From assembly GCA_944386225.1 (NCBI GenBank), contig CALXAH010000013.1:1-64000 (forward strand): a DNA stretch of 64,000 bases. Direction: 5' to 3'. Numbering within the stretch: position 1 is the stretch's first letter; each line of letters begins with the position of its first letter. The notes under the pieces are model-generated. The model was not told the DNA's origin and made no database searches. It saw only the letters and a program-made list of their open reading frames with translations. Origin of the DNA: an uncultured Gemmiger sp. GTDB lineage: Bacteria > Bacillota > Clostridia > Oscillospirales > Ruminococcaceae. A program made the translations under genes and the position numbers. Positions 1 through 64,000 of the stretch are shown here, piece by piece.

Positions 1-171
1 CCGCCGCTTCCGGCATCAGCACCGTAGCCGCGGGTTCGGGCTTCTCTTCCCGCTTCGCCGCCGCTTCCGGCATCAGCACCGTAGCCGCGGGTTCGGGCTT
101 CTCTTCCCGCTTCGCCGCCGCTTCCGGCATCAGCTCGGTAGCCGCCGGCGCGAGCTTCTCCTCTGCCTTTG
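1..171. repeat. 57-bp in-frame tandem repeat (3 visible copies)
   Basis: Units begin at 1, 58 and 115. The first two are identical over 57 bp; the third, nearest the gene's 5' side, is diverged. Each encodes 19 residues around EEKPEPAATVLMPEAA. The array runs into the left edge, so the copy number is unknown. Confidence 0.9.
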
Positions 172-643
172 CCGCCTGGGCCATAGGCACGGTGGGGGCT
201 GCCGGGGCAATCTTGCCCGCGGGGGCGATCTTGTCCGCCCCGCCCAGTTCCGCCGCGCTGGGGGCCAGCTTTTCTACCGGCTGAACCTTTTTGCCCTTGC
301 GGGCCGGCTTTTTCTCCGGCACCGGGCGGGCCGGGGCGATCTTTTTGCCGGCGTTGCCGGGCATCAGTTCGGTAGCAGCCGCGGGGGCCACCTTGTCCTG
401 CCGGGCGGCTTCTTTTGCCTTTTTACGCCGCCGCAGCGCCAGCCGGATCAGCAGCCCGGCCGCCAGCACCACCGCCGCCGCCAGGGTATAGGGCCGGCTG
501 ACCGCCAGCACCTGCCCCAGGCCGGTGCCCATGCGGTAGGCGCCCAGCCCCCGCAGCAGCACCGCGGCCGCGATGGTATACGCCGCCAGCACCACCGTCA
601 GGGCGATCAGTACCGGCAGGACCCATCCAAAACGTCGTTTCAT
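1..643 (-). CDS. Ala/Pro-rich membrane protein with C-terminal tandem repeats (partial, cut by left edge)
   Basis: The frame opens at ATG 643 behind an AGGAG-type ribosome binding site and stays open to base 1, so the C-terminus is outside the window. The N-terminus has two hydrophobic segments: residues about 7-30 (VLPVLIALTVVLAAYTI) and about 48-68. A basic RRRKK stretch follows, then a long low-complexity tail rich in Ala, Pro, Lys and Glu. The tail carries recurring AATELMP/AATVLMP and KIAPA motifs and ends in 19-residue tandem repeats. It looks like a two-pass membrane protein with a long disordered cytoplasmic tail. No enzymatic motif is visible and the function is unknown. It is the last visible gene of a minus-strand run that begins with the kinase near 4 kb. 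Confidence 0.75.
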   Translation of the reverse strand, partial: MKRRFGWVLPVLIALTVVLAAYTIAAAVLLRGLGAYRMGTGLGQVLAVSRPYTLAAAVVLAAGLLIRLALRRRKKAKEAARQDKVAPAAATELMPGNAGKKIAPARPVPEKKPARKGKKVQPVEKLAPSAAELGGADKIAPAGKIAPAAPTVPMAQAAKAEEKLAPAATELMPEAAAKREEKPEPAATVLMPEAAAKREEKPEPAATVLMPEAA

Positions 644-700
644 CCGCCTGCACACTCCTGTATCACAAAATCAAACCGGGCGCAGGCCCGAAAGCCCGCG

Positions 701-844
701 CCCGCCAGGCTGTCAAAAAATTTTGCCAGCCTGGCGGGTCGTTTTTGCTGCCGTTGCAGCAGCAAAAACGGAAATATGGCAAGTGGGAGAGGGCCCTGAT
801 GGTCCTCTCCCACACCCTCTCCCCTTTCGGTAAGAAAGGAGAGA
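701..844. repeat. Cluster of intergenic hairpins
   Basis: This gene-free stretch between two minus-strand genes holds four consecutive inverted repeats: 701-738 (12-bp arms around CCCGCCAGGCTG), 740-770 (CGTTTTTGCTGC arms), 783-813 (GTGGGAGAGG arms) and about 816-844. At least one probably terminates transcription of the zinc-ribbon gene. The 783-813 arm resembles a hairpin at 14219-14246. Confidence 0.6.
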
Positions 845-901
845 ACCTGTCGCTTCAGGCCGGACGCCGGTTCAACGCCCGCGCCCGTACCTTGCCAAAT
901 C

Positions 902-1354
902 TTACAGCTTGGAGCCGCAGTTGCCGCAGAACGCCGCACCGGCTTCCAGTTCCGCGCCGCAGTTCGGGCAGACGGGGGTCTGCGCCAGGCGCTCCATCAC
1001 GCTGCGGTCCATCTGGGCGCCGCAGGAGGGGCAGAACTTGCTGGTGCGGGCTACCTCGGCGCCGCAGCCGGGGCAGATATTCACGTTGCGCACCTCCAGC
1101 AGGGTGGCCTTGCTGGCTTCGATGCCGGCCTTGACCTGGGCCACCTCCTGCAGCAGGGCCTGGGCGTCCGCCGCGTCAACGGGCACCAGTTCCGGATGCT
1201 CCACCAGGAACTGGCCCAGCTGGCTGTGCAGCTCCCGCAGGCGCTGCTCCTGATTGGAGATCTCCATATTCAGGCGGGTGATCTCCGCCATCTCCTTGCT
1301 CTTGCTAACCGCGCTCTGGGCAAAACGGCCCACGCTCTCTTTCCAACCTGCCAT
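902..1354 (-). CDS. Coiled-coil zinc-ribbon protein
   Basis: 150 residues. The N-terminal 85 residues are charged and helical (EITRLNMEISNQEQRLRELH), probably a coiled coil. The C-terminus holds two zinc ribbons in tandem: CPGC-x10-CPSC (about residues 94-111) and CPNC-x10-CGNC (about 128-146). This matches the double zinc ribbon (DZR/zinc_ribbon_2) families, which act as structural modules in many Firmicutes proteins. The start is ATG 1354 with AAAGGAGG upstream. No signal peptide or membrane segment is present, so it is cytoplasmic. Its place behind the kinase and small membrane proteins suggests a shared regulatory or envelope function, but no partner can be named. Confidence 0.75.
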   Translation of the reverse strand: MAGWKESVGRFAQSAVSKSKEMAEITRLNMEISNQEQRLRELHSQLGQFLVEHPELVPVDAADAQALLQEVAQVKAGIEASKATLLEVRNVNICPGCGAEVARTSKFCPSCGAQMDRSVMERLAQTPVCPNCGAELEAGAAFCGNCGSKL

Positions 1355-1394
1355 GTAGGGTTACCTCCTTTTAATGATGCCGTAAAACGGCGGT

Positions 1395-1769
1395 TTACTT
1401 CGCCAGGGACTTCTTGTACGCCAGGAACGCCAGCAGCCCGTACACCACCAGATACAGCAGGGTGCCGTAGGACAGGGAGTGGAAGCGGATCAGGCTGGAC
1501 AAAAAGCCGTACGCATAATCCACAGCCCAGATGCCCAGCGCGATGGCCAGCATCTGGAACTGGCACAGGGACAAAGCCAGCAGCATGCCCAGCACAAAGC
1601 CCCAGAAGCACAGGGCGGTAACAAAGCCGCCCAGATAGATAAAGTTGCTGATCAGGCTCAGCGCGGCAAACACGATGCCCATGATGGCGCCCAGAGGCAT
1701 CAGGGTGCGGAAGAGCGCCTTCTGGCTCAGGTAGGCGTTCAGGGTCTGACAAACTTGTTCCAGTTTCAT
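1395..1769 (-). CDS. Small multi-pass membrane protein, unknown function
   Basis: 124 residues with three or four hydrophobic segments (about 22-42, 45-80 and 98-118). The tail is basic (AYKKSLAK). The start is ATG 1769 with AAAGGAAT upstream. No family motif was recognised. It lies 40 bp upstream of the zinc-ribbon gene on the same strand and is probably co-transcribed with it. Confidence 0.65.
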   Translation of the reverse strand: MKLEQVCQTLNAYLSQKALFRTLMPLGAIMGIVFAALSLISNFIYLGGFVTALCFWGFVLGMLLALSLCQFQMLAIALGIWAVDYAYGFLSSLIRFHSLSYGTLLYLVVYGLLAFLAYKKSLAK

Positions 1770-1831
1770 AGTTGTGATTCCTTTCTGTGTGCGATATATT
1801 CCCCACGGCCCGCCAGGGGCCGTTTACCGGT

Positions 1832-1981
1832 TTATTGATACTCCCGGCGCACCGCCTGGGTGATCCGCCGCCGGGCCCGGCGCAGCAGCACCGCCGTTAT
1901 CAGCGCCCCCAGCACCGAGATCCCCGCACCGGCCAGGCCGCCGTAAAACAGCAGCATGCTGCGGGTCAGTTCCATCTCCAT
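1832..1981 (-). CDS. 49-residue single-pass membrane protein
   Basis: A short frame starts at ATG 1981 and ends at TAA 1832. It encodes one transmembrane helix (about MLLFYGGLAGAGISVLGALI) followed by an Arg-rich cytoplasmic end (LLRRARRRITQAVRR). A near-perfect AAGGAGG precedes the start by about 7 nt and overlaps the stop region of the upstream kinase gene (stop at 1994), so translation is probably coupled to the kinase. The tight coupling and good ribosome binding site support a real gene. The function is unknown; a small membrane partner of the kinase is an inference. Confidence 0.65.
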   Translation of the reverse strand: MEMELTRSMLLFYGGLAGAGISVLGALITAVLLRRARRRITQAVRREYQ

Positions 1982-1993
1982 TGCCGTTCCTCC

Positions 1994-4081
1994 TTATTCC
2001 AGCGCCCAGCCGGCGGCAATCAGCTGATTGACCAGTTCTTCCAGCCGCAGCATCTCCGCATCCTGCACCGAAGCGCTGGCATACAGCTGCTGCGCCTGCC
2101 GCCAGGCCGCACCCATGGCGGTGTAATCCCGCTGCTCGGTGGGCTTGGCGCCCTCCCGGTCGGCGTAAAGCAGCGCCAGCCGCATATACACCCGGTAGTC
2201 GCCGGGATAATCCTGTTCCAGTGCCAGCAGCTGCTGCTCGGCCTCGTCGTACCGGTCCAGATACTGCAGCACCACGGCGGCGTTCTGCCGCACCGCAAAG
2301 GTGGCGTAGCCCCGGTCCAGCAGCTGCTGCAGGCAGGCCAGCGCCTGCTCGTAGTCCTGCTGCCAGCCCTCGCCGCCCGCGGCGCCCCGGCGCAGATAGG
2401 CCTCGCTCAGCATCTGCAGCTGCAGGCTGTTGCCCGCCGCGCCCAGACGGCTGCAGGCCGCCGTGAGCAGATCGATCTCCTGCCCCAGCCAGGCGTCCCC
2501 CAGCTGCTGGCAGCACCGGGCCGCCTGCTGGGAGGCCCGGCTCACCACCGTGTCATCCTCCGACCGGCTGGCCGCCAGGCTCAGCTGTTCCAGCGCAGCC
2601 TCGTAGTTGCCGTAGGCAAATTCAATCTCGCCGCTCACCATCGCCAGATCTGCCTCCGGGCATCCCTGGCCCCGCAGCTGTTCCACCGTTTCCCGGGCCA
2701 GTTCCGGCTCGCCGGTGCGGGCCCAGGCCACCGCCAGATCCCGCTGGTAGGCCAGCTGGGTGCCGTCCAGATACACGGCGTTCTGGTAGGCCTGCAAGGC
2801 GTCGGTGTACTCCTCCAGCTGATAATGGCAGGAGCCCAGCACGTACTGCACCTCGGCCTGGGCCTGGCGGAACTGCTCCTCGCTCATGCCCGGGTCAGGC
2901 TCAAAGGTCTGGCCGGACAACAGATCCACCGCCTGCTGGTACTGCCCGGTGCGGAACAGCAGCCCGCCCAGCCGGGCATAGGCCTCGGTGGCCTTGGGCT
3001 CCAGCTGCACCGCCTGCATCAGCAGCTGCTCGCTGTCGGCGTACTGCATCTGTTCCATCAGGGTCTGGGCCTGCTGTACCAGATTTATGTATTCGGTGCG
3101 GGTATCCTGCTGCATGCCCCGCCAGCCCAGCGCCGCGCAGAGCAGGCTGCCCGCCAGCGCCAGGCTCCACAGCCCGGCCGCCGCCCAGCAGGACGCCGCC
3201 CAGCGCTTGTAGCGCTTGTCCATCTTTTCCAGCCGGTTCAGCGCCCGCAGCATCTCGGAGGCGGAGGCAAACCGGTCTTTCGGGTCGGGGGTCATGGCCC
3301 GCTCGATCACCTGGCGGAAGGGGTCGCCCAGCTGGATGTCGTACCGCTCCAGCGGCACCACGCCCTGGGCCCAGACCAGCGGGTCGTACCCGGTGATCAT
3401 GTAGTAGGCCAGCGCGCCGATGGCGTACAGGTCGGTGCGGGTGGTCACATGGCCGAAGCCGGCCGCCGCCTGGGCCAGCGCCCGCAGCGGGCTGTCCGCC
3501 GGGAACAGCTCCGGCGCAAAATTGTACTGTTCCGGCGCCGCATAGCCGGAGGAGGCGCCGATGGCCTCCATCTCTTCCTCTTTGGCCACCAGCGAGGCGT
3601 TGAAGTCGATGACGCAGATGTCCCCGTCGGGGGTGATCATCACGTTTTCCGGTTTCAGGTCGCTGTGGATGATGGCCGGGCTGCGCCCGTGCATGTACTC
3701 GGTCACCTGGCACAGCTGCAATGTCCAGGCCAGGGTCTGCTTCTGGTCCAGCGCGCCGTGGGCCTGCACATACTCCCGCAGGGTGCAGCCGGGCACCAGC
3801 TCCATAATGGTATAGCAGTACCCGTCCGACGCACGCTTGAAATCGTAGATGCGGGGCAGATACTGGTGGCGCAGCCCGGTCAGGATGCGGGCCTCGCTGC
3901 CCTCGTCCATCTTACCCTTGAACTGGCTCTTGACCCGCTTGATCACTACGTCCACATCCAGCCCCTGCTTGTGGGCCCGGAACAGGCTGCTGAATCCGCC
4001 CTCCTGGTTCAGGGGGCGCACATCCACCAGATCCTGCCCCAGAACCTCGGCCGGGATACCGGCATCGGTCAAAACGCTCAT
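1994..4081 (-). CDS. Membrane Ser/Thr protein kinase with extracytoplasmic TPR repeats
   Basis: 695 residues. The N-terminal 280 residues are a PknB-like kinase: invariant Lys in VVIKRV (about K48), catalytic loop HSDLKPEN (about 139-146; Ser replaces the usual Arg), metal-binding DFN instead of DFG (about 159-161), and an APEQY segment before the C-lobe. The Gly-rich loop is reduced to NQEGGFSS. One transmembrane helix lies at about 294-316. Some 370 residues of helical TPR-type repeats (for example TEAYARLGGLLFRTGQYQQAV) follow and would be outside the cell. The layout fits a sensor kinase that phosphorylates cytoplasmic Ser/Thr targets. A non-RD kinase such as this is usually not controlled by activation-loop phosphorylation. 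The nearest reader domain in the window is the FHA protein at 26.9 kb. Start ATG 4081. Confidence 0.85.
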   Translation of the reverse strand: MSVLTDAGIPAEVLGQDLVDVRPLNQEGGFSSLFRAHKQGLDVDVVIKRVKSQFKGKMDEGSEARILTGLRHQYLPRIYDFKRASDGYCYTIMELVPGCTLREYVQAHGALDQKQTLAWTLQLCQVTEYMHGRSPAIIHSDLKPENVMITPDGDICVIDFNASLVAKEEEMEAIGASSGYAAPEQYNFAPELFPADSPLRALAQAAAGFGHVTTRTDLYAIGALAYYMITGYDPLVWAQGVVPLERYDIQLGDPFRQVIERAMTPDPKDRFASASEMLRALNRLEKMDKRYKRWAASCWAAAGLWSLALAGSLLCAALGWRGMQQDTRTEYINLVQQAQTLMEQMQYADSEQLLMQAVQLEPKATEAYARLGGLLFRTGQYQQAVDLLSGQTFEPDPGMSEEQFRQAQAEVQYVLGSCHYQLEEYTDALQAYQNAVYLDGTQLAYQRDLAVAWARTGEPELARETVEQLRGQGCPEADLAMVSGEIEFAYGNYEAALEQLSLAASRSEDDTVVSRASQQAARCCQQLGDAWLGQEIDLLTAACSRLGAAGNSLQLQMLSEAYLRRGAAGGEGWQQDYEQALACLQQLLDRGYATFAVRQNAAVVLQYLDRYDEAEQQLLALEQDYPGDYRVYMRLALLYADREGAKPTEQRDYTAMGAAWRQAQQLYASASVQDAEMLRLEELVNQLIAAGWALE

Positions 4082-4248
4082 GAAACTTTCTCCCCATTAC
4101 GGGGCCTCGCCCCGTGTTCACAAATTCTCCATATTATTATACCGCCCGCCTTTCCCTGTCGAAAAGCGTCATTCCGGGCAAACCCGCCACCAAAAATGCC
4201 CGCAACCGTGCTGTTTGTGAATCGTGAAATTTCTTTTCTTCCTCCTCC

Positions 4249-4277
4249 TTGACAAGTAACTATCATAGTGATATTAT
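4249..4277 (+). promoter_or_regulatory. Strong sigma-A promoter for the SPFH gene
   Basis: TTGACA at 4249-4254, a 17-bp spacer, then TATTAT at 4272-4277, about 45 bp upstream of the AAGGAGG that serves the 4320 start. Confidence 0.75.
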
Positions 4278-4287
4278 TTTGATATCA
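4269..4287. promoter_or_regulatory. Palindromic candidate operator over the -10 box
   Basis: TGATAT at 4269-4274 and ATATCA at 4282-4287 form a perfect 6-bp inverted repeat that covers the -10 element and would sit under RNA polymerase. A repressor site is plausible. The regulator is unknown, but the downstream ribbon-helix-helix protein is a candidate. Confidence 0.45.
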
Positions 4288-4319
4288 GATAACTACCTTT
4301 TCACAAGGAGGAACAAATC

Positions 4320-5348
4320 ATGACGGAAAAACTGTTGCAGAATAAAAAGAACGGTATGCCGATCCTGCTGGCGATCCTGGCGGGGTATGTTGTGGCCATC
4401 CTGGTAGTGCTGTGGGCGGCAGGCGCTTTCGGGGAAGCGGCAGTGCCGGAGAATCTGTCCGCACTGACCGGCGTGCTCATGGCGGTGTGCGTGGCCTGGC
4501 TGTGCCTGGGCTGGATCCTGGCCTGCGGCCTGAAGGTGCTGCGGCCCCAGGAGGCCCTGGTGCTGACCCTGTTCGGCAACTACATCGGCACCCTGAAAGG
4601 CGAGGGATTTTATTATGTGAATCCCTTCTGCGCAGGGGTAAACCCGGCGGCCCGCACCCGGCTGAACCAGAGCGGCGACGTAAGCGAGCGGCCGGTGCCT
4701 ACCGGCAAGAACGAGCTGAGCGCAACACCGGTCAGCAACAAGCTGAGCCTGAAGGTCATGACCCTGAACAACAACCGCCAGAAGATCAACGACTGCCTGG
4801 GCAACCCGGTGGAGATCGGCATTGCGGTGACCTGGCGCATCGTGGACACTGCCAAGGCGGTGTTCAGCGTGGACAATTATAAGGAGTTTCTGTCCCTGCA
4901 GTGCGACACCGCCCTGCGGAACATCGTGCGCATCTACCCCTACGACGTGGCCCCCAACGTGGACACCACCGGCGACGGCCAGGCGGACGACGGCAGCCTG
5001 CGCGGCTCCAGCGAGATCGTGGCGGCCCGGATCAAGGACGAGATCCAGGCCCGGGTGCAGCAGGCCGGTCTGGAGATTCTGGAAGCCCGGATCACCTACC
5101 TGGCCTACGCGCCGGAAATCGCGGCGGTGATGCTGCAGCGCCAGCAGGCGTCGGCCATCATCGACGCCCGCAAGATGATCGTGGACGGCGCCGTGGGCAT
5201 GGTGGAGATGGCCCTGGAACGGCTGAGCGAAAACCAGGTGGTGAACCTGGATGAGGAGCGCAAGGCCGCCATGGTGTCCAACCTGCTGGTGGTGCTCTGC
5301 GGCAACCGGGACGCCCAGCCGGTGGTCAATTCCGGCAGCCTGTACTGA
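4320..5348 (+). CDS. SPFH/Band-7 (prohibitin/stomatin-like) membrane protein
   Basis: 342 residues. Two N-terminal transmembrane segments (about 14-35 and 50-72) precede an SPFH core recognisable by [31 protein letters not shown], with [24 protein letters not shown] and an Ala/Glu/Arg-rich helix ([41 protein letters not shown]). SPFH proteins assemble into membrane scaffolds. The start is ATG 4320 behind CACAAGGAGG. The stop overlaps the next start by one base (TGATG), so the two genes are translationally coupled. The short promoter-proximal pair looks like an inducible envelope-stress unit, which is an inference. Confidence 0.85.
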
Positions 5349-5548
5349 TGGCCGGGGAGAAAAAGCAGATCCCGCTGCGGCTGTCCGCCAGCCTGTACGC
5401 GGCCATTGCCGCCTGGGCGGAGGATGATTTCCGCTCGGTGAACGGCCAGATCGAGTACCTCCTCACCGAGTGCGTGCGCCAGCGCAAGAAAAACGGCCGT
5501 CCGGTCCCCCACGAACTGGATGTGCCGCCGGATCTGGATATTGAATGA
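5348..5548 (+). CDS. Small Arc/ribbon-helix-helix-like protein
   Basis: 66 residues. The N-terminal [42 protein letters not shown] has the strand-helix-helix pattern of the Arc/MetJ fold (alternating strand IPLRL, then two amphipathic helices). It starts at ATG 5348 inside the SPFH stop codon. In Clostridia, SPFH genes are often followed by such a protein, which supports the call. It may bind DNA or act as an adaptor for the SPFH scaffold. Confidence 0.7.
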
Positions 5549-5584
5549 AAAACGGGACGTTCCGCGCAGGAACGTCCCGTTTTG
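5548..5584. terminator. Bidirectional rho-independent terminator
   Basis: AACGGGACGTTCC and GGAACGTCCCGTT arms around GCGCA, A-rich before and TTTTG after. It serves the SPFH pair on + and the MocR gene on -. Confidence 0.85.
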
Positions 5585-6985
5585 CTATCGCCACAGTTCG
5601 GCCAGCCGCGCCGCCAGCGGTTCGGCCTGTCCGGCGGCCAAAGCGCCGTAGCCCAGCACCACGGTGGAGGGCGGGCAGACCGCCGCCTGGCAGAACTCGC
5701 TCAGGCCAGCCAGCCGCACCCCGGCGGTGCGGGCGGCGCGCACCATCTCCCCTTCCGGCGGGCCGCCCGCCACCCGCAAAAGGAAATGCAGACCCGTCTG
5801 CCGCCCGCCGAAGGTCAGCCGGTCGGCGCCGAAGGCAGATTCCAGCGCGCCGGTCAGGGCGGCGGCCCGGGCCCGGTACTCCTTGCGCATCCGGGCCAGA
5901 TGCCGGGTAAAGTGTCCCTCGGCCATAAACCGGTACAGGGTCTGCTGCTCGAACCGGCTCACGGTGGAGGCGTAGGCGGAAAACCGCGCCCGGTAAGCCC
6001 CCAGCAGATGCCGGGGCAGCACCATATAGGCAATACGGATGCTGGGCGCCAGGCTTTTGGAAAAGGTGGACAGGTACACCACCGGCCCGTCCGGCCCGGC
6101 CATACCCTGCAGGCTGGGCAGCGGGCGCACGTCGAACCGGAATTCCGAATCGTAGTCGTCCTCTAAAATGTACCGGCCGGGCGCGGCCATCGCCCAGGCC
6201 AGCAGCCCGGCCCGGCGGGGGGCGGGCATGGTGACCCCGGTGGGGAACTGGTGGCTGGGGGTCACATAGGCGATGCGGGCCCCGGAGGCTTCCAGCGCGT
6301 CCAGATCCATGCCGCCCGCGTCGATGGGCACCGGCAGGCAGGCCACGCCGCAGTTGCCCAGCACCGCCCGGGGCCGCAGGTAGCCCGGATCCTCCAGCGC
6401 GGCGGGGCCGCCGGGCAGCAGCACCGCCAACAGGCTGAGCAGGTATTCCGCCCCGGCCCCCACCACGATCTGATCCGGCGTGCAGACCACGCCCCGGTAG
6501 CTTTGCAGGTAGTCGGCGATGGCGGCGCGCAGTTCTTCGTCCCCCTGGGGATGGCCGTGGGCCAGCAGGCCCGGCTGGGCGTAGAGCAGTTCTTTCTGGA
6601 TGCGGCCCCAGGTGCGGAACGGGAACAGCCCGGTATCCACCCCGCTGGTGCCGCAGTCGAACTGCCAGACCGGCGCAGCCGCTGCCGGAACGGCGGGCAC
6701 AGGGGCGGCCTGGGGCAGACCGGGCAGCGGCAGCGAGGCGCGCCCGGCCACAAAGAAGCCCGACCGGGGCCGCACGTCCAGCCAGCCCTCGGCGGCCAGC
6801 AGCTGGTAGGCAGTATCCACCGTGTTCACGCTGACCCCCAGCTGTTCGGCCAGGCTGCGCTTGCCGGGCAGACGGCGGCCGGCGGGCAGTTCCCCCGCCC
6901 GGATGCGCCCGGCCAGCGCCCGGTACAGCTGTTCGTACAGCGGCAGTTCCCCCGCCGGATCGAGAGAAAACAACGGTGCCGACAT
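5585..6985 (-). CDS. MocR/PdxR-type transcriptional regulator (GntR DNA-binding domain plus aminotransferase domain)
   Basis: 466 residues. A GntR-type winged helix (about 10-80: LPLYEQLYRALAGRIRAGELPAGRRLPGKRSLAEQLGVSVNTV) is fused to a fold-type I aminotransferase domain of about 350 residues. The PLP-binding Lys is in STFSKSLAPSIRIAYMVLP and the cofactor-contact Asp in LEDDYDSEFRF. I chose ATG 6985 because GGGAGG lies just upstream, whereas an in-frame ATG at 7000 would place that site inside the coding sequence. MocR proteins commonly control the divergent neighbour, here an ECF vitamin S-component. A vitamin B6-related role is likely but not proven. Confidence 0.85.
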   Translation of the reverse strand: MSAPLFSLDPAGELPLYEQLYRALAGRIRAGELPAGRRLPGKRSLAEQLGVSVNTVDTAYQLLAAEGWLDVRPRSGFFVAGRASLPLPGLPQAAPVPAVPAAAAPVWQFDCGTSGVDTGLFPFRTWGRIQKELLYAQPGLLAHGHPQGDEELRAAIADYLQSYRGVVCTPDQIVVGAGAEYLLSLLAVLLPGGPAALEDPGYLRPRAVLGNCGVACLPVPIDAGGMDLDALEASGARIAYVTPSHQFPTGVTMPAPRRAGLLAWAMAAPGRYILEDDYDSEFRFDVRPLPSLQGMAGPDGPVVYLSTFSKSLAPSIRIAYMVLPRHLLGAYRARFSAYASTVSRFEQQTLYRFMAEGHFTRHLARMRKEYRARAAALTGALESAFGADRLTFGGRQTGLHFLLRVAGGPPEGEMVRAARTAGVRLAGLSEFCQAAVCPPSTVVLGYGALAAGQAEPLAARLAELWR

Positions 6986-7023
6986 AATCACGCCTCCCAT
7001 CTGATACCATAAAAAATATACAT

Positions 7024-7047
7024 TCTGACCATTTTAATGGGGTCAGA
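7024..7047. promoter_or_regulatory. Inverted-repeat candidate operator between MocR and the ECF S-component
   Basis: TCTGACC at 7024-7030 and GGTCAGA at 7041-7047 are perfect 7-bp arms around a 10-bp centre. A TATAAT at 7054-7059 serves the + strand gene and a TATATT at 7015-7020 faces the MocR gene. The + promoter has no good -35 box at this position, as expected for an activated promoter. Confidence 0.6.
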
Positions 7048-7091
7048 GTTCGCTATAATAGAGCATACAGACCGGGGCGAAAAAAGTCAAG

Positions 7092-7264
7092 GGCAGCTCC
7101 GCACAATTCCAGGCGGTGGAGCGCGCCAGAAAAATTTTTGTGATATGAATCAAAAAACGCAGGCAAACCTGGGTGGTTTGCCGAGTATTTTTGGAAAATA
7201 GCACGGAATTTTTAGGCGGGATACGCCGTCTGAGCCGTCAGGCGCGAATTGTGCGGAGTTGCCC
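7092..7264. mobile_element. 173-bp element with 19-bp terminal inverted repeats (MITE-like, or a structured 5' leader)
   Basis: The left arm GGGCAGCTCCGCACAATTC (7092-7110) pairs with 7246-7264, with a single G.T mismatch that would be a G.U pair in RNA. CAA flanks the element on both sides (7089-7091 and 7265-7267), consistent with a 3-bp target duplication. Inside is a second hairpin with GGCAAACC/GGTTTGCC arms at about 7162-7182. It lies between the TATAAT promoter (7054-7059) and the gene start at 7293, so it must be transcribed as the 5' leader. It matches no riboswitch class I can recognise. Confidence 0.5.
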
Positions 7265-7292
7265 CAAGAGTCCCGGCGGGGAGGAAAGTTGT

Positions 7293-7883
7293 ATGCGAAA
7301 TCAAGACAAACATATCCGGCGGCTGACGGTGCTGGCGATGCTGGCGGCGCTGGCCTATGTGGGATTTGCGGTGCTGCAGTTCCGGATCCAGCTGCCGGGC
7401 GGGGACGCCACCAGCATTCATCTGGGAAATTCCATCTGTGTGCTGGGGGCGCTGCTGTTCGGCGGAATGTACGGCGGCGTGGGCGGCGCGGTCGGTATGA
7501 GCCTGGGGGATCTGTTTGACCCGGTGTACATTACCTATGTGCCCAAGACCCTGATCGCCAAGTTGTGCATTGGCCTGATCACCGGCGTAGTGGCCCATCG
7601 GGTGCTGCATGTGAGCCAGCAGACCGATCCGAAACGCCGCAGCCTGTACGCCGTTATCTCGGCGGCGGCGGGACTGGCGTTCAACTGCGTGTTTGATCCG
7701 CTGTTCGGATATTATTACAAGCTGCTGATCCTGGGCAAGCCCGCCGCCGATCTGACCCTGGCCTGGAACGTGGGCGCTACCTGCATCAACGCCGTGATCA
7801 GCACCGCCGTGGGCGTGGCCGCCTACCTGGCCCTGCGCCCCGCCCTCCAGCGAGCCGGACTGTTCCGGGATCTGCTCAAGTGA
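7293..7883 (+). CDS. ECF transporter S-component (vitamin uptake; vitamin B6 type possible)
   Basis: 196 residues, about six membrane segments. The N-terminus (RRLTVLAMLAALAYVGFAVLQFRIQ) and the GGMYGGVGGAVGMSLGDLFDP block are typical of ECF S-components, the substrate-binding membrane subunit that docks on a shared EcfAAT module. I place the start at ATG 7293 behind GGGGAGG, not at an upstream in-frame start that would run through the inverted-repeat leader. No EcfA or EcfT gene is adjacent, so this is a group II system using a shared energising module, for example the one at 60.9-63.4 kb. The divergent MocR regulator suggests a B6-type or other PLP-linked substrate. Confidence 0.8.
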   Translation: MRNQDKHIRRLTVLAMLAALAYVGFAVLQFRIQLPGGDATSIHLGNSICVLGALLFGGMYGGVGGAVGMSLGDLFDPVYITYVPKTLIAKLCIGLITGVVAHRVLHVSQQTDPKRRSLYAVISAAAGLAFNCVFDPLFGYYYKLLILGKPAADLTLAWNVGATCINAVISTAVGVAAYLALRPALQRAGLFRDLLK

Positions 7884-7892
7884 GAGGCTGAT

Positions 7893-8184
7893 CCGGGGGA
7901 GATAACATCTCCCCCGGCGCTGCGGGCGCAACAACGATGCGCCCGCTCGGCTGCGCCGACCGCGCTGCCGGTCCGGGTCTCCACCGGAGACCCGGCCGCT
8001 TCGCGGACCCGGCCCCCCTGGAAATCATGGCCGAATATCTTCGGCCATAGGGATTTTATACATAGACAAGGCCGGTGCGCAAACGGAACACGCACCGGCC
8101 TTGTCTGTTTTTATTTTCCTGAGGGCCGAGTATCCGGCCCTCGATTCTGGGGTCTGGGGGGACGTTGTCCCCCCAGATTGGCTT
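7893..8184. repeat. Composite intergenic hairpin module, copy 1
   Basis: There is no gene between 7884 and 8184. In order: hairpin A with GGGGGAGA/TCTCCCCC arms (7893-7917), a GC-rich hairpin region, hairpin B with AAGGCCGGTGCG/CGCACCGGCCTT arms (about 8070-8103, the likely terminator), hairpin C around GAGGGCCG (about 8119-8142), and hairpin D around GGGGGGAC (about 8157-8178) that ends next to the minus-strand stop at 8185. A, B, C and D recur in the same order at 14181-14383. Confidence 0.8.
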
Positions 8185-8748
8185 TCACCGCCAGCTCCAC
8201 AGGCACCAGTACCGGTTCTGGGAGCAGAGCACCATCTCCCGGCCTTCGCCGTTGGTGAACACCCGCAGCGCGCCCATCCGTTCCTCCTCCAGCTCGGTAA
8301 ATCCCCGTTCGGCCATGTAGATTTCCAGCAAACTGCCGTCCGGCTTCGCCAGCACCACCCGGGGCTGCTGCTGCAGGGTCATCGTTTCCGCGTCGGTCCA
8401 CAGCACCCGGGCTGCCCCGGCCGCCGCCGCGAACAGATTCGGCGTATCAAAAATCAGGTACGAGGCCAGGCACCCGCCCAGCAGCGCCGCCAGCAGCGCC
8501 AGCGCGGCCAGCGCCGCCGCCACCGCCCGCCGCCGCCGCGCCCACCGGGCCGCAAACGCCCGGAACGGCTGCACGCTCTCCGGCTCCTCCTCCGGCGGCA
8601 GAACCGGCCTCTCCAGCGCCTCCTTCTCCGCCCGGCAGGCCGGGCAACGGGCCAGATGCTCCTCCACAAACGCCCGGGTCTCCCCGCTCACCAGATCCTC
8701 CCGGCACAGCGCCAGCAGATCCCGCACTATGTAACAATCCCGCGTCAT
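8185..8748 (-). CDS. Anti-sigma factor with zf-HC2 zinc-binding domain
   Basis: 187 residues. The N-terminal cytoplasmic domain has the anti-sigma zinc motif H-x3-C-x2-C (EEHLARCPACRAEK, about residue 30), then an Arg-rich stretch, one transmembrane helix (about VAAALAALALLAALLGGCLASYLIF) and an extracytoplasmic domain of about 95 residues with no recognised fold. The start ATG 8748 overlaps the stop of the sigma gene (ATGA), so the pair is translationally coupled. It would hold the cognate ECF sigma factor inactive until an envelope signal arrives. Confidence 0.85.
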   Translation of the reverse strand: MTRDCYIVRDLLALCREDLVSGETRAFVEEHLARCPACRAEKEALERPVLPPEEEPESVQPFRAFAARWARRRRAVAAALAALALLAALLGGCLASYLIFDTPNLFAAAAGAARVLWTDAETMTLQQQPRVVLAKPDGSLLEIYMAERGFTELEEERMGALRVFTNGEGREMVLCSQNRYWCLWSWR

Positions 8749-9242
8749 GCTTCTTCCGCCTCCCACCGTTCCCGCATCATCTTCCGGGCCCGGCATCCGG
8801 TCACACAGGCCCAGTTTTCGGTTTTCCCGAACAGTTCCCCGATCTGTTTATAGCTCAGTTCCCCGAAAACCCGCAGCTGCAATACCTCCCGGTAAGGCTC
8901 CGGCAATCCGTCCGCCAGCCGCCGGACCCGGGCCGCGTCCTCCCGCCGGGCCAGCTGCTCCTCCGGGCTTTCCTCCGCCCCGGCCAGGCGGGCCAGCGTT
9001 TCCGGCCGGGCCGGTTCCTGCCGCCGCGCCTTTTTCCGGTGGGTGAAATAGCAGTTCCGGGCAATGCGGAACAGCCACGCCTGCAGCTCGCCCTCACCCC
9101 GGAACTTCCCCGCCGCTTTCATCGCCTTGAAGAAGGTCTCGCTGGTGATCTCCTCCGCCAGCAGCTCGTCCCCGGACAGCCGCCGTATGTACCGGTACAC
9201 CGGCTGAAAATAGTCCCGGTAAATCTGCTCGAATCCGGTCAC
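8745..9242 (-). CDS. ECF-type RNA polymerase sigma factor
   Basis: 165 residues. Region 2 covers about 1-75 (FEQIYRDYFQPVYRYIRRLSGDELLAEEITSETFFKAM), with the -10 recognition part AWLFRIARNCYFTHRKK. Region 4 covers about 105-160 (LPEPYREVLQLRVFGELSYKQIGELFGKTENWACVTGCRARKMM). It uses a GTG start at 9242 with an AAAGGGGG site upstream. It is transcribed together with its anti-sigma factor. Divergent to it is a promoter for the 9370 gene. Confidence 0.9.
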   Translation of the reverse strand: MTGFEQIYRDYFQPVYRYIRRLSGDELLAEEITSETFFKAMKAAGKFRGEGELQAWLFRIARNCYFTHRKKARRQEPARPETLARLAGAEESPEEQLARREDAARVRRLADGLPEPYREVLQLRVFGELSYKQIGELFGKTENWACVTGCRARKMMRERWEAEEA

Positions 9243-9299
9243 CGCCGCCGCCCCCTTTCACCCTGTATGACTCCCCCGGCCCCAAAACCTTACAGCCCA

Positions 9300-9328
9300 T
9301 TGACCCACTTTTTTCGCCGTGCTATCCT
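9300..9328 (+). promoter_or_regulatory. Promoter upstream of the DUF1835-type gene, followed by a direct repeat
   Basis: TTGACC 9300-9305, 17-bp spacer, TATCCT 9323-9328. Immediately downstream an 11-bp direct repeat (ATTGTATTCTA, twice in tandem, about 9330-9351) precedes the AAGGAGG. Confidence 0.55.
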
Positions 9329-9369
9329 GATTGTATTCTAATTGTATTCTAGATAAGGAGGCCATGTCC

Positions 9370-10308
9370 ATGGTACAGGTGGTGTTTTCCGAAAGCGCGG
9401 CGGGCAGTCTGAAGATGGCCCTGTCGCCGGACGGTTGCATTGGCGGGGCCACCGCGGTGGCGTTCCTGGGCGGGGAGCCCTCCCCCGCCGAGCGCCTTGC
9501 CGCCCGGCGCCGTGCCGAGGAACAGGAACGCCGGGCCCGGGCGGCGGCAGTACCCATGGAGGGCAGCCCGGCGGACGTGCTGGCCTTTCCGCTGGCGCTG
9601 AGTGTGGGCCCGCTGGAGGAGGACGCGCCCGGCCCCCGCCGGCTGGAAACCCTGACAGCCCTCTGCGCCCACTGGCCGGAAGGCCCGCAGCAGGCCGCCG
9701 CATCGCTGACCCGCGCACAGAAGAACCTGGCCGAACTGCTCCGCCGGGTCCGCGCCGGGGAACCGGTGCGCGTCTGGCAAGGGCCGGAACCGGACGAGGT
9801 GTGCGGGCTGTACTGGCTGGCCTGGCAGCTGCAAAACGCGGGCCTTGCCGGTGCTGCGGTGGAACAGGTAACCCTGCCGGAATACGAAGTCCGGGCGGAC
9901 GAAACCGTGGTGGAATACGCCGGCTGGGGCGAGGTCAGCCCCTACGACTGGGGCCGGATGGCCGCGCGGGCCAGACCGGTGGCCGGGCCGGTGCTGCGGA
10001 TGTGGGGCTGCCGCTGGGCGGCACTGCGCCGGGAAAACGCACTGCTGCGGGCGGTGGTGAACGGCCAATTGCGGAGCGTGGGCGAGGATTTCTATGACCC
10101 CCTCCTGCTGCGGGAGATCGCCGGCCAGCCGGAAACCTTCCGGGAAGCGGAGGTCATCGGCCGGGTGCTGGGCCGGTACCGGCCGGGTGTCGGCAACGGC
10201 TGGCTGGCCGGGCGCCTGGAAAGCTTCATCCGCCGCGGCCTGCTGGAACCCGTCACCGCCCCCGAACCCGGCCACCCCGCCTACGCCCGCACGCTGCGCA
10301 GGAAATAG
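9370..10308 (+). CDS. DUF1835/DUF3658 domain protein
   Basis: 312 residues. The start MVQVVFSESAAGSLKMAL matches the DUF1835 signature (a short strand followed by S-x-A-G-x-L). The C-terminal 90 residues (LRSVGEDFYDPLLLREI ... EAEVIGRVLGRYRPGVGNGWLAGRLESFIRRGLLEPV) match the helical DUF3658. I prefer ATG 9370 over ATG 9364 because the AAGGAGG (9355-9361) is only 2 nt from 9364 but 8 nt from 9370. The family is common in Firmicutes and its biochemical role is unknown. It is divergent from the ECF sigma gene. Confidence 0.75.
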   Translation: MVQVVFSESAAGSLKMALSPDGCIGGATAVAFLGGEPSPAERLAARRRAEEQERRARAAAVPMEGSPADVLAFPLALSVGPLEEDAPGPRRLETLTALCAHWPEGPQQAAASLTRAQKNLAELLRRVRAGEPVRVWQGPEPDEVCGLYWLAWQLQNAGLAGAAVEQVTLPEYEVRADETVVEYAGWGEVSPYDWGRMAARARPVAGPVLRMWGCRWAALRRENALLRAVVNGQLRSVGEDFYDPLLLREIAGQPETFREAEVIGRVLGRYRPGVGNGWLAGRLESFIRRGLLEPVTAPEPGHPAYARTLRRK

Positions 10309-10330
10309 GGGCTGCCTTCTTTCCCGGCAA

Positions 10331-10368
10331 AAGGCCCACGTAAACCGGAAACGGTCTGCGTGGGCCTT
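10331..10368. terminator. Bidirectional terminator
   Basis: Perfect arms AAGGCCCACG/CGTGGGCCTT flank an 18-nt loop, with A-rich sequence before. It sits between convergent genes and belongs to the recurring AAGGCC...GGCCTT hairpin type. Confidence 0.7.
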
Positions 10369-10369
10369 G

Positions 10370-11296
10370 TCACTCGTTATTCCCGGGGCCTGCCTGTTCG
10401 CCCGATTCATCCGATTCCGCCGCCTCACTTTCCTCCGCGCCCAGCCGCTCGGCGGCAAAGGTCAGGGTCCCGTCGGTAAACTCATAGCGCCCGTCCCGGG
10501 CATTCCATTCTCCGGGCAGCACGCCGCCGTCCACCTCGCCCTGGCCGTTCACCCAGAACTCCAGCGTCTGGGCCAGGGTGTTGATGTCCAGCGCGGTCAT
10601 ATCGGTCAGCAGCCCGCCCGCCGCCCGGATGCCGTCCGGCAGCACGGTGGGCAGCTGTTCGGCCTTCTGCCGGGCCGCCGCCAGCCATACCGCTGCCCGC
10701 ACCCCGTCGCTCTCGGGGCTTTCACAGCCCAGCCGTTCCAGCAGCTCGTCCAGTTCGGCGGGCGCCAGCTGCGCCACCGGATCCTCCGCCAGCCCCGCCC
10801 GGGCCAGGCTGGCGGCGTCGGCCACCCCGTCCAGATTTACCCGCACCTGGCCCAGCCCGTCGCCGATGGTGCCCCAGCCCTGCCGGGTAGCCGCCAGATA
10901 ATACCGCACCTCGATCCCCAGCGTTCCGGCCAGTGCCTGGGCCGCCCGGCCCGGGCCCGCGTCGGTGTAGCAGTCCCGCAGGGTGGTGTAGCTGCCGGAA
11001 ACCGTGCGCACCACGCTGTCCGCCGGCACTGTCCAGACAGCCAGTTCCCCGCCCGCCGCGTCCGGCCGTACCAGCACAAAGGCCGGGTCCTCCCCGGCCA
11101 CCACTGCCAGCATGGTAAAGGTGTTCTCCCCCGTGGGCACCTGGATCCGCAGCCCGCTGGTGGACTGGGCCGCCCGCAGAGCCTGGTCGGCCTGCTGCCA
11201 GACCGCCCACAGCGCAAAGCTGCCCAGCAGGGGCACCACCACCGCCAGAGTAAGAAAAAACGCCAGCCAGAAGGCCCGGGGCGTGTTCATCCGCAT
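10370..11296 (-). CDS. LCP-like (LytR-CpsA-Psr type) membrane-anchored protein, divergent
   Basis: 308 residues. One N-terminal transmembrane helix (about 8-30) is followed by an extracytoplasmic domain with the LCP order of elements: a strand pair where LCP proteins read D-T-I-M-L-V (DPAFVLVRPDAAGGELAVWTVPADSVV), then LGIEVRYYLAATRQGWGTIGDGLGQVRVNLDG, which aligns with the family block LGIxIDYYVxVxFxGFxxLVDALGGVxV. The usual catalytic Arg/Asp of the SIPRD motif is replaced (VPADS), so it may not transfer polymers to peptidoglycan. The C-terminus is acidic and low in complexity. The LCP assignment is by pattern and remote. Confidence 0.5.
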   Translation of the reverse strand: MRMNTPRAFWLAFFLTLAVVVPLLGSFALWAVWQQADQALRAAQSTSGLRIQVPTGENTFTMLAVVAGEDPAFVLVRPDAAGGELAVWTVPADSVVRTVSGSYTTLRDCYTDAGPGRAAQALAGTLGIEVRYYLAATRQGWGTIGDGLGQVRVNLDGVADAASLARAGLAEDPVAQLAPAELDELLERLGCESPESDGVRAAVWLAAARQKAEQLPTVLPDGIRAAGGLLTDMTALDINTLAQTLEFWVNGQGEVDGGVLPGEWNARDGRYEFTDGTLTFAAERLGAEESEAAESDESGEQAGPGNNE

Positions 11297-11311
11297 ACGC
11301 TCACATCCTTT

Positions 11312-11366
11312 TTTGTGGATGTATAGAGTGTGGCCGCGCCGCGCACACTCTATACATCACCACAAA
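11312..11366. promoter_or_regulatory. Long inverted repeat in a divergent intergenic region
   Basis: Arms GATGTATAGAGTGTG (11318-11332) and its exact complement (11344-11358) surround an 11-bp GC-only centre. Outer arms TTTGTG/CACAAA extend the pairing after a 2-nt bulge. Each arm carries TATAGA, a -10-like hexamer reading outward or inward. It could be a symmetric pair of divergent promoters or an operator. Confidence 0.5.
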
Positions 11367-11381
11367 GGGAGGGAGTTGCGC

Positions 11382-11549
11382 ATGAGCGGATTCTGGACGG
11401 AGCTGTTCGGCAAAAAGCAGCCGGAGGCCGATCCCATGGAGATTGCCCGCACCCTGCGGGCCAACCAGGAAGCCGACCCGCTGGGCAGCTGGACCGGCAC
11501 CCCCGCCGACCCGGGCGAAACGCCCCAGCAGGACGCGGACGATCTGTAA
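11382..11549 (+). CDS. Small conserved-type acidic protein (55 residues)
   Basis: ATG 11382 follows AAAGGGAGGG. The product begins MSGFWTELFGKKQPEADPME and ends in TPQQDADDL; it has no membrane segment. The DPLGSWTG...QDADDL pattern looks like a small conserved Clostridia protein, but no function is known to me. A strong terminator follows within 10 bp. Confidence 0.65.
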   Translation: MSGFWTELFGKKQPEADPMEIARTLRANQEADPLGSWTGTPADPGETPQQDADDL

Positions 11550-11558
11550 ACAGCACAA

Positions 11559-11582
11559 GGCCCCCGGCAAAAGCCGGGGGCC
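11559..11582. terminator. Terminator between convergent genes
   Basis: GGCCCCCGGC/GCCGGGGGCC arms with an AAAA loop, between the 55-residue protein and folT. Confidence 0.75.
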
Positions 11583-11588
11583 GTTCCG

Positions 11589-12155
11589 TTACAGGTTCAT
11601 CTGCCGTTTGATCCGTTCCAGGCTGCGCAGCACCACCCAGAGCAGCGCCACGTCCACCGGGAACTTGATGATATTCTTGACCAGCCGCAGCCCGCTCAGC
11701 AGTACAAACGCCTTGCCGTACATCATGCTCAGCCACAGCGGGGTCAAAAACAGGTTGAACGCCACCGTCACGATCAGCTTGACCACGATGATGCGGGTCA
11801 GCCTGACCGGTTTGCGGTAGTAGGCCAGGCCGTAGAGGATGCCCAGCAGGATGGCGCTGAGGGTAAAGCCCGGGAACCAGGCCCCGTTGGGGCGCAGCAG
11901 GTAGCCCAGCAGGTCGGTGACCACCCCGCTGGTGGCGGCCACCACCGGCCCGTACAGGTAGGCGATGGCCACGGTAGCCAGAAAATCAAACCCGATTTCC
12001 AGGTAGGCGGATACCGGGATGGTAACCTGGTTCAGCACCAGGTTCAAGGCGATCAGCACCGCCGCGCCGGCCAGGGTGCGGGGGCTTTTGAGGCTTTGGG
12101 CGCTGGCGCGGAAACTTTCCCGCCAGCCGGCAATACCGGATGATGTTGTGGGCAT
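11589..12155 (-). CDS. folT: Folate-specific ECF transporter S-component FolT
   Basis: 188 residues, about six membrane segments. LAGAAVLIALNLVLNQVTIPVSAYLEIGFDFLATVAIAYLYGPV and the C-terminal FNLFLTPLWLSMMYGKAF block match the folate-family S-components. The assignment is strongly supported by a THF riboswitch directly upstream on the same strand. The start is ATG 12155 behind AAAGGAG. As a group II S-component it needs an EcfAAT module encoded elsewhere, such as 60.9-63.4 kb. It would import folates and be turned down when tetrahydrofolate is plentiful. Confidence 0.9.
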   Translation of the reverse strand: MPTTSSGIAGWRESFRASAQSLKSPRTLAGAAVLIALNLVLNQVTIPVSAYLEIGFDFLATVAIAYLYGPVVAATSGVVTDLLGYLLRPNGAWFPGFTLSAILLGILYGLAYYRKPVRLTRIIVVKLIVTVAFNLFLTPLWLSMMYGKAFVLLSGLRLVKNIIKFPVDVALLWVVLRSLERIKRQMNL

Positions 12156-12162
12156 AAAAAAA

Positions 12163-12194
12163 CTCCTTTCGTGCGTGTTGCCGCACAAAAGGAG
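12163..12194 (-). promoter_or_regulatory. Hairpin sequestering the folT ribosome binding site
   Basis: On the minus strand CTCCTTTTGTGCG (5' arm) pairs with CGCACGAAAGGAG (3' arm). The 3' arm contains the AAAGGAG of folT. This is the OFF state expected for a translational riboswitch. Confidence 0.7.
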
Positions 12195-12256
12195 CCGGTC
12201 ACAGCGTCAGGCGGGCGCACGGGGGCCCGCAAAGAGCCGTTCTGCACCCATTCATG

Positions 12257-12366
12257 CAGCAGCGGGATGCAGGGCCGGCACCGCAAAGGCGAAACGCCTT
12301 TTTCGTCCGCTTTGCAACTCCCCGTCAAAGCGGCACTTAACGCGCAGACCCTTACTCTGCGATACT
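12257..12366 (-). ncRNA. Tetrahydrofolate (THF) riboswitch
   Basis: Reading the minus strand from about 12366, the conserved blocks are GGAGTA near the start, GCGTTAAGTG (12343-12334), GACGGGGAGTTG, ACGAA, GCGGTGC and finally TGCATCCCG. These are the class signature bases of the THF aptamer in the correct order. It lies between the promoter at 12370-12397 and folT, with a ribosome-binding-site hairpin as expression platform. Confidence 0.9.
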
Positions 12367-12369
12367 CCC

Positions 12370-12397
12370 ATTATACTGCCCCTTTTGCGGAATGCAA
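12370..12397 (-). promoter_or_regulatory. Promoter of the THF riboswitch-folT unit
   Basis: On the minus strand TTGCAT (12397-12392), 16-bp spacer, TATAAT (12375-12370). Transcription would begin just ahead of the aptamer. Confidence 0.7.
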
Positions 12398-12419
12398 CCT
12401 TTTTTTCACAGCCGGAACG

Positions 12420-12428
12420 TGGTATACT
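12420..12428 (+). promoter_or_regulatory. Extended -10 promoter for the M3 peptidase gene
   Basis: TGGTATACT at 12420-12428 is an extended -10 element, 50 bp before the gene. The -35 region is only a T-run. Confidence 0.5.
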
Positions 12429-12480
12429 GAAAACAACATTGCAGGCGCGGGCTATCCGCGCCGGAAAGGATCTTTGTATC

Positions 12481-14172
12481 ATGAAACCTTTTTCCCAGAT
12501 CGAATATGTCCGCCCGGACCTGGAAGGGATGCTGGCCAAGCTGGACGAGCTGACCGCGCAGGCCGCCGCCGCGGCTTCCGGTGAGGAGCTGCTGGCCGTC
12601 TGCGCCGAATACGACAAGCTGAACAAGCGGTTTGTGACCGATTCCAGCCTGTGCTACGTGCGGTATTCCATCAACACCCAGGACGAGTTCTACGCCAAGG
12701 AAAACGACTATTACGACGAGAACAGCCCCCGGTTCAACGACAAGTCGCTGGCTTTCGCCCGTGCGGTGCTGGCCAATCCCCACAAGCAGGCCCTGGCCGA
12801 CCGGTGGGGCCAGATCTATCTGGACAAGCTGGAGGTAGGGGTTCGCAGCGCCATTCCGGAGATTCTTCCGCTGATGCAGCAGGAGAACGCGCTGACCAGC
12901 CAGTACCAGAAGCTGTACGCCTCCGCGATGGTGGAGTTTGACGGCCAGACCATGCCGCTGCCCAAGCTGGGGCCCTACAAGCAGAGCACCGACCGGGCCG
13001 TGCGCAAGGCCGCGCTGGAAGCGGAGGGCAAGTTCTTTGACGAGCATCAGGCGGAGTTCGACGAGCTGTACACCAAGCTGATCGAAAACCGCAACGCCCA
13101 GGCCCGCGCCATGGGATACGAGAACTACGTGCCGCTGTCCTATCTGCGGATGCAGCGGCTGGGCTACGGCCGCGCGGAAGTGGAAGCCTACCGTGAGCAG
13201 GTGGTGCGGGACGTGGTGCCGCTGGTGGCCAAGATCCAGGCCCGCCGGGCGGCCCGCTGCGGCCTGACCGACCCGAAGCTGTACGACAGTGCCCTCAGCT
13301 TTGCGGACGGCAACCCCACCCCCACCGGCACCCCGGAGGAGATCCTGGCCGCCGGCCGCCGGATGTATCGGGAACTGAGCCCCGAAACCGCCGAGTTCAT
13401 TGATTTCATGATGGACAACGAGCTGCTGGACGTGCTGAGCCGGCCCGGCAAGGCTCCGGGCGGATACTGCACCGCGCTGCCGGACCTGAACGCGCCCTTT
13501 ATCTTCAGCAACTTCAACGGCACCTCCGGCGACGTGGACGTGCTGACCCATGAGGCGGGCCATGCGTTCCAGGCGTACCGGGCGTTCCTGCAGGATCTGC
13601 CGGGCGAGCTGCAGAGCCCGGGCATGGAAAGCTGCGAGATCCACAGTATGAGCATGGAGTTCCTGACCACCCCCTGGCACCACCTGTTCTTTGGGGAGCA
13701 GACCGACAAGTATATCCTGTCCCACGCGGAGGATGCGCTGATCTTCCTGCCCTACGGCTGCATGGTGGACGAGTTCCAGCATATCGTGTACAGCCATCCG
13801 GAACTGACCCCCGCGCAGCGCAATGAGGAATGGCTCAAGCTGGAGAAGAAGTACCGGCCCTGGAACGATATGGAAGGTATCCCCTTCTATGGCCGGGGCG
13901 CAGGCTGGCAGCGGCAGCTGCACATCTACCTGTATCCCTTCTATTATATTGACTACTGCCTGGCCCAGACGGTGGCGCTGCAGTTCTTTGCCGCCTACCT
14001 GAAAGACCCGAAGGACGCCTGGCAGCGGTATCTGGCCCTGGTGGACAAGGCCGGTACCCGCACCTACGCGGGCCTGGTGGAAAGCGCCGGCCTGGTGGTG
14101 CCCTTCACCGACGGTTCTCTCGCCCCCGTGGCCAAGACCGTCAGCGACTGGATCGACGCCCATCAGCTGTAA
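12481..14172 (+). CDS. M3 family oligoendopeptidase (PepF-like)
   Basis: 563 residues, typical for the oligoendopeptidase F/M3B group. The zinc motif HEAGH lies at about 357-361 (LTHEAGHAFQAYRAF), with the third ligand Glu in ESCEIHSMSMEF about 25 residues later. A Tyr/His-rich C-terminal block (YLYPFYYIDYCLAQTVALQFF) forms the substrate channel in this family. No signal peptide is present, so it is a cytoplasmic metallopeptidase that degrades short peptides. The start is ATG 12481, chosen because upstream in-frame sequence overlaps the promoter and the folT leader region. It is monocistronic. Confidence 0.92.
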   Translation: MKPFSQIEYVRPDLEGMLAKLDELTAQAAAAASGEELLAVCAEYDKLNKRFVTDSSLCYVRYSINTQDEFYAKENDYYDENSPRFNDKSLAFARAVLANPHKQALADRWGQIYLDKLEVGVRSAIPEILPLMQQENALTSQYQKLYASAMVEFDGQTMPLPKLGPYKQSTDRAVRKAALEAEGKFFDEHQAEFDELYTKLIENRNAQARAMGYENYVPLSYLRMQRLGYGRAEVEAYREQVVRDVVPLVAKIQARRAARCGLTDPKLYDSALSFADGNPTPTGTPEEILAAGRRMYRELSPETAEFIDFMMDNELLDVLSRPGKAPGGYCTALPDLNAPFIFSNFNGTSGDVDVLTHEAGHAFQAYRAFLQDLPGELQSPGMESCEIHSMSMEFLTTPWHHLFFGEQTDKYILSHAEDALIFLPYGCMVDEFQHIVYSHPELTPAQRNEEWLKLEKKYRPWNDMEGIPFYGRGAGWQRQLHIYLYPFYYIDYCLAQTVALQFFAAYLKDPKDAWQRYLALVDKAGTRTYAGLVESAGLVVPFTDGSLAPVAKTVSDWIDAHQL

Positions 14173-14180
14173 AACAGCTA

Positions 14181-14383
14181 ATCTGGGGGAGATAACATCT
14201 CCCCCAGATCCCCAGAAACAGTGGGACGGAATTCTCCGTCCCACGGAACAAAACACAAAAAGGCCGGTGCGCAAACGATATGCGCACCGGCCTATCTTTA
14301 TATTTTTCCCGAGGGCCGGAGTATTCCGGCCCTTATTTCCGGGGGGCATGGGGGGAATCGTTGATCCCCCCCATATTGGCCTA
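14181..14383. repeat. Composite intergenic hairpin module, copy 2
   Basis: Convergent intergenic space with the same ordered hairpins as 7893-8184: A (ATCTGGGGGAGA/TCTCCCCCAGAT, 14181-14209), an extra hairpin with GTGGGACGGA/TCCGTCCCAC arms (about 14220-14245), B (AGGCCGGTGCGC/GCGCACCGGCCT, about 14262-14294, the likely terminator), C (GAGGGCCGGA/TCCGGCCCT, about 14311-14336) and D (GGGGGGA/TCCCCCC, about 14350-14372), ending next to the clpB stop at 14384. Confidence 0.8.
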
Positions 14384-16981
<2,598 letters not shown>

Positions 16982-17142
16982 ACAGCGACCCCCTTATCAC
17001 ACATACATTTATATATTTGGCAAAGTCTTGGCGTTTATGCTAACACATCCCGGGGCATTTCGCCCGTTTGCCGCCATTTTCTCCCGTTCCTGCGGGATAC
17101 TCGCCCGGCCGCTTTCTCCGGCCGGTGTGGGCAGGGTTTGTT

Positions 17143-17169
17143 TTAGCACTCTCACGCTTCGACTGCTAA
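17143..17169 (-). promoter_or_regulatory. CIRCE element (HrcA operator) of clpB
   Basis: TTAGCACTC-N9-GACTGCTAA, one mismatch from the canonical TTAGCACTC-N9-GAGTGCTAA. It lies directly downstream of a minus-strand promoter with TTGACA at 17199-17194 and a TATAGT/TATATT -10 region at about 17178-17168. Confidence 0.9.
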
Positions 17170-17249
17170 TATACTATACCCGCGCCGCCGAATTGTCAAG
17201 AGCCGCAATTGAAAAGTTTTTGTGAACAGCCCCGGCGCACGGTTTTTGC

Positions 17250-17279
17250 TTGACCCATGCCCCATAAAAGCGGTATCAT
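17250..17279 (+). promoter_or_regulatory. Promoter of metY-metA
   Basis: TTGACC 17250-17255, 18-bp spacer, TATCAT 17274-17279, about 54 bp upstream of metY. No S-box or other riboswitch fits into the short leader. Confidence 0.6.
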
Positions 17280-17332
17280 AGACGGTAAGAGGGGCCGGGA
17301 GGCCGCATTTTACTAAAAGGAGATACAAAGCC

Positions 17333-18613
17333 ATGGACCTGCATTTGGACAGCGTATGCGTACAGGGGGGCTACACCCCGGGCAACGGGGAGCCCCGCCA
17401 GATCCCCATTATTCAGAGCACCACCTTCAAATATGCCACCAGCGAGGATATGGGCAAGCTGTTTGACCTGGAGGCCAGCGGCTATTTCTACACCCGCCTG
17501 CAGAACCCCACCAACGACGCGGTGGCGGCCAAGATCTGCGCGCTGGAAGGCGGCACCGCGGCCATGCTGACCTCCAGCGGCCAGGCGGCCAACTTCTACG
17601 CGGTGTTCAACATCGCGGGCTGCGGCGATCATGTGATAGCCAGCAGCACCATCTACGGCGGCACCTACAACCTGTTCGCCGTGACCATGAAGCGCATGGG
17701 CGTGGAGTTCACCTTTGTCAGCCCGGACGCCACCGAGGAAGAGCTGGCCGCGGCTTTCCGTCCCAACACCAAGGCCCTGTTCGGCGAGACCATCGCCAAC
17801 CCGGCGCTGACCGTGCTGGACATCGAGAAGTTTGCCCGTGTGGCCCACCGCCACGGCGTGCCCCTGATCATTGACAACACCTTTGCCACCCCGGTGAACT
17901 GCCGTCCCTTCGAGTGGGGCGCCGACATCGTGACCCACTCCACCACCAAGTACATGGACGGCCACGGCGCGGGCGTGGGCGGCTGCATCGTGGACAGCGG
18001 CAAATTTGACTGGACGAAATATCCGGACAAGTTCCCCGGCCTGTGCACCCCGGACGACAGCTACCACGGCGTGGTGTACACCGAGCGGTTCGGCCTGGCG
18101 GGCGCCTACATCACCAAGGCCACCGCCCAGCTGATGCGGGACTTCGGCAGCATCCAGAGCCCCCAGAACGCCTTCCTGCTGAACCTGGGCCTGGAGAGCC
18201 TGCACGTGCGGATGCAGCGCCATTGCGAGAACGCCCAGGCGGTGGCCGAGTATCTGCAGGGCCACAACAAGATCGCCTGGGTGGAATACTGCGGCCTGCC
18301 CGGCAACAAGTATTACGAACTGGCCCAAAAGTATATGCCCAACGGCAGCTGCGGCGTGGTCAGCTTCGGTGTCAAGGGCGGGCGCAAGGCCGCCGAGGCC
18401 TTCATGAAGCACCTGAAGATGGCCGCCATCGAGACCCACGTGGCCGACGCCCGCACCTGCTGCCTGCATCCCGCCAGCGCCACCCATCGCCAGATGAACG
18501 ACGAGGAGCTGCGCGCCGCCGGCGTGGGCCCGGATCTGGTGCGGCTGAGCTGCGGCATCGAGGACAAGCGGGATCTGATCGCCGACCTGGAGCAGGCGCT
18601 GGCCCAGATCTGA
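17333..18613 (+). CDS. metY: O-acetylhomoserine sulfhydrylase / cystathionine gamma-synthase family enzyme
   Basis: 426 residues, PLP-dependent Cys/Met metabolism family. The PLP Lys is K206 in HSTTKYMDGHG, preceded by the DNTFATP strand. The SSGQAAN and RLQNPTND motifs and the roughly 430-residue length fit the MetY branch, not the ~390-residue MetB/MetC enzymes. It condenses O-acetylhomoserine with sulfide to homocysteine. The start is ATG 17333 behind AAAGGAG. metA follows 34 bp downstream and would supply its substrate. Confidence 0.93.
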   Translation: MDLHLDSVCVQGGYTPGNGEPRQIPIIQSTTFKYATSEDMGKLFDLEASGYFYTRLQNPTNDAVAAKICALEGGTAAMLTSSGQAANFYAVFNIAGCGDHVIASSTIYGGTYNLFAVTMKRMGVEFTFVSPDATEEELAAAFRPNTKALFGETIANPALTVLDIEKFARVAHRHGVPLIIDNTFATPVNCRPFEWGADIVTHSTTKYMDGHGAGVGGCIVDSGKFDWTKYPDKFPGLCTPDDSYHGVVYTERFGLAGAYITKATAQLMRDFGSIQSPQNAFLLNLGLESLHVRMQRHCENAQAVAEYLQGHNKIAWVEYCGLPGNKYYELAQKYMPNGSCGVVSFGVKGGRKAAEAFMKHLKMAAIETHVADARTCCLHPASATHRQMNDEELRAAGVGPDLVRLSCGIEDKRDLIADLEQALAQI

Positions 18614-18647
18614 GACCTTTCAAAATCCCACAGAACGGAGGGCCCCC

Positions 18648-19577
18648 ATGCCCCTGATCATTCCCCAGGATCTGCCCGCCTACAGCCAGCTGGGCAGCGA
18701 AAACGTATTTGTGATGCACCGTCAGCGGGCGGCCACCCAGGACATCCGGCCGCTGCGCATTCTGGTGCTGAACCTGATGCCCACCAAGATCGCCACCGAG
18801 ACCCAGCTGGCCCGACTGCTGGCCAACAGCCCGCTGCAGGTGCAGCTGACCTTTCTGCGCACCGCCACCCACGCGGCGGCGCACGTGTCGGCAGAACACC
18901 TGGAAGCCTTCTACACCACCTTTGACCAGGTGAAGGATCAGCGGTTCGACGGCATGATCATCACCGGCGCGCCGGTGGAGCAGATGCCCTTTGAACAGGT
19001 GGACTACTGGCCGGAGCTCTGCCGCATCTTTGAGTTCAGCAAGACCAACGTCTACTCCACCCTGCATGTGTGCTGGGGGGCGCAGGCGGCGCTGTGGTAC
19101 CACTACGGCATCCCCAAGGTACCGCTGGAACACAAGATGTTCGGCATCTTCCGCCACCGGGTCACCCGCCCGGCCAATCCCCTGGTGCGGGGCTTTGATG
19201 AGGAGTTCTGGGCCCCCCATTCCCGTCATACCGGCGTAGACCCCGAGGCGCTGGCCGCCTGCGGCACGGTGCGGATGCTGGCCGAAAGCGAGGAGGCCGG
19301 GCCCTATCTCATGGGCATCGACAGCGGCCGCCAGATCTTTGTCACCGGCCACCCGGAGTACGACCGGATGACCCTGGACGCGGAATACCGCCGGGATCTG
19401 GACCGGGGCCTGCCCATCGCCCCCCCGGCCAACTACTACCCGGACAACGATCCCACCCGCGAGCCGGTGCACCGCTGGCGCAGCCACGCGTTCCTGCTCT
19501 ACGCCAACTGGCTCAACTACTACGTCTACCAGGACACCCCCTTCGATCTGGACAAGCTGTCCCCCTCGATGGAATAA
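18648..19577 (+). CDS. metAA: Homoserine O-acetyltransferase (MetA fold)
   Basis: 309 residues, the usual MetA length. Catalytic residues are in register: Cys142 in TLHVCWGAQ, His235 and Glu237 in FVTGHPEYD. Residue 111 (TGAPVEQM) is Glu. In characterised MetA proteins Glu at this position gives acetyl-CoA specificity and Gly gives succinyl-CoA specificity, so this is most likely an acetyltransferase although the fold is often labelled succinyltransferase. It shares an operon with metY, which uses O-acetylhomoserine. GGAGGGCCCCC precedes the start. Confidence 0.92.
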   Translation: MPLIIPQDLPAYSQLGSENVFVMHRQRAATQDIRPLRILVLNLMPTKIATETQLARLLANSPLQVQLTFLRTATHAAAHVSAEHLEAFYTTFDQVKDQRFDGMIITGAPVEQMPFEQVDYWPELCRIFEFSKTNVYSTLHVCWGAQAALWYHYGIPKVPLEHKMFGIFRHRVTRPANPLVRGFDEEFWAPHSRHTGVDPEALAACGTVRMLAESEEAGPYLMGIDSGRQIFVTGHPEYDRMTLDAEYRRDLDRGLPIAPPANYYPDNDPTREPVHRWRSHAFLLYANWLNYYVYQDTPFDLDKLSPSME

Positions 19578-19583
19578 CAGCCG

Positions 19584-19618
19584 AAAACGCCCTGCCGGAA
19601 CCCGGCAGGGCGTTTTGT
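19584..19618. terminator. Terminator of metY-metA
   Basis: 15-bp arms AAAACGCCCTGCCGG/CCGGCAGGGCGTTTT. A second perfect 24-bp GC-rich palindrome at 19641-19664 lies on the side of the corrinoid gene. Confidence 0.85.
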
Positions 19619-19700
19619 GTTTGGGTGCCAAACAGGCAAGGCCGCTGCCGGATCCGGCAGCGGCCCCCGCAAAGAGAAAGGTGAGAGAAAATTCCGGGCA

Positions 19701-20342
19701 TCAGGCGCTGGCCTGGCACATGGACACGGCCGCGTCGGCAGCGGAAGCCGCGTCGGGGGTGTAGCAGTCGGCGCCGATCTGGTCGCAGAAGCTCTGGGTC
19801 ACGGGGGCGCCGCCCACCATGATCTTGACCTTGTCGCGGATACCGGCCTCGCCGGCCTTCTTGACCACTTCTTCCATCATGCCCATGGTAGTGGTCAGCA
19901 GGGCGGAGCAGCAGATGATCTGGCAGCCCTGGTCAATGGCGGTCTGCACGTAGGTCTCGGGGGCCACGTCGGTGCCCAGGTCGATGACCTCCAGGCCCTT
20001 GCCCTCCATCATCATCTTGACCAGGTTCTTGCCGATGTCGTGCAGGTCGCCCTTCACGGTGCCGATGCACACCTTACCGGCGGCTTCCACACCGGCCTCG
20101 GCCATCAGGGGCTTCAGCAGGGCGGCGCCCATGTTCATGGCGCGGGCGGCCACCAGCACCTCCGGCACAAAGACCTCGTTGTTCTTGAACTTCTCGCCGA
20201 TCACGCTCATGCCGTCCAGCAGGCCCTCGTCCAGAATCTGCTGAACCGGAATGCCCTGGTCAATGGCCTGCTGAACCAGCTCCTTGACCACCTTGGCTTT
20301 GCCGCGCTGCAGGTTTTCGGAAATATCTGTCAGAATGCTCAT
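19701..20342 (-). CDS. Corrinoid (B12-binding) methyltransferase protein
   Basis: 213 residues. An N-terminal four-helix B12-cap domain (about 1-85) is followed by the cobalamin-binding Rossmann domain with DLHDIGKNLV (DxHxxG, with the His ligand to cobalt), the SALLTT block and MVGGAPV. This is the MtbC/MttC/MtaC-like family that shuttles methyl groups between a substrate methyltransferase and a second acceptor enzyme. Neither partner is adjacent. The only candidate acceptor-type enzyme in the window is the URO-D/MtaA-family protein at 57.8 kb. The start is ATG 20342 with AAAAGGAG. Confidence 0.9.
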   Translation of the reverse strand: MSILTDISENLQRGKAKVVKELVQQAIDQGIPVQQILDEGLLDGMSVIGEKFKNNEVFVPEVLVAARAMNMGAALLKPLMAEAGVEAAGKVCIGTVKGDLHDIGKNLVKMMMEGKGLEVIDLGTDVAPETYVQTAIDQGCQIICCSALLTTTMGMMEEVVKKAGEAGIRDKVKIMVGGAPVTQSFCDQIGADCYTPDAASAADAAVSMCQASA

Positions 20343-20489
20343 GATGCCTCTCCTTTTTATCCAGGTGTTGCGGCCGTGCCCGGCCCTTTTCTTTAACTAT
20401 ATCTTTCCCCGCCGGATTTCTCTTGTACAAAATCGCCCAAATTGGTAATTTTTTGTCTTTATTTTTGTCATTTACCAAAACAACAAAAA

Positions 20490-20517
20490 ACCGGGGAGCC
20501 CCGCAGGGCTCCCCGGT
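20490..20517 (-). terminator. Terminator of the PPIase lipoprotein gene
   Basis: ACCGGGGAGCCC/GGGCTCCCCGGT arms followed on the minus strand by TTTTTTG. Correct position and polarity for the 20541-21665 gene. Confidence 0.85.
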
Positions 20518-20540
20518 CCGGTCTGCTATGGAAAAAGCTC

Positions 20541-21665
20541 TCAGTGCGCGGTGCTCATGAGCTGGTCGATGACCTTGTTGGCCATGGTGTTCATCAGCAC
20601 GTAGGGCTCGCCGTAGGTGCTCACGGCGGTCTCGTAGTTCTCACCCATCATTTCCTGGGCGGCGGCGGTGTCCACGGTGATACCCTGGGCCTCGGCCACA
20701 GCCTGCAGGATCAGGGCCTCCTTGGCGGCGGCCTCAATGTTGGCCGCCTGAGCCTCCACCAGCGCGTCCTGGCTCTCGGCCTGGAGCATCTGGCTGATGA
20801 AGTCGCTCAGCTCCATGCCGAAGTAGGAAGCATAGGTGTTGTAGTAGTCCAGCATCACATACGCCTGATACTCCTTCATGGTGTCCGGCACCTGGGACAC
20901 GGTGGAGTTATCGTTCATATAGGTGATCACATAGTTGTAGGTGTTGTTCTGCACGATGCTGTCCTTGATGGCCTGCTCCAGCTCGGCGGTAGTGGTGTAG
21001 CCGCCGTTCTCGGCAAAATTCTCGGCCACGAAAGCGTCGTTATACTCGGGCAGCTGGCTGTCCTCAATATAGTTGATGGTGGTCACGAACACAGCGTCCT
21101 TGCCGGCCAGATCCGGATTGTTCTCGTAGGGATCGGGGAAGGTGACCTCCACATTGAAGGTCTCGCCGGGCATATGGCCGATCAGCTGCTCCAGGAAATC
21201 GTCGATGTAGCTGGTCACGCCGATGGTCACGCTGGTGCCGGCGCCCTGGGTGCTGCCGCCCTCAAACTCCACGCCGTCCACGCTGCCCACGTAGTCGATG
21301 TTCACGGTGTCGCCGTCCTCCACGGCCCGGTCGGTCACCTCAACGGTGGTGGCGCAGCTGGCCAGGAGGCTGTCCACCTGGGTCTGCACGTCCTCGTCGG
21401 ACGCGGTGGTCACATCCTCGGGCAGGGTGATGGCCTCGTAGTCCTCGGGCAGGGTGACGTAATCCAGAGCGGTCACGCCCTCCCAGCGGCCGTCGGCCGC
21501 GATATTCTGGCTGTAGTCAAAACCGCCGGCGTAGTTGTATTTCGCATCCCCCTCGGCCGCCGAGGAATCCCCGGAACCGGATGCGTCGCCGGAACAACCG
21601 GCCAGTGTGAACAGCATCGCCAGGCAAAGCGCCAGGCTGAGCAGCTTGAAAGTCCTTTTCTTCAA
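20541..21665 (-). CDS. Trigger-factor-like FKBP-type peptidyl-prolyl isomerase lipoprotein
   Basis: 374 residues. A lipoprotein signal peptide ends in a LAGC lipobox (about residue 24), then a Ser/Gly linker. An FKBP domain (about 105-190: DGDTVNIDYVGSVDGVEFEGGSTQGAGTSVTIG ... FLEQLIGHMPGETFNVEVTFPD) and a helical trigger-factor C-terminal-like domain follow. It would fold secreted proteins at the outer face of the membrane, comparable in role to PrsA. The start is TTG at 21665, well placed 7 nt behind TAGGAGG; no ATG fits. It is monocistronic with its own terminator. Confidence 0.88.
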   Translation of the reverse strand: MKKRTFKLLSLALCLAMLFTLAGCSGDASGSGDSSAAEGDAKYNYAGGFDYSQNIAADGRWEGVTALDYVTLPEDYEAITLPEDVTTASDEDVQTQVDSLLASCATTVEVTDRAVEDGDTVNIDYVGSVDGVEFEGGSTQGAGTSVTIGVTSYIDDFLEQLIGHMPGETFNVEVTFPDPYENNPDLAGKDAVFVTTINYIEDSQLPEYNDAFVAENFAENGGYTTTAELEQAIKDSIVQNNTYNYVITYMNDNSTVSQVPDTMKEYQAYVMLDYYNTYASYFGMELSDFISQMLQAESQDALVEAQAANIEAAAKEALILQAVAEAQGITVDTAAAQEMMGENYETAVSTYGEPYVLMNTMANKVIDQLMSTAH

Positions 21666-21809
21666 TCTTATACCCTCCTAAGAGAAATTCTTACCTATTA
21701 TACACCGTCAGGACGCAAAAAAACAGGGGTTTCACAAAATACAAACAATTTCCCGCCGCAGCTTTTTTAACGTATCCCTCTCCCGCCGGAAAAAATTTTG
21801 CCCGGTCTA

Positions 21810-21838
21810 TTGACTTTAGCAAAAAAAAGTGATAGAGT
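21810..21838 (+). promoter_or_regulatory. Promoter of the T-box-trpXYZ unit
   Basis: TTGACT 21810-21815, 17-bp spacer, TAGAGT 21833-21838, about 25 bp upstream of the T-box stem I. Confidence 0.6.
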
Positions 21839-21861
21839 ATCCCTAAACCGATGAGGCGGAG

Positions 21862-22142
21862 ATAAAACTGCACAGCGCGCTTACAGAGAGCCCGGTCAGC
21901 TGGAAACGGGCAGAAAGCGGGGCAGACAAATGGGCCGCCGAGGGCGGGGTGAAGGGCCGCAAAGCCTGGGTAGCCCGCGCCGGGAGCCTTCCGTTACCGG
22001 GGCAGGGGCGTGTTGGCGCTCCGCTGAGTGGCCGTGTTTTCGCGGCAAGCAAGGTGGCACCGCAGGTGTCGGCGTTTATGAACTGTCCGGCCTGTCCTTG
22101 CACAGTCTATCACTGTGCGGGGGCAGGTCGTTTTCTATTTTC
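21862..22142 (+). ncRNA. T-box leader, probably tRNA-Trp responsive
   Basis: The AGAGAG motif at about 21882 with GGAAACGGGC starts stem I. The conserved T-box sequence AAGGTGGCACCGC is at 22051-22063. The terminator hairpin follows (CCTGTCC..GCACAGT/ACTGTGC..GGGCAGG, about 22091-22127) with a T-rich tract to 22142. On the 3' side of the basal stem the loop AAAGCCTGGGTAGCC contains TGG at 21967-21969 at about the specifier position. The downstream genes and Trp-codon leader peptide agree with a tryptophan specifier. Confidence 0.88.
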
Positions 22143-22170
22143 TCCCCCGGCAAAAAGGAGGCGCATCCCT

Positions 22171-22224
22171 ATGACAAACCGTACTTACCCTCTCGCCCCG
22201 CGATGGCGCCGATGGCGCGGCTGA
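22171..22224 (+). CDS. 17-residue leader peptide with two Trp codons
   Basis: ATG 22171 is preceded by AAAAAGGAGG. The peptide is MTNRTYPLAPRWRRWRG and ends at TGA 22224, 54 bp before trpX. The Trp codons (residues 12 and 15) lie within a small GCGCC-GAT-GGCGC hairpin. It sits after the T-box terminator, so a ribosome stalled at Trp codons would act at a second step. This resembles the logic of a T-box followed by a Trp-rich leader in B. subtilis rtpL-rtpA; that comparison is inference. Confidence 0.55.
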   Translation: MTNRTYPLAPRWRRWRG

Positions 22225-22278
22225 ACGCCGTTGTCCGTCCTTCACACCATCCGAGTATAAAGAAATGAGGGTATTGTC

Positions 22279-23298
22279 ATGACCATGAAAAAACTGTTTG
22301 CCGCCGCCGCATCCGCCCTGTTCGCTTTGTCCCTGACCGCCTGCGGGGCGGGCTCCTCCTCTTCCGCCGCCGGCACTTCCTCCGCCGCGGGCAATTCCTC
22401 CGCCGGCGAGGGCTACCGCATCGCCATCGTGCAGCAGATGGATCACGCCTCCCTGGACGAGATCCGGCTGGCCATCGAGGCCGAGCTGGACGCCAAGGCC
22501 GAGGAGCTGGGCATCACCATTGAATATAAGGAGTTCAACGGCCAGAACGACCCCACCCTGCTGGGCCAGATCGGCACCCAGGTGGTCAGCGACGGCTTTG
22601 ACGCCATCATCCCCATCGCCACCCTGGCGGCCCAGCAGATGCAGCTGGCCACCGAGGGCACCGACATCCCGGTGGTGTTTGCCGCCATCTCCGACCCGGA
22701 AGGCGCGGGCATGACCGGCGAAAACGTGACCGGCACCAGCGACGCGCTGGACACCACCATGATCCTGGACATGATGCTGGCCCAGAACCCGGATCTCAAG
22801 ACCGTGGGCCTGCTGTACAGCCAGTCCGAGCCCAACAGCGCCCTGCCCATCGCCCAGGCCAAGGAATACCTGGACGGCAAGGGCATCGCCTATGTGGAGC
22901 GCACCGGCAACACCAACGATGAAGTGATCAGCGCCCTGACCAGCATGCTGGACCAGGTGGACGCCGTCTTTACCCCCACCGACAACGTGGTGGCCGCGGT
23001 GGAACTGGCCATTGCCCCCACCATGATCGAGGCGGGCGTGCCCCACTACGCCGGGGCGGACTCCTTTGTGCGCAACGGCGCCTTTGCCACCTGCGGCTGC
23101 AACTACACCGAACTGGGCGCCGTAACCGCCGATATGGCCGTTGAGGCCCTGCAGACCGGCACCATCCCCGCGATTCAGCAGGTAGCCGGCAACATTATCA
23201 CCGTGAACACCGAAACCGCCGCCGGCCTGGGCGCAGACTACAGCATGTTTGCCGACATGGCCGAAAGCCTGGTGGAGGTCACCACCACCGAAGACTGA
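22279..23298 (+). CDS. trpX: Tryptophan-type ABC transporter substrate-binding lipoprotein TrpX
   Basis: 339 residues. A lipoprotein signal peptide with LTAC lipobox (about residue 21) is followed by a Ser/Ala linker and an ABC_sub_bind (COG2984-type) periplasmic-binding fold starting YRIAIVQQMDHASLDEIRLAIEAEL. The family binds aromatic amino acids or related ligands. The Trp T-box and Trp leader support tryptophan as ligand. The start is ATG 22279 behind GAGGG. A hairpin separates it from the permease gene. Confidence 0.85.
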   Translation: MTMKKLFAAAASALFALSLTACGAGSSSSAAGTSSAAGNSSAGEGYRIAIVQQMDHASLDEIRLAIEAELDAKAEELGITIEYKEFNGQNDPTLLGQIGTQVVSDGFDAIIPIATLAAQQMQLATEGTDIPVVFAAISDPEGAGMTGENVTGTSDALDTTMILDMMLAQNPDLKTVGLLYSQSEPNSALPIAQAKEYLDGKGIAYVERTGNTNDEVISALTSMLDQVDAVFTPTDNVVAAVELAIAPTMIEAGVPHYAGADSFVRNGAFATCGCNYTELGAVTADMAVEALQTGTIPAIQQVAGNIITVNTETAAGLGADYSMFADMAESLVEVTTTED

Positions 23299-23326
23299 TC
23301 CTCTCCGCCGCAACCCCCTCGCGGCC

Positions 23327-23361
23327 GGGGCCGTACCGGGCAGACTGTCCGGTACGGCCCC
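23327..23361 (+). other. Intercistronic hairpin trpX-trpY
   Basis: 13-bp perfect arms GGGGCCGTACCGG/CCGGTACGGCCCC with a 9-nt loop and no T-tract. Such hairpins after binding-protein genes usually stabilise the upstream message, giving more binding protein than permease. Confidence 0.65.
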
Positions 23362-23418
23362 CGTGCGCGTGGGGCGCGGCGTTTGTGGTATTCCAAGCTG
23401 TAAGGAGGCCGAATCCCC

Positions 23419-24369
23419 ATGTCATCCTTTCTCACCCTGGCCATCGTGCAGAACGCCCTGGAACTGGGCTTTGTCTACGCGCTGGTGGCGCTGGCGCTCT
23501 ATCTGAGCTACAGCGTGCTGAACATCGCGGATCTGTCCACCGACGGGTGTTTTGTGCTGGGCTGTGCGGTGGGGGCCACCGTGGCCCTGGCCGGCCATCC
23601 GGTGCTGGCGCTGTTTGCCGCCATGGGCGCGGGCGTTGTGTCCGGCTTTGTCACCGCCTTTCTCCAGACCCGGCTGGGGGTGCAGAGCATCCTGGCGGGC
23701 ATCATCGTAAACACCGGCCTGTACACCGTGAATATCGCGGCCATGGGCTTTTCCAGCAATCTGAACCTGTTCACCGCCGATACCCTGTTCACCCGGTTTG
23801 CGGCGCTGCTGGGGGACACCCCGCTGGCAGGCTGGGATGGCCTGATCCTGGCGGCGGGCATCACCCTGCTGGCCACGGGGGCGCTGCGGCTGTTCCTGGG
23901 CACCCGGCTGGGCCTGAGCATCCGCGCCACCGGCGACAACGCGGACATGGTGCGTTCCTCCTCCATCAACCCGGCCTTTACCATCACGGTGGGGCTGTGC
24001 ATCAGCGGGTCGCTCACCGCCTTGTCCGGCGCGGTGCTGGCCCAGTACCAGAAAACCTGCGACGTAAACCTGGGCACCGGCATGGTGACCATCGCCCTGG
24101 CCAGCCTGATCATCGGCGAGACCCTGCTGGGCTGGGCCGGGCCCCGGGTGCGGATGCTGGCCCCGGTGGTGGGCAGCGTGGTCTACCGGTTCATCATGGC
24201 CATTGCGCTGCGGCTGAACCTGCCCGCCGAATGCCTGAAGCTGGTCAGCGCCATCATCGTGGCGGTGGCCATCGCCGCGCCCCGGCTGCGGCAGCTGGCC
24301 GCGCTGCAGAAGCGCAAGATGGCCGCCCGCCGCGCCCGCGCTGTGAAAGGAGGCGATGCCGGATGCTGA
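23419..24369 (+). CDS. trpY: ABC transporter permease TrpY (branched-chain/ABC_sub_bind type)
   Basis: 316 residues, eight to ten membrane segments. The N-terminus (LELGFVYALVALALYLSYSVLNIADLSTDGCFVLG) and the GLSIRATGDNADMVRSSSINP loop are typical of the BPD_transp_2 permeases that partner TrpX-type binding proteins. A basic C-terminal tail follows the last helix. The stop overlaps the ATPase start by 7 bp. A homodimeric permease is expected, as no second permease gene is present. Confidence 0.88.
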   Translation: MSSFLTLAIVQNALELGFVYALVALALYLSYSVLNIADLSTDGCFVLGCAVGATVALAGHPVLALFAAMGAGVVSGFVTAFLQTRLGVQSILAGIIVNTGLYTVNIAAMGFSSNLNLFTADTLFTRFAALLGDTPLAGWDGLILAAGITLLATGALRLFLGTRLGLSIRATGDNADMVRSSSINPAFTITVGLCISGSLTALSGAVLAQYQKTCDVNLGTGMVTIALASLIIGETLLGWAGPRVRMLAPVVGSVVYRFIMAIALRLNLPAECLKLVSAIIVAVAIAAPRLRQLAALQKRKMAARRARAVKGGDAGC

Positions 24370-25172
24370 CCCTGACCAATCTGAGCAAGACCTTCAATCC
24401 CGGCACCGTAAACGAGAAAAAAGCCCTGCAGCAGGTGAACCTGCACCTGGCGCCGGGGGATTTCGCCACCATTGTGGGCTCCAACGGGGCGGGCAAAAGC
24501 ACCCTGTTTGCCGCCATCGCCGGCAGCTTTTACCCGGATGAGGGCAGCGTGGAGCTGGACGGGCAGGACGTGACCTTCCTGCCGGAGCACAAGCGCAGCC
24601 GCCAGCTGGGCCGCCTGTTCCAGGACCCGCTGCGGGGCACCGCCCCCCACATGACCATCGAGGAAAACCTGTCCCTGGCCTATCTGCGGGCCAGCCGGGC
24701 CAAGGGCGGCATCCTGAGCCGGGTGACCCGGGCGCAGCGGGAGCTGTTCCGGGCGCGTCTGGCCGCGCTGGGCCTGGGCCTGGAGGACCGGATGAAGCAG
24801 CCGGTGGGGCTGCTCAGCGGCGGCCAGCGGCAGGCGCTGACCCTGCTGATGGCCACCCTGGTAACCCCGAAGCTGCTGCTGCTGGACGAGCACACCGCCG
24901 CCCTGGATCCGGGCACCGCCGCGGTGGTGCTGGACCTGACCGAAAAGATCGTGGCCGAAAACCACATCACCTGCCTGATGATCACCCACAACATGCCGGA
25001 CGCGCTGCGGCTGGGCAACCGGACGCTGATGATGGATTCCGGCCGGATCGTGCTGGACGTGCAGGGCGAGGAGCGGGCCGGCATGACGGTGTCCGACCTG
25101 CTGGACCGGTTCGGCCGCAGCACCGGCCGCGCCATGAACAACGACCGCATCCTGCTGAGCGGCCTGGAATAA
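24363..25172 (+). CDS. trpZ: ABC transporter ATP-binding protein TrpZ
   Basis: 269 residues. Walker A GSNGAGKST (about 39-47), Q-loop in LFQDPLRGTAPHMTIEENL, signature LLSGGQRQALTLLMA, Walker B LLLLDEHTAALDP and H-loop MITHN. The start is ATG 24363, inside the end of the permease gene with AAAGGAGG upstream. It energises the TrpXYZ importer. It is the last gene of the T-box-controlled operon. Confidence 0.9.
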   Translation: MLTLTNLSKTFNPGTVNEKKALQQVNLHLAPGDFATIVGSNGAGKSTLFAAIAGSFYPDEGSVELDGQDVTFLPEHKRSRQLGRLFQDPLRGTAPHMTIEENLSLAYLRASRAKGGILSRVTRAQRELFRARLAALGLGLEDRMKQPVGLLSGGQRQALTLLMATLVTPKLLLLDEHTAALDPGTAAVVLDLTEKIVAENHITCLMITHNMPDALRLGNRTLMMDSGRIVLDVQGEERAGMTVSDLLDRFGRSTGRAMNNDRILLSGLE

Positions 25173-25305
25173 CTCACCCCTGTGCCCCGGAGGCCCGCGC
25201 CTCCGGAGTATTTTGCGCTTTTCACAAAGTTTTTCCGTTTTTCTTGTACATGTAACACAAAATTCATCGACCTCATGGCGGCAAAAGATTGTCGATTTTC
25301 CAAGC

Positions 25306-25334
25306 TGTTCAAACCCCGCGCAGGCGGCTATAAT
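25306..25334 (+). promoter_or_regulatory. Candidate promoter of the first MATE gene
   Basis: TATAAT at 25329-25334 with a weak TGTTCA at 25306-25311 (17-bp spacer), 90 bp upstream of the start. Confidence 0.4.
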
Positions 25335-25423
25335 AGGGGCGTGCCGCACGGGAAGGGAAAGCCCGACGCGGCCGGAGGGAATGGCGGCCGGAGGCCGCAC
25401 AGGGGAAAACGGAGGAACATACC

Positions 25424-26773
25424 ATGGAACAGACGCGCACAGCCGGGCCGGCGCGGCCCTCGCTGCTGAAGATGACCTGGCCGGTGTTCATCGAGCTGCT
25501 GCTGCAGATGCTGGTGGGCAACATTGACCAGATCATGCTCAGCCGGTACAACGATACGGCGGTGGCCGCGGTGGGCAACGCCAACACGGTGATCAACATT
25601 CTGATCCTGACCTTCAACGTGATCAGTCTGGCGTCCACGATTCTGGTCAGCCAGTATCTGGGCGCCCGGCAGGAACAGACGGTGCGGCAGGTATACGTGC
25701 TCAGCTGTCTGGTCAACCTGATTATAAGCCTGGCCCTTACCGTGGGGCTGCTGGCGGCGGCAGGCCCGCTGGTGGTGCTGCTGGGCGTGCCCGCCGAGGC
25801 CGCGCCGGAGTGCCTGGCCTATCTGCGGGTGGCGGCGCTGAGCCTGCCGTTCCAGGCGCTGATGCTCACCTTCAGCGCGTTTCTGCGGGCCCACGCCCGG
25901 ATGACCGTCATCATGCTGACCACCGGTCTGATCAACCTGCTGAACATCGTGGGCAACACCGCCTTTATCTACGGGCTGGGGCCCCTTCCGGAACTGGGCG
26001 CGGCGGGCGCGGCCCTGTCCACCACCCTGTGCCGGATCGCGGGCACGGCGGTGCTGGCGGCGGCGTTTCTGCGCAGTGTGCCCGGGGCTACCCTGTCCCC
26101 CGCCCTGCTGCGGCCGTTCCCGAAACCGCTGCTGCGGCGGCTGCTGGGCATCGGCCTGCCGGCGGGCGGCGAGGGCCTGTCCTACAACCTGAGCCAGGCC
26201 GCCAGCCTGGTGTTCATCAACGCCATGGGCACCTACGCGGTCACCACCCGGATGTACGCCACCATGTTCGCCCAGGTGTGCTATATGCTCATCAGCGCGG
26301 TCAGCCAGGCGGTAGCCATCCTGGTGGGATACTCGGTGGGTGCGCGGGATTTTGAGCAGGCCAAGCGGGACAACGCCCGGGTGCTGCGGCTGTTTCTGCC
26401 CATCACGGTGAGCATCGCCCTGGCGCTGGCGGTGTTTGCCCGGCCGCTGTACGGCCTGCTGAGCAGCGATCCCCGGGTCATCGAGCTGGGCGCCAAACTT
26501 ATGTGGATCGAGGTCGTGCTGGAGATCGGCCGCTGCCTGAACATTGTGCTGGTGCGCAACCTGCAGGCGGTGGGAGACGTGCGTTTTCCGGTAGGCGTGG
26601 GGATTCTGAGCCAGTGGATCATTGCCGTGGGGATTGCCTGGGTGCTGGGCGTGTGGCTGCAGTTGGGCCTGGCGGGTGTCTGGCTGGCTTTTGCCCTGGA
26701 CGAGAATCTGCGGGGCGTGATCTTTGTTTTCCGCTGGCGGCGGGGCGGCTGGCAGAAGATCCGCACCGTATAA
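25424..26773 (+). CDS. MATE family efflux transporter
   Basis: 449 residues, 12 predicted membrane helices. The N-terminal MTWPVFIELLLQMLVGNIDQIMLSRYNDTAVAAVGNANTVIN and the internal repeat GIGLPAGGEGLSYNLSQAASLVFINAMGTYAVTTRMY are the two MatE domains. Members export cationic drugs, metabolites or dyes with Na+ or H+. The start is ATG 25424 behind CGGAGGAA. It stands alone on the + strand, and its substrate cannot be inferred. Confidence 0.9.
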   Translation: MEQTRTAGPARPSLLKMTWPVFIELLLQMLVGNIDQIMLSRYNDTAVAAVGNANTVINILILTFNVISLASTILVSQYLGARQEQTVRQVYVLSCLVNLIISLALTVGLLAAAGPLVVLLGVPAEAAPECLAYLRVAALSLPFQALMLTFSAFLRAHARMTVIMLTTGLINLLNIVGNTAFIYGLGPLPELGAAGAALSTTLCRIAGTAVLAAAFLRSVPGATLSPALLRPFPKPLLRRLLGIGLPAGGEGLSYNLSQAASLVFINAMGTYAVTTRMYATMFAQVCYMLISAVSQAVAILVGYSVGARDFEQAKRDNARVLRLFLPITVSIALALAVFARPLYGLLSSDPRVIELGAKLMWIEVVLEIGRCLNIVLVRNLQAVGDVRFPVGVGILSQWIIAVGIAWVLGVWLQLGLAGVWLAFALDENLRGVIFVFRWRRGGWQKIRTV

Positions 26774-26804
26774 AGGTGCACAAACTGTGTTTTTTTACCG
26801 TCAC

Positions 26805-26835
26805 TTTACACAAATCAGGCATTTTATGCTATAAT
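26805..26835 (+). promoter_or_regulatory. Promoter upstream of the FHA gene
   Basis: TTTACA 26805-26810 and TATAAT 26830-26835 with a 19-bp spacer; TGC immediately before TATAAT gives an extended -10. Confidence 0.55.
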
Positions 26836-26906
26836 AGGGTATCTGACTTGTTTCAAAGTTGTATCGGGCCGTACCCTGGCCCCTGCTTTCAAGGAGGTAC
26901 TTCGCT

Positions 26907-27941
26907 ATGAATCTGGCTCCGCTTCCCACCGGCGTACTGCGTATGCGCGCCGGCCTGGACGAGCTGGTATTTTACCCGGACCAGCGGCCCATCCTGCCGG
27001 ACCGGCTTTCGGCCATGACCGGCAGCGGCCAGCCGCTGCTGCCCTGCCGTTTGCTGGACGAGGACGGCCGGGTGGCCCTGGTATACGATGTGGGCAGCCG
27101 GCTGCGGATCAGCAAGCTGCTGCGGCTGCGCCCGCAGGAGATCTGGCCCGCGGCGGCGGCGCTGCGGGCGCTCTGCCTGGCGGTGCAGGGGCTGCCGGCG
27201 GCGGGCCTTGGCCCCGAGGGGCTGAGCTTCTGCCCGGATCACATCTTCTGGGACGCGGCCCGCAAGGGCGTATATCTGACCTACCTGCCGCTGCCCTGCG
27301 AGCAGGCCCCGGAACAGCGGCTGCGGGACGCGGCGCTGGAGCTGGCCCGGATCGCGCCCGGCACGCCGGACGCCCGGCGGCTGGCGGATTATGTGGCCCA
27401 GCCGGATTTTTCGCCCACCGGCCTGCGTCACCTGGCGGAGGGCATGATGGCCGCCGAACCGGCCCGCACCGATGAGATCGAGGTGCCGCTCTATCCCGTG
27501 CAGGAGGAGTTCACCACCTTTATCGAAAGCGCGCCCCGGCCGGAGGGCACCCTGACCAGCGCCACCGGCAACCTGTACGAGCTGCAGCGGCGGCAGCTGC
27601 TGGCCTCGGCCCGGCAGGAGGGCGGCGGCGTGCGGCTGTGCATCACAGCCGGGCAGGATTCCAGCCATGTGAACGTGACCCAGCTGCCCTGTGTGATCGG
27701 CCGCAGCCCGGAGATGGCCCAGCTGGTGCTGGAGGATCCGCAGCTGAGCCGCCGTCACGCGGTGCTGGAATGGGTGGACGGGCGGCTGTGCGCCCGGGAC
27801 CTGGGTTCCAAGAACGGAATGTCGGTGGACGGGGTGCGATACCCGGCAGGCCAGGCGGTACCGCTGCCGGTGGGGGCGACCCTGACGCTGGGCCAGACGC
27901 TGATCACGGTGGAAGGCCTGCTGGACAGCGAATCAATATAA
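26907..27941 (+). CDS. FHA-domain protein with N-terminal DUF6382-like domain
   Basis: 344 residues. The N-terminal 190 residues (LVYDVGSRLRISKLLRLRPQEIW ... GPEGLSFCPDHIFWDAARKGVYLTYLP) match the DUF6382-type module found before FHA domains in Clostridia. The C-terminal FHA domain (about 255-340) keeps the phospho-Thr binding pattern: IGRSPEMAQLVL, LSRRHAVLEW and LGSKNGMSVDG. It reads phosphothreonine on partners of Ser/Thr kinases, such as the membrane kinase at 2-4 kb. The start is ATG 26907 behind AAGGAGG. No transmembrane segment is present. Confidence 0.85.
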   Translation: MNLAPLPTGVLRMRAGLDELVFYPDQRPILPDRLSAMTGSGQPLLPCRLLDEDGRVALVYDVGSRLRISKLLRLRPQEIWPAAAALRALCLAVQGLPAAGLGPEGLSFCPDHIFWDAARKGVYLTYLPLPCEQAPEQRLRDAALELARIAPGTPDARRLADYVAQPDFSPTGLRHLAEGMMAAEPARTDEIEVPLYPVQEEFTTFIESAPRPEGTLTSATGNLYELQRRQLLASARQEGGGVRLCITAGQDSSHVNVTQLPCVIGRSPEMAQLVLEDPQLSRRHAVLEWVDGRLCARDLGSKNGMSVDGVRYPAGQAVPLPVGATLTLGQTLITVEGLLDSESI

Positions 27942-27959
27942 AAATCCATACCCGCGGAG

Positions 27960-27984
27960 CCGCCGTTTTGAAGCGAAACGGCGG
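27960..27984 (+). terminator. Hairpin between the FHA and patatin genes
   Basis: CCGCCGTTT/AAACGGCGG arms, followed by TTCGATTCGTT. It is a weak terminator. Confidence 0.5.
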
Positions 27985-28022
27985 TTCGATTCGTTATATT
28001 GTCAGAAAATGGGGTGATCTGT

Positions 28023-28877
28023 ATGGGCAAAAGCGCATTGATTCTGGAAGGCGGGGCTTTCCGGGGCAATTTCACCAGCGGCGTGCTGGACGTCTGGATG
28101 GAGGAAGGATTGTGGACCGACGCGGTGGCCGGTACCAGCGCGGGGGCGCTGAACGGGCTGTACTACGCAGCCCGGCAGCCGCACACGGCCATCCGGGTAA
28201 ACACTGAGTTTGCCCGGGATTCCCATTATGTGGGGCTGCGTGCGTTCGCGGCCAGCCGCAGCTTCGTGAACTTTGATTATCTGTTCGACGATATCTGCAA
28301 AGAGCGGATTCCCTTTGATTTTAAAGGATTGGAACATTCCCCGATCCGGTACATAGCGGTGGCCACCAACTGCAACACCGGCAAGGCGGCTTACTTTGAA
28401 AAGGGCGGCCCGGTGGACGTGTACCAGGCGGCGCGGGCGTCCAGCAGCATGCCGCTGTTCAGCCCCTTTGTGCAGCTGGAGGGCGAACCCTATCTGGACG
28501 GCGGGATCAGCTGTTCCTTCCCACTGCAGTGGGCGCTGGACGAGGGATTTGAGAAGATCGTGGTGGTGACCACCCGTCCGCTGGGATTCCGCAAGGAGCG
28601 GCTGAGCAAGCGGATGAAGGATCTGTATTACGCCCGGTACCGGCACTGGCCGGAGCTGATGAAAGCCCTGCTGTATATGCCGGTGCAGTATAACAAGCTG
28701 ATGGATCTGACCGACCGTCTGGCGGAAGAAGGCCGGATCCTGGTGGTGCGGCCCGCCGCGCCGCTGGCGGTGGATCGCCTGGAACGGGATCCGGACAAGC
28801 TGCAGCTGGTCTATTCCCAGGGCCGCGAGCAGGGCCTGCGCGCCGTACAGGCGCTGCGGGAGATGCTGGCGGAGTAA
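28023..28877 (+). CDS. Patatin-like phospholipase
   Basis: 284 residues. The oxyanion motif GGAFRG (about 10-15), nucleophile elbow GTSAG (Ser39) and catalytic DGG (Asp159, YLDGGIS) form the complete Ser-Asp dyad of the RssA/patatin family. Start ATG 28023 was preferred over an in-frame ATG at 27999 because GGGGTGAT lies 5-10 nt before it and homology begins at once (GKSALILEGGAFRG). It likely hydrolyses membrane or lipid acyl esters in the cytoplasm. It is monocistronic, with a terminator 14 bp after the stop. Confidence 0.9.
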   Translation: MGKSALILEGGAFRGNFTSGVLDVWMEEGLWTDAVAGTSAGALNGLYYAARQPHTAIRVNTEFARDSHYVGLRAFAASRSFVNFDYLFDDICKERIPFDFKGLEHSPIRYIAVATNCNTGKAAYFEKGGPVDVYQAARASSSMPLFSPFVQLEGEPYLDGGISCSFPLQWALDEGFEKIVVVTTRPLGFRKERLSKRMKDLYYARYRHWPELMKALLYMPVQYNKLMDLTDRLAEEGRILVVRPAAPLAVDRLERDPDKLQLVYSQGREQGLRAVQALREMLAE

Positions 28878-28890
28878 GAACAAAGCCAAA

Positions 28891-28969
28891 AAGGCCCGCG
28901 TCAAACCTTTTCCGGTTGGCGCGGGCCTTGCGTTTGTACCTTTCCCTGAGGGCGGAGTATTCCGCCCTC
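28891..28969. terminator. Terminator plus hairpin module (B and C elements)
   Basis: Hairpin B (AAGGCCCGCG/CGCGGGCCTT, 28891-28929) followed by hairpin C (GAGGGCGGA/TCCGCCCTC, 28948-28969). Same order and spacing as in the composite modules at 8 and 14 kb. It ends close to the LysR stop at 28989. Confidence 0.7.
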
Positions 28970-28988
28970 GAGTGTTGATTTCCCCCTG

Positions 28989-29885
28989 TCATCCCTCGCT
29001 CCCGTCGGTCAGGTGTTTCCAGAACGCCCGGCTGGCGGCGCTCAGGGGCCGGCCCTGGACGCGGGCGGCGTAGATCCAGCGGGGCGGCATGCTGAACGCC
29101 AGCCGCAGCGGGGTGACCGCACCGCTTTCCACCAGCGGCCGGGCCATCCCGGCGGGCACAAACCCCACCCCCAGATCGTGCTGCACCGTTGCCAGCACCA
29201 GATCGGCGGTGGTCACCTCCACCTCCGGGTTCAGGTTCAGCCCCTTGGCGGCAAACAGCTCATCGTAAAAATCCCGGGCGCAGGTTCCCGGCTCCAGGCA
29301 GATCATCGGCAGCCCGGCCAGATCCCGCAGATGCAGCGGCTTGCGGGCCAGATGCGCCATCCCCGGCCCCGCCACCAGCATCTCCTCCACCCGCACCAGC
29401 GGATGCAGCTTGAGCTCCTTGCCCGCCTGCAGCGGGCCGCTCACCACCGCCATCTCCACCCGTCCGCTGCGCAGATAGGCCAGTGCCTGGGGCGTGGTTC
29501 CGTTGGTCAGATGCAGCCGTACCCCCGGCCACCGGGCCCGGAAACTGTCCATCCGGTCCAGCAGCAGTTCATGCAGGGCCGTCTCGGTGGAGCTCAGCCG
29601 CACCACGCCTCCCTGCAGGCTCAGCGCCCCCGCCAGCTCTGCCTCGCCCTGCTGCAGCCGCTCGCAGGCCGGGCCCACCGTGCGGTACAGCAGTTCCCCT
29701 TCCGGTGTCAGGCTCACCCCCCGCCGGGTACGCACAAGCAGGGTGCAGCCCAGCTGCTGCTCCAGGTTCTGGATACACCGCGTCACCGACGGCTGGCTGC
29801 TCATCAGCGCCCGGGCCGCGCTGGTAAAACTGCGGCAGCGCGCCACCTGGCAGAACACCCGGTAATACTCAAAATTCACCGCCAT
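28989..29885 (-). CDS. LysR family transcriptional regulator
   Basis: 298 residues from ATG 29885. The N-terminal winged helix (FEYYRVFCQVARCRSFTSAARALMSSQPSVTRCIQNLEQQLG) and a LysR substrate-binding domain (about 90-290) are complete. An alternative GTG at 29894 would leave the AGGGGG site only a base away, so 29885 is better. It is divergent from a MATE exporter and shares a compact promoter region with a palindromic T-N11-A type box. Control of that exporter is likely. Confidence 0.9.
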   Translation of the reverse strand: MAVNFEYYRVFCQVARCRSFTSAARALMSSQPSVTRCIQNLEQQLGCTLLVRTRRGVSLTPEGELLYRTVGPACERLQQGEAELAGALSLQGGVVRLSSTETALHELLLDRMDSFRARWPGVRLHLTNGTTPQALAYLRSGRVEMAVVSGPLQAGKELKLHPLVRVEEMLVAGPGMAHLARKPLHLRDLAGLPMICLEPGTCARDFYDELFAAKGLNLNPEVEVTTADLVLATVQHDLGVGFVPAGMARPLVESGAVTPLRLAFSMPPRWIYAARVQGRPLSAASRAFWKHLTDGSEG

Positions 29886-30011
29886 ATACGGCACCCCCTG
29901 TTTTTTGTCCGAACCCTGTTCGGCGTTTTCCTGTTTTCTGTGCCGGAAACCCCGCCCGCCGCCCTGCTTTTCCTGGCTTGCGGCCGGTCCGTTCAGTCAT
30001 ACGTTTTTGTT

Positions 30012-30064
30012 ATAGTATAAATGCAAAACCGGCATTTTGCAAATCGCTTCTTCTGCGCTATACT
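30012..30064. promoter_or_regulatory. Face-to-face divergent promoters with shared LysR-type box
   Basis: GCAAAA (30023-30028) and TTTTGC (30035-30040) form the palindrome. On the + strand TTTGCA (30036-30041), 17-bp spacer, TATACT (30059-30064). On the - strand TTGCAA (30042-30037), 17-bp spacer, TATACT (30019-30014). The two -35 boxes overlap within the palindrome, so one regulator dimer can affect both genes. Confidence 0.7.
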
Positions 30065-30129
30065 ATACAGCGTAGCCGTCCGCCGTCCGGGCAGACGGGG
30101 TTTTGCAGTGATAGAGGGAGTGTTCGTTT

Positions 30130-31527
30130 ATGATACAGGACCTTACGGTCGGCCAACCGACACAGGTGCTGCGCCGGTACAGCGTGCCCATGTTTGTGGG
30201 CGTGATTTTTCAGCAGATGTACAACATTGCCGACAGCGTCATCGCCGGCAAATTTGCCGGTGAGGCGGCGCTGGCCGCGGTAGGCGCCAGCTACTCCATC
30301 ACCATGATCTTCATGGCGGTGGCGGTGGGCAGCCAGATCGGCTGCAGCGTGGTGATCAGCCAGCTGTTCGGCGCCAAGGACTACGGCCGCATGAAGACCG
30401 CCGTCTCCACCACCCTGATCAGCGGCTTTGTGCTCAGCGCGGTGCTGGCCGCGGCGGGCGTGGGCGGCAGCGGCTGGCTGATGCGGCTGGTCAACACCCC
30501 GTCCGATATCTTTGCCGACGCCCAGCTGTATCTGGGCATCTATGTGGGCGGTTTCGTGTTCCTGTTTCTCTACAATGTGGCCACCGGCATCTTCAACAGC
30601 CTGGGCGACAGCCGCACCCCTCTGTATTTCCTGATCGGCTCCAGCCTGTCCAACATCGTGCTGGACTGGGCCTTTGTGGCGCTGTTCCACTGGGGCGTGG
30701 CCGGTGTGGCCTGGGCCACCTTCCTGGCACAGGGCGTGGCCTGTGTGCTGTCCCTGATCGTGCTGCGCAGCCGGGTGGCACAGGTGCACTGTGAGGGTCA
30801 CCATCCCCTGTTCAGCCTGGCCGCGCTGGGCAGCATCGCCCGCATCGCGGTACCCAGCATCCTGCAGCAGAGCTTCATCTCCATCGGGGATATGTTCATC
30901 CAGGGCCGGGTCAACAGCTACGGCTCCAGCGTGATCGCCGGTTATTCCGCCGCCATCAAGCTGAACACCTTCACCATTACCAGCTTCACCACCCTGGCCA
31001 ACGGCGTGTCCGGCTTCACCGCCCAGAACGTGGGCGCGGGCAAGCACGCCCGGGTACGGCAAGGCTGGGGCGCGGGCATCCGCCTGGCGCTCTGCGTGGC
31101 GGTTCCCTTCTTCCTGGCCTTCTTCTTCGGCGGCCGCATCTGCCTGGAACTGTTCATGAACGCCGATGCCACCCAGCTGGCCCGAGATACCGGCATGCAG
31201 TTTTTGCGGATCGTTTCCCCCTTCTATTTTGTGATCTGCTTCAAGCTCATCAGCGACGGTGTGCTACGGGGCGCGGGCTGCATGCGGCTGTTCATGGCCG
31301 CCACCTTCACCGACCTGGCGCTGCGGGTGATCCTGGCCTTCGCCTTCTCCGACCTGCTCAACGCCGCGGTAGGCGTCTGGCTGGCCTGGCCTGTCGGCTG
31401 GTGCATCGCCACCGCCATGTCCCTCTTCTTCTACCTGCGCGGCCACTGGATGCCTGCCTGGAGCGGCAGCGCCGCCGAAACGGCCGAGGCCCTCACCGAA
31501 GAGGTCTGCGCCGTCGAAGAGGGCTGA
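30130..31527 (+). CDS. MATE family efflux transporter, LysR-linked
   Basis: 465 residues with 12 helices. It starts LTVGQPTQVLRRYSVPMFVGVIFQQMYNIADSVIAGKFAGEAALAAVGAS, the diagnostic MatE N-terminal block of the NorM/DinF-like group common in Clostridia. The second half repeats it (IAVPSILQQSFISIGDMFIQGRVNSYGSSVIAGYSAAIKLN). The start is ATG 30130 behind GAGGGAG. It is expected to be regulated by the divergent LysR protein. It is more similar to Clostridia multidrug MATE proteins than to the one at 25.4 kb. Confidence 0.92.
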   Translation: MIQDLTVGQPTQVLRRYSVPMFVGVIFQQMYNIADSVIAGKFAGEAALAAVGASYSITMIFMAVAVGSQIGCSVVISQLFGAKDYGRMKTAVSTTLISGFVLSAVLAAAGVGGSGWLMRLVNTPSDIFADAQLYLGIYVGGFVFLFLYNVATGIFNSLGDSRTPLYFLIGSSLSNIVLDWAFVALFHWGVAGVAWATFLAQGVACVLSLIVLRSRVAQVHCEGHHPLFSLAALGSIARIAVPSILQQSFISIGDMFIQGRVNSYGSSVIAGYSAAIKLNTFTITSFTTLANGVSGFTAQNVGAGKHARVRQGWGAGIRLALCVAVPFFLAFFFGGRICLELFMNADATQLARDTGMQFLRIVSPFYFVICFKLISDGVLRGAGCMRLFMAATFTDLALRVILAFAFSDLLNAAVGVWLAWPVGWCIATAMSLFFYLRGHWMPAWSGSAAETAEALTEEVCAVEEG

Positions 31528-31577
31528 TCTCCCCCTTTGCGTTTCCTCCTTCCTTGCCGGCCGCAAGCCCGGCATTC

Positions 31578-31661
31578 GCCGCGTTCCCCCCTCCTCCGGG
31601 AACGCGGCCTTTTCTTTTCAACAAAGAACGCGCCCCGCGTGGAAAACTCCGCGCGGGGCGC
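31578..31661. terminator. Two back-to-back terminators
   Basis: GCCGCGTTCCC/GGGAACGCGGC (31578-31608) followed by TTTTCTTTT serves the MATE gene. GCGCCCCGCG/CGCGGGGCGC (31630-31661) serves the convergent ECF sigma operon. Confidence 0.8.
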
Positions 31662-31672
31662 ATTTTTTATAT

Positions 31673-32422
31673 TCAGGCGCTTTCGTAGGCTTCGTCCACG
31701 GTCATGTTGGGCTCCACCTGTATCTCGCCTGCCAGCTGTTCCGCCGTTGCCTGGGGCGCCAGAGCCGGGTCCAGCCACAGGATCCAGGTCTCGTCCCCGC
31801 CGTTCCAGCTGAAATACAGCTCGGTCAGGTTCAGCCCTTGCAGCTTTTCGGCCTGCTGCCGGCAGGCTTCGGCAAAGGCCTCGGCCGTATCAAAGGGGCC
31901 GTACAGCCGTATTTCACAGCTGACCCGCGCCTTCTGCCGGGCCTGTTCGTCGGTAAGGCCCGGCGCCTCGCTCAGGTTTACGAACACGTCCGCCCGGTAG
32001 ACTTCGCTGCCATCCAGACAGGCGTCGATCTCCTGTTCGGCCTGCTGCCGCACAGCCTCGTACTGGCCGGGCTGGTAGTATTCCGCCAGCATGGGCACCA
32101 GCGAAGCCACACAGCCCGCCCCCAGCAGGATCAGGCTGATAAAGATGCTCAGCAGATCGTAGCGTACCCGTTCGCCCCGGCGGCTGCGCCAGATCATCTC
32201 GGCGCCCAGCGCCACCAGCACCAGCGGCGCCAGCTTGAACACCGTTACGGCCGGAAATCCCGGCACAAAATACACACACAGGATAAACAGCCCCGCGGCA
32301 ATCAGCGCCAGACCCATGGTGGTGCTGCCCACCCGGCGGGGCGGCGGCTCACGCCGGGCCGCCGGAGGCGCAGCCACCGGCTCGGGATTCGGCGCGGCGG
32401 ATTGGTTCAAATGTTCGTCCAT
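31673..32422 (-). CDS. Membrane protein of the second ECF sigma operon
   Basis: 249 residues. A Pro-rich cytoplasmic N-terminus (about 1-35) is followed by three hydrophobic segments (about 36-56, 60-78 and 92-112; GLALIAAGLFILCVYFVPGFP) and a soluble C-terminal domain of about 135 residues (VYRADVFVNLSEAPGLTDEQARQKARVSCEIRLYG). No family was recognised beyond a general resemblance to membrane proteins in sigma/anti-sigma operons. It is the last gene of a four-gene unit, 13 bp after the TM2 gene. Confidence 0.65.
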   Translation of the reverse strand: MDEHLNQSAAPNPEPVAAPPAARREPPPRRVGSTTMGLALIAAGLFILCVYFVPGFPAVTVFKLAPLVLVALGAEMIWRSRRGERVRYDLLSIFISLILLGAGCVASLVPMLAEYYQPGQYEAVRQQAEQEIDACLDGSEVYRADVFVNLSEAPGLTDEQARQKARVSCEIRLYGPFDTAEAFAEACRQQAEKLQGLNLTELYFSWNGGDETWILWLDPALAPQATAEQLAGEIQVEPNMTVDEAYESA

Positions 32423-32435
32423 ACGCTCCGCCTCC

Positions 32436-32972
32436 TTATTCCTCGCCCCGGTAGGGCGGGATTTCCTCCCGTTCCACGGTAACTGCGCGGGGCCCGCGCA
32501 CCAGCCAGATGCCTACCGCCAGCAGCGCCAGCGCGGCCAGCAGCTGCGGCACATTATACAGGATGCGGATCATCCACTCCAGCCCCAGTTGGATGGACAG
32601 ATCCAGCAGCGGCTCCCGCACAAAGTTGGTGTACAGCATGTACGCGCCCAGCGCCACCAGAATCCAGCCCACCAGGGTGCTGCGGCTCTTGACCAGCCGC
32701 AGCAGATTCTGATTCTCGCCCAGGTGCATCATGTAGTCGTCCACCGGCGGATGGCCTTCCATGCAGTTGTAGTGGATGTTGAAGGTATCAAAAAAGCTGT
32801 ACATCCAGACCACCGGGATCAGCATTCCCAGCGGGCTGAACAGCCAGGTCAGCACCACCGAGCCCGCCAGCAGCATAGCCATGGACAACCCCCGCTTCAT
32901 ATACCCCTGGTACATCTGGCCCGCGCCGGGCACAAACGCGAAGCAAAATACAAGAAAACCGTTCTTTTTCAT
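32436..32972 (-). CDS. TM2-domain-like membrane protein
   Basis: 178 residues. The N-terminus KKNGFLVFCFAFVPGAGQMYQGYMKRGLSMAMLLAG has the TM2 pattern (helix, F-x-P-G-x-G-x2-Y-x-G, helix). Two further C-terminal helices are present. ATG 32972 was chosen; a GTG at 32984 overlaps the anti-sigma stop but leaves no room for a ribosome binding site. TM2 proteins often accompany anti-sigma systems; the function is unknown. Confidence 0.75.
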   Translation of the reverse strand: MKKNGFLVFCFAFVPGAGQMYQGYMKRGLSMAMLLAGSVVLTWLFSPLGMLIPVVWMYSFFDTFNIHYNCMEGHPPVDDYMMHLGENQNLLRLVKSRSTLVGWILVALGAYMLYTNFVREPLLDLSIQLGLEWMIRILYNVPQLLAALALLAVGIWLVRGPRAVTVEREEIPPYRGEE

Positions 32973-32980
32973 GGTGTGGG

Positions 32981-33478
32981 TCACTCTCCTTTAACAGAAT
33001 CGGCAGGCGCGCCGGCCTCGCCGGAAGGCTGATCGAAACTCGGCTGCAGCGCGTCCAGAAGATGATCGGCCGCGCTGCCGAACACGCCGAACATCTTATT
33101 CAGCGAATCGCTGATTTCCCAATGGGTTTGTTCGTCCGGGCGCTCCTGCCAGTCGGGCTTCTGGGCAATGCGGCCGAACACACCGCTGCCCCACAGCCCG
33201 AACGCCAGCACCACCGCCGCAGCAGCCACCGCGTACCGGTTCATCAGCACCCGGGCAATCCGCTGCCGGATGCGCCGCATGACCGGCAGGGTCAAATCCT
33301 CGGGCGGCTGGATCTGTACCGGCTCCGCCAGCGCCAGATACCGGTCCAGGCACGCGTCGCAGAAGCTCAGGTGTTCGGCAGCTTCCAGACGGGCCAGTTC
33401 GTCCAGCTGGCTGTCCCGCAGCGCCGCAAGCCCGGCGTCGCTCAGATGGCCGTTTTCCAAAAACAGTTCCTGTGTCAT
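32981..33478 (-). CDS. Anti-sigma factor (zf-HC2 type)
   Basis: 165 residues. The zinc-binding motif H-x3-C-x2-C is in AEHLSFCDACLDRY (about 36-46). One transmembrane helix (about YAVAAAAVVLAFGLWGSGVFG) separates it from a short outer tail. It starts one base after the sigma stop at 33480, so the pair is coupled. It is expected to sequester the 33480-34004 sigma factor. Confidence 0.85.
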   Translation of the reverse strand: MTQELFLENGHLSDAGLAALRDSQLDELARLEAAEHLSFCDACLDRYLALAEPVQIQPPEDLTLPVMRRIRQRIARVLMNRYAVAAAAVVLAFGLWGSGVFGRIAQKPDWQERPDEQTHWEISDSLNKMFGVFGSAADHLLDALQPSFDQPSGEAGAPADSVKGE

Positions 33479-33479
33479 C

Positions 33480-34004
33480 TCAGCTGTTCCCCCTTTCCTG
33501 AATCTGCCGCTGCAGTATCTGCCGCGCGCGGTATAGCTGGGTATGTATGGTTTTCACCGGCCGGCCCAGCGCCGACGCGATCTCCTCCACGGAGCGTTCT
33601 TCCAAAAAATACATCCGGGCCACCGGCCCATAGGGCTGGCGCAGCCCCCGCACCAGATCCGCGATAGCCGCGGCCTCATCCCGGTCCACCGCCGCCTGTT
33701 CCGGGCTTTGGGGGCCGGGCGGCGCCCCGGGCCGGGGCGTTTCCGGCATGGCGTCCTCCCCCGGCAGGCCCACCTTCCGGCACCAGGCGCTTTTCAGGTG
33801 GTCTTTTGCCTTGTTGGCCGCGATGCGGGCCAGCCAGGGCTTGTAGTGTTCCGGCGGGCAGGCGTCCATGTGGGTGTAGGCGGCCAGAAAGGTCTCCTGC
33901 GCCAGATCCTGCGCCGTCTGATGATCCTGTACCAGCTGGTAGCAAACGGTATACACGAGGGCCTGGTACTGGCCGACCAGCTTGGAAAACTCTGCGTTTG
34001 TCAT
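33480..34004 (-). CDS. ECF-type RNA polymerase sigma factor (second)
   Basis: 174 residues. Region 2 is in AEFSKLVGQYQALVYTVCYQLVQDHQTAQDLAQETFLAAYTHM with WLARIAANKAKDHLKS; region 4 in LRQPYGPVARMYFLEERSVEEIASALGRPVKTIHTQLYRARQIL. The linker (about 90-115) is Pro-rich and unusually long. It is first in an operon with its anti-sigma factor, the TM2 protein and a membrane protein. Confidence 0.92.
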   Translation of the reverse strand: MTNAEFSKLVGQYQALVYTVCYQLVQDHQTAQDLAQETFLAAYTHMDACPPEHYKPWLARIAANKAKDHLKSAWCRKVGLPGEDAMPETPRPGAPPGPQSPEQAAVDRDEAAAIADLVRGLRQPYGPVARMYFLEERSVEEIASALGRPVKTIHTQLYRARQILQRQIQERGNS

Positions 34005-34151
34005 CCGGCCCCTCCCCTCGTTTGTTCCGTTCTGCTTATACTACGAGCGGACGGTTCGCCTTTCTTCATATCTGTCCTGTTTTTCTGCGGAAAATTTTCC
34101 CGGCGCAGCAAACCCTGCCGGGACCCCGTTTCATCTCTGAAAACAAACAAA

Positions 34152-34178
34152 CCCGCCGGCGCCATAACGCCAGCGGGC
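34152..34178 (-). terminator. Hairpin after the sortase gene
   Basis: CCCGC..GGCG/CGCC..GCGGG arms followed on the minus strand by TTTGTTTG. Possible terminator of the sortase gene. Confidence 0.5.
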
Positions 34179-34224
34179 CTGTGTACGCCGTATACGCCCG
34201 CAGCCGGGAACCGCGCAGAACCGG

Positions 34225-35028
34225 TCAGCCTTCTTCGCTGTCCAGCCGCTCCCCCTGCACCGCGTGCATGACTACCCGGTTGCCCTGGGCCGCCCCCACG
34301 CTGTTGCAGGTGGACAGGGTCATCACCGGCTTTGTGCCGTCCACCTCTACCCCCATGTCATAGAGGGAGCGGTCCTTCATCCCCTGCACAAAGGCGGTGA
34401 AATCCTCGCCGGGCAGATAGCCCACCATGTACACGCCCGGGTCGGTGCTCAGCACCTTCTCGATGGAAAACACGTCATACTGCCAGATCCCCTCCGGCGT
34501 GTAGAGAACAAAGGAGGCCTCGCCCCCATTTTCCAGAAAGAAAGATTCCTCCAGATAGCTTTTCAGCCGCCCGAACATGGAGCCGTCCTTCATGTTGTGC
34601 CCATACACAATGGCATGCCAGTCCAGAATGCCCTCGTTGTTCGCCTCCAGAAAGATGCTGCCGCCGTTGTTCCAGGTGCCATCCGGCAGGGCACGCAGAT
34701 ACTGGGTGTTGGTGCTCCCGTGCACAATGGGGAAATCAATGTTCATCAGCGGCCACTGGATCCAGCCCACCACGTCGGGCCAATCCTGGCGCAGGGCGTC
34801 AAAATCCACATCCAGCAGCGCGGGGCCGCTCTCCTCTTCCGGCGTGCTCGCGGCCGGGGCGGTGTACTGCTGCTGCATCTGGTCAAAGGCCCGGGCACTC
34901 TGCCGGTATCCCCACCAGGTCCATACCATCATGCCCAGCGCGCCCAGGGCCACCAGCCCCGCCACGATCTGTACAAACAGCCACAGCCGGTCGCTGCGGC
35001 CGGATTTTTTCTTGTCTTTTTTCTCCAT
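34225..35028 (-). CDS. srtB: Class B sortase
   Basis: 267 residues. One N-terminal transmembrane helix (about 17-40) is followed by the sortase barrel. The catalytic triad is visible: His144 (IVYGHNMKDGSMFGRL), Cys241 (VMTLSTCN) and Arg251 (NRVVMH). The long segment between the His and Cys strands and the HNMKDGSMF motif are class B features. It joins sorting-signal proteins to peptidoglycan or other acceptors. No substrate gene is adjacent; the closest sorting-type C-terminus is in the 44913-45692 protein. The start is ATG 35028 behind AGAGAGGAA. Confidence 0.9.
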   Translation of the reverse strand: MEKKDKKKSGRSDRLWLFVQIVAGLVALGALGMMVWTWWGYRQSARAFDQMQQQYTAPAASTPEEESGPALLDVDFDALRQDWPDVVGWIQWPLMNIDFPIVHGSTNTQYLRALPDGTWNNGGSIFLEANNEGILDWHAIVYGHNMKDGSMFGRLKSYLEESFFLENGGEASFVLYTPEGIWQYDVFSIEKVLSTDPGVYMVGYLPGEDFTAFVQGMKDRSLYDMGVEVDGTKPVMTLSTCNSVGAAQGNRVVMHAVQGERLDSEEG

Positions 35029-35190
35029 CGGGTCGTAAGTTCCTCTCTGTCTGTGTTGCCGGCAAGGCCCCTGCCTCTTCCTCCGCAGCGGAAGCCTTGC
35101 GCTGCCATGTATTCAGTATACGCCCTCCGCCCGTTGGCTGACAAGTCCATTCCGGCAGAAAAGCGGGACGATTCCGGCGGGCACAGCGAA

Positions 35191-35223
35191 CACCGGCCGC
35201 ATCCTGAACGGATACGGCCGGTG
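35191..35223 (-). terminator. Terminator of the M24 gene
   Basis: CACCGGCCG/CGGCCGGTG arms with an inner ATCC/GGAT pairing; TGCTGTTTT flanks one side. Confidence 0.65.
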
Positions 35224-35295
35224 CTGTTTTGCGTGTTTATGTACTATCCGGATTGCCGCCCACGGTCAGCGCCGTGCAACGGCAGAGCAGCCTGC

Positions 35296-36474
35296 TCAGA
35301 AACCAAGTTCATACAGCGCACCCAGCGGGCCGCTGAGAGGTTCAACCCCGTTTTCCCGGATGCAGATCCCGGTTTCAAAGCGGCACCCGAAATGATCCGC
35401 CAGCAGGAAATTATCCATCTGATAGGTATAACCGGGCTGCACCGCATAGTCCGGATCGTCGTTGCGTGGACGGTATTCCTCCACCTCGGCCAGCCCTACC
35501 CCGTGCAGCGGATCGTAGACGTAGTGGCGTTCCATGCCGGCCTCGGCAAACAGGGCCTCATAGGCCCGATTGAATTCCACCATCTGCATACCGGCCCGGG
35601 CGTTCTCCCGTGTCCAGATATGAACGCGGCGGGCAAATTCCACCAGCTGGCGCTGTTCGGGGGTGAACCGGCCCATGCTTACCGGAACGCCGATGGAACC
35701 GCAATCGCCGTCCACACTGGCCGACAGACCCAGCTGCACAAAACTGTCCCGGCCCAGCACCCGGTACGCGGAAGGACGTCCCAGCGGGTACCGGGTAGTC
35801 AGGTCGGAAAACGCATAGTTGGGCATACCGTCGGTCTCGGCGCCGTTGGCATAGATCACGCCATGGGCGATGCCCAGCAGATTGCATTCGGTCATGCCGG
35901 GGCGCATCTGCTCCAGACATGCCTGGGTGGCCAGTTCAATGATGCGGTAGCTCTCTTTCAGACAGGCGATCTCCGCTTCGCTCTTTTTGGCACGCAGCAC
36001 CCGCATGATTTCCGGCGCATAGCTGATGCGGGCCAGCGGCATCTCCTCCCGAAGCGCTTCCAGGATAGTGACTGTGGTGTCGATGGGATTGCCCAGCCCA
36101 ATATGAAGGCGTACATCCCGCAGACCCAGCGAACGGAACACCTCGGCAAAACTGCCGATCACAAACTTGCCCGGGATGGGATCCATGCTGGAACGGAAGC
36201 TGTTCAGCGGGATTACCGTATCAACCCGGCTGAAATGCCGGCAATAGGTAAGCCCTTCCGGGCCCGTAAGCATGGCGGCGCGCCCATCGGCGGTGATCAC
36301 CACGCCCAGCCGTTCCCATACCGGGGTAACGCCGGTGAAGTACCGTACATTCTGGAAATCGCCCTCACTTCCGCAGACCAGCAGCGCGTCAAAGCCCCGC
36401 TCTGCTACAGCCTGCGCGGCCCGCTGTACCCGTTGGGCATACTCGCCGTCGGGGATTCGGATGGTGGTAGACAT
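35296..36474 (-). CDS. M24 (creatinase/aminopeptidase P-like) family protein with degraded metal site
   Basis: 392 residues. The N-terminal creatinase domain (about 1-150) and C-terminal pita-bread domain are intact in outline: VLRAKKSEAEIACLKESYRI, HGVGLAEVEEYRP and FETGICIREN. The first two metal ligands, normally in a D-x-G-x-G-Y-x-x-D motif, are not conserved (VQLGLSASVDGDCGSIG). The protein is therefore more likely creatinase-like or otherwise metal-independent than an active Xaa-Pro peptidase. It follows the SorC regulator by 24 bp and belongs to the sugar-type island. Confidence 0.75.
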   Translation of the reverse strand: MSTTIRIPDGEYAQRVQRAAQAVAERGFDALLVCGSEGDFQNVRYFTGVTPVWERLGVVITADGRAAMLTGPEGLTYCRHFSRVDTVIPLNSFRSSMDPIPGKFVIGSFAEVFRSLGLRDVRLHIGLGNPIDTTVTILEALREEMPLARISYAPEIMRVLRAKKSEAEIACLKESYRIIELATQACLEQMRPGMTECNLLGIAHGVIYANGAETDGMPNYAFSDLTTRYPLGRPSAYRVLGRDSFVQLGLSASVDGDCGSIGVPVSMGRFTPEQRQLVEFARRVHIWTRENARAGMQMVEFNRAYEALFAEAGMERHYVYDPLHGVGLAEVEEYRPRNDDPDYAVQPGYTYQMDNFLLADHFGCRFETGICIRENGVEPLSGPLGALYELGF

Positions 36475-36498
36475 AGAATTGCAGCTCCTTTCTTTTGG

Positions 36499-37485
36499 TT
36501 AATGCGGCGAGGAAGGATGTTCCTTCGCCGTAACTTCGGTTATGTGGCGGTTCAGCTGAACCGCCAGATTTTCGCCGATCACCAGCACATTGACAAGCTT
36601 GGCCTGCAGGATACTCAGCACTGCCTGGCGGGAATATTTCCTATAGGCAATCCCAATGGAGTATCCGACCTTCTGCAGCTGGGCCGGTTCGATCGCCAGG
36701 ATCCGGTCCTGGATTCCAGCGTTGCAGGAAACGCCTTCCTGGTTGTAGTAATGGCCGCACACGCTTGCCACCACCCCTACCTCGCTGAGCTGCAGGATAT
36801 CTGCGGAGGAAAGCAGCGCCTGCGGTTCATTGCGGGGCGCATAGAAAACAGGGCGTTCAATTTCAAAAACCGCCACATCCAACTCGCCGTATTTCTTTTC
36901 GATCCGGTTCAGGATATCGCTGTTGAACAGATCCTGCTTGGTCATTTTTGATTTGACCATCAGCGGTGTGTTGAGCACATACCCGTGCCCGTTCAGCTTG
37001 GCGCAGTACAGCGATATCAGGCCGCCGCTTTCATCCATGGTGGCCAGCGGCGATACCGCCCCCTGCAGCTGCACCACATCCACCGCGATATGCTGGGAAT
37101 TGTTCAGGCTTCGGCCGGTATAGTAGCAGGCCCGGCCGCGGGCTACCCCCAGCGTCATGCCGTCCCGCAGAATCTGCATCAGGTACATGCTCAGACGCTC
37201 GCCGATGTTGCGGCAGATGCGGTCGTGCGAGGGGGCGGACGGTACAATGATCACATCCCGCAGGCCGAAATGCAGCTGGATCAGGCGGGCCATCTTTGTG
37301 TGTTCCGATATGGTATCGTGCACGGTGATTTCCACAATGCCGTCCGCGATGCACTTTTTCAGGATCCGGGAAATATTGGAACGGCTCATGCCGGTTACCT
37401 GCGCGATATGTTCCTGGGAATCGCCGTTCACGTAATACATTTTGGCCACTGTAATGGCCAGCTGTTTTCGCTTTTCCGAGTTCAA
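36499..37485 (-). CDS. SorC/DeoR-type sugar-binding transcriptional regulator
   Basis: 328 residues. The N-terminal helix-turn-helix (KRKQLAITVAKMYYVNGDSQEHIAQVTGMSRSNISRILKKC) and SorC effector-binding domain (about 60-315) are present. The frame opens with TTG at 37485, and no ribosome binding site is visible upstream. Homology starts at once, so the start may have been lost or replaced when the neighbouring kinase was damaged. It is expected to sense a sugar phosphate and control the ABC importer of the island. Confidence 0.8.
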   Translation of the reverse strand: MNSEKRKQLAITVAKMYYVNGDSQEHIAQVTGMSRSNISRILKKCIADGIVEITVHDTISEHTKMARLIQLHFGLRDVIIVPSAPSHDRICRNIGERLSMYLMQILRDGMTLGVARGRACYYTGRSLNNSQHIAVDVVQLQGAVSPLATMDESGGLISLYCAKLNGHGYVLNTPLMVKSKMTKQDLFNSDILNRIEKKYGELDVAVFEIERPVFYAPRNEPQALLSSADILQLSEVGVVASVCGHYYNQEGVSCNAGIQDRILAIEPAQLQKVGYSIGIAYRKYSRQAVLSILQAKLVNVLVIGENLAVQLNRHITEVTAKEHPSSPH

Positions 37486-37490
37486 CGGGC

Positions 37491-38432
37491 TGTGCTACTT
37501 ATAAATTTGTAGAGGCGGGCGACTGGGTCGTATGGCTGCTGACCGGCAAACTGACCACCAGCACCTGTATGGCAGGCTATAAAGCCTTCTGGAGCCCGGA
37601 AGAGGGTTATCCCAGCCGGGAATTCTTTGCCGCGGTGGATCCCGCCCCGCAGGACATTGCCGACAAGGCGATTCAGGATGTTTATACCGTAGGCACACGG
37701 GCAGGCGGGCTGACCGAGGAAATGGCCCGGATCACCGGCCTGCAGGCGGGTACCAGCGTGGCCGTATCCATGATTGATGCCCACGCCGCCGGGCCGGCGG
37801 TAGGCGTACTGCAGGACGATTCCATGGTGCTGGCTATGGGCACCTCCCTGTGTCACATCCTGGTAAACCGAAAAGAGGTGTTGCTGGAAGGGATCGGCGG
37901 CGTGGTACGGGATGGTGTGGTGCCCGGGTATTACGGCTATGAGGCCGGCCAGGCCGCTGTAGGCGACATCTACAACTGGTTCATCAGCAATCTGGCTTCT
38001 GCCGATTGTTTTGAGCAATCCGCGGAAGATAACATCAGCCCGCTGGCGGTAATGGACGCCCGGGCAGCCCGGCTGAGGCCCGGCGAAAGCGGCCTGCTGG
38101 CACTGGACTGGTGGAACGGAAACCGTTCTATGCTGAACAACGCCAACCTGTCCGGCCTGTCACAGGGCACGGCCTACGGCGCCGCCATGTACGGGATGGT
38201 AGCAGCCGGCGCAGCAGCCGGCGGATTTGATACGATGGATCAGGCCATGCGGGCGCTGGCCAAACCACCGCTTAAAAGCTACCGGCCGGATATGCAGGCA
38301 CATCAGGTCTACTCCCGCATCTTTGCGTGGTATCTGCGGGTACAGCAGTTCTTCGGGGTGGAGAACCGTGACATCATGCAGGGCCTCAAAGAGATCAAGG
38401 CAATGTGCAACCAACAGGAATCCGCCAAATAG
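37491..38432 (+). pseudogene. FGGY-type ribulokinase-like gene, truncated at 5' end and with an internal deletion
   Basis: The reading frame aligns with ribulokinases only from YKFVEAGDWVVWLLTG onward; the in-frame sequence before it has no start signal and meets the opposite-strand regulator start. The N-terminal roughly 200 residues (ATP-binding half) are absent. In the C-terminal half, NANLSGL is followed directly by SQGTAYGAAMYGMVAAG at base 38159/38160, skipping the block of about 90 residues that holds the second FGGY signature (CGGxxxKNPLLMQIYADVTGR in homologues). The first ATG is 37569. It is unlikely to be active. Either two real deletions or an assembly join would explain it. Confidence 0.8.
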
Positions 38433-38449
38433 AAAGGAGCTTGACAGCC

Positions 38450-39232
38450 ATGGCGAACACGGAAAGGACCATCCACAAAGGTGAAGTTGTGATCGAAGCC
38501 CGTGATATCGTAAAGAAATACGGGCATCTGCAGGCGCTGAAAGGCGCCTCGCTGAAGGTGTACGCCGGCGAGGTCACCGCGCTGCCGGGCGACAATGGTG
38601 CGGGCAAGTCCACCCTGGTAAACATCATCTGCGGCGCGATCCCCAAAACATCCGGCCAGATCTTTTGCCGCGGGCAGGAAGTGGAAATGCAGTCTATCCA
38701 GTATGCCCAGCAGCTGGGCATACAGACGGTGTACCAGGATCTGGCGCTGGCCCCCGACCTGAACGTGCCCAACAATATCTTCCTGGGGCGTGAGATCATC
38801 AAAAACAGCTTTTTCGGCCGCTTGTTCAAGCTGCTGGACATGAAGCAGATGGCCAACATCAGCCGGGCCCATCTGGCAGACCTGGGCATTGGTCTGAAAT
38901 CCATGACCGTGCCGGTCAAGTCCCTTTCCGGCGGCGAACGTCAGGCGCTGGCCGTAGCCAAGGCTGTGGCCTGGTGCGAGTCCATCCTGATCATGGACGA
39001 GCCCACCGCGGCGCTGGGCGCCCGCCAGCAGGCGCTTGTTTACTCGGCCATGCGGGCAGCCGCCGACAAAAACCTGGGGGTTCTGGTTATATCCCATGAC
39101 ATTCCCAAAATGCTGGAGGTGGCCGACCGCATCTGTATCATGCGGCAGGGTGAAGTCATCGCGGATCTGGTAGCAAAGGAAACCAACCTGCAAACCGTGC
39201 TTTCACTGATGCTTACGGGACAGGCGGGATGA
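38450..39232 (+). CDS. Sugar ABC transporter ATP-binding protein (single-domain)
   Basis: 260 residues. Walker A GDNGAGKST (about 44-52), signature SLSGGERQALAVAKAVA, Walker B ILIMDEPTAALG and H-loop VISHD. The length is half that of the usual two-domain RbsA-type ATPases, as in FrcA-like systems. The start is ATG 38450 behind AAAGGAG, 17 bp after the kinase stop. It energises the importer formed with the next two genes. Confidence 0.9.
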   Translation: MANTERTIHKGEVVIEARDIVKKYGHLQALKGASLKVYAGEVTALPGDNGAGKSTLVNIICGAIPKTSGQIFCRGQEVEMQSIQYAQQLGIQTVYQDLALAPDLNVPNNIFLGREIIKNSFFGRLFKLLDMKQMANISRAHLADLGIGLKSMTVPVKSLSGGERQALAVAKAVAWCESILIMDEPTAALGARQQALVYSAMRAAADKNLGVLVISHDIPKMLEVADRICIMRQGEVIADLVAKETNLQTVLSLMLTGQAG

Positions 39233-39256
39233 TCAAACCACAAAGGAGGAAAAAAC

Positions 39257-40369
39257 ATGTCCAAAGAATCCAACGTCACGCCGGAAAAAAAGGCGTCCGA
39301 GCAGCGCTCTGTGGATGAGATCCTGCATTCCAAGGGCGTGTCCAGCGTAGCGCAGAAAGAAAAAACTCCGCTGCAGAATTTCCTTAGCTCCTCCATGGCC
39401 TTTGTAATCGGTATGGAAATCCTGCTGGTACTCGTATTCGGCGTGTTGTCCGACCACGGCACCTTCCTCACACTGGACAACATGATGAACATTCTCATGA
39501 ACTCCGCCCAGATGTGCATTCTGGCGGTGGGCCTTACCTTTGTAATCAGCAGCGGCTACTTTGATCTGTCGGTAGGCATGAACCTGATCCTGTGTTCGGT
39601 TGCCGCTGCCAAGATTTTCAAGATCGTGGCCGGTACGCCGGAGCAGATCAGCAACGGAGAATATCCCCACATGGCCGCGGGCATTGTGGCGGGCTGCCTG
39701 GCCGCGTTGGTCATCGGTATGCTGGGCGGCGCTTTCAACGCCTTTGCCACATCCAAGCTCAAACTGGTTCCCTTTATCGCCACCCTGGCCAGCATGTACA
39801 TTCTGCAGGGCATTGCTATGGTTATCTGCAACGGCGCCCAGGAAAAGCTGCTGCCCCGTGCTTTCCAGACCTACTTTGGCCACGCCAGACTGTGGGGGGT
39901 TATCCCGTATCAGGTCATTGCCGCGGTACTGATCGGTGTTCTGCTGCATTTCGTGATGAAGTACACCCAGTTTGGCCTGCATGTGCGGGCAATGGGTTCC
40001 AACCGGGAGTCAGCCCGCCGTGCCGGTATCCGCATTGATCTGGACACCTTCAAGATCTATATGCTTATGGGCGCGCTGGCCGGCATCGCAGGCCTGTTCG
40101 ACGTTTCCCGTTTTGCCACCACCAACCCCTCCGGCCACACCACCGACGGCATGATGGCCATTATGGCCGTGGTTATGGGCGGCACCAGTATGAAAGGCGG
40201 CATTGCTTCGGTCAGCGGCACCATGCTGGCCGTGCTGATCCCCGTAACCCTGCAGATCGGTATGATCGTGCTGGGTATCAACTCCTTCTACCAGCTCATC
40301 GCTATCGGCATTTTCCTGATCATCGCCGTGTACATGGACTATGTGCGCAACATGAAGCCCAAGAACTGA
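39257..40369 (+). CDS. Sugar ABC transporter permease (RbsC-like)
   Basis: 370 residues. A 50-residue polar N-terminal extension precedes eight to ten membrane helices of the BPD_transp_2 family. Signature parts are ILAVGLTFVISSGYFDLSVGMNL, LGGAFNAFATSKLKLVPFIATLASMYILQGIA and MGSNRESARRAGIRIDLDTFKIYMLMGALAGIAGLFD. The start is ATG 39257 behind AAAGGAGG. It pairs with the upstream ATPase and downstream binding protein. Confidence 0.92.
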   Translation: MSKESNVTPEKKASEQRSVDEILHSKGVSSVAQKEKTPLQNFLSSSMAFVIGMEILLVLVFGVLSDHGTFLTLDNMMNILMNSAQMCILAVGLTFVISSGYFDLSVGMNLILCSVAAAKIFKIVAGTPEQISNGEYPHMAAGIVAGCLAALVIGMLGGAFNAFATSKLKLVPFIATLASMYILQGIAMVICNGAQEKLLPRAFQTYFGHARLWGVIPYQVIAAVLIGVLLHFVMKYTQFGLHVRAMGSNRESARRAGIRIDLDTFKIYMLMGALAGIAGLFDVSRFATTNPSGHTTDGMMAIMAVVMGGTSMKGGIASVSGTMLAVLIPVTLQIGMIVLGINSFYQLIAIGIFLIIAVYMDYVRNMKPKN

Positions 40370-40436
40370 CATCGGATCAGACCCGCAGGCAAGCGGGTAT
40401 GAAAATAAACCGGCAAAGAGAAACAAGGAGGTCACT

Positions 40437-41495
40437 ATGAAAAAGAGAATGGTATGGATCCTGGCCGCGCTCATGATCATCGCCGCTCTGGCAGGCTGCG
40501 GGCAAACGCCGGCCGGCAGTTCTGAACCCTCCGGACAGAACAGCGCATCTCCGGATGCCTCTTCTGCCGCCGGCGGCAGCGACGAAGACCGTCTGTACAT
40601 CGCCGCGGTAGCGGCTGAGGTGGGCATCCCCTATTTCACCACTATGCAGTGGGGCGCTATGGATGCGGCCGCCGACTACAATGTGGAACTGTACTGGACC
40701 GGCCCCGCTGAATGGGATTTCAGCAAACAGCAGACCTTTATCGACGGTGTGGTTGTCACCAATCCGGACGCCATGATGCTGGTTCCCACCGACAACGCCG
40801 CCCTTGTTACCTATGTGGACGAATGGATGAACGAGGGTATCCCGGTGATCTGCACCGACCTGATCCTGGCAGAGCATGTGGATCTGGTGGGTTACAGCTC
40901 CGATCCTTACTCCGGCGGCGCGGAAGCCGCCCGTCAGTTCTACGCCCAGAACGGTGATGGCGGTGTTTACCTGCCGGTCGGCACCAACCCCGGCGCGTAC
41001 GGCGCCAACCTGCGAGTACAGGGCTTTGTGGAAACCATTCAGGAACTGGATAAGGACTGCACCATCCTGGATACCGTATACCCCGGCAACGACGCCAACA
41101 AGGCCGCCCAGCTGGTCAGCGCGGCCCTCACCGGTAACCCGGATATGACCGGTATCTTTGTGGCAACCTCCGCCCCCGCCTCGGGCGCGGCTTCCGCTGT
41201 GATTGAAGCGGGCAAGAGCGGCGTGGTCAAGGTTTGCTCCTTCGACGCTGATCCTCAGCAGATTCTGGATCTGAAGGCCGGTACCTACGATGTGCTGATC
41301 GCCCAGGATCCCTATCAGATGGGCTATGACGCGATCATGAATCTGGCCAAATATTGCCGCGGCGCACTGACCGACGAAGACTTCACCGAAGCGGCCGTCT
41401 ACTATGAGATGAAGGCCCTGACCCGCGAAAACGTGGACGATCCGGAAAACGCCAAGTTCAAGTACATTGCCGAGCTGTCCGAAGACGGCTATTGA
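40437..41495 (+). CDS. Sugar ABC transporter substrate-binding lipoprotein (Peripla_BP_4)
   Basis: 352 residues. A lipoprotein signal (AALAGCG, Cys about 20) and Ser-rich linker precede a type I periplasmic-binding fold starting LYIAAVAAEVGIPYFTTMQWGAMDAAADYNVELYWTGP. The ribose/xylose-type family is clear; the precise sugar cannot be told. The start is ATG 40437 behind AAGGAGG. It is part of the operon with the ATPase and permease. Confidence 0.9.
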   Translation: MKKRMVWILAALMIIAALAGCGQTPAGSSEPSGQNSASPDASSAAGGSDEDRLYIAAVAAEVGIPYFTTMQWGAMDAAADYNVELYWTGPAEWDFSKQQTFIDGVVVTNPDAMMLVPTDNAALVTYVDEWMNEGIPVICTDLILAEHVDLVGYSSDPYSGGAEAARQFYAQNGDGGVYLPVGTNPGAYGANLRVQGFVETIQELDKDCTILDTVYPGNDANKAAQLVSAALTGNPDMTGIFVATSAPASGAASAVIEAGKSGVVKVCSFDADPQQILDLKAGTYDVLIAQDPYQMGYDAIMNLAKYCRGALTDEDFTEAAVYYEMKALTRENVDDPENAKFKYIAELSEDGY

Positions 41496-41562
41496 TCCTG
41501 ATGCATCGCTCACGGCCTGCCCGTGAATCAATACCATCATTTGAAAAGGAGTGTTTTGTATT

Positions 41563-42336
41563 ATGGCTTACAAGATTCTGTATGTGGGAGATACCCAGGT
41601 CAACGTGCAGACTTCCATCAAAGGTATCGATAGCTGGACCTTTACCTATTACAGCGATTCCGCCCGGTATCTGCGCAATGCGCTGAACGCCGCAGACGAC
41701 ATCGAGTGCACCCATATTCCCTCCATGAACTGCATCGCGGACATGCCTTCCACGGCGGAAGAGATGAAGCAGTATGACGCCATCATCGTCAGCGACGTGG
41801 GCTACAACAACATCGTGTTGCAGCCCGGCAACGTACAGCCGTTCCGGGTTCCCATGGGTCCGGACCGCGTCAAGGCGCTGTGCCAGTACGTCCAGGAAGG
41901 CGGCGGCTTTATGATGATCGGCGGCTGGCTGTCCTTCTCCGGCATGCAGGGTAAGGGCATGTACGGCGGCACCAAGGTGGAGGATCTGCTTCCTGTTACC
42001 TGCGAGCCCCGCGGCGCCGACGACCGTATGGAGATCACGGAAGGCTACTCCATGCAGATTGACGATCCCGAGCACCCCATTGTAAAAGGGATCAGCTGGG
42101 ATGTGCCCTACCTGTTTGTGGGCTACAATAAAGTCCACCTGCGGCCGGACGCCCATCTGGTTGCCTCCTATGACGGGGATGTACAGATCGCAACCCGCCA
42201 GGTCGGCAAGGGACGCAGCTGCGTGTTCACCTCCGACGTGGGCCCCCACTGGGCCGGCAATTTCCTGGATCACCCGGATTACAACAAGTTCTGGCAGCAG
42301 ATTGCCCGCTGGGTGGCCGGCGGCTATCCGGACTGA
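41563..42336 (+). CDS. ThuA/GATase1-like protein
   Basis: 257 residues. The class I glutamine-amidotransferase-like fold is visible (KILYVGDTQVNVQTSIKGID, YDAIIVSDVGYNN, VQEGGGFMMIGGWLSFSG, VGKGRSCVFTSDVGPHWAGNFLDHPDYNKFWQQIARWV). It resembles trehalose-utilisation/ThuA and DUF4159-like proteins. The usual nucleophile Cys is not in the elbow, where MIGGW replaces it. ATG 41563 was preferred over 41551 because AAAAGGAG lies 14-20 nt before it. It is the last gene of the sugar import operon and may process the imported glycoside. Confidence 0.75.
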   Translation: MAYKILYVGDTQVNVQTSIKGIDSWTFTYYSDSARYLRNALNAADDIECTHIPSMNCIADMPSTAEEMKQYDAIIVSDVGYNNIVLQPGNVQPFRVPMGPDRVKALCQYVQEGGGFMMIGGWLSFSGMQGKGMYGGTKVEDLLPVTCEPRGADDRMEITEGYSMQIDDPEHPIVKGISWDVPYLFVGYNKVHLRPDAHLVASYDGDVQIATRQVGKGRSCVFTSDVGPHWAGNFLDHPDYNKFWQQIARWVAGGYPD

Positions 42337-42360
42337 TCCATTCCTTCCGCCCGAAACCAA

Positions 42361-42387
42361 AAGCCAGGCCCACGGGCCTGGCTTTTT
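42361..42387 (+). terminator. Terminator of the sugar ABC operon
   Basis: AAGCCAGGCC/GGCCTGGCTT arms followed by TTTTCTG. Confidence 0.85.
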
Positions 42388-42425
42388 CTGTCTGAACGCC
42401 TTGCGGCGTCACGGAGGAACCCGGC

Positions 42426-43592
42426 ATGAAGCATCAAAGCAACCGGATTTTCTTCTTTTTATATCTGTTTTTCTGGTTGGGTGAAAACTGTCTTTCCCAG
42501 TACCTGGGCGTATTTTATGAGCAGCAGGGCCTTACCGGAACGCAGATCGGAATAGTAAGCGGTATATTCAACGGAGCTGTAATCGCAGCGGCGCTGCTCG
42601 TAGGCATGGCGGGCGACGCATTGGGCAACGCCCGCCGTCTCCTGATGCTGCTGTGCGGCGGCATGATCCTGGGTACCGGCCTGTTGTTTTCTGTGCGCGG
42701 CTGGCCTGTGACGCTGCTGGCCGTTGCCGTTTATGGCTTTGCTTATTCTCCTTTCAATGGTATTGCCGACAAGGCATTGATGTCCCGCCTGTCGGCTGCC
42801 CCGCATCTGTTCGGCCGGTATCGGATGGGCGGTACCCTGGGGGCCGGTATCGGGGTTCTGATTGCCGGTGCCCTGGTGGGCCGTACTCCTTTTCTCAGTC
42901 TGTTCGCTGTATATTGGGCGGCGGCTCTGCTCTGCGGCGGATGCACCCTGGCATTGCCGGCCGGTTCCGCGAACGTCCCGGAGGATCGGGTTCATCTGCG
43001 GGATTATGCGCGGATCGTCCGCATGCCCGCCTTTCTTCCGATCTACCTGACCCTGGCCGTCTGGGGCTTCACCGAAAGCGGCGTCATGCAGTTTCAGGCC
43101 CTGCACGTGGCCCGCTGCGGCCTGGACGAGAGCTATACCAGCCTGTTCGTGGCTGCGGCCATGGCGGGAGAGTGCGTAACCTTTGCCCTGGCGCCCCACA
43201 TCATTGCCCGGCTGGGTACGGCTCGAACCGTAGCGCTGGCTTTTTTCCTTCAGTTCTGCCGTATGGGCGCACTGGCTTTACTGGGATTTCTGCCGCTGCC
43301 GCTGGTCATCTTTTGCCAAATTATAGGCGGTGGCGCCTACGCCAGCCTGTATTCCGTTATCACACAGGCCATCAGCGCGCGTTTTCCGGAAAAGGTACGC
43401 TGCTCCGCGCATACCCTCAAGCTTGTGGTAAACCGCGGGATCGGCACCACCTGCGGCTCCCTGCTGCTGGGTGTGCTGTATGAGCGCGGCGCTCTGACCC
43501 AGGCCTATGCCATTCTGGCTCTCACGGCCGGGCTGTACATAGGCATTTCCTTGTTCTATGCCCTGGTCAACCGCACTTCCCGTTTACCGTAA
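42426..43592 (+). CDS. MFS transporter (nucleoside/lactose-permease-like)
   Basis: 388 residues, 12 helices. The N-terminal KHQSNRIFFFLYLFFWLGENCLSQYLGVFYEQQGLTGTQIGIVSGIF resembles the LacY/nucleoside:H+ symporter and MFS_1_like families. A GRYRMGGTLGAGIG motif is in the loop between helices 4 and 5. The start is ATG 42426 behind GGAGGAA. It sits after the sugar operon terminator but on the same strand, so it may be part of the same metabolic island. Confidence 0.85.
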   Translation: MKHQSNRIFFFLYLFFWLGENCLSQYLGVFYEQQGLTGTQIGIVSGIFNGAVIAAALLVGMAGDALGNARRLLMLLCGGMILGTGLLFSVRGWPVTLLAVAVYGFAYSPFNGIADKALMSRLSAAPHLFGRYRMGGTLGAGIGVLIAGALVGRTPFLSLFAVYWAAALLCGGCTLALPAGSANVPEDRVHLRDYARIVRMPAFLPIYLTLAVWGFTESGVMQFQALHVARCGLDESYTSLFVAAAMAGECVTFALAPHIIARLGTARTVALAFFLQFCRMGALALLGFLPLPLVIFCQIIGGGAYASLYSVITQAISARFPEKVRCSAHTLKLVVNRGIGTTCGSLLLGVLYERGALTQAYAILALTAGLYIGISLFYALVNRTSRLP

Positions 43593-43847
43593 TTTGTTAC
43601 ACCCATCCCGCACGGAAAGAGCACTGCCACCATTCCGCAGCATTCCGATCTGCCGTCTTTTTTCATCGCCCGGACGCCGCGGATTCCCCCGCTATACAGA
43701 TGAGCCGGCCTCTGTTGCAAAATTGCGCAAAACACCCTTTTTCCCATGGCATCGGCTTATCCGGCGGTTCCGGTTTCCTTTTCTTCGATCCCCCGCCAAG
43801 AAGCCGCTTCCCGGCGAACAAGGGCATTTCTTTCTGCCCAGCAAAAA

Positions 43848-43886
43848 ACAGGCCCCGGCGTTGCCGCGCCGGGGCCTGTTCTGTTA
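43848..43886. terminator. Bidirectional terminator between MFS and the surface cluster
   Basis: ACAGGCCCCGGCG/CGCCGGGGCCTGT arms with A6 before and TCTGTT after. The preceding 250 bases (43593-43847) hold no recognisable gene or repeat. Confidence 0.85.
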
Positions 43887-43931
43887 AAAATCGCTTTTGC
43901 TCTCTTGATGGGTAGGAATCAATCGGAGAAA

Positions 43932-44906
43932 TTACTCCTCCTGGCCGCCCTTGCGCTTGCGCAGGGCCACCAGCACGATCAGCAGGATCGCCAGCAGACC
44001 CACAACGCCGCCAACAACCATCGGCATGCTCACGCCCGCCGGGGTGCTCTCGCCGCCCGCCTGGGGAGTGCTCTCGTCGGGGATATCCTCACCGCCGGCC
44101 TGCGGGGTGCTCTCATCGGGGATATCCTCACCGCCGGCCTGCGGGGTCTCCTCGTCGGGGATCTCCTCGCCGCCGTCACCAGCGCCAGCACCATCACCGC
44201 CGCCGACCACGCCGGCACCGCCCACCAGGTTCACGTCGTTGTAGTTCACCACAACATCGCCGTCCACATATTCGGTCACGGTGTTTACATGTACCGTCTG
44301 GGTGTAGTAGAAGGTGAAAACGGTCTGTCCGTCTTCCAGAATTTCCTGGGTCTGTACTGCGTCTCCAACCACAGTAAACTCATCCACCGCGATGGCGGTC
44401 AGGGTCAGAGGCAGGCCAACCGTGGCAGTGCCACGCACACTGGGGGCCACTTCCTCATTGGTACCCTGCAGCAGGTACTGCACCAGATAGCTGCCCTCGT
44501 TCCGGTCGCCTTTCAGAGCGTACTGCGCCACAAAGTCGTAGTCACTGGTCATCGGATTACCGGCAACATAGTTGGTATCGGCATCCACTACGGCGGTTAC
44601 AGTGTAGTTGCTTCCGGCCGTGGTAACCAGCGTGTCGTTGGGTACCGGTGCAGTGGGCGCCGTCTCCTCGTCCATCACCAGCACAGCCACAACCGTGTTG
44701 GTATCGTTGTAGTAAACGTTATCCGCACCATACTCAGAAACAAGGCTTTCCACGTATGCCGGGGTAAAGGAACCGTGCTCACCGGCGCGGAAGGTTACCA
44801 CATAGCCGGTATCATCCGCCGCAAACGCGGTAGCAACAGGGAGGGCGGCCAGCATGCACAGAGCCATCAGCACCGCCGCAAAGCGTTTCATAAAAGCTTT
44901 CCGCAT
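43932..44906 (-). CDS. Membrane-anchored surface protein with MucBP-like domain and 13-residue repeats
   Basis: 324 residues. A signal peptide ends at AFA (about 28). A bacterial adhesion-type MucBP-like segment (GSYLVQYLLQGTNEEVAPSVRGTATVG ... FTFYYT) follows. A Gly-rich linker leads to three 13-residue repeats (GGE[ED]IPDE[ES]TPQA). The C-terminus has a transmembrane helix and a basic tail (RKRKGG). No sorting motif precedes the helix, so it is anchored by the helix itself. It is the last gene of the cluster operon. A surface adhesin or anchor is likely. Confidence 0.75.
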   Translation of the reverse strand: MRKAFMKRFAAVLMALCMLAALPVATAFAADDTGYVVTFRAGEHGSFTPAYVESLVSEYGADNVYYNDTNTVVAVLVMDEETAPTAPVPNDTLVTTAGSNYTVTAVVDADTNYVAGNPMTSDYDFVAQYALKGDRNEGSYLVQYLLQGTNEEVAPSVRGTATVGLPLTLTAIAVDEFTVVGDAVQTQEILEDGQTVFTFYYTQTVHVNTVTEYVDGDVVVNYNDVNLVGGAGVVGGGDGAGAGDGGEEIPDEETPQAGGEDIPDESTPQAGGEDIPDESTPQAGGESTPAGVSMPMVVGGVVGLLAILLIVLVALRKRKGGQEE

Positions 44907-44912
44907 GGCTGC

Positions 44913-45692
44913 TCACTCCTCCTTCTTTTTCTTCTTTTTAGCCGCCAAGATGAACACCAGCACGGCCAGAACCAGCACACCTGCCAGCGGGGCAAAGGCA
45001 ACCGGATCGCCAGTCTGCACACCATTCAGCCAGTACCGGGTCTGGGTAACAACGATGTCTTTTCCCTTCTCATACACGGTCTCGGTGCGGCTGACGGGTA
45101 CAACAGCCTCAGCACGGAACTGGAACTGCATAGCGCCGTTGCCGGACATGTACATCGCATCGGTGCCGGTAGCATCCGGTTTGATGCGCAGGGTCAGGGT
45201 AGCGGTGCTCTTCGGATCCACCGAAGCTACCAGCACATAGTCATTGCCCAGCACATCTTCCTGGTTCAGCACCTTCAGCTCTTCGGTATTCTGGCCACCC
45301 ACCAGCACGCCCTGCTCACCACCGTCAGCATAGGTGGCAGCCCCGGTACCGTCATTCTGGACAGCGGTGTTACCAAAGATCACCTGGCCGTCCACCAGCA
45401 TGGTCACGGTGTAACCGGTATCCTTGGCGCCGGCAGCCGTCAGGGTCTGCAGCACTTCGGTGGACATGTAAAAATTGGTAATGTAGTTGCTTTCGTTCAC
45501 CAGCTCAAAGGAGCCGCTGCTCTCCACACCGGGCATCATGCTCTCAAAACCGGTCAGACCTTCCGAGGAGATCGCCAGCTCATCGCTGCCGTCATAGGTT
45601 ACGGTGGTGGCGCCATCCGCCGCATAGCAGCCCAACGCTGCTACCAAAGCCAGGCTCAGCACCAGCACAAGTGCGAACAAACGTTTTGTCAT
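44913..45692 (-). CDS. Exported protein with C-terminal sorting-type signal
   Basis: 259 residues. A signal peptide of about 25 residues is followed by a beta-rich domain (TYDGSDELAISSEGLTGFESMMPGVESSGSFELVNESNYITNFYMS). The C-terminus reads VQTGDPVAF followed by a hydrophobic helix and KKKKKKEE. This is the layout of a cell wall sorting signal with QTGD in place of LPxTG. The middle matches the TasA/SipW-associated domain pattern of the neighbouring proteins. Start ATG 45692. It may be the wall-attached base or cap of the fibre. Confidence 0.75.
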   Translation of the reverse strand: MTKRLFALVLVLSLALVAALGCYAADGATTVTYDGSDELAISSEGLTGFESMMPGVESSGSFELVNESNYITNFYMSTEVLQTLTAAGAKDTGYTVTMLVDGQVIFGNTAVQNDGTGAATYADGGEQGVLVGGQNTEELKVLNQEDVLGNDYVLVASVDPKSTATLTLRIKPDATGTDAMYMSGNGAMQFQFRAEAVVPVSRTETVYEKGKDIVVTQTRYWLNGVQTGDPVAFAPLAGVLVLAVLVFILAAKKKKKKEE

Positions 45693-45719
45693 TGCATTTC
45701 ACCTGTCTTTCCGCTGCGC

Positions 45720-46388
45720 TTAGTTTTCGATGCTGATGATATTTCCATCAGCATCCAGTTCGGCGGTCACGCCCCAGGCAGACAGGATGCCCGCCTTATT
45801 CAACTCATTGTCGTCCTTCACATACTGCACGCCGTCAGCCTCGGCCTTCAGAATAATGCCTTTACCAGCATATTCGTTCTTCAGGCTCTCGTCCAGCGTA
45901 AGCCAATCCAGCAACCGACCGGTACTGCTATTGGGCTGCAGAGGCGTCTTGAAATAGAACACCTGGGTTTCGCTCTTGGTCCGGCCTGCGAACAGACTGG
46001 CCGCCTGCATCCAGCCGCTGTTGTCCGCAGTAATCAGCTCAATATTGCTGGAATCCAGTTCTGTGTTCTTTTCAAATTCGCCGTCTACCGAATCAGCCCA
46101 GTACTTGGTAACGGTCACCCGTACATAGGCGGGTACATCTCCTCGGTTGTATATGTTGTAATTTTCATACAAGCTGTACTCGCCGCCGGGCATAATATTC
46201 TCCAGATCCACATAATCCCCTTCGCTCTGAGGGATCATGCTGAACCATTCGATTTCCAACTTAGGCGCAGCCAACTCAGCCACCACGGCTTTGGTGCCTT
46301 CAGCTTGCTGCGCGGCTAATGTGCCGCCTGCGGCCACCGCAAACACGAGAGCGGCAGTGACAGCCATCAAAATGTATCTTTTTTTCAC
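45720..46388 (-). CDS. TasA/CalY-like exported protein 4
   Basis: 222 residues. The signal peptide MKKRYILMAVTAALVFAVAAGGTLA is related to those of the three proteins upstream (AVGGTLAY), with an extra AAQQAEG region. The body contains KLEIEWFSMIPQSEG and NIMPGGEYSLYENYNIYNRGDVPAYVRVTVTKYWADS, typical of camelysin/TasA-like beta-sandwich proteins in which a PGG/PG-D motif precedes the strand N-x-G-x-x-P/A. Its start overlaps the signal peptidase stop by 4 bp, so it is translationally coupled to its likely processing enzyme. Confidence 0.8.
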   Translation of the reverse strand: MKKRYILMAVTAALVFAVAAGGTLAAQQAEGTKAVVAELAAPKLEIEWFSMIPQSEGDYVDLENIMPGGEYSLYENYNIYNRGDVPAYVRVTVTKYWADSVDGEFEKNTELDSSNIELITADNSGWMQAASLFAGRTKSETQVFYFKTPLQPNSSTGRLLDWLTLDESLKNEYAGKGIILKAEADGVQYVKDDNELNKAGILSAWGVTAELDADGNIISIEN

Positions 46389-46882
46389 TTGAAACTCTCC
46401 CTTTTCTTAAACTTGTCTGCAAGTGCCCACAAGAGGAATGCCAGGGCAAAAACCACTATGCAAACAGCGATGCCGCCGGGCGATTGCAATTCCATAGCGG
46501 CGGCGCCCAGGCATGGAACGGAAAAGCTCACGACGCCCAGCACCTGACTGTATCGCACGGGATAGGTGTCCGCGCTGGCATTTGCGTCGCCTTTGGTGGT
46601 CAGCTGTTGGCCGGCCACATCGTTGGAGACCACCCGATGGGTCTCCGTCCAAGCACTGCCTGTTCCTTTGGAGTAGGTCACGATATCGCCGGGCACAAGG
46701 TCCGCGGGATCGCATCCCTTTACATAGACCGCACAGCCCACAGGCAGGGCGGGGGTCATACTGGGGGTAAGTACGCTGTAAATTTGGTATCCGAATAATT
46801 TAGGAACGGTAAGGGGGAGGGCGACAAGGATCACAAGGATCATCAACACCGTTGCCGCGACGTTGAGGATTTTCGCTTTCAC
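46385..46882 (-). CDS. sipW: ER-type signal peptidase I (SipW-like), copy 2
   Basis: 165 residues. Two transmembrane helices flank the catalytic domain. Nucleophile Ser41 is in YSVLTPSMTPALPVG and the His of the ER/archaeal-type Ser-His pair is His82 in ETHRVVSN (bacterial SPases use Lys here). GDIVTY and TKGDANAS complete boxes C-E. This subtype in Firmicutes processes TasA-like precursors specifically. Upstream is one TasA-like gene and downstream another, coupled by overlap. Confidence 0.92.
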   Translation of the reverse strand: MKAKILNVAATVLMILVILVALPLTVPKLFGYQIYSVLTPSMTPALPVGCAVYVKGCDPADLVPGDIVTYSKGTGSAWTETHRVVSNDVAGQQLTTKGDANASADTYPVRYSQVLGVVSFSVPCLGAAAMELQSPGGIAVCIVVFALAFLLWALADKFKKRESFK

Positions 46883-46946
46883 ACGCCGCCCTCCGTTTCA
46901 GTTATAAATTACCACTTACCGCAAACACGGAATTTTCCAATCGCTA

Positions 46947-47633
46947 TTAGTTGATGAAGCCGTAGTTCTCTTCAAAATGATCGGCAGTACCCTTAGCCTG
47001 CTCCAGAACCATCTGCTCGAAGTCCTCAGCCGACAGATTATCTGCCTGTGCCGCATAAGCAGTCACATTGATGTCAAACTGAGCATCAGCGTACTCGTTG
47101 TTCCACTCGGCCGGGATCTGAATGCTGCTGAACAGATCGATGATCTGGTTCTTATCGCTGGTGTCCACAATGCCGTCCATGATGTACAGGGTGCCGGTCA
47201 GGCCCTGGAAATCCGCGGCGTAGTAGGTGGTAAGAATGGGGAATTTACCCTCGCGAAGAATCGCGTTGTCAACCCGGTTCAGCAGTTCCAGATCGGTGGG
47301 CTTCGCGGTGTTCTTGTTCTCCACAGTGACCAGAACCGCCAGACGAGTAGGCGCACTGTCATGAACCACAGAGATGAAAACGTCCTTGCTCAGTTCATCG
47401 CCGGGCACAACGTTGTCGTACTCGATGCCGGAACCATCCGGCTTTACCTGCCCCTGCACCATGCCATCAACCTCGGGGCTCATGTCGTGCAGTACGATAT
47501 CCACCTTACCAGCGGTAAAGGCGTTAACAACGGTTTCGGTCTGATCAGTGAAGTAGGCCAGGGTGCCGCCAACAGCGATAACCGCGACCAGGCACAGACT
47601 CAGAGCCGCTACCAGAAGATTGCGCTTCTTCAT
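46947..47633 (-). CDS. TasA/CalY-like exported protein 3 (SipW-type signal peptide)
   Basis: 228 residues. The signal peptide MKKRNLLVAALSLCLVAVIA-VGGTLAYFTD is almost the same as that of the 47742-48365 protein. The AYFTDQTETVVNAFTAGKVDIVL stretch is the SipW-dependent signature, followed by NVVPGDELSKDVFISVVHDSAPTRLAVLVTV. The remainder is a TasA-like beta domain with a helical C-terminal tail. The start is ATG 47633. It would be cleaved by one of the two adjacent SipW-like peptidases and assembled outside the cell. Confidence 0.85.
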   Translation of the reverse strand: MKKRNLLVAALSLCLVAVIAVGGTLAYFTDQTETVVNAFTAGKVDIVLHDMSPEVDGMVQGQVKPDGSGIEYDNVVPGDELSKDVFISVVHDSAPTRLAVLVTVENKNTAKPTDLELLNRVDNAILREGKFPILTTYYAADFQGLTGTLYIMDGIVDTSDKNQIIDLFSSIQIPAEWNNEYADAQFDINVTAYAAQADNLSAEDFEQMVLEQAKGTADHFEENYGFIN

Positions 47634-47698
47634 GATACTATACCTCGTTTTAATTTGCTAAATACCCGCACACCCGCAGGCGCATTTCTTAAATTAGT

Positions 47699-47727
47699 TC
47701 CCCGGCCCGGCCATTGCGGGCCGGGAA
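47699..47727 (-). other. Internal hairpin between TasA-like genes
   Basis: CCCGGCCCG/CGGGCCGGG arms and only a mixed A/T stretch behind it. A partial terminator or processing site that could lower expression of the genes downstream is plausible. Confidence 0.5.
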
Positions 47728-47741
47728 TTGTATCAGCAAAA

Positions 47742-48365
47742 TCAGCCCTGGGCAGTGGGATAATCAACCGCCTCGTAGGCCTCCATCACAGTCGCCAGGT
47801 CATTCGCTTTCTGGATAGCCTTCACCTTGATCACGATACTGCCCACGTTATCGGTAGTAGCATCCTCAGCGAACTGAATGGTATCGAACAGGTTCCAAGT
47901 GGTCGTCTCGTTAACCTCCAGGTAGTAGGTGTTCGCAGGCAGAGCCTTCTCACCTTCCGGCACATCAGTGTTTTTATGCCAAGCGCCCAGACCCTTGTTA
48001 TACGTATCGTTTTCCACAATGGAAACCTTGTCGCTGTTCACAACTTCGATAAACACATAGGTCGGAATATCCGTAGTAACGGTAACCACAGGCTTCTTGT
48101 GGGCTTGCTGGCCAGCGACCAGATTGATATAGCCGTAGCCGGTATCATTACCTTCCCCGTCCGACGTAGGAGTAGCAGATTCGTTCCATACACGGTTATC
48201 CTCTGTCCAGGTCTCACTCTGCTCAACCGTAATTCCATTCGCGAAACTAAAGGTGTTGGTCAAGGTGCCATCGCTCGCGGTCAGGTAAGCCAGGGTGCCG
48301 CCAACGGCAATCACTGCAACCAGGCACAGGGACAGGGCCATCATAAGTACGTTTTTCTTTTTCAT
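47742..48365 (-). CDS. TasA/CalY-like exported protein 2 (SipW-type signal peptide)
   Basis: 207 residues, from ATG 48365. The signal peptide MKKKNVLMMALSLCLVAVIA-VGGTLAYLTASDGTLTNTFSFANG is a close copy of the next gene's. The body includes GYINLVAGQQAHKKPVVTVTTDIPTYVFIEVVNSDKV, the TasA-type second half. ATG 48365 has GAGGAG upstream; an in-frame start 18 codons earlier has none. The gap of 174 bp to the upstream signal peptidase gene contains a GGCGGC-rich hairpin, so it may have separate expression control. Confidence 0.85.
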   Translation of the reverse strand: MKKKNVLMMALSLCLVAVIAVGGTLAYLTASDGTLTNTFSFANGITVEQSETWTEDNRVWNESATPTSDGEGNDTGYGYINLVAGQQAHKKPVVTVTTDIPTYVFIEVVNSDKVSIVENDTYNKGLGAWHKNTDVPEGEKALPANTYYLEVNETTTWNLFDTIQFAEDATTDNVGSIVIKVKAIQKANDLATVMEAYEAVDYPTAQG

Positions 48366-48539
48366 GATTAAATCTCCTCTTCTTGTTTTTTTAGACGCAC
48401 CTTGCGCCTTAGGATACATTCGGATTGGCGGCCGCGCCGCCGGGGGGAATTCCTTTCGGTCTCCTGTAATTCAGTTTATCGGAAGGAGGATAAAAAAGCG
48501 GTTAAAATATCGCTGTCAAATCCGATATTTACTGCTCTT

Positions 48540-49085
48540 TTACATTTTTTCTTCCTTTTCAGAAGCTTCGGCAACCTGCAAGGCTTTTTTCTTATCCTCT
48601 TCACCCGCGTCGATAATGGCCGGGATGAAGTTGAGCAGAATCACCACCACAAGCACACCGCACACCACCATGATACCGGTGGGTGTTTTGATGTTCATGG
48701 CGATATAGCCGAGATACGGCAGATGGAACTTGGTTTCGCCAAAGACCTGGCTGAACGCCACTGGACCATCCTCCGCCTCGTTGGCGTCACCCTTGGTAAC
48801 CAGAGTGCTCGTCTCCGGGTCAACGCTGACCACCCGGTGAGTGACCATTGTTTTACCGTCCGAGAGGGTGTAGGTGCAGATATCGCCGGGCTCCAGCTGG
48901 GTGGGATCGTCCAAAGGCTTTACATAGACGATGCTTCCCACCGGGATGGTGGGCTCCATGCTGCCGGACAGTACCGCCATCTCCTTAAAGCCCAAAAGCA
49001 TGGGCACCAGGATCACGGCCGCCACCGCCGCCAGCAGGAGCATCACCACCGTGGATAGAATGTTACAAATCTTCTTTACGACCAT
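48540..49085 (-). CDS. sipW: ER-type signal peptidase I (SipW-like), copy 1
   Basis: 181 residues, from ATG 49085 (a GTG at 49091 overlaps the AAGGAG site). Transmembrane helix (about 10-32), nucleophile Ser42 in VLSGSMEPTIPVG, catalytic His83 in VTHRVVSVD, GDICTY, TKGDANEA, and a second transmembrane helix (about 137-160). It is the same subtype as copy 2, though clearly diverged in sequence. It is located 12 bp behind the TasA-like gene 49098-49646. The presence of two such enzymes suggests division of labour between substrates. Confidence 0.92.
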   Translation of the reverse strand: MVVKKICNILSTVVMLLLAAVAAVILVPMLLGFKEMAVLSGSMEPTIPVGSIVYVKPLDDPTQLEPGDICTYTLSDGKTMVTHRVVSVDPETSTLVTKGDANEAEDGPVAFSQVFGETKFHLPYLGYIAMNIKTPTGIMVVCGVLVVVILLNFIPAIIDAGEEDKKKALQVAEASEKEEKM

Positions 49086-49097
49086 GGGCACTCCTTA

Positions 49098-49646
49098 TCA
49101 GGCATCGCCCAGTTTCGGAGGATCCGCGAATACCCCCGCAATCTCTTCCGCAGTGCTGCAATTAGAATCTGATGTCGCCAGCACGCTTTCCTCGTAAATG
49201 TACACGCGGAACTGCTTATCGGTCGGCATTTCAGTAACAGTCACGCCATTGAACAGGGGTGCTGTCGTACCACCCGCAGCCAATTTACCGCTGTAGTAAT
49301 AGTAGCCATCGCCTGCGTTATACAGCCACTTTGAGGTATTATATTGGGGCGTCACATGCGCAGCCAGCATGGGATTAGCATACTCATCGCCGCTTTCGTC
49401 AACTATCACCACATAAGCAATCGCACGAACATACACATCTGCCGTGCCGGTGTTTTTAACAGTCGGCGCCTTGTTTGTTGCGGAATCAGGGTCTTCCGGT
49501 TCCTCTACCTCCGTATCGATCTTCATGAGCGAAAAGGTGTTGAGCAGCGGGCTGTCGCTGGCCACCAGATAGGCCAGCGTGCCGCCCACAGCCACCACGG
49601 CCACCAGCAGAACGGAAAGCAGAATTCGGATTATCGGTTTTTTCAT
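49098..49646 (-). CDS. TasA/CalY-like exported protein 1 (SipW-type signal peptide)
   Basis: 182 residues. The signal peptide MKKPIIRILLSVLLVAVVAV-GGTLAYLVASDSPLLNTFSLMKID has the family AYL-x-A-S-D-S-x-L-x-NTF pattern. The body has APTVKNTGTADVYVRAIAYVVIVDESGDEYANPML. The start is ATG 49646, 24 bp after the stop of the large VWA protein gene. It is the first of the four TasA-like substrates in the operon. Confidence 0.85.
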   Translation of the reverse strand: MKKPIIRILLSVLLVAVVAVGGTLAYLVASDSPLLNTFSLMKIDTEVEEPEDPDSATNKAPTVKNTGTADVYVRAIAYVVIVDESGDEYANPMLAAHVTPQYNTSKWLYNAGDGYYYYSGKLAAGGTTAPLFNGVTVTEMPTDKQFRVYIYEESVLATSDSNCSTAEEIAGVFADPPKLGDA

Positions 49647-49670
49647 TGTTCTCGCTCCTTTCTCCTGGTG

Positions 49671-52600
49671 TTAAGCGCCCTGGTTCAGGCCTTTTTTATA
49701 CTTCCATTCAGTTCCATCGTGATAGAAAGTATTCGGCAGCTTCTCAATGTCGCCCCACTCGTCGCCGTCACAGAGATTAATAAAACCTACTTCCGCAGTA
49801 GCGCCTCCACTAACTGTTACAAGCCGGTTATTTGCTCCACTCAATGTGAATCCCATAGTCGGCAATTCAGTGACAGTGTAGTTGCCCGCCGGCAAGTTCT
49901 CCAGTACCACTTCACCTTGGCCATTTAAGGCAGGACACGGGATACTTACAATGGTTTCAAAATTCTCTGGACCAGTTACTTTGAACAGAAATACTGCGTT
50001 CTGCAAGCTGCCCGGAATCTGTGTAAGGTCAGATCCCTGAACCGCCTGAACAGTTTTGGTAATTTTCAGGTCGCCACGTGCCGGTGTATACTTATTAGTA
50101 AAAGCAGCCGTATGGTTACCATTCTGTTGGGTACTTCCACTGATGCCTGTTTGCGTTGCATCCAGAACAAATCCATCCAGCTCTGCTCCGCTTTCTGCGA
50201 CCTCATAATGTACACCCGGCATGATTCCTTCAATAGTATACCGGAAAATATTGGGATTGCTTGTATCTGGATCAAATTTGCTCAACGGAACATTCTTTAC
50301 CTCGTCACCTAGTGTAATGTTGAAAACCAGGCTGTTCATTAACGAAGCAATCTGCTTTGCACCCAAGCCATCAAATGTTTTCTCAACAGTCAAACGTGCC
50401 GGTGCCAACTGAATTACGGGTTTCGGGAAGTCATTGTGCTGTTCTACACCATTAAACGTGTACGTGATGTACGCTTCATTGTTCGAGTAGAATCCCACAT
50501 CATTCGCATGAGTACCCGTATTTCCATCTCCGCGATTTGGATATGTAAAGCCTAATTCCTTATACTCTGTATAAGCAGCCTCTGTAGGTTCAATTCGAAG
50601 ATTTACAGTATATGTATACCCTTGTTCCAGCTTATAATCATCCAGGAAAATCATTTTCAGCTGACGAGTAGCCTCATCATACTGAACCGTTACAGGCTCC
50701 GTGGTGACAGTTTCATTTTTTTCGTTTTTCACAACCAATGTGGGCTGCTCTCCATTGACCGGCTTCACATTGGTACTCAAAGTATCTACCACAGATACGT
50801 CACTGCAGAGCAGATGAGTAACACTTCCCTGAATCTGATCGAACACATTTTGCAATTCCGTAGTGTTCGAAGCACTAAAATTCCTGAAATTATCGCGGCT
50901 TGCGCCTACAGAAGACTGATATGCGGCATTGCAGACCTGCTGAAGAATGTCATCTGCACCTTTTTCGTTGCCGACACGAACGCTAAAGAAGCCATTCAAA
51001 TTAGTTAAGTTCGCTGCTTCACCAGTCGCCCCATTGATACAGCTACTTGTTGTATCATGGCCATTTCCTTCTTGTGTACCTCGATCAGAGTAGTAGTATG
51101 TAGGCGCACCATCTGACAGGAAAATGACATACTTTTGCGCATCCGGACGCGCATTTAGAAGCAGTGCACGAGCCTGCAGAATACCTGCCTGATAATTGGT
51201 TCCTCCTGTTACACCAATTACAGTGTTGTTAATTATCGTCTGCGCATCCTTTGTCCAATAACAGGTCTGAATTGCATCGCGATAATACGTTGTACCACTG
51301 GTCAACTCGTCGCTGAAGTGTACAAGGCTGTAGCGGACATCCATTTTATCATTGGACGACATGCTGTTTACCAGCTTCTTAACTGCCTGACCAACTGCAT
51401 CAATGCGTCTCTGGCCGTCCATACTGTCTGCCATGCTGGCCGATACATCAACCACAAAAACGACATCTGCTTTTGCCGGTTTTGTAATGCTTCCTACCTC
51501 ACCGGACAAACTTAACTTCAAATCATAGCTGCCATCTTCACGACGATCCGCACGCTTTTCACGCTGCAGTTCCGTTTCTGTGTTTACGTCTCCTGCATCA
51601 CCATCTTTTGCGTTTCGGTAAATCAATTGAACATCTGCGTTGCCATCTAACGTATAGAATCCTGAAGTATCATGGTTGTAAACGCTATCGTAAAGTCGCA
51701 GACTGTCGTCAGAAGCCCAGTTGTCTATGCGTGCAAAATGGCTTACCGGATGGATTTGATCATTGCTGTCAATGTAGACCGCGCTCTGGAAAACATATTC
51801 TTCCTGGCCCACCGTAAATCTATCCATGTCAATTCCGGCAAGAATATCAGTGAACGAATATTTTGTTCCCTCTTTGCCAACATCAAACTGCGTGGTTTCT
51901 CCTTGCGGCACATTCAACGTATTACCTTCTGTATCAACAATGTCAAAAGTAAGCGAGAGTTGTTTTTCGCCGCCAATCAATCTATCGCTAGTCCATGTAA
52001 TAGTAAAACTGGAGAAACTATCTACATCAAAGGCAGCGGTCACATCGCCATTGGTAGCGACCACACCGGTCACATCGTCAGAGGGCAGGCTGGCGGCAGC
52101 CAGGGTAACAGGCGTCGCGGTGGCCACCTCTTCTACGGTCACATTGCCGTTGGCATCCTCCGCATGGTGCTGCACAGCCAGAGTGTTTGGATCGGCATCC
52201 TCAGGCAGGGCGGCGGGGGCCACCATGACAACGCGCACTTCGCCCTGGGGCTCCACTTCGTTGCCCTCGGCATCCTCAAAGCGGATGTCCAGAGCCATGT
52301 AACCATCGTACGTTACGCCGGCTTCGTCCAATTCAGCGGCGGCTTTTTCGGCCGCTTCGCCGGTCAGCAGATCGGCCTTCAGGGAAGCGCCCTCGGGAAT
52401 CACGCCCTCCTGGGCTTCCACGGTGACCACGGCCACGCGGTTGCCGGTCTCATCCAGCACTTCCGCGGTGTATTCACTGTTCAGCGGAGCCTGCGGGGTC
52501 TCTTCGTCCTCGATCTCCTCGCCCTTCAGGGCGGCCAGGCGGGCGTTGTAGTCCGCCAGAGTGTCCTCGCCCAGGGCTTCCAGGGCGGCGGTCTCGTCTT

Positions 52601-53147
52601 CGGTCAGGGCCTCTACAGCGGCCAGGAACGCGGCGTCGTCCATCGCCATCAGTTCGGCCAGCAGGGCTTCACCGTCCACAGTCTCCGGCTCGGCGGTGGG
52701 TTCCGCGGAAGGCTCCGCAGAGGGTTCCGCAGAAGGCTCGGCGCTGGGCTCCGCGGTGGGTTCCGCAGAGGGTTCGGCACTGGGCTCCGCAGAGGGTTCC
52801 GCAGAAGGCTCGGCGGAAGGCTCCGCAGAAGGCTCGGCGCTGGGCTCCGCGGTAGGCTCCGCAGTGGGCTCGGCAGTAGGTTCCGCCGTCGGCTCGGCAG
52901 TGGGCTCGGCGGTGGGTTCCGCGGTCGGCTCGGCAGTGGGCTCGGCGGTGGGTTCCGCGGTCGGCTCGGCAATCACGGCCGGGGTATTTTCCGGCGTGGT
53001 GCTGTCGGTCGGGGTCGTCTCGGTGACGGCAGGGGTCGATACAGGCACACCACTGTCGGTGGCCAGGATCGGCGTGCTCATCACACCGGCCAGCAGAACG
53101 ACGGCCAGCAGAACACTGGTGAATCGGCTGAACAGGTTGTGTTTCAT
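49671..53147 (-). CDS. Large secreted VWA-domain protein with AEP-repeat stalk and SpaA/Cna-B-like C-terminus
   Basis: 1158 residues. A signal peptide (1-30) is followed by about 95 residues of [TS]AEP repeats (about 60-155), helical and beta-rich regions (about 160-420), a VWA domain with the MIDAS motif DVSAS (about 566-570, [18 protein letters not shown]), and a C-terminal SpaA/Cna-B-like domain (about 1025-1120, [10 protein letters not shown] ... [13 protein letters not shown]). VWA-tipped pilins and adhesins of Gram-positives share this plan. The C-terminus (about [18 protein letters not shown]) lacks a hydrophobic anchor, so it may be released or held non-covalently. The gene's 3' half has markedly lower GC than its 5' half. 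Confidence 0.88.
52686..52972 (-). repeat. 12-bp AEP-coding minisatellite in the VWA gene
   Basis: About 24 units of 12 bp encode TAEP or SAEP. Two sub-types (TAEP block on the 5' side, SAEP-rich block on the 3' side) show recent unequal expansion. It should be prone to length change. Confidence 0.9.
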
Positions 53148-53174
53148 GGTCTTTGCCTCCCTACACGGATTTGG

Positions 53175-53684
53175 TTATTCTTGGACGAACGAGTCGTGGT
53201 TTTCTTCGGACGGTTCCTGCGGGGAACCAGGGTCGGGCAGCGATTCTTCCACAGCGCTGTCCATCAATTTTATAAGTTCCAGCGCGCTGCGGAAACTTGC
53301 TTTCTGGTTTTTTTCCGCCCAGACCACCGTGCCCTGCCAGGTGGCGTTCTGCCGGTGCATTACATGAACTACAAAGGTGGCCATGCGGCCTTTCTGACCG
53401 GAAAGCTCCTCTTTGCTCATCCGACGTTCCACCTCTTTCTCCGTTGGGGCAGCGGGTTGACCGCGTCTGAAACTGCGGGGCCGCTGTGCGGCTTGCGGAT
53501 ACCCGATCCTGTCGCACAGATCGTCGATGCAGGCCAGCAGCTGAAACCGGCTGCGAAACGGGATTGCCTGGTCTGTGTAATAGTGGAACAGCCGCCCGAT
53601 GCATTCGCCGTTCAGGACGCTGTCCACACACACGCTGCACAGGTTTGGCGCCGCGGCATGGATCCCGTGTATCTGCACTGACAC
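53175..53684 (-). CDS. First gene of the surface operon, conserved-type cytoplasmic protein of unknown function
   Basis: 169 residues from GTG 53684, with AAGGGAGG 7 nt upstream. The in-frame ATG further up at 53939 would cross the composite operator and is rejected. It has no signal peptide. A C-terminal block (MATFVVHVMHRQNATWQGTVVWAEKNQKASFRSALELIKLMDSA) looks like a small conserved module that I cannot name. It is transcribed just ahead of the VWA gene with a 27-bp gap, in a position typical for a regulatory or chaperone role. Confidence 0.7.
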   Translation of the reverse strand: MSVQIHGIHAAAPNLCSVCVDSVLNGECIGRLFHYYTDQAIPFRSRFQLLACIDDLCDRIGYPQAAQRPRSFRRGQPAAPTEKEVERRMSKEELSGQKGRMATFVVHVMHRQNATWQGTVVWAEKNQKASFRSALELIKLMDSAVEESLPDPGSPQEPSEENHDSFVQE

Positions 53685-53710
53685 CTCGCCCCCTCCCTTT
53701 ACATGATAAA

Positions 53711-53743
53711 AGTATGCCACATACCGGTTAACAATTTGGTTAA
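53711..53743 (-). promoter_or_regulatory. SARP-type composite promoter element, proximal copy
   Basis: On the + strand AGTATGCC (53711-53718), GGTTAA (53726-53731) and GGTTAA (53738-53743). Read on the minus strand: TTAACC-N6-TTAACC-N9-CATACT, where CATACT would be the -10 box of the surface operon and the TTAACC repeats (12-bp period) a SARP half-site pair upstream. Confidence 0.65.
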
Positions 53744-53795
53744 AAACGCAAGCCCGATTTTTTATCTCGGACATATTCTCCGGAAGGACGCCCTT

Positions 53796-53828
53796 AGTAT
53801 GCCATACGAGGGTTAAGCGGGAGGTTAA
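53796..53828 (-). promoter_or_regulatory. SARP-type composite promoter element, distal copy
   Basis: AGTATGCC (53796-53803), GGTTAA (53811-53816), GGTTAA (53823-53828). All three blocks are displaced by exactly 85 bp from the proximal copy and have the same internal spacing. A single extra TTAACC is at 53877-53882. Confidence 0.65.
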
Positions 53829-53958
53829 TTTTTCAAAAAGATTAATATTTTTATAGATTCTTACACTTAACCTCAAAATCGACACTTTTATTTGCCGCGA
53901 TTTTGGAAGAAGGCTGCAAAAAAGCCACAAAAGTGACAATTGTCCGCATTTTCCGCAC

Positions 53959-53987
53959 TTGTCAAACGGAAAAGATGCGGGTATAGT
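53959..53987 (+). promoter_or_regulatory. Promoter of the SARP regulator
   Basis: TTGTCA 53959-53964, 17-bp spacer, TATAGT 53982-53987, about 100 bp upstream of the gene. Confidence 0.65.
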
Positions 53988-54090
53988 TATATATAGTAAA
54001 TCTTATCGCCAGTGGGGCCTGCAGAGCGGAAGGCCCCTGATCCGCCGGTCATCGCACAACGCGGCCGTGCGGAAAAGGAGGAGGATTCTG

Positions 54091-55329
54091 ATGAGCGAAG
54101 CGGTTCCGGCATTACAGGTTCGCATGCTGGGGGATTTCACCATGACCTACCAGGGGCAGGTACTGCCGCTGAAAAACAGCCTGTCCACCAAGGCCATGCG
54201 GGTTCTGCAGCTTTTGTTGTACCGGGGCGAGCGTGGCATGGCCCGGGAAGCACTTGTGGATTCGCTGTTCTGCGACGATACCAGCGCCGACCCTTTGAAT
54301 AACTTAAAAGTGACCGTATCCAATCTGCGGCGGATCCTGGTTAAAGCGGGTCTGCCGCCGGAATTCACAGTGCGTGCCAAGAGCAAGCGGTACCATTTTG
54401 CGGCGCCCAAGCCGATATGGCTGGATGTGACCGCCTTTGACGAGTGGCTGGACAAAGCCGGCACCGCCGGTACCGAGGATGAAAAGCTGGCCTGCCTGCT
54501 GGAGGCGGAAAAGCTGTACGCGGGGGATTTTCTGCCCCATCTGGCGGGCAGTGACTGGGCCACCGTGGCGGCAGCCCATTACCGGCAGCGGTATTTTGAC
54601 TGTGTGCAGCAGCTGGCGGAGATCATGAAGGAGCGCGGCCAGTGGGAGGAACTTCTCACGGTGGCCACGCGGGCGGCGGCGCTGCATCATCTGGAAGAGT
54701 GGCAGTGCCTGCGGATCGACTGCCTGATGAAGATGGAGCAGTATCAGGAGGCCAAAGCGGTATACGACCAGGCGGTGCGGGAGCTGGAGGAGGAGTTTGT
54801 TGCCAAGCCCAGCGACGCGCTGGTACAGCGGTTCCATCAGCTGAGCCGGGCGGGGCAGGTAAGCTACGAGACGGTGCACGAGCTGACCGACCAGCTGCAG
54901 GAGGATGAGCCCGCCCGGGGCGCGTACTATTGCAGCTATCCCAGCTTCATCGACGTATACCGTACCTGCAGCCGGATGCTGGAGCGCACCGGCCAGAGCG
55001 CCTATCTGCTGCTGTACTGGCTGACCGACTCCCACGGGCAGGTGCTGGAGGACGCGCAGAAAGCGGCCCAGGCGGCGCCGAAGCTGAAAACGGCGATCAG
55101 TTCCAGCCTGCGCCGGGGCGATGTGTTCACCCAGTACGGGCGGGATCGGTTTCTGGTGATCCTGATGGGCACCAACCGGGAAAACTGCGATCTGGTAGAC
55201 CGGCGGATCGTGCGCAAGTACAAGGAGGACGCGGCCTGGGGCGTGAGCTTCCGGCACACGCTGCACGCGGTGGGCACCGCCGAGCTGGATCTGGACGACA
55301 GCCGCATCTGGCGCCCCATCGAGGAATAA
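54091..55329 (+). CDS. SARP/BTAD-type transcriptional activator with degenerate GGDEF-like C-terminus
   Basis: 412 residues from ATG 54091 behind AAAAGGAGGAGG. The N-terminal OmpR-type winged helix (LQVRMLGDFTMTYQGQVLPLKNSLSTKAMRVLQLLL ... LKVTVSNLRRILVKAG) and bacterial transcriptional activation domain (BTAD, TPR-like, about 105-250) follow the SARP order. The C-terminal 140 residues end in SSLRRGDVFTQYGRDRFLVILMGTNREN, which has the shape of a GGDEF domain (D-V-x-x-x-G-x-D-x-F-x-x-x-L) but with GRDRF in place of GGDEF; diguanylate cyclase activity is unlikely. It is divergent from the surface operon and most likely activates it. Confidence 0.85.
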   Translation: MSEAVPALQVRMLGDFTMTYQGQVLPLKNSLSTKAMRVLQLLLYRGERGMAREALVDSLFCDDTSADPLNNLKVTVSNLRRILVKAGLPPEFTVRAKSKRYHFAAPKPIWLDVTAFDEWLDKAGTAGTEDEKLACLLEAEKLYAGDFLPHLAGSDWATVAAAHYRQRYFDCVQQLAEIMKERGQWEELLTVATRAAALHHLEEWQCLRIDCLMKMEQYQEAKAVYDQAVRELEEEFVAKPSDALVQRFHQLSRAGQVSYETVHELTDQLQEDEPARGAYYCSYPSFIDVYRTCSRMLERTGQSAYLLLYWLTDSHGQVLEDAQKAAQAAPKLKTAISSSLRRGDVFTQYGRDRFLVILMGTNRENCDLVDRRIVRKYKEDAAWGVSFRHTLHAVGTAELDLDDSRIWRPIEE

Positions 55330-55351
55330 TCCCGGCTACATACCAACAAAC

Positions 55352-55390
55352 AACGCCGCCCGCGGACAGGTGTCCGCGGGCGGCGTTATG
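55352..55390. terminator. Bidirectional terminator
   Basis: 17-bp perfect arms AACGCCGCCCGCGGACA/TGTCCGCGGGCGGCGTT with a 2-nt centre, between the convergent SARP and NnrE genes. Confidence 0.85.
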
Positions 55391-55397
55391 TTATGCC

Positions 55398-56135
55398 TCA
55401 AATATCGTCCGGATCGTCGGCGGCGGGCAGGCTGTCCCACCGGCAGCCGGGCGGGCAGGCGATCTCGCCCGGGGCGGGCGGCGTATCCGGCCGGGCCAGG
55501 AACGCGGCGGCAGGCCCCCGCTGTTCGATCCCGATATCCACATTGACCAGGCGTCGGATATACCGGGACGCCTCGCCCCGGAACAGCCCGGTTTTGTAAA
55601 AACCAATGGAGACGGTCAGGTCGGAGACCACCGCCAGGTCGGCGGCGCCGGTGTCCCCGTTCAGGCCGCTGTTGATGTCGGCACTGACCACAAAGGCCCC
55701 GTTTTCCCCGGCCCGGTTGATCCATTCCACCGCCTGCCGAGCCGCGCCCCGCAGCGGGCCGGAAAACCCGGTGCCCAGCACACAGTCCGCTACCGCCGGG
55801 GCGGCGGCCAGTTCCGCTTCCCGCCCGGCAAAGGGCAGGATGGGCACCCCCAGCGCCCCGGCCCGGGCCAGGTAGTGGGCGTTGTCCGGGCTGGCCTTGT
55901 CGGACAGGCGGTAGATCGTGCAGGGTATGCCCGCCCGGGCCAGCAGACAGGCCAGGGCCGCGCCGTCGCCGCCGTTGTTGCCGGGGCCGATCAGAATTGC
56001 GGTACCGGCGGGCCAGTCCGCTGCCCGGAAGATGCCCCGGGCCGCCCGGGCCATCAGGGTCAGGCCGGGCACCCGGTTGGCGATGGTCCAGGCGTCGCTG
56101 GCCCGCATGGCCTCCACCGAAAGAATGGGCTGCAT
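55398..56135 (-). CDS. nnrE: NAD(P)H-hydrate epimerase (YjeF N-terminal domain)
   Basis: 245 residues from ATG 56135. The phosphate-binding loop GPGNNGGDG (about 49-57), the CVLGTGFSG block and the SADINSGLNGDTG catalytic region (Asp) are the diagnostic motifs. It converts the R-epimer of hydrated NAD(P)H to S for repair by the dehydratase. The C-terminal YjeF dehydratase domain is not fused here. AGGGGAGG lies upstream. An in-frame extension to 56393 is rejected because it crosses the MerR-RDD terminator hairpins. Confidence 0.88.
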   Translation of the reverse strand: MQPILSVEAMRASDAWTIANRVPGLTLMARAARGIFRAADWPAGTAILIGPGNNGGDGAALACLLARAGIPCTIYRLSDKASPDNAHYLARAGALGVPILPFAGREAELAAAPAVADCVLGTGFSGPLRGAARQAVEWINRAGENGAFVVSADINSGLNGDTGAADLAVVSDLTVSIGFYKTGLFRGEASRYIRRLVNVDIGIEQRGPAAAFLARPDTPPAPGEIACPPGCRWDSLPAADDPDDI

Positions 56136-56213
56136 GAAGATCCCTCCCCTTTTTCTTTCAGTATACACGGGCCGGAGGATTCCGTCCACCCGCCTGTACG
56201 CCCTTGCAAAACC

Positions 56214-56281
56214 CGGCGGGCCGGAGAATTCCGGCCCGCGATTTCGGGGGGCCGGGGGGATCGTTGATTCCCCCGGATTTT
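56214..56281. repeat. Composite intergenic hairpin module (C and D elements)
   Basis: Hairpin C (CGGGCCGGA/TCCGGCCCG, about 56216-56240) then D (GGGGGATC/GATTCCCCC, about 56254-56277), ending against the minus-strand stop at 56282. Same order as at 8 and 14 kb. Confidence 0.7.
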
Positions 56282-57709
56282 TTATTCCGCGCCTCGTATG
56301 GTAAAGGTAAACCGACCCTCGCTGCGAGGGGCGCTTTCGTCCGCGATCAGGTAGGGATCCCCCGACAGAAATCCCTCCATCTCCGTCCGGCATTCCATCT
56401 CCAGATTCCGCCAGGTCAGGGTAAAGGGCTCAAAAGCGGTTTGTTCTTCCAGCCGGCCGGGCAGGCTGTAGAGCAGCCCCCAGTTGTTCCACCAGCCGCC
56501 CTCCCCCGCTCCAAAGGCGATGGAAACCAGCTGCATATCGTATCGGGGCCAGAAGGCCAGGAAGGTCTCTCTGTCCCATTCCTCCTGCAGGGTCACCGAC
56601 TCCACAAACCCGTCCGCGCCGGTCTCGATGGTTATCGGCAGCGGGCCGCCGGAAAAATCAATAACATAGCTGTAGGGATCGGATTCCGTCCAGCTGCCGT
56701 CCGGCTGCAGCAGGCAGGTGGGGTCGCCGTTGTACCGGGCCAGAAAGTTGTAATTATCGGCAAACTGCTGCGCCGTGAGGGGGCCGGTGTGGGGCACAAA
56801 CCCCGCCATCAGCGCCAGCAGCACGCTCAGGCCGTAGCAGCCCGCCATGCCCAGCACAAAACCCGCGTTCTGCCGCCAGTGGCCGGGCTTTACTATATAA
56901 TGGTTTTCCTCTTCCCTGTCCCAGCCGTTGCCCTGCCAGTCGCTGTACTCCCGGTAGCTTTTGTACATCCGCCAGAGGGAGACAAAAGGCAGATACAGCG
57001 CGGTGCCCTCCCAGAGAACCCGCCGGGTACGGGCCATTGCCTGGCTCCAGGTCAGGCGGGTGCCATCGGCGTTTTCCACACGCAGCCCGAACACCATCTT
57101 GCCCGGCGTGGCCCCCCACAGATGCAGGCAGACCGGTTCCAGCACCAGGGTCAGCAGGACGCTTGCCGCCAGATCCATCCAGGAGACCAGCGTGCCGTAC
57201 CGGGTTATGTTGGTGTGGCAGATCAGGGTGACAAAAATCAAAAAGGGCACCGACCAGATGGACATATCCAGCATCCGGGCAAAGTACCGCCGCCAGGGGC
57301 ACCAGAGGGGCAGCGGCGCGTCCCGGAAGGGTTCCCGCGCGGGCATCGCGGGCGCGGGAACGGCAAACCGGTTGGGATCCAGTTCCCGGTAGCCCACCCC
57401 CGCGTCCCGGATAGCCCGGCAGGTGTCCTGATCCCGGGCGGTTTGGGCCTGCTGGCGTTCCAGCTCGGCCAGGCGGCGGGTCAGGGTATCGGGCAGCCGG
57501 CGCTCGCCGGCCTGCAGGGCGCGGATCTCCTCCAGCGGCACACCCAGACGGCGCAGCAGCTTGATCCGCTGCAGTTCGGTCAGATCCGCCCGGGAGTAAT
57601 CCCGGTAGCCGTTGGCCTGCCGGGCGGGATGGATCAGCCCTTCTTTTTCATAAAAGTACACGGTGGTCCGGTCCATACCGGTGGCCTCCAGCAGTTCCCG
57701 GATGGTCAT
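56282..57709 (-). CDS. MerR-family regulator fused to an RDD membrane domain
   Basis: 475 residues. A MerR winged helix (about 1-70, TIRELLEATGMDRTTVYFYEKEGLIHPARQANGYRDYSRADLTELQRIK) and short coiled coil (about 72-112) are joined to an RDD-type membrane domain (about 138-300; CPWRRYFARMLDMSIWSVPFLIF with R-x-D, and WGATPGKMVFGLRV), followed by an extra helix and a 160-residue outer domain. A DNA-binding domain tethered to the membrane is unusual for MerR proteins. Start ATG 57709 behind AGGGGAG. It could sense membrane or envelope conditions directly. Confidence 0.85.
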   Translation of the reverse strand: MTIRELLEATGMDRTTVYFYEKEGLIHPARQANGYRDYSRADLTELQRIKLLRRLGVPLEEIRALQAGERRLPDTLTRRLAELERQQAQTARDQDTCRAIRDAGVGYRELDPNRFAVPAPAMPAREPFRDAPLPLWCPWRRYFARMLDMSIWSVPFLIFVTLICHTNITRYGTLVSWMDLAASVLLTLVLEPVCLHLWGATPGKMVFGLRVENADGTRLTWSQAMARTRRVLWEGTALYLPFVSLWRMYKSYREYSDWQGNGWDREEENHYIVKPGHWRQNAGFVLGMAGCYGLSVLLALMAGFVPHTGPLTAQQFADNYNFLARYNGDPTCLLQPDGSWTESDPYSYVIDFSGGPLPITIETGADGFVESVTLQEEWDRETFLAFWPRYDMQLVSIAFGAGEGGWWNNWGLLYSLPGRLEEQTAFEPFTLTWRNLEMECRTEMEGFLSGDPYLIADESAPRSEGRFTFTIRGAE

Positions 57710-57783
57710 GGCGGCTCCCCTCCTTTTCTGCTTTCAGCATACACTATAGACCGGGTATAAGGTCAAGCCTTCTGCACAAAAAA

Positions 57784-57819
57784 CGGGCCTCCGGCACGCT
57801 TTCGCATACCGGAGGCCCG
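57784..57819 (-). terminator. Terminator of the nucleoside/ECF operon
   Basis: CGGGCCTCCGG/CCGGAGGCCCG arms with a TTTTTTG tract on the minus strand. Confidence 0.85.
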
Positions 57820-57830
57820 GAAAGGATCCG

Positions 57831-58892
57831 TCAGCCCAGAGGATATTTGACAGCCTCGTCGTACATGGCCAGGATGTTCTCCACCGGGGTGTCCGCCTGG
57901 ATGTGGTGGGCACTGGTGAGGATGTAGCCATCCGGGCCCAGACGGTCGATGGCGCTGCGCACCGCGGCGCGCACCTCGTCCGGGGTGCCGTGGGGCAGCA
58001 TCTGCTGGATATCAATACCGCCGTGGAAGCACAGCCGCTTGCCGAACTCAGCCTTGATCTTGGTAAAGTCCATTCCGGCGGCCAGGGGCTGCAGGGGGTT
58101 CAGCACGTCCATGCCGTTGTCGGCCAGTTCGCCGATCAGGGGATACACCGCGCCGCAGCTGTGGTACATGACCGTCTTGCCGTAGCTGTGGATCACCTTG
58201 TTCAGCCGCTCGTGGCAGGGACGCACCAGCTCACGCCAAAGTTCCTTGGAGAAGAGCAGGCCGTTCTGGGAGGCGATATCATCGTAGGTGTAGACCATAT
58301 CGTACTTGTCGCCCGCGGCCTCCATGCAGCGGCGGATGTACTCACAATAGAAATCGGTCAGGCGGTTCATGATACCCGCGGCGATCTCCGGCTCGGTGAG
58401 CATGTCGATCATGAACTGCTCCATGCCCCGCAGCGCCCAGGCGAACTCGTAGATGCCGCCGGTCTCCAGCTTGATGTAGTAGGTATCGTGGGCGTCGCCG
58501 ATCTTTTTGGAAAGCCCCTCGTAATCGTAGTGATCCGGGTTGGGCCACCACTCGTAGTCGTCCAGTTCGCTGGCGTCCTCAATGTCGGCCAGCGGGAAGG
58601 AGGCATACTCGTCGTAGGTGCAGAACCCGTTGTTCACCATCCGGCGATGGGTGCCCAGCCGGTCGTAGAAGGTGCCGTCCGGCATCTTGCGCAGCGGCGG
58701 GCCGATGTAGTCCGGCGCAAAGGCGCGGATGTCGCTGTGCAGCGCCTGCTGGACCGCTTCCGGGTCCCGGGTGCCCAGATGATCGTACAGTTTTTCCCAT
58801 ACCTCCGGCACCGCCCAGAAATCCAGGGGAATCCGGTCGGGGGTCTTGTGGTCCAGGGCGGCGAGTACGCGCTCGCGGGGTGTCATGGACAT
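57831..58892 (-). CDS. URO-D/MtaA family protein (methyl-transfer or decarboxylase-like)
   Basis: 353 residues. The uroporphyrinogen decarboxylase fold is clear: MTPRERVLAALDHKTPDRIPLDFWA, with the HSCGAVYPLIGELADNGMDVLNPLQPLA block and FHGGIDIQQMLPHGTPDEVRAAV. In cobalamin:thiol methyltransferases of this family (MtaA-like) H-x-C and a later Cys bind zinc; here HSC is present but the later site is FHGG, so metal binding is doubtful. It lacks the heme-pathway neighbours. It is the last gene of the ECF operon. The only corrinoid protein in the window is at 19.7 kb. Confidence 0.8.
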   Translation of the reverse strand: MSMTPRERVLAALDHKTPDRIPLDFWAVPEVWEKLYDHLGTRDPEAVQQALHSDIRAFAPDYIGPPLRKMPDGTFYDRLGTHRRMVNNGFCTYDEYASFPLADIEDASELDDYEWWPNPDHYDYEGLSKKIGDAHDTYYIKLETGGIYEFAWALRGMEQFMIDMLTEPEIAAGIMNRLTDFYCEYIRRCMEAAGDKYDMVYTYDDIASQNGLLFSKELWRELVRPCHERLNKVIHSYGKTVMYHSCGAVYPLIGELADNGMDVLNPLQPLAAGMDFTKIKAEFGKRLCFHGGIDIQQMLPHGTPDEVRAAVRSAIDRLGPDGYILTSAHHIQADTPVENILAMYDEAVKYPLG

Positions 58893-58925
58893 AATTCGCT
58901 CGCTCCTTTCTTCTTTTCGGGCAGA

Positions 58926-59681
58926 TTACTGCGCGGCCCGGTCCTGCTCGATCAGGATGCGGATCGCGTCGCAGGCCATCTCAATGGTCTCGTCGTTCAT
59001 GGCAAAGTAGGCCATCACCGCGCCGGCCCGCACGCCCCGGATGGAGGCGATGACAAACAGGGCGGCGGTTTCCATCTCGCTGGCCATCACGCCGGCCTTG
59101 CGCCAGGCTTCCCATCGCTCGTGCAGGCGGGCGCTGACCGGCATGCTGTCGGGATCGTGCTGGCCGTAGAAGGAATCCTTGCACTGGGCAATGCCCTCGG
59201 CAAAGTTGAAGCCCCGGGCCTTGGCGGCGCGGCTCAGCGCGTCCACCACATGGCGGTTGGCAATGGCCGGGTACTCGATGGGCACGTAATGGATGGTGGT
59301 GCCCTCGTCCCGCACGGCGCCGGTGATCACCACGCCGGACAGGCTCTCGTCAAAGCTGGCGTCGCACACCTTGCCGCAGGTGCCCACCCGGATAAAGCAC
59401 TCCGCGCCGCAGTGGATCAGTTCTTCCACGGCGATGGCGGTGGAGGGGCAGCCCATGCCGGTGCTGGCCACGGTGACCTTTTCACCCAGCAGGGTGCCGG
59501 TCCAGACCTTGTGTTCCCGGTTGTGGGCCACCAGCTGGGGGTTGTCCAGATGGCGGGCGATGATATCGGTGCGGAAGGGATCGCCGGGCAGCAGCACGTA
59601 GCGGCCCACGTCGCCCTTTTTGCACTTGATGTGATACTGACGGCCTGCGTCGTCCAGCACTTCCTTGCTCTGGATGTACAT
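58926..59681 (-). CDS. udp: Nucleoside phosphorylase, uridine phosphorylase type
   Basis: 251 residues, PNP_UDP_1 family. Phosphate/nucleoside motifs: LLPGDPFRTDIIARHL, STGMGCPSTAIAVEELIHCGAECFIRVGTCG, and ASEMETAALFVIASIRG with the ribose-binding Glu. KDSFYGQHDPDSM is characteristic of the uridine phosphorylase branch. It cleaves pyrimidine nucleosides to base and (deoxy)ribose-1-phosphate. Start ATG 59681 behind AAAGGAG. The operon context with a transporter suggests salvage of an imported nucleoside. Confidence 0.88.
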   Translation of the reverse strand: MYIQSKEVLDDAGRQYHIKCKKGDVGRYVLLPGDPFRTDIIARHLDNPQLVAHNREHKVWTGTLLGEKVTVASTGMGCPSTAIAVEELIHCGAECFIRVGTCGKVCDASFDESLSGVVITGAVRDEGTTIHYVPIEYPAIANRHVVDALSRAAKARGFNFAEGIAQCKDSFYGQHDPDSMPVSARLHERWEAWRKAGVMASEMETAALFVIASIRGVRAGAVMAYFAMNDETIEMACDAIRILIEQDRAAQ

Positions 59682-59717
59682 ACGGAATCACTCCTTTTCA
59701 GATTGAATCAAAAACGG

Positions 59718-60899
59718 TTATTCGGTTTCGGAAGAACGGGGCCGGGCCAGCGCGGCAAAGCCCAGCGACGCGGCCAGGGTGATCGCCAGCACCAGCATGG
59801 TGTAGGGATAGGCCATCCCCATGCCCAGCGAGGTAAGCAGCGGGCCGGTGATCAGGGGGTTGGCGGTGTCGGACGCGCCGCTCACCACCGCCACGGCGGC
59901 AGCGGCCAGGCTGGCATGGCTGGGCTTGAGCCCGGTGGCCAGGGTGACGATCACACTGAACAGCACACCCAGGAAGAAGCCCGCCACCGCAAGCCCCGCG
60001 AAGAACCCGACCGGGTGCTGCAGCCAGACGGCCACGCCCAGGGCGATCAGGGCAATCACGCAGTTGCCGATCAGCACCTTGATGGGCGGGGTACGGCGCA
60101 GGATGGCCGTAAAGCAGAGCGAGCCCATCATGCTGGCCAGATTATACACCGTCAGCAGGTTGGCGGCCAGGGCCGCGGGCAGATCCAGGCCCTCGGCAAA
60201 GGTGGCGGTGTACAGGTTGATGGTGTTGACCACCGCGCTGTAGGCGAAGCAGATCACCCCGAACAGCACAATCCCCAGCCAGCGCACCCGCAGCCGGATG
60301 GCGTGGGCGGTATGGCCGCCCTCGGTGGCCAGCTGGCTCATCTCGGGCAGCTTCATGAAGGGCAGCACCAGCAGCATTACCAACGCCAGCACCGCAAACA
60401 CATAGTAGCTTACATAGAAGGGCAGGTTGGCGGCCAGGGCCACGCTCATGATCAGGGGCGGCAGGAAACACCCGGCCCCGAACAGCGCCTGCCCGGCGCT
60501 GAGCATGCTGGCGTAGCTGTGGGGATACACGGCGCTCAGGATCACGGGGCAGGCCGCGTCCTGGCTGCCCATGCCCGCGCCGCCCAGGAAGGCCAGCACC
60601 AGGCCCGCAACGTAGTTGTGGGTCAGCGGGATGCCGCCCAGGAAGGCCAGCAGCAGCGTGGTGCCCAGCAGCAGGCTGGTGCGCACGCCGAAGCGCTCGG
60701 TGATCCAGCCGGTCAGGAACACGGTGCTCATCCGGCCCAGCGCGTAGGCGGACTGGATGGCGGCCACCTGCGCCAGGCTGACGCCGAAGTGATCCATCAG
60801 GTGGGTCATGCTGCTGCCCACCAGGATACAGGCGGCGCCGGTCAGCAGATACAGGGCAAGGGCCTCAAAGGCCGCCGCCCGATAACGGGGCCGCGCCAT
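59718..60899 (-). CDS. MFS transporter
   Basis: 393 residues, 12 helices. MTHLMDHFGVSLAQVAAIQSAYALGRMSTVFLTGWITERFG is the canonical MFS N-terminal region with the A-motif. Its closest visible resemblance is to sugar/nucleoside-type MFS permeases. Start ATG 60899, three bases after the EcfA stop, so translation is coupled. It may be an alternative uptake or export route for the same ligand as the ECF module. Confidence 0.85.
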   Translation of the reverse strand: MARPRYRAAAFEALALYLLTGAACILVGSSMTHLMDHFGVSLAQVAAIQSAYALGRMSTVFLTGWITERFGVRTSLLLGTTLLLAFLGGIPLTHNYVAGLVLAFLGGAGMGSQDAACPVILSAVYPHSYASMLSAGQALFGAGCFLPPLIMSVALAANLPFYVSYYVFAVLALVMLLVLPFMKLPEMSQLATEGGHTAHAIRLRVRWLGIVLFGVICFAYSAVVNTINLYTATFAEGLDLPAALAANLLTVYNLASMMGSLCFTAILRRTPPIKVLIGNCVIALIALGVAVWLQHPVGFFAGLAVAGFFLGVLFSVIVTLATGLKPSHASLAAAAVAVVSGASDTANPLITGPLLTSLGMGMAYPYTMLVLAITLAASLGFAALARPRSSETE

Positions 60900-60902
60900 A
60901 GA

Positions 60903-61712
60903 TCAGACGCAGCGGGACCGGATCGCGGCCACCGCTTCCTCCAGGGTGATCACGTCCTCGCCCACGCCCAGGGCATGGCACACGCGGCTCACGTAGGGCT
61001 GCTTGAGCATGGCCTGCTCCAGCGCGGGGAAGTTCCAGAACACTTCCCGGGGGGTGCCGCTGGTGACCACCTTCTTGTTGGCCATTACGATGACCCGTTC
61101 AAAGTTGGCCACCACAAACTCCATGTCGTGGGAAATGGTGATCACCGTCTTGCCCTGGCGGTGCAGTTCCTTCAGAATGTTGCCCAGGCGGATGTTGCCC
61201 TCCAGGTCCTGGCCGGCGGTGGGCTCGTCAAAGATCATCACCTCGGTGTTCATGGCGATGATCGCGGCGATGGTCACGAACTTGCGGGTGGACAGGGGCA
61301 GGTTGTAGGGATTTTCCTCCCGGAACTTCTCCATGCCGGTGATCTCCAGCGCGTAGTCCACCTGCTTTTTCATGGTCTCCTCGTCCAGGCCCATCATCTT
61401 GGGGCCGAACTCCACCTCACCCAGCACGGTGGAGTGGAAGATCTGGTCATCCGGGTTCTGGAACACATACCCGACCACCCGGGAAACCTGGGCGGTGGTG
61501 TAATCCTTGGTGTTCATGTCGCCGATGATCACATCGCCCTTGCTGGGGCGGTGCAGGCCGTTGAGCATCTTGACCGTGGTGGTCTTGCCGGCGCCGTTCT
61601 GGCCCACGATGGCCAGGTTTTCGCCCTTTTCCACCCGGATGTTGATGTTGTCCACGGCCAGAAAGCCGCCGGGATATTCAAAGCTCACATCCCGCATCTC
61701 GATGTATGCCAT
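60903..61712 (-). CDS. ecfA: ECF transporter ATPase (EcfA)
   Basis: 269 residues. Walker A GQNGAGKTT, Q-loop VFQNPDDQIFHSTVLGEVEFGPKMMG, a variant signature motif (LPLSTRKFVTIAAIIAMN in place of LSGGQ-type) and Walker B VMIFDEPTAGQD with the H-loop TISHD. The family is ECF/CbiO-type ATPases. The non-canonical LSTR signature is notable in that the paired ATPase has normal LSGGQ. Start ATG 61712. Confidence 0.9.
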   Translation of the reverse strand: MAYIEMRDVSFEYPGGFLAVDNINIRVEKGENLAIVGQNGAGKTTTVKMLNGLHRPSKGDVIIGDMNTKDYTTAQVSRVVGYVFQNPDDQIFHSTVLGEVEFGPKMMGLDEETMKKQVDYALEITGMEKFREENPYNLPLSTRKFVTIAAIIAMNTEVMIFDEPTAGQDLEGNIRLGNILKELHRQGKTVITISHDMEFVVANFERVIVMANKKVVTSGTPREVFWNFPALEQAMLKQPYVSRVCHALGVGEDVITLEEAVAAIRSRCV

Positions 61713-61715
61713 GGC

Positions 61716-62576
61716 TTACTTGCCCCCCTTTCGCATTGCTTCGCCGATGACCTCGCAGGCCTGCGCCTCGGTGACCGGGATGTACCGCAGCGGCACGCCG
61801 CTCTCCACCAGGCGGTTGCCCAGAATGGCCATCTGGGGCAGCTGCACGCCCTGTTCCGCCAGAGACATATCGGTCAGCACCTTGGCAGTGGCGTCCTTGC
61901 GGATCAGCCGGCCATCCTTGAGCACCAGCACCTCGTCGGCGTACTCCGCCACCAGGTCGATCTTGTGCTCCACCAGGATGACCGTTTTCTTTTCCTTCTT
62001 CATCTCCTCGATGATCTTGAACACGCTCTCGGTGCCCTCCGGATCCAGCTGGCTGGTGGGCTCGTCGATCACCAGGATGTCCGGCTTGAGCACGATAACC
62101 GACGCCAGCGCCACCCGCTGCATCTGGCCGCCGCTCAGCTCAAAGGGATTCTTTTCCGCCAGGTGCAGGATGTTGGTCAGCTTCATGACCTCCAGCACCC
62201 GGTCCTCGATCTCATCCACCGGCACGCCGAAGTTTTCCAGTCCGAAGGCCACCTCTTCAAACAGGGTGTCCTTGACGCCGCTGATCTGGTTGAAGGGGTT
62301 CTGGAACACATAGCCGATCTTCAGCGACAGCTCCCCGGGGCCGTAGTCCACGGTGGGCTTGCCGTGCACCAGCACCTCGCCCTCCAGCTCGCCCTTGTAG
62401 AAGCTGGGGGCAAAGCCGCGGATCAGGGAACACAGGGTAGTCTTGCCGGAACCGTTCTCGCCAATAACGCCGTAGAACTTGCCGGCCTCCAGGGAAAAGC
62501 TCATATCCCGGATGACCGGCTCGTCGGTCAGCGGGTAGAGGTAGGTTACATTTTTGAATTCGATCACAACACCCAT
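61716..62576 (-). CDS. ecfA2: ECF transporter ATPase (EcfA'), partner
   Basis: 286 residues. Walker A GENGSGKTT, Q-loop VFQNPFNQISGVKDTLFEEVAFGLENFG, signature ELSGGQMQRVALASVI, Walker B ILVIDEPTSQLDP and H-loop LVEHK. The C-terminal extension (about 230-286) is longer than in the partner. It overlaps the EcfT stop by 13 bp. It forms a heterodimer with the 60903 ATPase. Confidence 0.92.
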   Translation of the reverse strand: MGVVIEFKNVTYLYPLTDEPVIRDMSFSLEAGKFYGVIGENGSGKTTLCSLIRGFAPSFYKGELEGEVLVHGKPTVDYGPGELSLKIGYVFQNPFNQISGVKDTLFEEVAFGLENFGVPVDEIEDRVLEVMKLTNILHLAEKNPFELSGGQMQRVALASVIVLKPDILVIDEPTSQLDPEGTESVFKIIEEMKKEKKTVILVEHKIDLVAEYADEVLVLKDGRLIRKDATAKVLTDMSLAEQGVQLPQMAILGNRLVESGVPLRYIPVTEAQACEVIGEAMRKGGK

Positions 62577-63361
62577 AGTACGATCCTCCCTGCGATCACG
62601 ACTACCGCCACGGCGACGGCAATGCCGGTGGCCAGCGGCTCATTGCCGGATTTTTTCAGTTCGAACAGATGGGTCTTGGGCCCGTTCACGTCAAAACCCT
62701 TGGATTCCAGCGTGAGCACACGTTCCTCGGAGCTGGTGATGGCGCCCACGATCAGCGGCACCAGCGAGGGGAAGAAGGCCTTGGCGCGCACGATCATGTT
62801 GCCCTCGGTCTCCACGCCGCGGGCCCGCTGAGCGTTCATGATGGTGCGGCTGTTCTTGCCCAGCACGTCGATCATCTGCAGGCTGCTGATGAACACATAG
62901 GCCGCCTTGTAGTTCATGCCGGAATCTTCCAGCGCCCGGGTGAACTCCTTGTTTTCGGTGGTCTGGAACATCCACACGAACATACCCGCGATATTCATAA
63001 TGGAGAAGCTCAGGCTCAGGCCGCTTTTCAGGCCGGCCTGGTAGATACGCAGAAAGCCCAGCTGCCATACCACCACTTCACTGGGGATCAGCAGCGACTG
63101 CACCACCAGGATCAGCCCGGCGATGAACAGCACCGCCCGGAACGCGCGCAGGAAGCGTTTCCACACGCCGCTGGCCGCGCTGAGGATGGGAACGATGAAG
63201 AACCAGGGGATCAAAAACAGCGGATAGCCGCCCTCGCCCACCCCGATGGTGCCCAGCACGAAGGAGCAGGCCGCGTACAGGCACAGGATCAGGAATTTGC
63301 AGGAGGGATACAGCGCCGCGATGGGGTTGCTCTTGTGAAGCTGCAGCTTTTCTCTCCACAT
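62564..63361 (-). CDS. ecfT: ECF transporter transmembrane component EcfT
   Basis: 265 residues. Five or six helices with a CbiQ/EcfT cytoplasmic coupling region containing ARG motifs (MNAQRARGVETEG and the A-R-A region KAFFPSLVPLIVGAITSSEERVLTLESKGF). Start ATG 63361 behind AGAGGTGA. Together with the two ATPases it forms the module that docks the S-component upstream, and perhaps the orphan S-components at 7.3 kb and FolT. Confidence 0.9.
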   Translation of the reverse strand: MWREKLQLHKSNPIAALYPSCKFLILCLYAACSFVLGTIGVGEGGYPLFLIPWFFIVPILSAASGVWKRFLRAFRAVLFIAGLILVVQSLLIPSEVVVWQLGFLRIYQAGLKSGLSLSFSIMNIAGMFVWMFQTTENKEFTRALEDSGMNYKAAYVFISSLQMIDVLGKNSRTIMNAQRARGVETEGNMIVRAKAFFPSLVPLIVGAITSSEERVLTLESKGFDVNGPKTHLFELKKSGNEPLATGIAVAVAVVVIAGRIVLWVL

Positions 63362-63393
63362 ATGTACGTCACCTCTTCTGATGGATATAAAGT

Positions 63394-63415
63394 GCCGCCT
63401 CCGCAGGGAGGCGGC
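63394..63415 (-). other. Intercistronic hairpin EcfS-EcfT
   Basis: GCCGCCTCC/GGAGGCGGC arms with a 4-nt loop (GCAG or the complement) and no T-run; likely adjusts relative expression of S-component and EcfT. Confidence 0.55.
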
Positions 63416-63432
63416 AAAGCATACGCAAAGGA

Positions 63433-64000
63433 TTACTTGCCGGCGGTGGTCTTCTTGATGTAGTTCTCGCCGCAGCCGAACTTAACCAGGGTACGGGCCG
63501 GGATAACACGGATGACCAGGTAGCCGATCAGGAAGGAGATGATACGGTCCACCACGGTCCAGATGCCCTCGGTGCCGATAACCGCCGCCCAGATGTTGGC
63601 GCCCGCCGCCATGGCCGCCGCGGTGATCAGGGAGGTGCCGGAACCGGTCACGCCGCCGTAGACCAGAACCACGATGGGGGCCGCGCTGGCGATGGACACG
63701 AAGGCCATGATGACCATGGAGATCAGCCACTTCCACCAGGTACCGAACATCTTGCCGCGGGCCAGGAAACCGGTGACCAGACCGGCCAGCACGTTGACGG
63801 GGATAAACGCAAAGTTGACCGGGTTGGCGATACCGGTGACCACGTTGGTCAGGCCGCCGGCCACAGCGCCCACCCAGGGCCCGCACAGCATGCCCGCGAA
63901 GATGGTGCCGATGGTATCCAGATACATGGGCAGTTTCAGCAGGCTGGCCAGCTGGCCGCCTACAAAGTTGACCGCCGCCGCAATGGGGATGATCAGGATC
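63433..64000 (-). CDS. ECF transporter S-component (partial, cut by right edge)
   Basis: The frame is open from the stop at 63433 to base 64000, so the N-terminus is outside the window; an internal ATG at 63927 is not the start because the hydrophobic sequence continues upstream (LIIPIAAAVNFVGGQLASLLKLPMYLDTIGT). Visible helices include GTIFAGMLCGPWVGAVAGGLTNVVTGI and NFAFIPVNVLAGLVTGFLARG, typical of ECF S-components. It is first in the operon ahead of EcfT, two EcfA, MFS, uridine phosphorylase and the URO-D protein. A nucleoside ligand is a reasonable inference. Confidence 0.85.
   Translation of the reverse strand, partial: ILIIPIAAAVNFVGGQLASLLKLPMYLDTIGTIFAGMLCGPWVGAVAGGLTNVVTGIANPVNFAFIPVNVLAGLVTGFLARGKMFGTWWKWLISMVIMAFVSIASAAPIVVLVYGGVTGSGTSLITAAAMAAGANIWAAVIGTEGIWTVVDRIISFLIGYLVIRVIPARTLVKFGCGENYIKKTTAGK

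What the first reader, a model, noticed from the sequence alone, without database searches (positions are those of the whole stretch)
43932..55329. Ten-gene secreted-fibre or matrix-type cluster with its own SARP regulator
Four TasA/CalY-like proteins, two ER-type signal peptidases, a 1158-residue VWA protein with a repeat stalk, a sorting-signal protein and a repeat-rich membrane protein lie on one strand with mostly short gaps, behind a divergent SARP activator. Components of this kind are known separately (TasA/SipW biofilm systems, VWA pilins); the combination with a SARP regulator, two peptidases and a VWA tip-like protein in one operon is not a system I know as described. Fibre or matrix assembly is my inference.
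Basis: partly seen in the sequence, partly recalled or inferred. Interest (0 to 1): 0.85.

Follow-up and report, generated by a model that had tools for sequence, protein, structure and literature searches.

The report
SARP-controlled TasA-type fibre display operon
A gut bacterium carries a conserved set of about twelve genes that looks like a kit for building surface threads tipped with an interchangeable protein, switched on by a regulator type best known from antibiotic production; the threads themselves have not been seen.

Summary
In detail: all ten genes exist. Linkage is conserved: of 79 named-genome loci around the 169-aa gene, 64 have a SARP gene within 5 kb upstream and 23 have TasA-like genes downstream. 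A SARP-style operator (two TTAACC-type repeats on an 11-12 bp pitch, 9 bp before a -10 box) precedes the operon. Among 197 family genomes it occurs 14 times, 12 of them before the 169-aa gene or G1. The large 'VWA' protein is not constant: its head varies, but in Tas-positive loci it has no hydrophobic tail (0 of 28, against 11 of 19 where no Tas gene was seen) and usually ends near an N-x-F motif that resembles the donor-strand region of TasA-type subunits. Best reading: a wall-anchored TasA-type fibre with a swappable end protein that plugs in through its tail. Control by the SARP is well supported; fibre, anchoring and tail docking are inferred, and the tail resemblance is statistically mixed. 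No description turned up in the ten paper searches made.

The parts
54091..55329 (+). SARP activator: OmpR-type wHTH + BTAD + C-terminal degenerate GGDEF-like domain (YGRDRF at the place of GGDEF)
53796..53828 (-). Operator/promoter 1: TTAACC-N6-TTAACC-N9-CATACT
53711..53743 (-). Operator/promoter 2: TTAACC-N6-TTAACC-N9-CATACT
53175..53684 (-).
49671..53147 (-). Large secreted protein, 1158 aa: signal peptide, (T/S)AEP repeats, VWA with DxSxS, DUF7604, DUF7601, no membrane tail, LPNTF near the end
49098..49646 (-). TasA/BsaA-like subunit (182 aa)
48540..49091 (-). SipW/archaeal-type signal peptidase B (183 aa)
47742..48365 (-). TasA-like subunit (207 aa with the inner start)
46947..47633 (-). 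TasA/camelysin-like subunit (228 aa), modelled as a beta-sandwich
46385..46882 (-). SipW/archaeal-type signal peptidase A (165 aa)
45720..46388 (-). G3, BsaA-like subunit (222 aa); relatives lack N-x-F at the donor position of the mature N-terminus
44913..45692 (-). G2 (259 aa): secreted domain, QTGD motif, membrane segment, lysine tail; candidate wall-anchored fibre base
43932..44906 (-). G1 (324 aa): secreted, IPDExTPQAGGE repeats, membrane tail; in two Pygmaiobacter genomes it has its own copy of the operator
34225..35028 (-). Sortase (TLSTC motif), next to G1 or G2 in several relatives, distant here
35146..43838 (.). 8.7-kb segment (sugar ABC transporter, kinase, regulator, MFS genes) between G1 and the sortase, absent in the same-genus genome; not part of the system

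Best explanation
This is a surface-fibre display system. The SARP protein binds two direct-repeat operators before the operon and activates it (strong indirect evidence, no binding test). SipA and SipB, archaeal/ER-type signal peptidases, mature the Tas subunits (family knowledge: SipW/TasA, SipW/BsaA). The Tas subunits polymerise by donor-strand exchange, each mature N-terminus (consensus A|YFTDxTxxVxNTF) entering the next subunit (inferred from TasA). The large secreted protein is a fibre-end protein with a swappable head (VWA here, InlB-type or SpaA-type repeats elsewhere). Instead of a membrane/sortase tail it usually carries a short C-terminal tail with N-x-F, which resembles the Tas donor segment; I infer that the tail fills the open groove of the terminal Tas subunit, the job TapA does with its N-terminus in B. 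subtilis. G2, with its TGD motif and membrane segment, would be fixed to the wall by the cluster's sortase at the other end; G1 would be an accessory surface protein. The 169-aa protein and the degenerate GGDEF domain of the SARP are read as the sensing/control side (inferred from their pairing and the lack of a signal peptide). Shown: linkage, operator, tail dichotomy. Inferred: fibre, docking, anchoring, sensing.
For: Linkage: SARP within 5 kb upstream of the 169-aa gene in 64 of 79 loci, Tas downstream in 23, Sip in 24, both in 20; the full order small-large-Tas-Sip-Tas-Tas-Sip-G3-G2-G1 in 7 of the 23. In 197 family genomes the 169-aa gene is in 36, of which 34 also hold a full-length SARP match (hypergeometric 6e-21 with 56 full-length SARP genomes, my count from the table; 5e-16 with all 71). 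Operator: TTAACC-N6-TTAACC occurs twice in the 3.38-Mb genome, both here; the backward control once. With the -10 box: 14 matches in 10 of 197 genomes, 10 before the 169-aa gene and 2 before G1; backward control 1. A general heptamer-repeat plus -10 layout precedes the 169-aa gene in 40 of 90 stretches against a shuffle mean of 3.95, maximum 9 (35 of 81 distinct loci). The repeat sequence changes with the SARP recognition helix. Tail: N-x-F in the last 60 aa in 21 of 28 Tas-positive large proteins (shuffle mean 5.6, maximum 14) against 1 of 19 Tas-negative; hydrophobic tails 0 of 28 against 11 of 19, or 7 of 13 when at least 1.5 kb beyond the large gene was visible. Base: TGD in 13 of 14 complete G2 tails; sortase beside G1 or G2 in L044, L103, L104, L134, L135. 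Precedents: TasA donor strand with F29, I32, F39 (PMC9674648, passages); TapA AFHDI resembles TasA AFNDI (PMC10151520, passages).
Against: No fibre has been observed and no interaction could be modelled (single chains only). Against a matrix of Tas N-termini, 9 of 34 Tas-positive large proteins reach shuffle p 0.05 or less (0 of 34 Tas-negative), and in only 5 of the 9 is the best window the N-x-F site. Tail N-x-F windows outscore internal ones over all columns (p 1e-4) but not over the upstream columns alone (p 0.064); the two best-scoring N-x-F windows of all are internal ones; and the window's own tail scores lowest of 23. Seven of 28 Tas-positive tails lack N-x-F; some Lachnospiraceae proteins end in an acidic (D/E)DxRLV-type tail. 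Tas-negative status is limited by the 10-kb flank: 6 of 19 have under 1.5 kb visible beyond the large gene. TasA was not among the structural rows shown. Fifteen of 79 loci had no SARP within 5 kb; three of these are cut by a contig end. In G152 the SARP, 169-aa gene and operator are present without any Tas operon beside them. The sortase profile found none in the L048 and L136 clusters. OmpR-type response-regulator genes account for 2 of 14 operator matches. In G012 and G130 the best SARP lies 40-46 kb from the operon, so it would act in trans.
Confidence: 0.6

Rival explanations
1. Amorphous matrix export rather than a tipped fibre: the Tas proteins form a loose BsaA/TasA-like matrix and the large protein is a freely secreted, co-regulated protein; the N-x-F tail belongs to its last domain.
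For: BsaA of C. perfringens is found mainly in the extracellular fraction as polymers that need no sortase (PMC7395162, passages). 18 of 32 Tas proteins match the BsaA family at E 0.01 or better. The tail-versus-donor similarity is mixed, with internal windows scoring best.
Against: Tail class follows the presence of Tas genes across families; G2 keeps a TGD sorting-type tail and several loci keep a sortase, which a free matrix would not need.
Confidence: 0.25
2. The operator belongs to an OmpR-family response regulator (PhoP-like) and the SARP is a neighbour with another role.
For: PhoP and AfsR can share binding sites (PMC10972967, passage). Two of the 14 operator matches lie before OmpR-type response-regulator genes.
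Against: In its own genome the operator occurs only at this operon, unlike what I would expect of a phosphate regulon (recalled). Repeat sequence varies with the SARP recognition helix (table made by eye, loci related by descent). The 8 genomes with the operator at the 169-aa gene are all among the 10 with the closest SARPs.
Confidence: 0.15
3. Two modules joined by history: a general SARP + 169-aa control pair for big surface proteins, into which a TasA/SipW cassette was inserted in some lineages, with no functional link between cassette and large protein.
For: The pair often precedes large LPXTG-type proteins with no Tas gene in the stretch; in G152 it stands without a surface-protein operon beside it; distant SARPs sit beside type IV pilus genes.
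Against: Where the cassette is present the large protein has no hydrophobic tail (0 of 28 against 11 of 19), and a detached G1 gene keeps the operator in two Pygmaiobacter genomes.
Confidence: 0.15

Closest known systems
Bacillus subtilis tapA-sipW-tasA biofilm fibre operon (PMC9674648, PMC10151520: passages seen)
   Same: SipW-type peptidase, TasA-like subunits with a similar mature N-terminus, an accessory protein that could offer a donor strand
   Different: Here two peptidases, four divergent subunits, a large swappable protein whose C-terminal (not N-terminal) tail resembles the donor segment, a base with a sorting-type tail, a sortase and a SARP. I saw no TapA-like protein in the family scans but made no dedicated TapA search
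Clostridium perfringens sipW-bsaABCRSD operon (PMC7395162: passages seen)
   Same: Clostridial SipW operon with BsaA-family subunits and a cluster-situated regulator; polymers shown there
   Different: Two-component regulator BsaRS there, SARP here; no large head protein in the passages seen; srtB there not needed for BsaA polymers
Bacillus cereus TasA-CalY-CapP system (PMC13082335: abstract, outline, passages seen)
   Same: Several TasA/CalY subunits plus an accessory assembly protein; sortase-independent polymer
   Different: CapP is a DUF4047 chaperone-like protein, not a large head protein with a donor-like tail
Sortase-assembled pili with VWA tip adhesin (recalled)
   Same: VWA plus SpaA-like domains in a tip-type protein; sortase in the cluster
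   Different: The large protein has no LPXTG/membrane tail and the shaft candidates are TasA-like, not LPXTG pilins
SARP activators of Streptomyces (PMC10972967: passages seen; PMC3367932 on PimR: start of abstract in a search listing)
   Same: wHTH + BTAD; heptamer direct repeats on a classical 11-bp unit near the promoter; cluster-situated; PimR also carries a cyclase-like C-terminal half
   Different: Target is a surface operon in Clostridia; C-terminal part is a degenerate GGDEF-like domain; partner 169-aa protein

Membership tests
SARP (wHTH + BTAD activator) | BTAD domain | tested here: met
   49.6 bits, cut-off 22.1
SARP (wHTH + BTAD activator) | OmpR-type wHTH at the N-terminus | tested here: inconclusive
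   Trans_reg_C 25.0 bits, just under the cut-off of 26.2; the AfsR model spans wHTH+BTAD at E 5e-6, far below its cut-off
SARP (wHTH + BTAD activator) | Direct heptamer repeats at the target promoter | tested here: met
   binding itself not tested
GGDEF diguanylate cyclase | GG(D/E)EF signature | tested here: not met
   0 of 99 SARP rows carry it (some proteins are in the set twice); the one row of 100 that does is an 846-aa GGDEF protein picked up beside them
SipW / archaeal-type signal peptidase | Family score over cut-off and Ser/His motifs | tested here: met
   TIGR02228 over cut-off for both; SMxP motif in 57 of 59 and HR(V/I) in 57 of 59 homologue rows; the Bacillus SipW equivalog cut-off of 190 is not reached (66 and 104 bits)
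TasA/CalY (camelysin) family | SipW-dependent signal peptide (TIGR04088) | tested here: met
   30 of 32 aligned members at E 0.01 or better; window 228-aa protein over cut-off
TasA/CalY (camelysin) family | Family score over cut-off (PF12389 or TasA equivalog) | tested here: not met
   228-aa protein 22.4 bits, cut-off 22.5; PF12389 matched by 19 of 32 at E 0.01; TasA equivalog NF046066 13.4 bits, cut-off 450. So I call them TasA-like, not TasA
TasA/CalY (camelysin) family | TasA fold | tested here: inconclusive
TasA/CalY (camelysin) family | Polymerises by donor-strand exchange | not testable with these tools
   needs complexes or electron microscopy
Sortase-assembled VWA tip pilin | C-terminal LPXTG + membrane segment + basic tail on the VWA protein | tested here: not met
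   window tail ends [22 protein letters not shown], no hydrophobic window
Sortase substrate (G2) | Sorting motif + membrane segment + basic tail | tested here: met
   TIGR01167 16.7 bits, cut-off 15.9; Pfam Gram_pos_anchor 15.4, under its cut-off of 20; TGD in 13 of 14 complete relatives' tails; cleavage by the nearby sortase not tested

The most novel reading that the evidence does not exclude
A plug-in fibre-end system of gut Clostridia: head proteins are swapped freely between species, while a short C-terminal tail mimics the N-terminal donor strand of TasA-type subunits and docks the head on the fibre, replacing sortase anchoring; a SARP with a dead GGDEF domain and a duplicated beta-beta-beta-alpha partner protein switch it on through a dedicated operator, and the same regulator family also serves LPXTG surface giants and type IV pili.
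Probability: 0.35. Interest if true: 0.85.

Novelty: new variant of a known kind. Interest (0 to 1): 0.72.

Why it matters
TasA-type fibres have been worked out mainly in Bacillus and, as BsaA, in Clostridium perfringens; how common gut Clostridia (Gemmiger, Fournierella, Pygmaiobacter, Bittarella, Diplocloster, Hungatella and other Lachnospiraceae) display surface proteins is far less known (my own view of the field). A conserved operon with a defined operator and a head-plus-tail logic gives testable predictions: which factor turns it on, which residues dock the head, and which proteins are candidate adhesins. It also takes SARP regulators from antibiotic clusters to surface architecture.

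Tried and rejected

Rows dropped before counts: of 34 Tas-positive and 34 Tas-negative complete large ORFs, one search dropped 6 Tas-positive near-duplicate tails (over 50% identical) and, of the Tas-negative, 12 under 500 aa (probably not the partner) and 3 near-duplicates. Truncated large ORFs were left out. Two of 28 Tas-positive tails (L202, L204) were flagged by the LPXTG/TM regex (12 of 19 Tas-negative were); both end in acidic stretches and have no hydrophobic window. L215's large ORF (614 aa) stops early and probably is not a full gene, but was kept. L181 and L191 count as Tas-negative though a Sip gene lies near; their large proteins have LPxTG-type tails that fall under the hydrophobicity threshold. 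Of the Tas-negative 19, some (L169, L178, L206, L217) may not be the partner protein. The recognition-helix table was put together by eye for 30 listed loci plus one pair with a distant SARP.

Full report
WHAT IS THERE. The minus strand from 53684 down to 43932 holds, in order: a 169-aa protein, a 1158-aa VWA protein, Tas (182 aa), SipB, Tas (207 aa), Tas (228 aa), SipA, G3 (222 aa), G2 (259 aa) and G1 (324 aa); the SARP gene runs the other way from 54091. The sortase at 34225-35028 also belongs here: in a same-genus genome (G008, whose contig length equals that of the Gemmiger sp. An120 contig) it is next to G1, and BLAST shows window 31630-35145 and 43839-46823 as neighbouring blocks there, about 17 bp apart. 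The 8.7 kb between them here encode a sugar ABC transporter and catabolic genes. Because sortases also sit beside G1 or G2 in L103, L104, L134 and L135 (two other genera), I read the window's arrangement as an insertion. The same sortase profile found none in the L048 and L136 clusters.

LINKAGE. A scan of 197 family genomes found the SARP in 71 (56 with full-length matches, my count from the table), the 169-aa protein in 36, and 34 of these 36 with a full-length SARP (hypergeometric 6e-21). A scan of named genomes found 515 relatives of the 169-aa protein; the best 80 were kept as 79 loci. Of these 79, 64 have a SARP gene within 5 kb upstream (56 same strand, 8 divergent), 23 have Tas genes downstream, 24 have Sip genes and 20 have both. 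The layout small-large-Tas-Sip-Tas-Tas-Sip-G3-G2-G1 is complete in 7 of the 23 and partial in the others, many cut by the stretch end; Diplocloster and several Lachnospiraceae loci have more Tas genes before the first Sip. The genus-mate G127 shows no match for SARP, 169-aa protein or Sip, so presence varies within the genus, and G152 has SARP and 169-aa gene without a Tas operon beside them.

THE 169-aa PROTEIN AND THE SARP. Fifteen columns are invariant in 47 sequences. AlphaFold gives two beta-beta-beta-alpha units (pLDDT 77.9), and profile comparison of the two halves gives E 1e-4 and probability 58% against E 0.09 and 0.12 for reversed controls: an internal duplication is likely. It has no Pfam match and no signal peptide that I can see. 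The SARP's C-terminal domain is a GGDEF relative (Pfam E 1e-4, slightly under the cut-off) that has lost the signature in all 99 SARP rows examined. No paper in the library holds the words SARP, BTAD and GGDEF together; PimR of Streptomyces does carry a cyclase-like C-terminal half (PMC3367932, abstract start in the listing). SARP relatives at 23-34% identity sit beside type IV pilus genes, including one in this genome; PilC was found in 7 of the 62 stretches annotated. The regulator family thus seems tied to surface structures.

OPERATOR. Before the 169-aa gene lie two copies of TTAACC-N6-TTAACC, each 9 bp before CATACT. The repeat pair occurs nowhere else in the genome. With the -10 box the pattern was found 14 times in 10 of 197 genomes: 10 matches before the 169-aa gene in 8 genomes, 2 before a detached G1 gene in the two Pygmaiobacter genomes, and 2 before OmpR-type response-regulator genes in other genera; the backward control gave 1. 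G025 and G137 have TTAAG repeats in the same layout instead, with a changed recognition helix (NNLNVTISQLRR against NNLKVTVSNLRR). Across all stretches, 40 of 90 (35 of 81 distinct loci) show a heptamer repeat with an 11-12 bp pitch and a -10 box at the right distance, against a shuffle mean of 3.95 and maximum of 9 in 100 shuffles of the 90. SARP sites are described as heptamer direct repeats with a classical 11-bp unit near the promoter (PMC10972967, passages). Binding was not tested.

THE LARGE PROTEIN. Its head differs: VWA plus DUF7604/DUF7601 here, VWA in L121, InlB-type repeats in L104, DUF7601/DUF5979 in L136, DUF7604/DUF7601 in L103. Its end goes with the neighbours. In 28 non-redundant Tas-positive loci none has a hydrophobic tail and 21 have N-x-F in the last 60 residues; in 19 loci without a visible Tas gene 11 have a hydrophobic tail and 1 has N-x-F (Fisher 4e-6 and 3e-6). 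With only the 13 Tas-negative loci in which at least 1.5 kb beyond the large gene was visible, 7 have a hydrophobic tail and 1 has N-x-F (Fisher 8e-5 and 9e-5). The best tails (DYFTDTDIVNNQFEI, KYFTHTDISNNQFNI, GYFHNTDSVFNIFKA) read like the mature Tas N-terminus A|YFTDxTxxVxNTFTxG. In TasA this segment is the donor strand, with F29, I32 and F39 contacting the next subunits (PMC9674648, passages), and TapA resembles its start (PMC10151520, passages). Against this: tails outscore internal N-x-F windows over all columns (p 1e-4) but not over the upstream columns alone (p 0.064); the two top-scoring windows are internal; the window's own tail scores lowest of 23; and only 9 of 34 Tas-positive proteins reach shuffle p 0.05 (0 of 34 Tas-negative), 5 of them at an N-x-F site. 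I therefore call docking by tail mimicry plausible, not shown.

ANCHORING. Of 14 complete G2 tails in relatives, 13 keep TGD before a membrane segment and a basic tail; one has MGD. With a sortase in the cluster this suggests a wall-linked base. G1 also ends in a membrane segment.

KNOWN OR NEW. Parts are known: SipW/TasA in Bacillus, SipW/BsaA in C. perfringens, SARPs in Streptomyces. In what the ten literature searches showed I saw no description of a SARP-controlled TasA/SipW operon, of a head protein with a donor-like C-terminal tail, or of the 169-aa family. Limits: I saw listings and abstract starts, plus passages of five papers; three lists were cut (one search showed 10 of 15, 10 of 338, 8 of 9); subscription papers are mostly not in that library. 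I file it as a new variant of a known kind.

Noticed in passing
window 35146-43838: An 8.7-kb catabolic segment (sugar ABC transporter, FGGY kinase, sugar-binding regulator, ThuA-like and MFS genes) lies between G1 and the cluster's sortase here; the same-genus genome G008 has the two genes adjacent.
   Followed up: partly
L041 7516-8730 (own genome, contig C19): A second SARP relative (27% identity) directly follows a type IV pilus-like operon (PilC, small pilin-like proteins, PilT); SARP plus PilC neighbourhoods also in L050, L057, L061, L062, L106 and L113.
   Followed up: partly
L154, L157, L161, L180, L182, L184, L192, L213 and others: In Lachnospiraceae and others the SARP + 169-aa pair precedes giant LPXTG-type surface proteins with no Tas gene in the stretch, so the pair looks like a general surface-protein switch; some stretches end soon after the large gene.
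   Followed up: partly
L166, L171, L197, L202, L204: Several Lachnospiraceae large proteins in Tas-positive loci end in an acidic tail of the type (D/E)xR(L/F)(V/L/M) after or instead of the N-x-F motif; meaning unknown.
   Followed up: no
G127 (same genus): A third genome of the genus has no match to SARP, 169-aa protein or Sip: presence varies within the genus.
   Followed up: no
L258 and L263: The same repeat-plus-promoter pattern lies before OmpR-type response-regulator genes in two other genera, in L263 with an ABC-transporter gene next to it.
   Followed up: no
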